From a virus: DNA of 23,354 nucleotides. The notes under the pieces are model-generated. The model did not search any database. It saw only the letters and a list, made by a program, of their open reading frames with translations, and had not been told where the DNA came from. The position numbers were made by a program, and so were the translations under genes. Below are positions 1 to 23,354 of the stretch, piece after piece (the stretch's first letter is position 1; every line of letters begins with the position of its first letter). The DNA is taken from positions 1 through 23,354 of IMG/VR virus record IMGVR_UViG_3300048837_000416. One strand, written 5' to 3'.

Positions 1-2
1 AC

Positions 3-1478
3 ATTCACCGCATCCCGAAGGGCATGGGGGAACGCATTCAGGCGGCGATGGGACTGAGTGAGAAACGCATTGCGGAGTATCGACGCCTGCTGAAGCTGAC
101 GGACGATGACGCGGTGAATGATGCGCTGTGGACGCGCGCGGACATTGAAGACTGGGCTGAAGGCTTCATGCGTGATGTCAGTACCTTACCAATTGGTAAG
201 GTATCGGAAGTGATTGAGCGCCCGAATTGGACGGCGGAAGACCTGCGTACATTGATCGAACGCCCGGCGGCAGCGGCCCCGGCAGCGGCGCAGGGAACAG
301 AAGTGGCGATTGTGGACCCCGAGGGGTGGACGATGGGCACGCCGGTCCAGCCGGTGACTCATCGTGATGTCTATGCGTGGACGCGCTTGGGCTTTGGCCG
401 CTATAAGCCGATGTACAAGGCGGTATACAAACCGGGTGACCGCTGGTTTTTTGAACGGGTGCTGCGGACGGGTGAAGGCGATGTGCTGGCGGAAGTTCGC
501 AGCGCGAACGGCGCGGCGTTCTACATCACACGCGATCTGCTGGTGAAGGCGGCCCCGGCATCACCAGCCCCTGCACGACGGGACAGCGCGCTGAGCGTGG
601 GCCGGTATGTGTGGGTGGACGTGGACGGAGAAGCGAAATTCGGGGTGATCCGCTACGAGCGGGAGCAGAACGACGGGTCGAAACTCTACGGGGTGTTCAA
701 ATACGACGGCGGCAGCACGCATTATTATGCCGCCGGTGAGCTGACGCCGTTTGAAGGGTCGCTGCAAGATGTGGCGGCGGAAATCCACAAAGCGCGGGGA
801 ACGGTTCCGGCAGCGCCTGCACCGCCGAACGATGAAGCACCCGTGCCGATGCCCCCGCCGAACCTGCGGGACGAAAGCCAGACCGCGCACTACAACGACG
901 AGCCGGACCCTGAGGGGTGGACCCCGCACATGCGGATGCGGACAAACCGCCGCGCGATGGTATGGGTGATGGGCAACAACGGTCTGTATGTGGCGACGGG
1001 TGAATATCTGGAGTTTGACTCGCAGGTGGCATACGTCAAATCGTTCAGCAGCGGCCAGAATATTCTGGCGCTGGTGCGGGCGGATGACGGGCGGATGCGG
1101 ACTCTACTGCGCGAACGGCTGGTTCCGATTAGAGATAATCGGGAAAAGCCACAAAGCCAAGTTGAGCAAATGCAGCGGGCCATGAGTTCTGATAATGCGC
1201 CTTCTGCGGGGTCAGATGATCGGGTGATTGACCCCAATGCACCGCTGGCGAAAGCGCTGAATACTGCGGTGACGCTGGCGATGGTGTACGACAAGGGGGA
1301 CTTTCAAACGCTGATCGCGGAGGCTGTGCGAATGACACAGGCGCAGGCTTCACAGATGAGCGAACGTGACGAGCTGGAGGGCTGGATGCAAGCGCTGGCC
1401 GAAGGCGTGGACGAACTGCTGGAAATTCTACGGGCAGACCTTGGCGAATACCTCAACTGGCTAGGCGATACGTACTAA
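3..1478 (+). CDS. ParB-like DNA-binding protein with SH3-like repeats (5' end cut off)
   Basis: The frame is open to the left edge, so ATG 24 (484 residues to the stop) is probably internal and the N-terminus is missing. The visible start (GERIQAAMGLSEKRIAEYRR and following) resembles the helix-turn-helix of ParB/Spo0J proteins, where a short helix, a turn and a recognition helix precede a RLLKL segment. The rest is not ParB-like. It holds about three segments of 50-60 residues (around 110-170, 190-245 and 305-370, counted from ATG 24), each ending in a V-x-x-x-(D/N)G...L pattern, which look like small beta-barrels of SH3 type. Two are preceded by the identical hexapeptide DPEGWT (98-103 and 295-300). 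Pro/Ala-rich linkers separate them. The C-terminus is acidic and helical. The gene sits directly upstream of helicase and primase genes, which suggests a role in replication or partition. The ParB link is inferred from a short segment only. A 22-bp palindrome lies inside the gene. Confidence 0.55.
   Translation: MHRIPKGMGERIQAAMGLSEKRIAEYRRLLKLTDDDAVNDALWTRADIEDWAEGFMRDVSTLPIGKVSEVIERPNWTAEDLRTLIERPAAAAPAAAQGTEVAIVDPEGWTMGTPVQPVTHRDVYAWTRLGFGRYKPMYKAVYKPGDRWFFERVLRTGEGDVLAEVRSANGAAFYITRDLLVKAAPASPAPARRDSALSVGRYVWVDVDGEAKFGVIRYEREQNDGSKLYGVFKYDGGSTHYYAAGELTPFEGSLQDVAAEIHKARGTVPAAPAPPNDEAPVPMPPPNLRDESQTAHYNDEPDPEGWTPHMRMRTNRRAMVWVMGNNGLYVATGEYLEFDSQVAYVKSFSSGQNILALVRADDGRMRTLLRERLVPIRDNREKPQSQVEQMQRAMSSDNAPSAGSDDRVIDPNAPLAKALNTAVTLAMVYDKGDFQTLIAEAVRMTQAQASQMSERDELEGWMQALAEGVDELLEILRADLGEYLNWLGDTY
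182..203. repeat. 22-bp perfect palindrome inside the ParB-like gene
   Basis: Each half is TACCTTACCAA, followed directly by its exact reverse complement with no spacer. It lies in the coding sequence (residues around TLPIGKV) just after the HTH-like segment. The perfect dyad suggests a protein-binding site, possibly a centromere-like or autoregulatory site for the protein encoded around it. It does not match the canonical bacterial parS sequence. Confidence 0.75.
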
Positions 1479-1486
1479 ACAGCCGT

Positions 1487-1512
1487 GGGGCTGGCTGACG
1501 CCGGCCAGCCCC
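1487..1512 (+). other. Intergenic hairpin between ParB-like and helicase-like genes
   Basis: GGGGCTGGC (1487-1495) pairs perfectly with GCCAGCCCC (1504-1512) across an 8-base loop, 9 bases after the upstream stop codon. No uninterrupted T-run follows, so it is a weak terminator, attenuator or RNA-stabilising hairpin rather than a clear intrinsic terminator. It argues against the alternative GTG start at 1485, whose first codons would lie in the stem. Confidence 0.5.
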
Positions 1513-1535
1513 CTACTTTCAATGAGGGATACAAC

Positions 1536-3113
1536 ATGTTGGCAGACTCGGATGCTTATCAGCTTAGCCGCTGGTTTGCAGGATTAACTTTCGATGATGG
1601 CGTGCCGGTGACCCCGGCGACGCGCTTGGCGGTGACCACGCTGGACAGCAGCAGCCGCGATGACATCCAGATTGCGCGGCGGCTTTTTGCGCCGGTGCTG
1701 GAACAAATTTTTAAGCAGGACCCGAAGACCCCGCCATATCGCAAGACGCTACAGGTGCGGCCTGAAGATGGCGCGTATATTCCCCCGCTACCGGCAGAAG
1801 CTCAACTGAGCGACAAGGCATTGAAGGCGGCGGAACAGGCCGCGCCGTGGTGGCACGAGACGACGGACTGGCTGATGGCACGATCACCCATGACGCCGCC
1901 GGTGTTCCTGCGCGCGGGGGCGGTGTGGCTGCTGTCGCTGGCGATCGCGCGGCGGACGTGCATCGAATTTCATGACCGGATCACCCCACTGCTTTATATG
2001 GTGTGGGTGGCGGAAACCTCAAAGTATGCGAAGTCTACAGGGCTTCGGGCGCTTCAGGCGATCATCAACCTGACGATGCCGCACATGCTGATCCCCGGGC
2101 AGACCAGCCCTGAGGGCATGATTGAGATGCTGAGCGGGCAGATGCCCACGAACTTCGAAAAATTGAGCCAGAGGGATCAGAAACTTGTAGTGGCGGGCCA
2201 ACAGTTCGCCGGGCAGCGCGGAATCTTGCTGGACGAGTTCAGCAGCCTGCTGGGCAGTGCGAAAAAAGATTACATGCAGGGCTTTGTAGAACTGCTGATG
2301 CGGCTGTATGACGCGAACGACTTGGAACAGCACTACACCCGCAGCGGCGGCTTGGCGCTGATCAAGTACCCGGGCATCTCAATACTGGGGGCCACGACAC
2401 CGGCAGCGGTGGCGCGGAATGTGGGCCATGAAGCGTGGGAAAACGGGGCGATGGCCCGCTACCTGATGATATTTCGGGATCGCCCCCAGCCGTATTCGAC
2501 AGGCAACCTTGTGAGCGCGCCGCCTGAGCACATTATACACCCGATTCAAACGCTTCATCAAATGCTGCCAGTGATCAAAACGAATGACCCGCTGGACGAT
2601 GAAGCCCGGTTTGACCCGCTGGTGGCCGCGGCGACAAAAGACGCGCGAGAGGCCTACATGCGATACACCCGCGCGGTGTATTACGACATGATTGAGGACG
2701 ACCTCGACGAGCGGCTGCACGGGAACTACCGCCGCATGCACGTACAGGCGCTGAAGATGGCGCTGGCGCTGGCCACACTGGACTGGTCCTGCAACGGGGG
2801 CAAGGGTCAAATCACGATTGAGCTTGGGCATTTTGCGCTTGGGCAGATGATGGCAGAAGAAAGCCGCGCGAGCCTGCACCGGATGATGCCGGTGATCAGC
2901 CAGAGCACGGACAGCCGCACGCACCGCGATCTGATCAGCATTTTGCGCCACAGCCCGGGCGGGCTGACGGTGCGTGATCTGGTGCGGCGGACGGGACGCA
3001 ATACCAACGAAATCCGCAGCGCTTTGGATGTGCTGGCGGATGCTGGTGAGGTGGACATTGTGGCGCATCAGCCTGCGAGCGGTCGCCCGACAAACCTCTA
3101 TCGACTGCTTTAG
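1536..3113 (+). CDS. DUF3987-type helicase-like ATPase with C-terminal winged helix
   Basis: A 525-residue protein starting at ATG 1536, with a GAGGG ribosome-binding site about 7 bases upstream. Its middle resembles the DUF3987 / phage primase-helicase-like ATPases. A strand-loop resembling Walker A is found at E160-T-S-K-Y-A-K166-S-T: the Lys-Ser/Thr is kept but both glycines of GxxxxGK(S/T) are replaced (E and A). A good Walker B, ILLDEF (D233, E234), follows, then a stretch (GISILGATTP) like the sensor strand of these ATPases. The last ~60 residues (SILRHSPGGLTVRDLVRRTG onward) look like a winged helix-turn-helix. The gene lies directly before a CHC2/Toprim primase, so it probably supplies the helicase or DNA-engaging partner at the phage origin. 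The degenerate P-loop leaves real ATPase activity in doubt. DUF3987 membership is a recognition by eye, not a search result. Confidence 0.65.
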   Translation: MLADSDAYQLSRWFAGLTFDDGVPVTPATRLAVTTLDSSSRDDIQIARRLFAPVLEQIFKQDPKTPPYRKTLQVRPEDGAYIPPLPAEAQLSDKALKAAEQAAPWWHETTDWLMARSPMTPPVFLRAGAVWLLSLAIARRTCIEFHDRITPLLYMVWVAETSKYAKSTGLRALQAIINLTMPHMLIPGQTSPEGMIEMLSGQMPTNFEKLSQRDQKLVVAGQQFAGQRGILLDEFSSLLGSAKKDYMQGFVELLMRLYDANDLEQHYTRSGGLALIKYPGISILGATTPAAVARNVGHEAWENGAMARYLMIFRDRPQPYSTGNLVSAPPEHIIHPIQTLHQMLPVIKTNDPLDDEARFDPLVAAATKDAREAYMRYTRAVYYDMIEDDLDERLHGNYRRMHVQALKMALALATLDWSCNGGKGQITIELGHFALGQMMAEESRASLHRMMPVISQSTDSRTHRDLISILRHSPGGLTVRDLVRRTGRNTNEIRSALDVLADAGEVDIVAHQPASGRPTNLYRLL

Positions 3114-3204
3114 TTGTGTCGGTCTACTGACACAACCCTGTAGTTTCGTCTTTTGACTTGTGTCATTTTGTTGACGAAAGTCTGTTAGTGGAAGGTCTTA
3201 CAAG
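3114..3204. promoter_or_regulatory. Repeat-rich gap before the primase gene
   Basis: This gap is AT-richer than its flanks and packed with short repeats. TTGTGTC occurs at 3114-3120 and 3158-3164 and its inverse GACACAA at 3129-3135, giving a 7-bp hairpin at 3114-3135. A second inverted repeat, TTTCGTC (3144-3150) with GACGAAA (3173-3179), encloses the other TTGTGTC copy. The arrangement could be an operator or a local origin-like element between the helicase-like and primase genes. No convincing -35/-10 pair was found. Confidence 0.4.
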
Positions 3205-4299
3205 ATGTTGGACGTTGAAGCGATCAAGGCACGGGTGGACGTTCGGGACGTGGTGGAGCGCGATCTCGGACGGCCTCATCACCGAGGCCACACCTACGAT
3301 ACGTACCGCTGCCCGCTGCACGGCGAGCAGAAGGGGTATTCGCTAGTGGTGTATGCGGATCACTGGCAATGCTACGGGAAATGCGGGAAGGCGGGGGATG
3401 CTATCGCATGGATGCGGGAGTATCACGGACTCGATTTTAAGCAGGCGGCGCTGGCGCTGGGCGCGGATGAGATGAAGGACGCGGCCCCCAAGCGGGTGAA
3501 CGCCACAAAAAACGTCTGGAAAGAGGGGACCGAGCCGCCGCCGTGGGATTGGCAGTTTTTTGCGGATCAGGTGGTGGTGCGGGCGCAGAAGTATTTGTGG
3601 GGCAAAGGTGGGGCGGCAGCGCTTGAGTATTTGCACTGGCGCGGGCTGACGGACGAAATCATTGAGATGGCGGGGCTGGGGTATGTGCCCGCGCAGACGG
3701 AAGAGGATGAGAAATTCGGGCGCGTTTTGTACCCGGACTGGCTGAAACCGGACGGCAAGCCGGTGCGGGTGGCCAGCGGAATCACGCTGCCGCACTATGC
3801 CGAGGGGCATTTGTGGGGGGTGCGAATCCGGCGGATGCGTGGACAGATCAAATACGTGTCGATTGCCGGCGGGAAGGCGGCGCTTTACTGGAGCGACTTC
3901 ATCACGGAGCAGCTACCGGTGATGATCGTGGAAGGCGAGTTCGACGCGCTGGTGCTGCATCAGGTGGTGGGTGACGTGATCAGCCCGGTGGCGCTGGCCA
4001 GCACGAGCAACGCGCGACTGGATAAGCGGTGGCTGGGGCGATTGATCACCGCGCCGGTGGTGCTGGCAAGGATGGACGCGGATGGGGCTGGCGCTAAGGC
4101 GCTGGAGAAGCTTCAAGCGCTGTCGCCGCGCATCCGAGCGGTGGGCGTGCCGCTGGAGAAAGATGTGAACGACTACTACCGGCTGTGCTTGCAGCACCCT
4201 GAGCCGCCTGCACGGGCGCGGATGCTGGCATGGGTGGCGCGGCTGCTGGAGGATGACGCGCTTATGCAGCAGGTGGTGGAAGATGCACACGGCGGTTAG
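3205..4299 (+). CDS. DnaG-like primase: CHC2 zinc finger plus Toprim domain
   Basis: A 364-residue protein starting at ATG 3205 with GGAAGG upstream. Near the N-terminus is a CHC2-type zinc site: C36-P-L-H39, then C56-Y-G-K-C60 followed by GKAGDAIAW, the usual DNA-sensing zinc-binding fold of DnaG-type primases. The finger has C-x3-C instead of the more usual C-x2-C. The second half carries a Toprim core: VMIVEGEFDAL (E243, the catalytic glutamate) and ARMDADGAG (D290, D292, the metal-binding DxD pair). The protein should synthesise RNA primers for phage DNA replication. It lacks an obvious helicase domain; the DUF3987-like neighbour upstream would provide this as a separate polypeptide. The gene's end overlaps the next start by 17 bases, so the two are probably co-translated. 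Confidence 0.88.
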   Translation: MLDVEAIKARVDVRDVVERDLGRPHHRGHTYDTYRCPLHGEQKGYSLVVYADHWQCYGKCGKAGDAIAWMREYHGLDFKQAALALGADEMKDAAPKRVNATKNVWKEGTEPPPWDWQFFADQVVVRAQKYLWGKGGAAALEYLHWRGLTDEIIEMAGLGYVPAQTEEDEKFGRVLYPDWLKPDGKPVRVASGITLPHYAEGHLWGVRIRRMRGQIKYVSIAGGKAALYWSDFITEQLPVMIVEGEFDALVLHQVVGDVISPVALASTSNARLDKRWLGRLITAPVVLARMDADGAGAKALEKLQALSPRIRAVGVPLEKDVNDYYRLCLQHPEPPARARMLAWVARLLEDDALMQQVVEDAHGG

Positions 4300-4885
4300 G
4301 CCGCTGGTGACGATTGACCATGAACGGGGGGTGTATGTGGTGCGGTCTAAGGACCGCATCCAGACCGCTCCTTATAGCAGCCGCGAGACTGCGGCGCGGG
4401 TTGCCGAGTTTTATCGGTGGCGCGGGTGGGAAGTTCGCATTGTTGGAGAATCACAGAACCATGGAGATAGCAAGGTGACCACAGACAAGGCACGCCAGAT
4501 CGAAGAAAGTTTGGTTAAGACACTGTGGAGAATCGACGCTTTTGGCACGGAGAAAGCGGACGGTCGCAGCCTGCGCGGGCTGCGTAAGCGCGGGTTGATC
4601 GACGAGCGGGGCGGCATCACCGCGGCGGGGCGAGAGCTGATGGCGGGGTATTCGCAGTTTGCTTTACAAACGCCTGATGAGTGGCTGAATGAGCCGCAAG
4701 AAGAAGAATTATCGGAAGTGAAAGTGACAGCGCCAGAGCCGGAGCCAGTGCGCCGTGACGTGGGGCGGGAGACACTGAAGGCGGTACGGGCGGGGCTGTT
4801 GAGATCGGTGAAGGGGTATTTGCCGAAGGACTTTCAGGGCGTGGTAGACGAGATCGAGCGCATCAATGACGTGCTGGAGGGGTGA
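4283..4885 (+). CDS. Hypothetical protein with winged-helix-like middle
   Basis: A 200-residue product starting at ATG 4283 inside the last codons of the primase gene, with GGTGGTGGAAG just upstream; an earlier ATG at 4253 would force a 47-base overlap and adds Trp/Cys-rich residues, so it is less likely. Residues 1-55 look like a small alpha/beta domain (VTIDHERGVYVVRSKDRIQ). The middle (ARQIEESLVKTLWRI through GRSLRGLRKRGLIDERGGIT) has the helix-helix-wing spacing of a winged helix that distinguishes parent and altered states in many phage regulators. The C-terminus is acidic then basic. No family is recognised. Its place after the primase suggests a replication accessory or DNA-binding role. 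Confidence 0.7.
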   Translation: MHTAVRPLVTIDHERGVYVVRSKDRIQTAPYSSRETAARVAEFYRWRGWEVRIVGESQNHGDSKVTTDKARQIEESLVKTLWRIDAFGTEKADGRSLRGLRKRGLIDERGGITAAGRELMAGYSQFALQTPDEWLNEPQEEELSEVKVTAPEPEPVRRDVGRETLKAVRAGLLRSVKGYLPKDFQGVVDEIERINDVLEG

Positions 4886-4889
4886 GGCG

Positions 4890-5180
4890 ATGGCGAGCGA
4901 TGAAACACGGACGGAACATTATCAGCGCAGAATTGCAGAGGCTAAAGAGACGCTTGAGCGGGCGCAGAAGCTTTACGAGGCGACGCAGGACGCGCTGCTG
5001 ACGGCCCGGATGGACCCGAAGGTGTCGAACGGGGAGTGCTCGCGGCTTTCGATGGCGGCGGAATCAGCGTTCGGTGAGGTGAAGCGGTGCAAGGCGGCCT
5101 ATGATCGCGTGTGGGATGAGTGGATCAAGAGCGGCGCGCTGCCCGCTGAAGATCGCAAGAAGAAGGGGATGGGCGGGTGA
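4890..5180 (+). CDS. Small coiled-coil hypothetical protein
   Basis: A 96-residue protein whose start is ATG 4890, preceded by GGAGGGGTGAGG; an in-frame ATG at 4866 lies inside the upstream gene and has no comparable ribosome-binding site. It is almost wholly charged helix (HYQRRIAEAKETLERAQKLY, then SAFGEVKRCKAAYDRVWDEW), consistent with a helical hairpin or coiled coil. It ends in a Lys-rich tail. The stop codon overlaps the next start in a TGATG junction, so it belongs to the same early operon. Function is unknown. Confidence 0.7.
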   Translation: MASDETRTEHYQRRIAEAKETLERAQKLYEATQDALLTARMDPKVSNGECSRLSMAAESAFGEVKRCKAAYDRVWDEWIKSGALPAEDRKKKGMGG

Positions 5181-5716
5181 TGGGGAAAATTAGCAAAAGC
5201 CTGAAATACGATGACCCGACAGCCTTTGGTAAACGGTGGCCACGCATCGAACGTATCAAAGAGCGCACCGGCTTGGCGCTGGTGAGTGCAGATGAAACAA
5301 TGTGGAAGATGGGGCCGATCCGTGCCAGTGTCGTGCTCACTTCAAAAAACGGTTTTTTTATGTCGATCCATGGGCGCGATCGGTATCCAACGTGGGATGA
5401 AATCGTGTGGTTACGCTACAACCTGCTGCCTGATGCGGCGCAGATGGTTTTGATCTTGCCCAACCTGAACCGGTACATCAATCTTGAGGACACACATCAC
5501 AAATATGTGTTCACACTTGAACAGCAGGGATGGGCGCTTGATCCTGTGCCGATGTGTGCACACTGTAAAGCGCCCGTTCCGCTCAAGTTGACCGAGATTG
5601 AGGGCATTCAGGGCACGTTCGTTTGCGGCGATTGTGGGTACACGCAGTCGATTTGGATGGACTCTTGGAACGAGGATCACGGCAACGGTATGACGGCCAA
5701 AGGTGAGGGACGATGA
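5180..5716 (+). CDS. Hypothetical protein with DUF7694-like core and C-terminal zinc ribbon
   Basis: A 178-residue protein. ATG 5180 overlaps the previous TGA by one base; a GTG at 5177 is the only earlier option. Residues about 35-110 (SVVLTSKNGFFMSIHGRDRY..PTWDEIVWLRYNLLPDAAQMVLIL..RYINLEDTHH..YVFTLEQQ) recall the small phage DUF7694 domain, in which a conserved PTWEE segment is followed by a YVNxHP-like strand; here the His-Pro is replaced by EDTHH. Two CxxC knuckles follow (C126/C129 and C149/C152), forming a probable zinc ribbon. Its sequence is visibly less GC-biased at third positions than neighbours, hinting at separate acquisition. DUF7694 assignment is tentative. Confidence 0.65.
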   Translation: MGKISKSLKYDDPTAFGKRWPRIERIKERTGLALVSADETMWKMGPIRASVVLTSKNGFFMSIHGRDRYPTWDEIVWLRYNLLPDAAQMVLILPNLNRYINLEDTHHKYVFTLEQQGWALDPVPMCAHCKAPVPLKLTEIEGIQGTFVCGDCGYTQSIWMDSWNEDHGNGMTAKGEGR

Positions 5717-5952
5717 GTGACGAGAGTGTGAACACGGCGATCACGTGCCCGCACTGCGGGGCGGCTGACCAGTGGAGCTGCTGGGACGAGCAGACGGAGA
5801 TTTTTGAGGACCTTGAAACCGGCGAGGACTATGAAGCGCCGGTGGGGTATCTGAGGTGTAAAGCCTGCGGGAAGTCCTTCACGCATCACCACGAAAGCCC
5901 GAATAAGTGGCTGGGCACGTGGGACGAGGTTTATGGAGCCGAGGATGAGTGA
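5713..5952 (+). CDS. Small zinc-ribbon protein
   Basis: A 79-residue acidic protein with an ATGA start/stop overlap to the gene before. It carries two CxxC knuckles, C12-P-H-C15 and C49-K-A-C52, 33 residues apart, in a typical zinc-ribbon layout, followed by KSFTHHHE. Such proteins in phage early regions are often restriction-alleviation-like or transcription-related, but nothing here fixes a role. The ending WLGTWDEVYG echoes WMDSWNEDHG in the preceding protein, suggesting the two ribbons may be related. Confidence 0.7.
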   Translation: MSDESVNTAITCPHCGAADQWSCWDEQTEIFEDLETGEDYEAPVGYLRCKACGKSFTHHHESPNKWLGTWDEVYGAEDE

Positions 5953-6169
5953 CTGCACTAAGCTGTTGTGCAAGTGCGGATGCGGGCGGGCGCTGCTGGC
6001 GGGACAGACGAACTGGGCGACTCCGGCGTGTGTGCTGCGGTCGATGATGACGGATGCGGCGCTGGTCGATGTGTTTGGCGGGGTGGAGGCGTTTGAAGCG
6101 GCGATTGCATCGCTTGAGGCGCGGACACTGGCGGAAATAGGAGAACCGCCGACAGAAGACGGGACATAG
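5945..6169 (+). CDS. Small Cys-rich protein, last gene of the early operon
   Basis: A 74-residue product. ATG 5945 is chosen because GGAG lies 6 bases upstream and the N-terminus MSDCTK matches the style of the preceding gene (MSDESV); ATG 5933 is an in-frame alternative. It has a dense Cys cluster CKCGCGRAL (C9, C11, C13) with C4 and C29, typical of a small zinc-binding knuckle seen in phage hypothetical proteins (CKCGCG). The rest is an acidic helix. It overlaps the upstream gene by 8 bases and is followed by a strong terminator, so it closes the early transcript. Function unknown. Confidence 0.65.
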   Translation: MSDCTKLLCKCGCGRALLAGQTNWATPACVLRSMMTDAALVDVFGGVEAFEAAIASLEARTLAEIGEPPTEDGT

Positions 6170-6191
6170 AACGGTTAAGAACGTAAAATTA

Positions 6192-6232
6192 AGAACACCC
6201 GTGTGATTGTGTTGCACGGGTGTTCTATTTTT
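6192..6232 (+). terminator. Strong intrinsic terminator ending the early operon
   Basis: AGAACACCCGTG (6192-6203) pairs perfectly over 12 bp with CACGGGTGTTCT (6215-6226), with an 11-base loop, followed by ATTTTT. It lies about 25 bases beyond the last early gene and before the 6279 regulator. Confidence 0.92.
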
Positions 6233-6241
6233 AAGGTACAA

Positions 6242-6258
6242 TCAATGTATTACATTGA
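6242..6258. promoter_or_regulatory. 17-bp inverted-repeat operator upstream of the small regulator
   Basis: TCAATGTA (6242-6249) and TACATTGA (6251-6258) form perfect 8-bp arms around one central T. A TACAAT hexamer (6237-6242) that could be a -10 box abuts it, though no good -35 at normal spacing is seen. The dyad lies about 20 bases before the ATG of a winged-helix gene, the usual place for an autoregulatory operator. Confidence 0.55.
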
Positions 6259-6278
6259 GAGTACAGGGGGAAAATGCC

Positions 6279-6596
6279 ATGTTTAGCGAATACATGGCTA
6301 TGGTCTATGATGAAATCTTAAAAGCGGTGGTGCAGGCGCAGCGCGATTTGCGGCGCGGGGTGCTGCCGCGTGATGTGCAGGCGCGGCTTCCTTATTCACG
6401 GGCTGAAGGGAGCCTGCGGCGGGATATGCTGGCGATGTATGAATGTGGGCTGCTGGTGCGCGTGGGCGGGTATGGCGCGCGGCGGGGGTATCGTGTGCCG
6501 ACGCGCACGGAATCCTTGGCATGGCGGGCGAACGGTGGCATGTGGCCGCCTTTTGCAGAGCGTGCGGGCGCGGTGGCGATGGCACTGGCTGTTTAA
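6279..6596 (+). CDS. Small winged-helix transcriptional regulator
   Basis: A 105-residue protein starting at ATG 6279, 8 bases after AGGGGG. The out-of-frame ATG at 6274 is not used. Helices around residues 10-28, PRDVQARLP and AEGSLRRDMLAMYECGLL, followed by a short hairpin VRVGGYGARRGYRV, match a winged helix-turn-helix: the second helix would read DNA and the RVGG...RGYRV hairpin would be the wing. The protein is Arg-rich. It stands alone between a strong terminator and a promoter-like segment, with an inverted repeat just upstream, so it is a good candidate for a switch protein controlling early-to-late transcription or its own promoter. Direction of control (activator or repressor) cannot be told. 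Confidence 0.65.
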   Translation: MFSEYMAMVYDEILKAVVQAQRDLRRGVLPRDVQARLPYSRAEGSLRRDMLAMYECGLLVRVGGYGARRGYRVPTRTESLAWRANGGMWPPFAERAGAVAMALAV

Positions 6597-6688
6597 TAAT
6601 GTGATGTGTTGATGCTAGGCTGTATATAATTTCGCGTAGTGATAATAAAAATGGACGGGAGAGGGTCATTGATGCACGGACTCTCAGA
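6597..6688 (+). promoter_or_regulatory. AT-rich late-promoter candidate before the glycosidase gene
   Basis: An AT-rich island in GC-rich DNA contains a TATAAT hexamer (6625-6630) within GTATATAAT. A TTGATG (6609-6614) is only 10 bases away, too close for a standard -35, so the promoter may depend on an activator such as the regulator just upstream. A strong ribosome-binding site GGGAGAGGG (6657-6665) lies downstream, 6 bases from ATG 6672, which opens a 10-codon reading frame (MHGLSECLGG, stop at 6702) overlapping the glycosidase start in another frame. Confidence 0.45.
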
Positions 6689-7972
6689 GTGTTTAGGCGG
6701 TTGATTGTGGATAAATTGGGATACAACGTGCACGGCAACTATCTGCACGGTCGTGAAGCGGTGGTGGCGGCGCAGGTGAAAGCGACACAGCCGCGCACGG
6801 TGCTGGTGATGGACAACCTGAACGTGGCGGCCAGCGTGGGCGCGGCATCATCCGGGACGGAGATCGTGTTCCGTCACTATATGGATGATGAGATTTGGAA
6901 ACGCATGACCCCGGCGGCGTGGATGGCGGAGCAGATGCGGTTTGCGCGCGATTACGGGTATACGCTGTATGTGCTGAACGAGCCGCCGATGACGCGCGAG
7001 GTGGTGGGGTGGCTGCTGGCGGTGGCTAAACTGTGTGTGAAGCACGGGTATCGGGCGGTGATCGGGAACTTTGGGGTTGGGCAGCCAGAGCCGCACGAGT
7101 GGGGCGCGATCGCCGCGCCGCTGCTGCGGTACATCGCGGAGAACTCCACGCTGCTGACACTGGGGCTGCACGAATATGCGCCGCTGCTGATGCAGTATGA
7201 AGCGACACGGGACCCGAACAGCTTCCCCGATAGTGTGCCGAACGTGACATGGCTGGTGGGCCGGTGGCGCTTCCTTAAAAGTGCATGGCCGAATGTGCCT
7301 ATCATGATCACGGAATTCGGTTGGGACCGGATCGACGCGGTGCGCGAATGGCAAGAGCCGAGAATCGGCGGGTGGCCGAAGCACGCGGGCTACTTCACGA
7401 GCAGGCCGTACTGGGCGGCGCAGCAGGTGGGCGATGTGGAAGAATACGCGGCGCGTCAGGTGCGGTGGGCCATGAAGCGGTATTATGATGACCCGCAGAT
7501 AAAAGCGGTGCTGCTGTGGTGCTTGGGCGGTGAAGAGCCGCATTGGAGTGACAGCGATATGACGCGCGTGCCGAAGTTCCTTGAGGCGCTGCGGGCTGGA
7601 AATACGGGCGGAACGGTTCCGAACCCGCCTGCACCGCTGTATAAAATTTTGAACATGGGCACACAGCTGGTGACAGCGATCACCGGCGGGGTGTCGGTGA
7701 ACGTGCGGGCTGAACCGCATACGAGCGGGGCGCGGCTGGGCACGATTACGGTGGGCAGCACGATCCGGTATTACAGCGACTCGCTGGCGGAGGGTGGCAT
7801 CTACACATGGAAGCGTTTGGAAAGTGGCGGATGGTTCGCTGATTACCCCGGGCTGACACTCTCGGAGGCATCGACGGACCCGATGCTGGCGCGGATCGCG
7901 GCGATGCGCCGTGAGCTGGACGCGCTGGAGAGTTTGGTGAGGTCACGACATGAGCAATTCGCGGCGGTTTGA
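6689..7972 (+). CDS. Clan GH-A-like glycosidase with C-terminal SH3 domain
   Basis: A protein of up to 427 residues. Residues ~10-300 look like a (beta/alpha)8 glycosidase: strand-end YVLNEPP carries a probable acid/base Glu (E98) after Asn, and PIMITEFGWDR carries a probable nucleophile Glu (E209), the NEP...E pattern of clan GH-A (GH5/GH39-like). After a Pro-rich linker (TVPNPPAP), residues ~330-400 (GVSVNVRAEPHTSGARLGTI...WKRLESGGWFAD) form a bacterial SH3-type wall-binding domain. No signal peptide or membrane segment is seen. A polysaccharide- or peptidoglycan-degrading lysis or tail role is inferred from the SH3 domain and its place at the head of the late genes. The start is uncertain: GTG 6689 lacks a good ribosome-binding site, while GTG 6707 has AGGCGG 6 bases upstream. 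Its end overlaps the small-terminase start by 23 bases. Confidence 0.75.
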   Translation: MFRRLIVDKLGYNVHGNYLHGREAVVAAQVKATQPRTVLVMDNLNVAASVGAASSGTEIVFRHYMDDEIWKRMTPAAWMAEQMRFARDYGYTLYVLNEPPMTREVVGWLLAVAKLCVKHGYRAVIGNFGVGQPEPHEWGAIAAPLLRYIAENSTLLTLGLHEYAPLLMQYEATRDPNSFPDSVPNVTWLVGRWRFLKSAWPNVPIMITEFGWDRIDAVREWQEPRIGGWPKHAGYFTSRPYWAAQQVGDVEEYAARQVRWAMKRYYDDPQIKAVLLWCLGGEEPHWSDSDMTRVPKFLEALRAGNTGGTVPNPPAPLYKILNMGTQLVTAITGGVSVNVRAEPHTSGARLGTITVGSTIRYYSDSLAEGGIYTWKRLESGGWFADYPGLTLSEASTDPMLARIAAMRRELDALESLVRSRHEQFAAV

Positions 7973-8573
7973 TTTAAGCCACGTGATCGACGTGGTGAAG
8001 CAGGTGGGCGCAAGCCCTGCTAAAATTGCGGCAGAGTTGGGCTGCTCTCGCGGGACAATCTACGGGTATTTGCGGCGCTACCCGGCGCTGCGCGAGGTGT
8101 TTGAAGCGGCACGTGGGGCTGCGGTCGATGATCGGGCGCAGTTTAGCAAAGAGGCGTTTGAGGCGGCGATTGCCGGTTCTCATGGCGTGAAGGCGGCGGT
8201 GGCGGCGGCGGTGGGGTGCAGCCGCGCGACGGTGGATAATGCGCTGAATCGGTGGCCAGAGCTGGCGGAGCAGCTGGAAGCATCGCGCGCGGGGTTGGTG
8301 TCGCTGGCGGTGAGCGCACTGGTGACGGACGTACAGACTCCGGCGAGCGAGGGGCATCAGCGCGCGTATATGTTTGTGCTGAAGACGATGGGCAAGGACG
8401 AGGGCTTTACCGAACGCAGCGAAGTGACCGGGGCGGACGGCGCGCCGCTGCTAGATTTGTCGCCGGAGACAATGCGCCTGCTTCAGCGGATGGGGTTGGA
8501 CATGAGCCAAGTCAGCCGCCAATTTGAAGCGATGGTGCGGGCGGCGGCGGTGCAGAAAGGGCTTACAGAATGA
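7950..8573 (+). CDS. terS: Terminase small subunit (two tandem HTH motifs)
   Basis: A 207-residue protein starting at ATG 7950 within the glycosidase gene, with GGTGAGG upstream. It contains two copies of the same helix-turn-helix type: AKIAAELGCSRGTIYGYLRR (around residues 24-43) and VKAAVAAAVGCSRATVDNAL (around 73-92), both followed by a WPELAEQLEASR-like helix. Small terminases bind packaging start sites (pac/cos) and feed DNA to the large subunit. The later segment KDEGFTERSEVTGADGAPL is a common small-terminase ending motif. Position immediately before the large subunit supports the call. The doubled DNA-reading unit is less usual than a single HTH. Confidence 0.82.
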   Translation: MSNSRRFDLSHVIDVVKQVGASPAKIAAELGCSRGTIYGYLRRYPALREVFEAARGAAVDDRAQFSKEAFEAAIAGSHGVKAAVAAAVGCSRATVDNALNRWPELAEQLEASRAGLVSLAVSALVTDVQTPASEGHQRAYMFVLKTMGKDEGFTERSEVTGADGAPLLDLSPETMRLLQRMGLDMSQVSRQFEAMVRAAAVQKGLTE

Positions 8574-8589
8574 TGTTTATCGGAAGTGA

Positions 8590-10041
8590 ATGGGTGTGAA
8601 CGAGAGTGAGTTTGCGGCGGGGTTGTTTCGGGGGGTGTTCGGGGTGGACCCCCCTAAGCGTCAACGGTGGATCGACTGGACGCTTGAGCCGCGCTTGAAT
8701 GATGGCACGCTGCCGCTGTATGAGATCGACAAGGCAGCGGGGCGGGTGGTGCTTAATTTGCATGAAGGCCAGATGCGCGCATGGGAGAACCCGGCGCGCT
8801 TTGTGTTTATGATCGCGGGCAAGCAGAGCGGGAAGACGATCTTCGGGCCGGTGTGGCTGCTGCGGACGATCATGCTGCTGGGCGCGGGGGATTATCTGGC
8901 GATCAGCGCGACGTATGACCTGTTCAAGTTGAAGCTGCTGCCCGCGCTCAAACAGTTCTTTGTGCATGATCTGGGCATTGCGCGGTACTGGTCGGGCGAT
9001 CGCATCCTTGAGCTGCGGGACCCGGACACGGGCGAGTTTGGCGCATCGTTCGGGCATGAGCATGAAAAGATGTGGGGGCGGATCATCCTACGGTCGGCTG
9101 ACAGTGAAGAGGGGTTACAGAGCGCGAGCGCGCTGGCGGCGTGGCTGGATGAGCCGGGGTTGTATTCGTCGGGCGTGTGGAAGGACGTTCGCGGGCGTCT
9201 CTCACTAGCGCAGGGGCCTGCACTGGGGACCACGACGCCTTATGACATGGGGTGGTTGAAGCAGCAAATCTATGACCCGTGGCAGGCGGGAGACCCTGAG
9301 ATTGCGGTGATTCAGTTCAGCTCGGCGCTGTCGCCGTTCTTCGCTGCCGGTGAGTATGAGAGCCTGCGGCGGACGATGCAGCCGCATCAGTTCAGGATGG
9401 ACTATGATGCCGAATTCGGGCGGCCTCCGGCGGGCATCTACGAGGACTTTATAGAGAAGCTGCGGACCGAGGGCGGTCACCTTGTGGAGCGGTTTGTGAT
9501 CCCTGAGGACTGGCCACGGCTGGTGGCGATTGACCCCGGGATTGTGAACCCCGGCAAGCTGTGGATTGCCCACGATGTGGCACGGGATGAATACTACATC
9601 TATCGGGCGGAGAAGGGCGGCCTGCGGCGGACGAGCAAAGAACACGCGGCCTATGACGTGGAACGGGCGAAAGAAGGCCGTGAGCGCGTTATCTGGTGGG
9701 CGGTGGGGGCAAAATCGGAGAAATACTGGCGCGAGGACTACAAAGCGGCGGGGGCGAACGGTGTACGCGAGCCGGGCATCAGCGATGTGTGGGAGGGAAT
9801 TGACCGCGGGGTGCAGCTGGTGCGCGAGCATCGCGTGTTTGTGATGCGTGATCTGGTCGATTTCATCGGTGAGATGCTGAGCTATGCGCGGGTGATCAAA
9901 AACGGCGAGCCGACGAACGAGATCAAAGACAAGAGCACGTATCACCTGATCGACGCTTACCGCTATTTTGCGGTGCAGGTGGTCCAGAAAAACAAATTGA
10001 GGGCGCAGGCTACAGTAGGAGCAAAGAGCTATGTTGGATAA
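8590..10041 (+). CDS. terL: Terminase large subunit (packaging ATPase-nuclease)
   Basis: A 483-residue protein. Walker A is A76-GKQS-GKT83, Walker B is AAWLDEPG (D187, E188), and SGKT is followed by helix TIFGPVWLL. The C-terminal nuclease half contains RLVAIDPGIVNPG (D315, first metal ligand of the RNase H-like fold) and HLIDAYRYF (D455, probable last ligand). The protein powers DNA entry into the prohead and cuts the concatemer. The length matches the family (about 450-550 residues). The ATG overlaps the last base of a TTATCGGAAGTGAA element, whose GGAAG is only 3 bases from the start codon. The gene overlaps the portal gene by 11 bases. Confidence 0.93.
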   Translation: MGVNESEFAAGLFRGVFGVDPPKRQRWIDWTLEPRLNDGTLPLYEIDKAAGRVVLNLHEGQMRAWENPARFVFMIAGKQSGKTIFGPVWLLRTIMLLGAGDYLAISATYDLFKLKLLPALKQFFVHDLGIARYWSGDRILELRDPDTGEFGASFGHEHEKMWGRIILRSADSEEGLQSASALAAWLDEPGLYSSGVWKDVRGRLSLAQGPALGTTTPYDMGWLKQQIYDPWQAGDPEIAVIQFSSALSPFFAAGEYESLRRTMQPHQFRMDYDAEFGRPPAGIYEDFIEKLRTEGGHLVERFVIPEDWPRLVAIDPGIVNPGKLWIAHDVARDEYYIYRAEKGGLRRTSKEHAAYDVERAKEGRERVIWWAVGAKSEKYWREDYKAAGANGVREPGISDVWEGIDRGVQLVREHRVFVMRDLVDFIGEMLSYARVIKNGEPTNEIKDKSTYHLIDAYRYFAVQVVQKNKLRAQATVGAKSYVG

Positions 10042-11440
10042 GTTGCAAAAACTCCTGTTAGACGGGGGATACGTGGGTTCTACGTGGGCGGCAGAGATGC
10101 GCGATCGCGGGGCGCTGGTGGCGCTGTTCCGCGATTATTATGGGGGCGCTCACCGGCTGAAGCTCACCCGTGAGATGAAGGCCATGATGCAGATCACGGA
10201 TGCCCGGCTGGACCGCTACAACGACAACTATTGTGAGATGGTGGTTGATGTGATGGCGGACCGGCTGGCGCTGGATACGATCCGCCCTGCGGGGTCTGAT
10301 GACTTCGACGAGGCGCAGGCGTGGGCGGTGACTGTGTTGGAGCGTAACCGGATCGACGCGCTGCAAATCGCGGTACATGAAGCGGTGCTGCGGGATGGTG
10401 AGGCGTATGTGATGGTGCAGTACAGCGAGGACGGCATCACGCTGGCGCGCGAGCTGGCGTGGGACGGTAAAGCGGGCATCCTGCCGGTGTGGGACAAACG
10501 CGGCGAGAAGCTGGTGTGTGCGGTCAAAGTGTGGACGGAAGTGGACACACAGCGGGTGAATATCTACTATGTGGACCGCGTGGAAAAATACGACGTGCTG
10601 AGCGATGGCAATCTACGGCAGATTGCCATTGAAGAGACGGTGCGCGATGGGATGACGCCGGGTGTGCCGCTGATCGCGTTTCGTAATCGCGGCGGGGGGC
10701 GCAGTGAGCTGACGAACGTGATCCCGCTGCAAGACTCTCTCAACCGGACTCTATCGTCGATGGTGATGAGCGCCGAGCTGACCGCGTTCAGCATGTTGTT
10801 CGCGGTGGGGTTTGAGCCACCGGCCAGCATCACGCCGGGCATGGTGATCCATGCGGGGATGCTGGAGAACGGCAAGCCGGTGAAGCCGGAGACGCTGGAA
10901 GAAGCGCAGGCGTATTCTGCGATGCAGTCTACTTATAAGCTCCAGCGGATTGAGGCGGGGGACCTGTCTCAATTGATCGGGCAGGCGGAGTTCTTGATTG
11001 ACCAGATCGCCACGGTCTCTAATACGCCGATCCCTAGCCAGATGGGCGGCAGCACGCAGAGCGGCGAGGCGCTGAAGCAGCGGGACGCGCGGCTTTTGGG
11101 CAAGGCGCGGCGGGCGCAGGTGCAGCTAGGGAACGCATGGGAAGATGTTCTTTGGCAGGCGTGGAAACAACAGGTGGTGTTTGGTGTGGCGCTGCCGCCG
11201 CGTGTGGACGGGTGGACCGCCCGTTGGAAGAGCGCCGAGGTGCGGAGTGATAGCGACGTGCGTGAGACTGCGAAAATGCTGCATGAGTGGGGGTATGAGC
11301 GCGAGGCGCTGCGGATTCTATCGTCGCTGTCGATGGTCGATTATTCGGAAGAGGACATTGACCGGCTGATGGCAGAAAAAACGGCGGAGAGCGCGGCGGC
11401 GCTGGGGGCGATCACCGGCGCGCTGCCCACATTCGGATAA
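10031..11440 (+). CDS. Portal protein (SPP1 gp6-like)
   Basis: A 469-residue protein starting at ATG 10031 with AGGAG 9 bases upstream, overlapping the terminase end. The N-terminal part (LFRDYYGGAHRLKLTREM, then NDNYCEMVVDVMADRLALD) is the pattern of the SPP1-gp6 portal family, in which a Tyr-Tyr-x-Gly start is followed by a long helix with VxxxAxRL. A segment around VHEAVLRDGEAYVMVQYSED is the next conserved strand pair, and the QMGGSTQSGEALKQRDARLL segment corresponds to the conserved S-G-xAL stem helix. Twelve copies form the vertex channel that the terminase docks on. The gene is followed by a clear terminator, so the late transcript stops here rather than continuing into head genes as in most phages. 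Confidence 0.88.
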   Translation: MLDKLQKLLLDGGYVGSTWAAEMRDRGALVALFRDYYGGAHRLKLTREMKAMMQITDARLDRYNDNYCEMVVDVMADRLALDTIRPAGSDDFDEAQAWAVTVLERNRIDALQIAVHEAVLRDGEAYVMVQYSEDGITLARELAWDGKAGILPVWDKRGEKLVCAVKVWTEVDTQRVNIYYVDRVEKYDVLSDGNLRQIAIEETVRDGMTPGVPLIAFRNRGGGRSELTNVIPLQDSLNRTLSSMVMSAELTAFSMLFAVGFEPPASITPGMVIHAGMLENGKPVKPETLEEAQAYSAMQSTYKLQRIEAGDLSQLIGQAEFLIDQIATVSNTPIPSQMGGSTQSGEALKQRDARLLGKARRAQVQLGNAWEDVLWQAWKQQVVFGVALPPRVDGWTARWKSAEVRSDSDVRETAKMLHEWGYEREALRILSSLSMVDYSEEDIDRLMAEKTAESAAALGAITGALPTFG

Positions 11441-11458
11441 GCGACATTCTGTGAAGTG

Positions 11459-11485
11459 AAAGCCCGCGAGACTGCGGGCTTTTTG
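11459..11485 (+). terminator. Intrinsic terminator after the portal gene
   Basis: AAAGCCCGC (11459-11467) pairs with GCGGGCTTT (11474-11482) around a 6-base loop, with a T-run through 11484. It lies 18 bases past the portal stop and insulates the cassette downstream. Confidence 0.9.
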
Positions 11486-11497
11486 ATTCTGCTAGAC

Positions 11498-11514
11498 CCC
11501 CTAATTATTAGGGG
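11498..11514. promoter_or_regulatory. 17-bp palindrome CCCCTAAT-T-ATTAGGGG
   Basis: Perfect 8-bp arms around a central T, just after the portal terminator and upstream of the TATAAT element. It is a probable regulator-binding site distinct from the tandem 14-bp sites that follow, or a weak second hairpin. Confidence 0.55.
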
Positions 11515-11522
11515 TATGTGTT

Positions 11523-11567
11523 TAGCGATAACGCTATATAATAGGTATATTGATAGCGATAACGCTA
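11523..11567 (+). promoter_or_regulatory. Cassette promoter with two identical operator-like 14-mers
   Basis: TAGCGATAACGCTA occurs exactly twice (11523-11536 and 11554-11567). Each copy is itself a dyad (TAGCG and CGCTA around ATAA). The copies are 31 bp apart, close to three turns of the helix, so proteins bound to both would face the same side. A perfect TATAAT (11537-11542) and a TATATT (11546-11551) lie between them; no good -35 is visible. The layout is that of a repressible promoter. GAGGG then gives the ribosome-binding site for ATG 11582. Confidence 0.7.
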
Positions 11568-11581
11568 AGTATGAGGGCAAA

Positions 11582-12460
11582 ATGATTACAGTGACATGCA
11601 AGGAATCAGGCATTAATTTTGAAGCGGCGACCAAGCGCACCCAGCAGCATCCCGATGTCGCAGCGCTCAAAAACGCGGCAAACAAAAACGGTAACTATCG
11701 TGAGGTCAACGAGGCGCTGTCCGCCGTTCGGAAAGCCGGTGGCTACAGCACAATCGAAGAATTCATGGCACTGGTTGAAAATCACATCAACGGTAAAAAA
11801 GAAGAACAAAATCGCCGCTCTATCGCCGCTGCACAGGCGCGCGAAAAAGAGAATGCCGAAATTGAAGCACGCAAAGATGCTCGCCGTAAGCAGAATGCAC
11901 TCCTCAATGCCAACGGGTACACTTGGCACAAATACGATGTGTATGATGTGACGCAGGAAGTGGTCGGAAGCGAATGGAAGCTTATATCAGCAGACGGTCG
12001 CTTTGTGTCGGTTGAACAGGCACTCGATGAAATCGCGCGCGGCGTTGATGTTGTGGTCGCCGAGGCCGAAGCAAAACGCCAAGAAGCACAGGCCGCAGCT
12101 ATCACCGCCGCTGAGATCGAAGCAAAACGCCAAGCGGACGAAGATGCAACCGACGCCGCCGCTTATGCCGCGTTTGATACAGCAGTTGAGCAGGTCAAGC
12201 AAAAATCCGTGCAGGTCAAAGCGTTTGACTTTGGCAGATTTAGCAAAATCGTCACAATGGGCAAGGTCAGCACCACGTACCGCCGTTACGATTGCATCTG
12301 GCGAGGCGCAATCAACGGGGTGGTGTGCTACGTGGTCTTTACCGACAGCGGGTATGACTACGACGGCAACGCCGCGTATTACAGCGAGTCCCCCGAAGCG
12401 GCGGGGCTGACTGTCTTTGTTGACGCCGACGGGGATGATAACGTGGGGCGGTGGTTTTAA
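11582..12460 (+). CDS. Cassette protein 1: coiled-coil hypothetical
   Basis: A 292-residue protein starting at ATG 11582, 4 bases after GAGGG; the longer frame from 11456 would run through the terminator and operators and is rejected. The N-terminus (VTCKESGINFEAATKRTQQH) looks like a small domain with one Cys, then a long charged helix (residues ~75-110 and 155-200, rich in A/E/K/R) probably forms a coiled coil. The coil contains a 17-bp direct DNA repeat. The C-terminal ~75 residues are beta-rich with aromatics (TTYRRYDCIWRGAINGVVCY, then DYDGNAAYY). Codon use is unlike the flanking phage genes (more AAA, CAA, GAA and GCC). No family is recognised. It is co-transcribed with the excisionase-like gene after it (TAATG overlap). 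Superinfection exclusion, host modification and defence are all possible and none is shown. Confidence 0.72.
   Translation: MITVTCKESGINFEAATKRTQQHPDVAALKNAANKNGNYREVNEALSAVRKAGGYSTIEEFMALVENHINGKKEEQNRRSIAAAQAREKENAEIEARKDARRKQNALLNANGYTWHKYDVYDVTQEVVGSEWKLISADGRFVSVEQALDEIARGVDVVVAEAEAKRQEAQAAAITAAEIEAKRQADEDATDAAAYAAFDTAVEQVKQKSVQVKAFDFGRFSKIVTMGKVSTTYRRYDCIWRGAINGVVCYVVFTDSGYDYDGNAAYYSESPEAAGLTVFVDADGDDNVGRWF
12067..12134 (+). repeat. 17-bp direct repeat inside cassette gene 1
   Basis: CGAAGCAAAACGCCAAG occurs at 12067-12083 and 12118-12134, a 51-bp (17-codon) step, encoding EAKRQ twice in the coiled-coil part. It suggests growth of the coil by internal duplication. Confidence 0.75.
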
Positions 12461-12954
12461 TGGACTATCTAAACGTCACCCGAGATGAAAATTTTCAGCG
12501 GATAGCCGCGTTTATCCGCACGGCCAAAAGTACGGAGTGGGCGCAATCTCACCCTGAGTCTAAGTTCGGATTTTACTACGGCAATTTTGTCCGCTTAGCG
12601 CGTCAGTATCACCCTGACCTGCGGGGAGACCTGATTGAGGCATACACAGGCATGACCAGCAGCGCTAATGAGGTCGATGTGATGCTGTCGCACTATGTCA
12701 CTACCGACGCGGTGGCGTGGTTTATCGGTTTGCTTGACGGCAACCGGCAAGCAGTCAAAACGACATTGGCGCTGCTTTTGGCCGTAGCGTCGTGTGAAGA
12801 TACGACGCTAACACCTGTAGAGTGCGCCGCGCAAACCGGCACATCTGAGTCGGGATGGCGAAACAAAGCGGCAGCGGGGCTTGTGCCCGGCGCGCGCAAG
12901 GTTGGCAAACAATGGTTAATCCCGTCCGCATGGCTCAAGTACGGTGATGTTTGA
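12460..12954 (+). CDS. Cassette protein 2: excisionase-like (HTH_17/MerR-type) DNA-binding protein
   Basis: A 164-residue protein starting at ATG 12460, one base inside the previous stop (TAATG). Residues 117-160 (LTPVECAAQTGTSESGW, RNKAAAGLVPGARKVGKQWL, IPSAWL) match the excisionase-like HTH_17 fold, in which TxxEAAxxxG is followed by a wing ending GARKxGxxWLIPxxxL. The N-terminal ~110 residues are helical with an apolar stretch (TTLALLLAVA, ~101-110), not recognised. It is the natural candidate to bind the tandem TAGCG...CGCTA sites upstream and so regulate its own operon; this is inference. A terminator follows. The codon style matches cassette gene 1, not the phage structural genes. Confidence 0.72.
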   Translation: MDYLNVTRDENFQRIAAFIRTAKSTEWAQSHPESKFGFYYGNFVRLARQYHPDLRGDLIEAYTGMTSSANEVDVMLSHYVTTDAVAWFIGLLDGNRQAVKTTLALLLAVASCEDTTLTPVECAAQTGTSESGWRNKAAAGLVPGARKVGKQWLIPSAWLKYGDV

Positions 12955-12981
12955 GCCAACCCGTGCAAGCAAATGTAAATC

Positions 12982-13010
12982 AAAAGCCCCTGAGAGATCG
13001 GGGGCTTTTT
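12982..13010 (+). terminator. Terminator closing the cassette (probably bidirectional)
   Basis: AAAAGCCCC (12982-12990) pairs with GGGGCTTTT (13001-13009) around a 10-base loop, with a T-run after it on + and, read on -, GGGGCTTTTG after the stem. It would stop the cassette from the left and the minus-strand head genes from the right. Confidence 0.88.
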
Positions 13011-13014
13011 GATT

Positions 13015-13026
13015 CAGAATATTCTG
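13015..13026. repeat. 12-bp palindrome CAGAATATTCTG, copy 1
   Basis: Perfect palindrome directly after the cassette terminator. The same 12 bases form the upper stem of the terminator at 19846-19876. Confidence 0.6.
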
Positions 13027-13073
13027 TGGGCTTCCTTTATATACCGTTTTCTGATGCTCAAAAAAGGCGGGTG

Positions 13074-14108
13074 CTAGGGCGTGGTGGTATTGAGCACCTG
13101 CGTGAGCGTGGCTTCGGTGACCATGCGGCCAAAGACCGGATCGCTATAGTGGTGGATGAAATCGCGCAGGGTGGCGCGGCCTGTGTTGATGGCGGCCAGC
13201 TTGCCCGGCGAACGGCGGAACGATTCCAGATTGGCGCGCTGTGACGGGGTGAGCGCGTCAAACCACTGCTGGCCGGTGGTGATGGGGCGCTCAAAGCCGC
13301 GCACGATGACCACGCTGGTGCAGCGTCCATTGTGATGATCGTCGATGCGTGGGATTGCTGTACCGGCATCACGTTCGGAATCCCACACGACGTCCCCGTG
13401 TTGGGCGATGCAGGACAGGCAGGTGCGGGCATCCAGCGCCGCGATGCGGACCACCTGCCGCGCGATGTCGCGGTTTGCGTTCTGGTGCAGGGTGGTGGCG
13501 TCACGGTAGGACTGGAGCTGCAACGTTCGCATGAGGGTGTTGGCCACGTGGACCGGCATGGCGTTGGTGAGGCGGCGTATCTCTCGCGCGGTGCGGAGGG
13601 GTGACCAGCCGTCGATGACCCCACGGATCGCTTGATTGCGGATCACGTCGATGACCTGCGCGGGGTAGCTCTTGAGCGCGTCTGCCCATGCGGGGGACTG
13701 CACATACCCGATGAGACGCGCGATTGTCTCGGGGTCGGGTGTGTTCCATGCGATGCCCAGACGGGCGAGCTGCTGGTTTGTGGTGCTGCCTAGTGCTAGC
13801 TGGCGCTGCACCTTACCGGCTGCGGTCTGGGCGTCTTGCTGGAGCTGATCGGCAGCGGCATCGACGAGGCGCGTGGCACTGGCGAGGCTGTCTTCCAGAT
13901 CAGCCAGCAGCGCGCGCAGAATGGCGTTATCCACGGTGAGACGCTGCCCGGCGGCAGTGAGGCGCAACACTTCGGCATCCAGCTCGGTGAGGCGCTGCGC
14001 GATGATCCCACGGGTGGTGATGCCGCTGATGGCGTTGAGCGTGGCGCGGGCTGCCTGCTCGTATCCACGATCAAGCAGGCCCGCAACCAGTGTTGAGACG
14101 GTGGACAT
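13074..14108 (-). CDS. MuF-like / SPP1 gp7-like minor head protein, on the minus strand
   Basis: A 344-residue protein. The C-terminal half holds the minor head (phage head morphogenesis) signature: LDARTC230-LSC233...DHHNGRC263, equal to the family pattern C-x2-C...HPNCRC, with His258/259 completing a likely metal site; here HPNC is HHNG. A following WFDALTPSQRANLES helix and FRRSPGKLAA tail are also family-like. Such proteins sit inside the portal region and are injected or help DNA exit. In nearly all phages the gene follows the portal in the same direction; here it lies on the opposite strand, separated from the portal by a cassette. Its start follows the preceding minus-strand stop with one base between them (TAA-C-ATG), so the two are co-translated. 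Confidence 0.85.
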   Translation of the reverse strand: MSTVSTLVAGLLDRGYEQAARATLNAISGITTRGIIAQRLTELDAEVLRLTAAGQRLTVDNAILRALLADLEDSLASATRLVDAAADQLQQDAQTAAGKVQRQLALGSTTNQQLARLGIAWNTPDPETIARLIGYVQSPAWADALKSYPAQVIDVIRNQAIRGVIDGWSPLRTAREIRRLTNAMPVHVANTLMRTLQLQSYRDATTLHQNANRDIARQVVRIAALDARTCLSCIAQHGDVVWDSERDAGTAIPRIDDHHNGRCTSVVIVRGFERPITTGQQWFDALTPSQRANLESFRRSPGKLAAINTGRATLRDFIHHYSDPVFGRMVTEATLTQVLNTTTP

Positions 14109-14109
14109 G

Positions 14110-14520
14110 TTAGGCGGGGATCGCCACAGGCGACAGGCTAAGCACGAGGGTCACGGTGGCCGTGCCCGTGCCCCAGAACAGCAGGTTGGGGATTTCGGTG
14201 GCCAGCAGATCGGCGTAGGGACAGATTGCCCCGGCGGTCGCGCTGAGCACGTAGGGCAAGCCTGCTACGGTGGTTGCACCGATGTTGATGCGGCTGCCGG
14301 GCCCGGCAATCTTCATAATGCCGCCGTTTGTGCCGTCGGTGATGGCGATGCCTGCGACTGCTGCGGTGTTGGCTGCGGATGCGTCGGCCAGCACATAGCG
14401 CAGGCTGCTATTGAGGTAAAGCACCTGCCCGCGGGTGATGGCTGCGCCACCGTATCCGTCGAACGGGCGCGCGCCGGACTGCCAATCGACGTTTCCGGCG
14501 GTGATGCTGAGATTTGTCAT
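14110..14520 (-). CDS. Capsid-cement/decoration-like protein, on the minus strand
   Basis: A 136-residue protein starting at ATG 14520 (minus), with a perfect GGAGG 8 bases upstream; an upstream in-frame start at 14622 lacks one. The sequence is small-residue- and beta-rich (GGAAITRGQVLYLNSS, RYVLADASAANTAAVAGIAI, GLPYVLSATAGAI). ITRGQVLYLNS followed by AAVAGIAITDG is the pattern of DUF2190-type capsid cement proteins, where a start strand is followed by a V(A)GVA segment. The same pattern is seen in the + strand cement gene at 15377 (IARGAIVNLES...GFLGVANE). It would lead a two-gene minus operon with the minor head gene. Function as decoration or fibre is inferred. Confidence 0.6.
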   Translation of the reverse strand: MTNLSITAGNVDWQSGARPFDGYGGAAITRGQVLYLNSSLRYVLADASAANTAAVAGIAITDGTNGGIMKIAGPGSRINIGATTVAGLPYVLSATAGAICPYADLLATEIPNLLFWGTGTATVTLVLSLSPVAIPA

Positions 14521-14580
14521 GAGGGAAGCCTCCGTTGTTTTGCAATTCGATGCTTTGAGCGTAGCGCTGGTGATGGCTGG

Positions 14581-14602
14581 TAACGCACGAGAATGTGCGT
14601 TA
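14581..14602. promoter_or_regulatory. Inverted repeat TAACGCAC...GTGCGTTA
   Basis: Perfect 8-bp arms (14581-14588 and 14595-14602) with a 6-base spacer GAGAAT; the right arm overlaps the TTATCGGAA element. It may be an operator shared by the divergent gene sets. Confidence 0.55.
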
Positions 14603-14646
14603 TCGGAAGCGAATAAAGACACAGTTAAGGTGAGATCAAAATAATT

Positions 14647-14688
14647 GGCGCAGGGTGATTGTGGGGACGCTTGCCGTCACCTTGCGCC
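14647..14688 (+). other. Long hairpin upstream of the scaffold gene
   Basis: GGCGCAGGGTGA (14647-14658) pairs with TCACCTTGCGCC (14677-14688) over 12 bp with one G-U pair and an 18-base loop. It is followed by GGAACCGTTTTA, a broken T-run, so it is either a weak terminator or a leader structure controlling scaffold and capsid expression. Confidence 0.55.
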
Positions 14689-14732
14689 GGAACCGTTTTA
14701 GTGGGGTGTGATGCCCCGGGGAGAATGGCGTG

Positions 14733-15335
14733 ATGCCGGACGATCAACAGACTAGCGATCAGCAGCAGCAGCAGCCGGTGGAGAGCGGGGGCAAATATAA
14801 CCCGTCTACGCTGGAAGATGCCCAGAAAATCATTGAGGCGCTGAGTAAGCGCGTGGCTGAGCGTGACGCCAGCCTTGACGAGATGAAGCGCACCAGCACG
14901 AGCTTATCGCAGCGTTTGAGTGACATCGAAAACGCGAATAAGAAGCGGCTGGAAGAAGAAGGCAACTGGGCAGAGCTGGCACGCCAGCGCGCCGCGGAGC
15001 TGGAGGCGATGAAGCCGTATCAGGAACGCGCGAAAACGCTGGAAGACGTGATCCGTCAATCGAATGAAGCGCGGCTGGCCAGAGTGCCGGAGAACATGCG
15101 CTCCATTGTGCCGACGGATTATGCGCCGGAAAAACTGCAAAGCTGGCTGAACGCTAATGAACGCCTGCTGATGCAGAAGCCCGCGCCGAATTTCGACGCC
15201 GGCGTGGGTGGCTCAAGCGGCAGCACCGGCGATGTTCAGGTGACGGATGAGGACCGGCAGGCGGCGGAGATCGCACGCTCGCAAGGTTATAACGTCAAGC
15301 CTGAAGACATCGCCAAACGCAGACTGAATAAATAG
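14733..15335 (+). CDS. Capsid scaffolding protein
   Basis: A 200-residue, strongly charged protein starting at ATG 14733 (GTG 14730 also possible) after CGGGGAG. Its layout is that of phage scaffolds: a disordered Gln-rich start (DQQTSDQQQQQPVESGGKY), a central coiled coil (residues ~28-110, with ENANKKRLEEEGNWAELARQ, a repeatedly seen scaffold motif) and a small basic C-terminal end (PEDIAKRRLNK) that usually grips the capsid protein. It directs prohead assembly and is then lost. Position just before cement and major capsid genes agrees. Confidence 0.85.
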   Translation: MPDDQQTSDQQQQQPVESGGKYNPSTLEDAQKIIEALSKRVAERDASLDEMKRTSTSLSQRLSDIENANKKRLEEEGNWAELARQRAAELEAMKPYQERAKTLEDVIRQSNEARLARVPENMRSIVPTDYAPEKLQSWLNANERLLMQKPAPNFDAGVGGSSGSTGDVQVTDEDRQAAEIARSQGYNVKPEDIAKRRLNK

Positions 15336-15376
15336 ACTGGCACGCCCGGTGAACGTGGGCGGCGAAAGGGCTTGAA

Positions 15377-15778
15377 ATGGCATTTCGTTATTGCGGCAGC
15401 ATCGACGGTAGTGAACCGATCCTGCGCCGTTTTGTGGTTAAGGACGAGGCAGTAATTGCCCGTGGGGCGATTGTGAATCTGGAAAGTGGTGAGGTTGACT
15501 TGGGCGCGACGAACGACACGGGCTTTTTGGGCGTGGCGAACGAGACCGTAGACAACACCGACGATGGGGAAACGATTGAGGTGATCACCAACCCGGGCGC
15601 GATCTATGCGGTGGTTGACGCAAACGCGCGTAAGGCTGGGGATTTGCTGGACATCGCTACCGGCGCGCTGGGCGTGACTACGTCCACCAATGCAGACCTC
15701 AAGGTGTGGTGTGACAGCACCGCAAGCGAACCGACACAGGTCATTTTCAACGACAATCGCGCCTTCAAGCAGGCTTAG
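15377..15778 (+). CDS. Capsid cement / head decoration protein (DUF2190-like)
   Basis: A 133-residue, beta-rich, acidic protein with AAAGGG upstream of ATG 15377. It shows the pattern of DUF2190-type head stabilisation proteins: a start strand (DEAVIARGAIVNLESGEVDL), then GFLGVANETVD and GETIEVITNPGAIYAVVDAN, and a GDLLDIATGALGVTTST end. Such proteins sit on capsid vertices or three-fold axes and strengthen the head. The gene lies directly before the major capsid gene, its usual place. Confidence 0.8.
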   Translation: MAFRYCGSIDGSEPILRRFVVKDEAVIARGAIVNLESGEVDLGATNDTGFLGVANETVDNTDDGETIEVITNPGAIYAVVDANARKAGDLLDIATGALGVTTSTNADLKVWCDSTASEPTQVIFNDNRAFKQA

Positions 15779-15801
15779 GCGCAGGGGACTGAGGTAATCT
15801 G

Positions 15802-16698
15802 ATGGTGATCAGCAACGCTGCATTTAAGTTCATGACCGATCTGGACCCTGTGCTTTCGGAAGTGTTCTTCCAGCGCTACACGGAACTACAGCCGATGCTG
15901 CTGGGGCCGGTGTGGGGCGTGCGTGAAAGCACGAAGGCCAGCGAAAACAGCATGCGCGTGGGGTCGTTTGGTGACCCGCAACCGTGGCAGGGACAGGTGC
16001 ACTATGACACCCCGGATATTGATTATCCGGTGAGCTGGAGCCACACCACCTACACGCTCGGGTTCAAGGTCACCAAAGAGTTCATTGAAGATAACCAGTA
16101 TTCGGAAATCTTCACGAGCGCGGCGAACCTTGGGCGCAGCTTCAACCGCAAGGTGCTGAAGGACGAGGCATCGGTGTTTAATAATGCGTTTGCCACGGTG
16201 GGCTATGACGGTAAGGTACTGGTGGCAACGGATCACCCGCGCAGCAAGACCGACAGCACCGCCACGAGCAACAGCATGGGCACCGTGGCGCTGACAGATG
16301 CGAATCTGGAAGCGGCGATTGTGAAGCTGGAAGAGCTGGGCGACGATCGCGGTGACGCGACAGGCGCGATGGCGACTCATCTGGTGGTTGGGCGTCAACT
16401 GCGCGCGACTGCGATCAAGCTGACCGGCAGCACGTTGGAGCCGGAAAGCGGCAACAACGCGGTGAACACGCACACCAGCATTATCCCGGTGGTGCACCCG
16501 ATGATCAGCGGCAAAAAATGGTACGTCATCGACGCTTCGATGGCACAGCAATCACTGCTGTGGTACTGGCGCGTACGCCCTGAGTTTGCAGCGGCAGAGG
16601 ACGAGAGCAGCACGCTCATTCGTTCGTTCTATGGCCGCATGCGCTACAGCATGGGATGGCAAGACTTCCGCTGGATCGTGGGCAGCAACGCAAGCTAG
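15802..16698 (+). CDS. Major capsid protein (HK97 fold, Mu gpT-like)
   Basis: A 298-residue protein starting at ATG 15802 with GAGG 7 bases upstream. It resembles the Mu-gpT-like branch of HK97-fold capsid proteins: SEVFFQRYTELQPMLLGPVW near the start, an early strand TYTLGFKVTKEFIEDNQYSE (the E-loop-proximal region), then the long spine helix (SFNRKVLKDEASVFNNAFAT), GKVLVATDHPRSK, a P-domain helix and a C-terminal FRWIVGSN strand. Length suits the family (~290-310) with no separate N-terminal delta domain, consistent with the scaffold being a separate gene. It forms the icosahedral shell. Confidence 0.88.
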   Translation: MVISNAAFKFMTDLDPVLSEVFFQRYTELQPMLLGPVWGVRESTKASENSMRVGSFGDPQPWQGQVHYDTPDIDYPVSWSHTTYTLGFKVTKEFIEDNQYSEIFTSAANLGRSFNRKVLKDEASVFNNAFATVGYDGKVLVATDHPRSKTDSTATSNSMGTVALTDANLEAAIVKLEELGDDRGDATGAMATHLVVGRQLRATAIKLTGSTLEPESGNNAVNTHTSIIPVVHPMISGKKWYVIDASMAQQSLLWYWRVRPEFAAAEDESSTLIRSFYGRMRYSMGWQDFRWIVGSNAS

Positions 16699-16716
16699 GC
16701 AGGCACTTGACCGCAA

Positions 16717-16748
16717 GCCCCCCAATACCCACGGGGGGCGTGACTTTT
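16717..16748 (+). terminator. Weak terminator or attenuator after the capsid gene
   Basis: GCCCCCC (16717-16723) pairs with GGGGGGC (16733-16739) across a 9-base loop, followed by GTGACTTTT. The broken T-run suggests partial stopping, fitting a strong capsid message with reduced downstream expression. Confidence 0.6.
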
Positions 16749-16762
16749 AAGGTAGGGACAAC

Positions 16763-17197
16763 ATGACTCTGACGAACTTCCCGAACGGGATGCAGTTTGG
16801 CGCAGTGGTGATCGACGATGACACGGTGACCATTGGCAGCACGGTGCTAGGCGCGAACGGTGTGACCGGCGGCGTGGCGCTGCCTAAGCAGGCGGTGACG
16901 GTGGCGGGACCGACGGCGATCACGCTGAAGAGCGGGCTGGTGCTGCTGGGGCGCACGGCAGGCGCGGCAGCGACTACACTGGCGGCCCCGACTGCGGGCA
17001 CGGATGACGGCAAGGTGCTGCACCTGCTGGCGACTACGGCGCAGGCGCACACGGTCACGGTGGCCGGTGGTGCGAACGGCGGCGGGGCGGCTGCTGATGT
17101 GGGCACATTCGGCGGCGCGATCGGCGATTGTGTGACTCTGGTGGCGTATGCCGGCGTGTGGTACGTGCTGGCGAATACAAACGTGACGTTCGCTTAA
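16763..17197 (+). CDS. Small beta-rich structural protein (head fibre or decoration-like)
   Basis: A 144-residue protein starting at ATG 16763 after AAGGTAGGG. It is nearly all small apolar residues and beta-prone: GAVVIDDDTVTIGSTVLGAN, AITLKSGLVLLGRTAGAAAT, GKVLHLLATTAQAHTVTVAG and GAIGDCVTLVAYAGVWYVLA. The last segment resembles tails of surface-exposed phage structural proteins. No family is recognised; position after the major capsid gene and before connectors points to a capsid decoration or fibre. It is one of three decoration-like proteins in the head region. Confidence 0.6.
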   Translation: MTLTNFPNGMQFGAVVIDDDTVTIGSTVLGANGVTGGVALPKQAVTVAGPTAITLKSGLVLLGRTAGAAATTLAAPTAGTDDGKVLHLLATTAQAHTVTVAGGANGGGAAADVGTFGGAIGDCVTLVAYAGVWYVLANTNVTFA

Positions 17198-17222
17198 CCC
17201 GCGAGAAACGGACTTATCGGAA

Positions 17223-17624
17223 ATGACCTTCACCTATACCCCGGCAACCCCGAACGACATCACCCGCGCACGGTTTCACCTTGGCGATACGGTTGAGGCC
17301 GCGGCGATCTTCAGCGATGAGGAAATCACGTTTGCGATCGACGAGAGCGATGGCGCGTGGAAGGCCGCCGTGGTGCTGTTGATTGAGAGCGTGATTGCGC
17401 GGCTGGCGACTGAGCCGGACATGACCGCGGACTGGCTGCGCGTGGACTGGCGGCGGAGTGCGGAGAACTGGCGCGCGCTGCTGCTGGACAAGAAGCGGCG
17501 CTTCACCAACTTTGTGGTGGGGTCTAGCGGCGGGAAACACGCATGGCGGCCTGACAGCCTGCTGCACACTGAGCCGGATTATTTGCGGCAGTGGCCGCTG
17601 AATGACTGGTGTGATGATGACTAG
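17223..17624 (+). CDS. Head-tail connector / adaptor protein
   Basis: A 133-residue protein. ATG 17223 lies directly after a TTATCGGAA element. The N-terminus is the pattern of head-completion adaptors: RARFHLGDTVEAAAIFSDEE, then a helix AWKAAVVLLIESVIARLATE, in which (L/F)xLGDT precedes a short loop and IFSDEEI. The helical C-terminus carries basic residues (LLLDKKRRFTNFVV) and ends acidic. It would bind the portal and start the neck, as SPP1 gp15 does. The stop overlaps the next gene. Confidence 0.75.
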   Translation: MTFTYTPATPNDITRARFHLGDTVEAAAIFSDEEITFAIDESDGAWKAAVVLLIESVIARLATEPDMTADWLRVDWRRSAENWRALLLDKKRRFTNFVVGSSGGKHAWRPDSLLHTEPDYLRQWPLNDWCDDD

Positions 17625-17994
17625 CGGGATCGGGCGGGCGGCGGCGCTGATGCGGCTGCGGGTGCAGGCGCTTTTGACCGATACGTGCGTGATTGAGCGC
17701 GAAACGGCGGGGGTGGGCACGATGGGCGAACCGCTGCACCAGTGGGGTGTGGTGGTGGCTGATGTGCCGTGCAGGGTGATCACCGGGGCGCGGCGGAGCG
17801 GGGCGGGGTATCAGAACATCGGATCGACGGAGAGCATGATTGAGCGCTTCCGTTTAATCACACCGGTGGGTACACCGTTCGCGGTTGATGACCGCGTGCA
17901 GTTGAGCGATGGCACGGTGTATCAGGTGGTGGAAGTGGTCGATCAGCTTACTGACGCGGTCGATACGCAGGCCATTATTGTGAGGGCGCGATGA
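17614..17994 (+). CDS. Head closure (stopper) protein
   Basis: A 126-residue protein. ATG 17614 (overlapping the adaptor end) is preferred; ATG 17617 and ATG 17602 are in-frame options and none has a strong ribosome-binding site, consistent with translational coupling. It is beta-rich: LLTDTCVIERETAGVGTMGE, WGVVVADVPCRVITGA, ERFRLITPVGTPFAVDDRVQ and TVYQVVEVVDQLT, the usual layout of SPP1-gp16/HK97-gp7-like stoppers with strands around an Ig-like barrel. The gene order adaptor, stopper, gp10-like, terminator, tube is canonical and supports it. Confidence 0.7.
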   Translation: MMTSGIGRAAALMRLRVQALLTDTCVIERETAGVGTMGEPLHQWGVVVADVPCRVITGARRSGAGYQNIGSTESMIERFRLITPVGTPFAVDDRVQLSDGTVYQVVEVVDQLTDAVDTQAIIVRAR

Positions 17995-18404
17995 CTGACA
18001 TCAAGATCGACACGAGCGGGCTGGATAAGCTGCTGGCTAAGCTGGACAGCACGGTTGATCACTGGCTGGCGGGTGTGGCGGAGTCAATCGTGACGGATGT
18101 GAAGCTGTCGTTTGGCACTTCACCCGATGGGCGCAGTTATACCCGTGGGAGCATCAGCCACGTGGCCAGCCAGCCCGGATACCCGCCGAATGTGGACACG
18201 GGCACGCTGCGGGCGAGCATCCGGCACGAGAAGCGCGGCCCCTATGAATATTGGGTGATGGACGGGGTGGAATACGGCATCTGGCTGGAAGATGGGACGC
18301 CGAACATTGCCCCGCGCCCGTTTATGCGGCCTGCGTTTGACGCTGCAAGACGCCGGATTGAAGGCGACTTGGGCGCGGCGCTGGGACAGGAACTGGAGAA
18401 ATAG
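17991..18404 (+). CDS. HK97 gp10-like tail completion protein
   Basis: A 137-residue protein with an ATGA overlap to the stopper gene. It carries the family signature: a starting helix (GLDKLLAKLDSTVDHWLAGV), a central segment with tyrosines (RSYTRGSISHVASQPGYPPN), VDTGTLRASIRHEK (the conserved TGxLRxSI motif), a strand IWLEDGTPNIAPRPFMRPAF (the conserved R-P-F-x-P) and a C-terminal helix. It helps join the tail to the neck. Confidence is high because TGxLRxSI and PRPFMRPA are both intact. Confidence 0.85.
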   Translation: MTDIKIDTSGLDKLLAKLDSTVDHWLAGVAESIVTDVKLSFGTSPDGRSYTRGSISHVASQPGYPPNVDTGTLRASIRHEKRGPYEYWVMDGVEYGIWLEDGTPNIAPRPFMRPAFDAARRRIEGDLGAALGQELEK

Positions 18405-18406
18405 CG

Positions 18407-18838
18407 ATGGCATCGGCCACGGGGGCGCTTTACGAGATTTTATACCCGTACCTGCGGGATCTGGGCGGGGTGTGGGGACAGCGGGCGCAGCCGCTGGCGA
18501 TCGCCACGGCGGGGCTGGAGAAGCCCGCGCTGTTGTTTTTTGTGGCGAGCGCTGGACGCGGGGCGAGCGCACCCGTGCGAGACGTGCAAGAAATCACGCT
18601 GACGGTGAAGGTGGTGGCGCTGGACCTGCAACGGGCGGTAGACGGGCAGGGAGAGATCAGCGCGGCGCTGCACAACAGCGGGACGCAGGACGTTAACCCG
18701 CGGCTGCCCGCTCATGCGGGGTGGGTGGTGCGGACGGTTACGGAAGATCGCGCGGTGTGGTTTGAGGATTTCTTTGAGGGCACACAGCGTATTTATGAGG
18801 CCGGGTATCAATATCAGATCGTGATGGAGCGAATCTAA
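18407..18838 (+). CDS. Tail terminator protein
   Basis: A 143-residue protein starting at ATG 18407, two bases after the previous stop. The layout is that of tail terminators (SPP1 gp17/lambda gpU-like, DUF3168-like): helix GALYEILYPYLRDLG, strand KPALLFFVAS, strand TLTVKVVALDLQRAV, helix GEISAALHNS and a final strand pair including TQRIYEAGYQYQIVME. The YxxxYxYxIxM end is a common terminator motif. It caps the tail tube at a fixed length and meets the neck. Its TAATG overlap with the tube gene fits the operon style. Confidence 0.7.
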   Translation: MASATGALYEILYPYLRDLGGVWGQRAQPLAIATAGLEKPALLFFVASAGRGASAPVRDVQEITLTVKVVALDLQRAVDGQGEISAALHNSGTQDVNPRLPAHAGWVVRTVTEDRAVWFEDFFEGTQRIYEAGYQYQIVMERI

Positions 18839-19260
18839 TGCCTGAATACAACGGGAATGACATCCACATTCAGATGAACGCGGTGGATGTGGGCGCGCGC
18901 TGGCGCAGTTTTGAAATGACGCTGAACATCGGCGATGAGAACGTGAGCGCCGGGGCGGGCATCGACTGGGAAAAGCACGCGAGCAAGCTCAAGAACATCA
19001 GCGCGACGCTGACGCTGGTTTATGACGATACGGCAGCGGCCAACAATATCGCCGCGCTGGCCACGGCAAACGACATCGTCGCTATTGTTTATGGGCCAGA
19101 GGGGAATGCCACGGGTAAACCCAAGCACGAGCAGTCCTTCAAGGTCAACAGTGTGGAAGGGCCGAGCACCAACCATGACAAGACTCTGGTGGTGCTGACG
19201 TACAGCCTGATCAGCAGCGGCGTGCCTACGTCGAACATCTATGCCGGGGACACATTCTAA
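18838..19260 (+). CDS. Major tail tube protein
   Basis: A 140-residue protein overlapping the preceding stop by one base (TAATG). It is a single beta-barrel-type protein: NDIHIQMNAVDVGARWRSFE, then SAGAGIDWEKHASKLKNISA, TLTLVYDDTAAANNIAAL, IVAIVYGPEGNATGKPKHEQ and VVLTYSLISSGVPTSN. Strand-loop-strand order with a conserved GxxP-like pre-final strand (GPEGNATGKPK) and a final SxxxGVPT loop is like siphovirus tube proteins, which stack as hexamers around the tape measure. It precedes the tail-chaperone genes, as expected. Confidence 0.75.
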   Translation: MPEYNGNDIHIQMNAVDVGARWRSFEMTLNIGDENVSAGAGIDWEKHASKLKNISATLTLVYDDTAAANNIAALATANDIVAIVYGPEGNATGKPKHEQSFKVNSVEGPSTNHDKTLVVLTYSLISSGVPTSNIYAGDTF

Positions 19261-19679
19261 TGCCGCTAAAATTCGACTTCACACGGGTGGGGCGTGGTTG
19301 GAGTAACGAATTTTTCAAAACAATCACGCGGGCGGGCCGTGCTCAACTGGCGCTACAACGTCAGCTGAAGCCGGACGCTGATGCTGCGGAGATTGATGCC
19401 TTTTTGGACCGGCAAGACGCGGCGCTGGTGGAGATGGAGCGGATCGGTGACGAGCAGGCGGTGCTGCTGGCGCAGGTGCTGGTGGATGTGCCGGAAGACT
19501 GGTTGATTGAGGGCGCGCCGGATGATCTGGACTGGAATGCCGTGGAGTCTCTCGACTTCATCCAGAGCGATAAATACGGCGAGATATTAGAGATGCTGCG
19601 GACGCGGGACATCCCGCGTGATGATGCAAAAAACTCACGTGGGCATACGCACTCACCGCAAAAGCGCCGGGCTCGGTAA
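19260..19679 (+). CDS. Tail assembly chaperone, zero-frame product (gpG-like)
   Basis: A 139-residue protein overlapping the tube gene by one base. It is acidic and helical (LALQRQLKPDADAAEIDAFL, then RIGDEQAVLLAQVLVDVPED, and LDFIQSDKYGEILEMLRTRD), the usual gpG-like layout. Its last 16 residues, after the slippery site, are read in the zero frame (SRGHTHSPQKRRAR). Most ribosomes should make this form; a minor fraction slips to a longer product at 19628. It helps hold the tape measure in a state ready for tube assembly. Confidence 0.82.
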   Translation: MPLKFDFTRVGRGWSNEFFKTITRAGRAQLALQRQLKPDADAAEIDAFLDRQDAALVEMERIGDEQAVLLAQVLVDVPEDWLIEGAPDDLDWNAVESLDFIQSDKYGEILEMLRTRDIPRDDAKNSRGHTHSPQKRRAR

Positions 19680-19846
19680 GTTTTAGCAGTGACGAGATTG
19701 AGCGGATCGAAGACGCTCAACTGGTGCTGCTAGGGGTGCAGCCGAGTGAAGTGGCGCGTATGCCCATGCAGATGAAGTACGACATCTTATGCCTGCACGA
19801 CGCGCAGGAAGCGCTGAGGCGGGGCAAGCTGCCGGGGCAAAAGTGA
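19260..19846 (+). CDS. Tail assembly chaperone, -1 frameshift fusion (gpGT-like)
   Basis: A predicted 195-residue product sharing residues 1-124 with the gpG-like protein, then changing at A AAA AAC to the -1 frame and reading KLTWAYALTAKAPGSVSFSS followed by DEIERIEDAQLVLLGVQPSE and a helical end (LCLHDAQEALRRGKLPGQK) to TGA 19844-19846. The frame is open from the slip site onward, which a random overlap would rarely allow, and the downstream coding section has no start codon of its own with a good ribosome-binding site. gpGT-type fusions recruit tube subunits to the tape measure. Extended product is inferred, the slippery site is seen. Confidence 0.85.
19628..19634 (+). promoter_or_regulatory. 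Programmed -1 frameshift site A AAA AAC
   Basis: AAAAAAC is in the exact X-XXY-YYZ phase of the zero frame (gcA AAA AAC), the strongest class of tandem-slippage heptamer, placed near the 3' end of the first tail-chaperone gene, as in lambda G/GT and most siphophages. Confidence 0.88.
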
Positions 19847-19876
19847 AGCATCGCAGAATATTCTGCGGTGCTTTTT
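19846..19876 (+). terminator. Terminator after the tail chaperones
   Basis: AAGCA-T-CGCAGA...TCTGCG-G-TGCTT forms a stem of two 5-6 bp helices with one T-G wobble around an ATAT loop, followed by TTTTTT. Its left arm begins at the last base of the fusion stop. Its centre is the palindrome CAGAATATTCTG, also at 13015-13026. Confidence 0.85.
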
Positions 19877-19955
19877 TGTGCGTGTGCGTTGATTCGCGGG
19901 CATTGAGACACCATTAAAACAGCGCAAAGAAGGCCGATTATCGGAAGCGGTTCAT
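19877..19955 (+). promoter_or_regulatory. Gap before the tape measure with possible promoter
   Basis: Since a terminator stands upstream, the tape measure and tail-tip genes need read-through or their own promoter. TTGATT (19889-19894) and CATTAA (19912-19917) are 17 bases apart, a weak match. A TTATCGGAAGCG element (19938-19949) supplies GGAAG 8 bases before ATG 19956. Confidence 0.35.
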
Positions 19956-21887
19956 ATGGCGAGACAGATTGCATCCCTCTACGGGGTGCTGACGCTGAAG
20001 GATCAGGGGTTTAAGCAGGGGCTGACGGACGCCAAGCGCGATCTTGGCGGGGTGGGCGGCCAGCTTAAAAACGTGGGCGGGCAGATTGCCGGGTTCGGGG
20101 CGAAGCTGACTCTAGCGACTGCACCGGTGGCGGCGCTGGGCGCAGTGGGCATCAAGACCGCGAGCAGCTTTGAAGACGCGATGGCACAGATCAGCGCGCG
20201 CACCGGGCTGGTGGGGGATGACCTCAAGCAGATCGGCGATTTCGCGCTTCAGATGGGTGCTGACACGGCGTTTAGTGCTCAAGAAGCGGCAGACGCCTTC
20301 TTACAGATTCTGACCAGCGGGGCAAGCGCTGAAGAAGCCATTGCGATGCTGCCCGCGGTGCTGGATGCGGCAGCGGCGAGCGGTGAGGACCTTGGCCGCA
20401 CGGCGGACACGATCACCGATATTATGGCCAGCTTTGGCCTGAACACCGAATATGCGGCGGATGTGGTGGATGTGCTGGCGCGGGCAGCGGGGGCATCCAG
20501 CGCGGACATGGGCAGCCTTGGCCAAGGCTTTGCGAACGTGGGCGGGGTTGCTAAGAGCTTCGGGCTGAGCGTGAATGACACGGCGGCGATCCTTGCGATC
20601 TTTAGCGAAAACGGCGTGAAGGGTGCTGAGGCGGGCACACAGCTCAAATCCATGCTGCTCAATATGAGCAGGCCGACGGATGTGGTGCAGGGCGCGTGGG
20701 CTAAGCTGGGCACTTCCTTGTATGACGCTTACGGCAACATGCGGCCACTTGAAGAGGTGATCGGTGAGCTGGACACAGCGCTGGACGCGCTGCCGATTGA
20801 GCAACAAAACGAGCTGATGATGCAGCTGGCCGGTAGTTACGGCATTGTGGGCCTCACGGCGCTGCGCGGAAGCCTGAGCATCAGCGATATGCAGACCCGT
20901 ATGAGCGAAAGCGCCAGCGCCGCGGAAGTGGCGGATGCACGGATGAACACGTTCAGCGGGCGCATGGACAGCCTGAAGGGCAGCGTGGAGACGCTGATGA
21001 TCACGGCATTGACCCCGCTGATGGAGAACGTTTTGACTCCGCTGGTGGAAAAGGTCACGGAAGTGATCAACAGTGTGGCGCTGTGGGCGGCAGAGAACCC
21101 TGAGCTAGCGACTACGATTGCGCTGGTCTCTGGCGGGTTGATTGCGCTGGGGCCGGTGCTGGCTGGCATCGGGTTTGCGATCACGGGACTGGGGGCGGCG
21201 GTGGCGTTTTTGACCTCCCCGATCACGCTGGTGGTGGGCGCGATCGCGGCCTTGGCGCTGGCGTGGGAGACGGATTTCTTGGGGATCAAAACGTTTGTGA
21301 CCGAAACGATCTTCCCTGAGCTGGAGAAGTTTTTCAACTGGCTGGGGGGCATCTGGACAAACGTGGTGGAACCCGGGTTAAAAGCGCTCAAAGACTGGTT
21401 TATCGGGCTGTGGGACGGCATTGGCCCTGCGCTGGACAGCTTCAAAAACGGGTTGAACACGGTGTTTACGTGGGTGAATGACCACGTGATCACGCCGATC
21501 ACGAACGCTTTTAAGGGCCTGTTTGACTGGGCCACACAGGTGCTCACACAACTGGGGCTGGTGCAAAACAAAGCCACGGACGTGAACAACATCGCGTCTG
21601 AAGCGCTGCAATCGAACGGGACGGGCATCAGCTATATGGGGGTGAACGCACCGGGTAAAGCGATGGGCGGGCCGGTGGCCGGTGGCAAGCCGCACGTGGT
21701 GGGCGAGTTCGGGCCTGAACTGTTTGTGCCGCAGGGAGCGGGGACGATTGTGCCAAACGGCGGGCTTGGCGGGACGAGCATCCAGCTGGGGCAGGTGGTG
21801 ATTTATGCCAACAGCCGCGCAGAAGGCGCAGCGGCGGCGCGTGGGTTTGCGGATGAACTGAAGCTGCTGATGAACGAGGCGGGGTGA
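19956..21887 (+). CDS. Tape measure protein
   Basis: A 643-residue protein starting at ATG 19956. The N-terminal ~300 residues carry the phage tail tape measure family pattern: ASSFEDAMAQISARTGL, ADTAFSAQEAADAFLQILTS, MLPAVLDAAAASGEDLGRTA, then ADMGSLGQGFANVGGVAKSF and SENGVKGAEAGTQLKSMLLN. Around residues 385-440 there is a long hydrophobic stretch (TIALVSGGLIALGPVLAGIG and after) with two or more membrane-type helices, used when the tape is released to pass DNA through the host membrane. The C-terminus includes GPELFVPQGAGTIVPNG, a common tape-measure tail motif. Family length sets tail length; at the usual ~1.5 angstrom per residue this implies a tail near 95 nm (inference). Confidence 0.92.
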   Translation: MARQIASLYGVLTLKDQGFKQGLTDAKRDLGGVGGQLKNVGGQIAGFGAKLTLATAPVAALGAVGIKTASSFEDAMAQISARTGLVGDDLKQIGDFALQMGADTAFSAQEAADAFLQILTSGASAEEAIAMLPAVLDAAAASGEDLGRTADTITDIMASFGLNTEYAADVVDVLARAAGASSADMGSLGQGFANVGGVAKSFGLSVNDTAAILAIFSENGVKGAEAGTQLKSMLLNMSRPTDVVQGAWAKLGTSLYDAYGNMRPLEEVIGELDTALDALPIEQQNELMMQLAGSYGIVGLTALRGSLSISDMQTRMSESASAAEVADARMNTFSGRMDSLKGSVETLMITALTPLMENVLTPLVEKVTEVINSVALWAAENPELATTIALVSGGLIALGPVLAGIGFAITGLGAAVAFLTSPITLVVGAIAALALAWETDFLGIKTFVTETIFPELEKFFNWLGGIWTNVVEPGLKALKDWFIGLWDGIGPALDSFKNGLNTVFTWVNDHVITPITNAFKGLFDWATQVLTQLGLVQNKATDVNNIASEALQSNGTGISYMGVNAPGKAMGGPVAGGKPHVVGEFGPELFVPQGAGTIVPNGGLGGTSIQLGQVVIYANSRAEGAAAARGFADELKLLMNEAG

Positions 21888-21888
21888 G

Positions 21889-22857
21889 ATGGACATTTTG
21901 ACACGGTTCGGCAATGGCGGCCTGAGCGGGCGGGTGTACGACTTTGACCCCGAGAATCAGGTGAGCTTATCCGACAACTTCACGAACGTGGTGACACGGG
22001 CGGAGCGGCTGCCGGGGGTGAGCGGCGGGTTTGCGGCGTATGGTGAAGAGGCGCTGCCCAGTGAGATCGGGAGCATCAGTTACACGTACTGGATGCACTA
22101 CGAAAGCGCGGCGGCGGGCAAAGCGGCGGTGGAAGCCCTAAAGGCGCTGACTGAGTGGGGCATGCAGCGGCTGTATAAGCAACCGATGGGCAGCGGTGAC
22201 GTGCGCTTTTGCTATGCAGCGGTGAACAACGTCTCGGCAAATTGGAACGCGGAGAGCGTGAATCATCGCCGGATGCAGGTGACGATCACGTTTCATGTGC
22301 CGGACCCGTTCTGGTATTCGTACCCGTTCGAGGTGGCTTTTATGGACAGCGGGCTGGTGATGGATGCCGGGTTGCTGATGGGCGGGTGGACGGATACGCA
22401 GTTTATTCTGAGCGGGGCGGATACGCTTTCGATCACGGTGGACGGCAACGCGGCGGCGCTGCCGGTGGTGTGGGTGGAGGCTGCGGGGCGGCAGGATGTG
22501 TTCTTGGGGGATGCGGGGCTGGTGCTTGGCGGCGGCGGGCTGGTGCTTGGCGGGGTGAGCAGCGGCAGCGTGCGGGAAGTGTCGATTGCGGTGGTGGACC
22601 GCGATACGCTGCGGACACGGCACAGCGTGGTGTGGCACGGATTGATCAGCGGTAATGACCGTTTGATGATCGACGCAACCTCTGAGAAGGTGATTTATGA
22701 GAACTCATTCCGCGGGAACCTGAGCGGGTGGGACGGACTGGACCGGACGCGGGCGACATTCTTAAAGCTGCTGCCGGGCGTGAACCGCGTGGACGTGAGC
22801 GGGGTGTTTAGCGGGACTGTGCTGGTGCGATTTGAATATCTGGAGGCGTGGCGATGA
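21889..22857 (+). CDS. Distal tail (Dit-like) protein
   Basis: A 322-residue protein starting one base after the tape-measure stop. Position right after the tape measure and its two-part layout (an N-terminal beta domain with LPSEIGSISYTYWMHYES, a middle strand QVTITFHVPDPFWYSYPFEV, then a beta-rich C-terminal half with VSIAVVDRDTLRTRHSVVWH) match siphovirus distal tail proteins, which form the hexameric hub at the tail tip. The segment FHVPDPFWYS is especially like Dit proteins (a conserved strand ending xxDPxW). It contains a 7-residue tandem (GLVLGGG/GLVLGGV) encoded by a DNA repeat, likely a flexible insertion loop. Overlaps the next start by ATGA. Confidence 0.7.
   Translation: MDILTRFGNGGLSGRVYDFDPENQVSLSDNFTNVVTRAERLPGVSGGFAAYGEEALPSEIGSISYTYWMHYESAAAGKAAVEALKALTEWGMQRLYKQPMGSGDVRFCYAAVNNVSANWNAESVNHRRMQVTITFHVPDPFWYSYPFEVAFMDSGLVMDAGLLMGGWTDTQFILSGADTLSITVDGNAAALPVVWVEAAGRQDVFLGDAGLVLGGGGLVLGGVSSGSVREVSIAVVDRDTLRTRHSVVWHGLISGNDRLMIDATSEKVIYENSFRGNLSGWDGLDRTRATFLKLLPGVNRVDVSGVFSGTVLVRFEYLEAWR
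22516..22553 (+). repeat. Tandem 17-bp repeat in the Dit-like gene
   Basis: GGGCTGGTGCTTGGCGG at 22516-22532 and again at 22537-22553, a 21-bp period encoding GLVLGGG/GLVLGGV. A degenerate third relative (GLLMGGW) lies upstream near 22370. It marks replication-slippage growth of a Gly-rich loop. Confidence 0.75.
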
Positions 22858-23354
22858 CACAGAATTATCACACCCCGCATGGCGCGGGAGCCGCGCTGAA
22901 CGCGGCGGTTTTTAATCAGGTGTACAGCGACTTAGACGCGGGCATCACGGCGAATGCGGTGGGCACGGGGACTGATGGCGCGGTGCTGGTGAGCGATTCG
23001 GCTGCGGCCAGCGGGCGACGCTGGGCGGACTTTGCCCCGGCGGGCTATGTGGATGGCTACTACGTGAGCGTGAGCGGCGGCGTGGTGACGGTGAGCGCGG
23101 GCATCGCACGGGATGACAGCGGCGTGGACGCGATGCGGCGCAGCACAGCGATCACGATTGACCCGCTGGGCACGGGATTAAACGGGCTGGACACGGGCAG
23201 CCTTGCATTTAACACGTGGTATCGCGTGTATGTGATCAAGAATCCGTCTACCGCGGCGGTGGGCGGCCTGATGAGCAGCAGTGACAGCCCGCTGATGCCG
23301 AGCGGGTACACGCTGAAGCGGCGCGTGGGCTGGGCGCGCAGCTCGTCGACGGGT
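22854..23354 (+). CDS. Tail-tip or fibre protein (3' end cut off)
   Basis: ATG 22854 overlaps the previous stop (ATGA); the frame is open to the right edge, giving 167 visible residues. It is beta- and Gly/Ser-rich: YHTPHGAGAALNAAVFNQVY, LDAGITANAVGTGTDGAVLV, YVDGYYVSVSGGVVTVSAGI, and a later segment (AFNTWYRVYVIKNPSTAAVG) like the N-terminal part of receptor-binding or baseplate proteins in which SVSGGVVTVSAGxAxDxSG repeats and an NTWYHVYLIxNP motif occur. The length of the whole gene is unknown. Confidence 0.65.
   Translation, partial: MTQNYHTPHGAGAALNAAVFNQVYSDLDAGITANAVGTGTDGAVLVSDSAAASGRRWADFAPAGYVDGYYVSVSGGVVTVSAGIARDDSGVDAMRRSTAITIDPLGTGLNGLDTGSLAFNTWYRVYVIKNPSTAAVGGLMSSSDSPLMPSGYTLKRRVGWARSSSTG

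Follow-up and report, generated by a model that had tools for sequence, protein, structure and literature searches.

Background

The promoters of acr-aca operons contain one or two inverted repeats, one of which always lies in the core promoter, and are repressed by a helix-turn-helix (HTH) protein, Aca (PMC9410906). Crn4 degrades cyclic oligoadenylates, the signal of type III CRISPR systems, and the copies found in phages have been proposed to be anti-CRISPRs; residues T13, H15, and R112 of Crn4 have been reported to be conserved and were tested by mutation (PMC12830947). In archaeal viruses, anti-defense regulons share an early promoter sequence (PMC11065993), and a location antisense to structural genes has been described as typical for accessory loci (PMC7067206).

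The window analyzed here is the whole 23,354-nucleotide virus record IMGVR_UViG_3300048837_000416, within which the region at 11441–13073 was examined as a cassette. This cassette holds a terminator, a TATAAT box between two identical palindromes, genes for a 292-aa orphan protein and a 164-aa HTH protein, and a second terminator. We put the probability at about one half that it is a moron operon working like acr-aca, with an anti-defense orphan and an HTH autorepressor. The wording "working like" is deliberate, and membership of the class is not claimed, because the regulator matches no known Aca family and inhibition of CRISPR is hypothetical.

Organization of the cassette

Compared with the empty site in the closest relative (contig G005), the inserted DNA spans ~1.63 kb on the plus strand, from the portal stop codon to the 3′ end of the minor-head (MuF) gene (11441–13073), with breakpoints placed to within some tens of bases. 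The original prediction of a self-contained unit was confirmed as to the unit, but not as to its limits, which had been set at 11459 and 13015. On the portal side, an intrinsic terminator 3′ of the portal gene (11458–11483, plus strand; hairpin of −17.3 kcal/mol, z −4.3, with a T run) insulates the cassette and is without counterpart in G005. It is followed by a 17-bp perfect palindrome, CCCCTAATTATTAGGGG (11498–11514), which appeared terminator-like in a consensus scan and unremarkable in folding (z −1.8), and is a candidate for either a weak terminator or a further binding site.

The −10 box TATAAT (11537–11542, plus strand) lies directly 3′ of a putative operator, TAGCGATAACGCTA (11523–11536), with 5-bp arms and a 4-bp center, and transcription is predicted to start at ~11549. 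A second, identical putative operator (11554–11567) lies in the 5′ leader, the two being 31 bp apart from start to start, that is, about three helical turns. Twin copies of TAGCGATAACGCTA arose in none of 100 dinucleotide shuffles, and the pair therefore exceeds chance; no further copy of TAGCGNNNNCGCTA was found in the window or in the overlapping contig G001. The claim that the cassette has its own promoter holds for the TATAAT box and the twin sites, but not for a recognizable −35 box, no match above 2 of 6 positions having been found for the window TATAAT.

A Shine-Dalgarno sequence, GAGGG (11573–11577, plus strand), precedes by 4 nt the ATG of the orphan effector gene (11582–12460, plus strand; 292 aa), for which a full-length homologue exists in a distant relative (G002). 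The putative autorepressor gene (12460–12954, plus strand; 164 aa), with a C-terminal HTH_17 or MerR/Xis-like winged helix, overlaps the effector gene by one base (TAATG). The cassette is closed by another intrinsic terminator (12978–13014, plus strand; hairpin of −22.5 kcal/mol, z −6.5), and the two terminator hairpins are 81% alike over 27 nt. Both were missed by the consensus scan and are supported by their folding z-scores, and an Rfam search gave no match. All of the elements originally named—the palindromes, the TATAAT box, two open reading frames, and two terminators—were found.

The two cassette genes have the lowest GC3 among all window genes (0.59 and 0.61) and a GC content of 54–55%, versus 57–65% for most neighbors. 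The earlier argument that their codon use differs from that of every structural neighbor is nevertheless weakened, because the two head genes on the minus strand depart from typical usage just as much, the codon typicality of the cassette genes being no worse than theirs.

Insertion into the head operon

Nine further contigs were obtained for comparison by tape-measure alignment. The closest relative, G005 (31,238 bp), is colinear with the window, with proteins mostly 60–85% identical, and covers the junction, since MuF is present at both ends of its contig. There, the portal gene (29016–30422) is followed at once by MuF, which converges on it and has its 3′ end at 30427; the two 3′ ends touch or overlap, and intervening DNA, terminators, operators, and the gene pair are all absent. 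Head genes also directly follow the portal gene, with no insert, in L034, L037, and G002 (L036). Because the portal gene directly precedes head genes in the relatives, the 1.63 kb at 11441–13073 is extra DNA. The left junction is backed by a second contig, G001 (IMGVR_UViG_3300048839_000706), which overlaps window positions 1–11859 with one mismatch, is 100% identical across the junction, and extends 10.7 kb upstream; the right junction is seen in the window alone.

These sequence comparisons demonstrate the insertion and autonomy of the cassette, and its being a moron insertion is very probable. The unit is absent from a close relative, as the empty site in G005 shows, and has a predicted promoter of its own, whose −10 box and operator are conserved with the gene pair, and a terminator. 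The opposite outcome, in which the pair would belong regularly to this phage group's head region, was looked for among the relatives and not found; the view that the unit is autonomous, resembles a moron, and brings its own regulator is borne out by the empty site and by the presence of the pair and operator at a non-homologous locus in G002. As in prophage morons and accessory loci, an independent promoter and terminators, a distinct composition, and presence or absence between close relatives are observed. The cassette differs from these in carrying its own putative regulator and a double operator, and benefit to the host is putative.

Next to the cassette (13074–14622, minus strand), the genes for the MuF minor-head protein and a 170-aa head protein run opposite to the other genes of the head operon. 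This arrangement is common to G005, and the same genes lie on the plus strand in L034, L037, and G002; the minus-strand MuF segment is an inversion inside the essential head operon. Contigs of sample 3300048839 break on either side of the cassette and inverted segment, with G001 ending at 11859 and L029 starting at ~15262, which suggests population variation there.

Recurrence of the pair and operator in a distant relative

With the N-terminal domain of the effector alone as query, a second occurrence of the pair was found in G002 (IMGVR_UViG_3300048591_000671). Its effector homologue is full length and 42% identical, and its HTH homologue is 29% identical (E 2e-14). The gene order is orphan, one middle gene, and HTH gene, and the pair sits in an accessory cluster antisense to structural genes and far from the head genes. 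Directly upstream of this operon lies TTGACATTTAAGCGATAACGCTATAATATT, and the 12-bp dyad of the window operator, AGCGATAACGCT read on either strand, is present in five copies in G002, all within 2.6 kb, and in none of the shuffles. In four promoters of the form TTGAC[TA]-16/17-TA...T, the dyad always occupies the −35/−10 spacer, and one of them has a second dyad site 21 bp upstream. The distances of 21 bp in G002 and 31 bp in the window, about two and three helical turns, would fit cooperative binding. Because the G002 promoters have near-consensus hexamers and an optimal spacer, a protein bound there should repress rather than activate. The −10 box and operator are conserved together with the pair in both phages. 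Recurrence of the pair with its operator, proposed as support, was thus observed at a non-homologous locus, but the two known occurrences, in distantly related phages, fall within one broad phage group rather than in unrelated genomes. Elsewhere in G002, a reverse transcriptase gene (L021:11533-12681; RVT_1, E 1.5e-10) lies beside the gene for a 475-aa protein (10064–11491), and the two may be a diversity-generating retroelement.

The middle gene of the G002 operon (L011:5856-6461) matches PADLOC Unk_01 (E 3e-22), and its product matches the solved Crn4b structure 9r7b (E 6.8e-11) and Crn4a. Of the Crn4 residues, the T and H at T13/H15 are kept, as is R112, with INLTPH and VRD aligned; the R92 position is Ala, and the protein carries an unrelated C-terminal extension. 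By the sequence criterion, the gene encodes a Crn4-family ring nuclease, and it is under the same operator-bearing promoter as the orphan and HTH genes. The window cassette, which has no Crn4 gene, is the G002 orphan/HTH unit minus the ring nuclease. Thus, the G002 operon includes a member of the Crn4 ring nucleases (Unk_01) that conserves the catalytic residues, and the neighboring anti-CRISPR-type gene looked for on the model of acr-aca is present in the G002 version but not in the window cassette. Because G002 ties the orphan and the new regulator to a ring nuclease, newly proposed as a phage anti-CRISPR, there is now a specific function to test.

The HTH protein and the operator

The HTH domain of the 164-aa protein (~114–156) matches Pfam HTH_17 with an E of 0.016 and 15.9 bits, below the 27-bit cut-off, and the best match of the G002 homologue is also HTH_17, again below threshold. 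Structure models of both cassette proteins were built from two-sequence alignments; that of the HTH protein (pLDDT 52) gave MerR, Xis, RdfS, BldC, and SoxR as best fold matches, all with E > 1 and none individually significant. The protein matched no Aca family in NCBIfam, PADLOC, or Pfam and gave at most weak DUF3150 matches among named phages and plasmids. A phmmer match to a designed TALE protein was dismissed as a sign of relationship, the alignment profile having failed to reproduce it.

The HTH gene is the sole regulator gene common to the window cassette and the G002 operon, and is co-operonic with the orphan gene in both phages. Within the window phage, the cassette is the sole place with the operator (window and G001), and both the pair and the operator are absent from the nine other relatives' records, G005 included. 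The HTH protein is probably an autorepressor that binds the twin operators. An XRE-like protein of the window phage (L005:5071-5289) is an unlikely binder, because G005 keeps this regulator and has no operator. A literature search for the operator gave no related match.

The orphan effector

The 292-aa effector is soluble, with a pI of 5.1, and its low-confidence model (pLDDT 68) shows an N-terminal helical domain, two long helices split by a beta hairpin, and a C-terminal beta region. As originally stated, it belongs to no recognized family: no match was found in Pfam, PHROGs, PADLOC, or NCBIfam, the fold matched no structure significantly, and neither named phages and plasmids nor a scan of genome collections yielded a relative. 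No membrane segment was detected in either protein (highest 19-residue Kyte-Doolittle mean, 1.0 for the effector and 1.3 for the HTH protein). In the PADLOC search for known anti-phage defense, the effector had no match and the HTH domain one weak match. The earlier suggestion of superinfection exclusion or defense is therefore less likely, given the lack of a membrane segment and of a defense-family match. Anti-defense during infection is favored over protection of the lysogen because of the Crn4-family gene in the G002 operon, and the orphan can tentatively be regarded as an anti-defense protein.

Comparison with known systems and a proposed mechanism

As in acr-aca operons, an orphan gene is followed by a co-transcribed HTH gene (overlapping at TAATG in the window, with one gene between them in G002), and one or two inverted repeats are present, one inside the core promoter, in agreement with the published pattern (PMC9410906). 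Furthermore, each version forms its own unit, and that of G002 stands beside a Crn4-family ring nuclease of the kind proposed as a phage Acr. Unlike in acr-aca operons, the regulator has a predicted C-terminal MerR/Xis-like winged helix without a known-Aca match and a length, 164 aa, above the 150-aa ceiling applied to Acas; the effector (292 aa) is larger than the majority of Acrs and has no similarity to known ones; and in G002 one operator governs four separate promoters. In G002, as in the anti-defense regulons of archaeal viruses (PMC11065993), a single regulatory sequence is common to several small, unrelated accessory genes, except that the promoters here are of bacterial sigma-70 type with an embedded dyad. 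Repressor sites repeated away from the immunity region are also found in the stoperators of Cluster A mycobacteriophages, whereas the sites described here are symmetric and placed within promoters, and are confined to accessory units.

On the acr-aca-like reading, an operon shielded by its own terminators would have inserted where the portal gene meets the convergent MuF gene. Upon infection, with the repressor still absent, host RNA polymerase would transcribe it from the TATAAT promoter, and the orphan protein produced would interfere with one of the host's immune systems. Through translational coupling, the HTH protein would meanwhile build up and bind both palindromes, which sit on one face of the DNA, three helical turns from each other, and between them cover the −10 region and the leader. 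It would shut the promoter, so that an initial pulse would give way to expression at a low maintenance level. At the sequence level, the insertion, promoter elements, terminators, operator conserved with the pair, and ring-nuclease partner in a relative are all in evidence. Against the reading, the pair has been seen only twice, and the window cassette is missing the Crn4 gene; the two HTH proteins are 29% identical, yet the operator core is identical; and the window promoter is without a −35 box and the HTH fold matches are individually not significant.

A bolder proposal, which we consider doubtful, is an undescribed anti-defense regulon of separate promoters marked by the dyad TAGCGWTAWCGCTA, with a new class of Aca-like repressor of MerR/Xis-type winged-helix fold and the 292-aa protein as a new immunity inhibitor. 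Within such a regulon, the 292-aa protein would plausibly act in the cyclic-oligoadenylate pathway alongside its Crn4 operon partner.

Alternative explanations

The cassette could instead be a moron of lysogenic conversion, with the operon on in the prophage, the orphan protecting the lysogen, by superinfection immunity or defense, or otherwise benefiting the host, and the HTH protein setting the level. The upstream part of G001 (L005:3703-10027) contains two tyrosine recombinase genes and a ParA gene, then a ParB-like gene, as well as a tail gene; a phage-plasmid lifestyle is possible. The integrase and ParA/ParB genes, which suggest a temperate or plasmid-like phage, would suit this account, as would the autonomous promoter and terminators, the foreign composition, the absence from the closest relative, and the position of the G002 cluster antisense to structural genes. 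A defense-family match and a membrane segment are missing, however, and in G002 the operon includes a ring nuclease, with anti-defense activity; we regard lysogenic conversion as unlikely, although it fares best among the alternatives.

Slightly less likely still, the operator may belong to a host-encoded regulator, such as a stress or SOS-type repressor, by which phage units would be wired into a host network, the HTH protein being otherwise employed. Such a regulator could explain why an otherwise unrelated phage, G003 (IMGVR_UViG_3300002498_000055), has the same operator-TATAAT-operator layout with 31-bp spacing at a twin-operator promoter (L007:6748-6794) without the pair, which was not found within its 22.7-kb fragment. 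No sense gene lies behind that promoter, which points antisense into a 273-aa open reading frame. In a search for the exact twin spacing, on the other hand, none of 84,980 bacterial and archaeal genomes had the twin pattern upstream of genes. One Gemmatimonadota MAG contains paired TAGCGTATACGCTA-type palindromes 31 bp apart in intergenic DNA (L009:1616-1660 and L010:4235-4279), a match judged to be an unrelated intergenic repeat of that one MAG. G003 also encodes a 91-aa protein (L007:1833-2108) made up of a LexA-type DNA-binding domain, the protease part being absent; no LexA domain was found in the window phage or G002.

A reverse-order type II toxin-antitoxin-like addiction module, with the toxin first and a DNA-binding antitoxin second, could stabilize a plasmid-like prophage, and the overlapping two-gene operon, the palindromic operators over the promoter, the predicted DNA binding of the second protein, and the presence of ParA/ParB are what such a module would offer. 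It is nonetheless improbable: neither protein matched a type II toxin or antitoxin family in Pfam, PHROGs, PADLOC, or NCBIfam, the first gene is large and multi-domain, and in G002 a third gene splits the pair and the operator also occurs at three other promoters.

Still less can be said for an excision or integration accessory, in which the HTH protein, by its weak Xis-like winged-helix matches, would be the recombination directionality factor (Xis) of one of the two tyrosine recombinases, since G005 retains both recombinases yet lacks the HTH gene; to our knowledge, known Xis proteins are also small and have no 110-aa N-terminal domain. Finally, that the pair serves head structure or morphogenesis, as its position between portal and MuF might imply, is the least credible reading: none of the four relatives' records with a readable junction has the pair there, it has its own promoter and terminators, and in G002 it lies far from the head genes.

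Implications

The cassette provides a clean case, with the empty site as control, of a mobile and probably autoregulated unit entering a phage head operon. If the regulon proposal is true, the dyad operator would serve as a search handle for further inhibitors. Overall, a 12–14-bp operator marks candidate anti-defense genes in an uncultured phage group.
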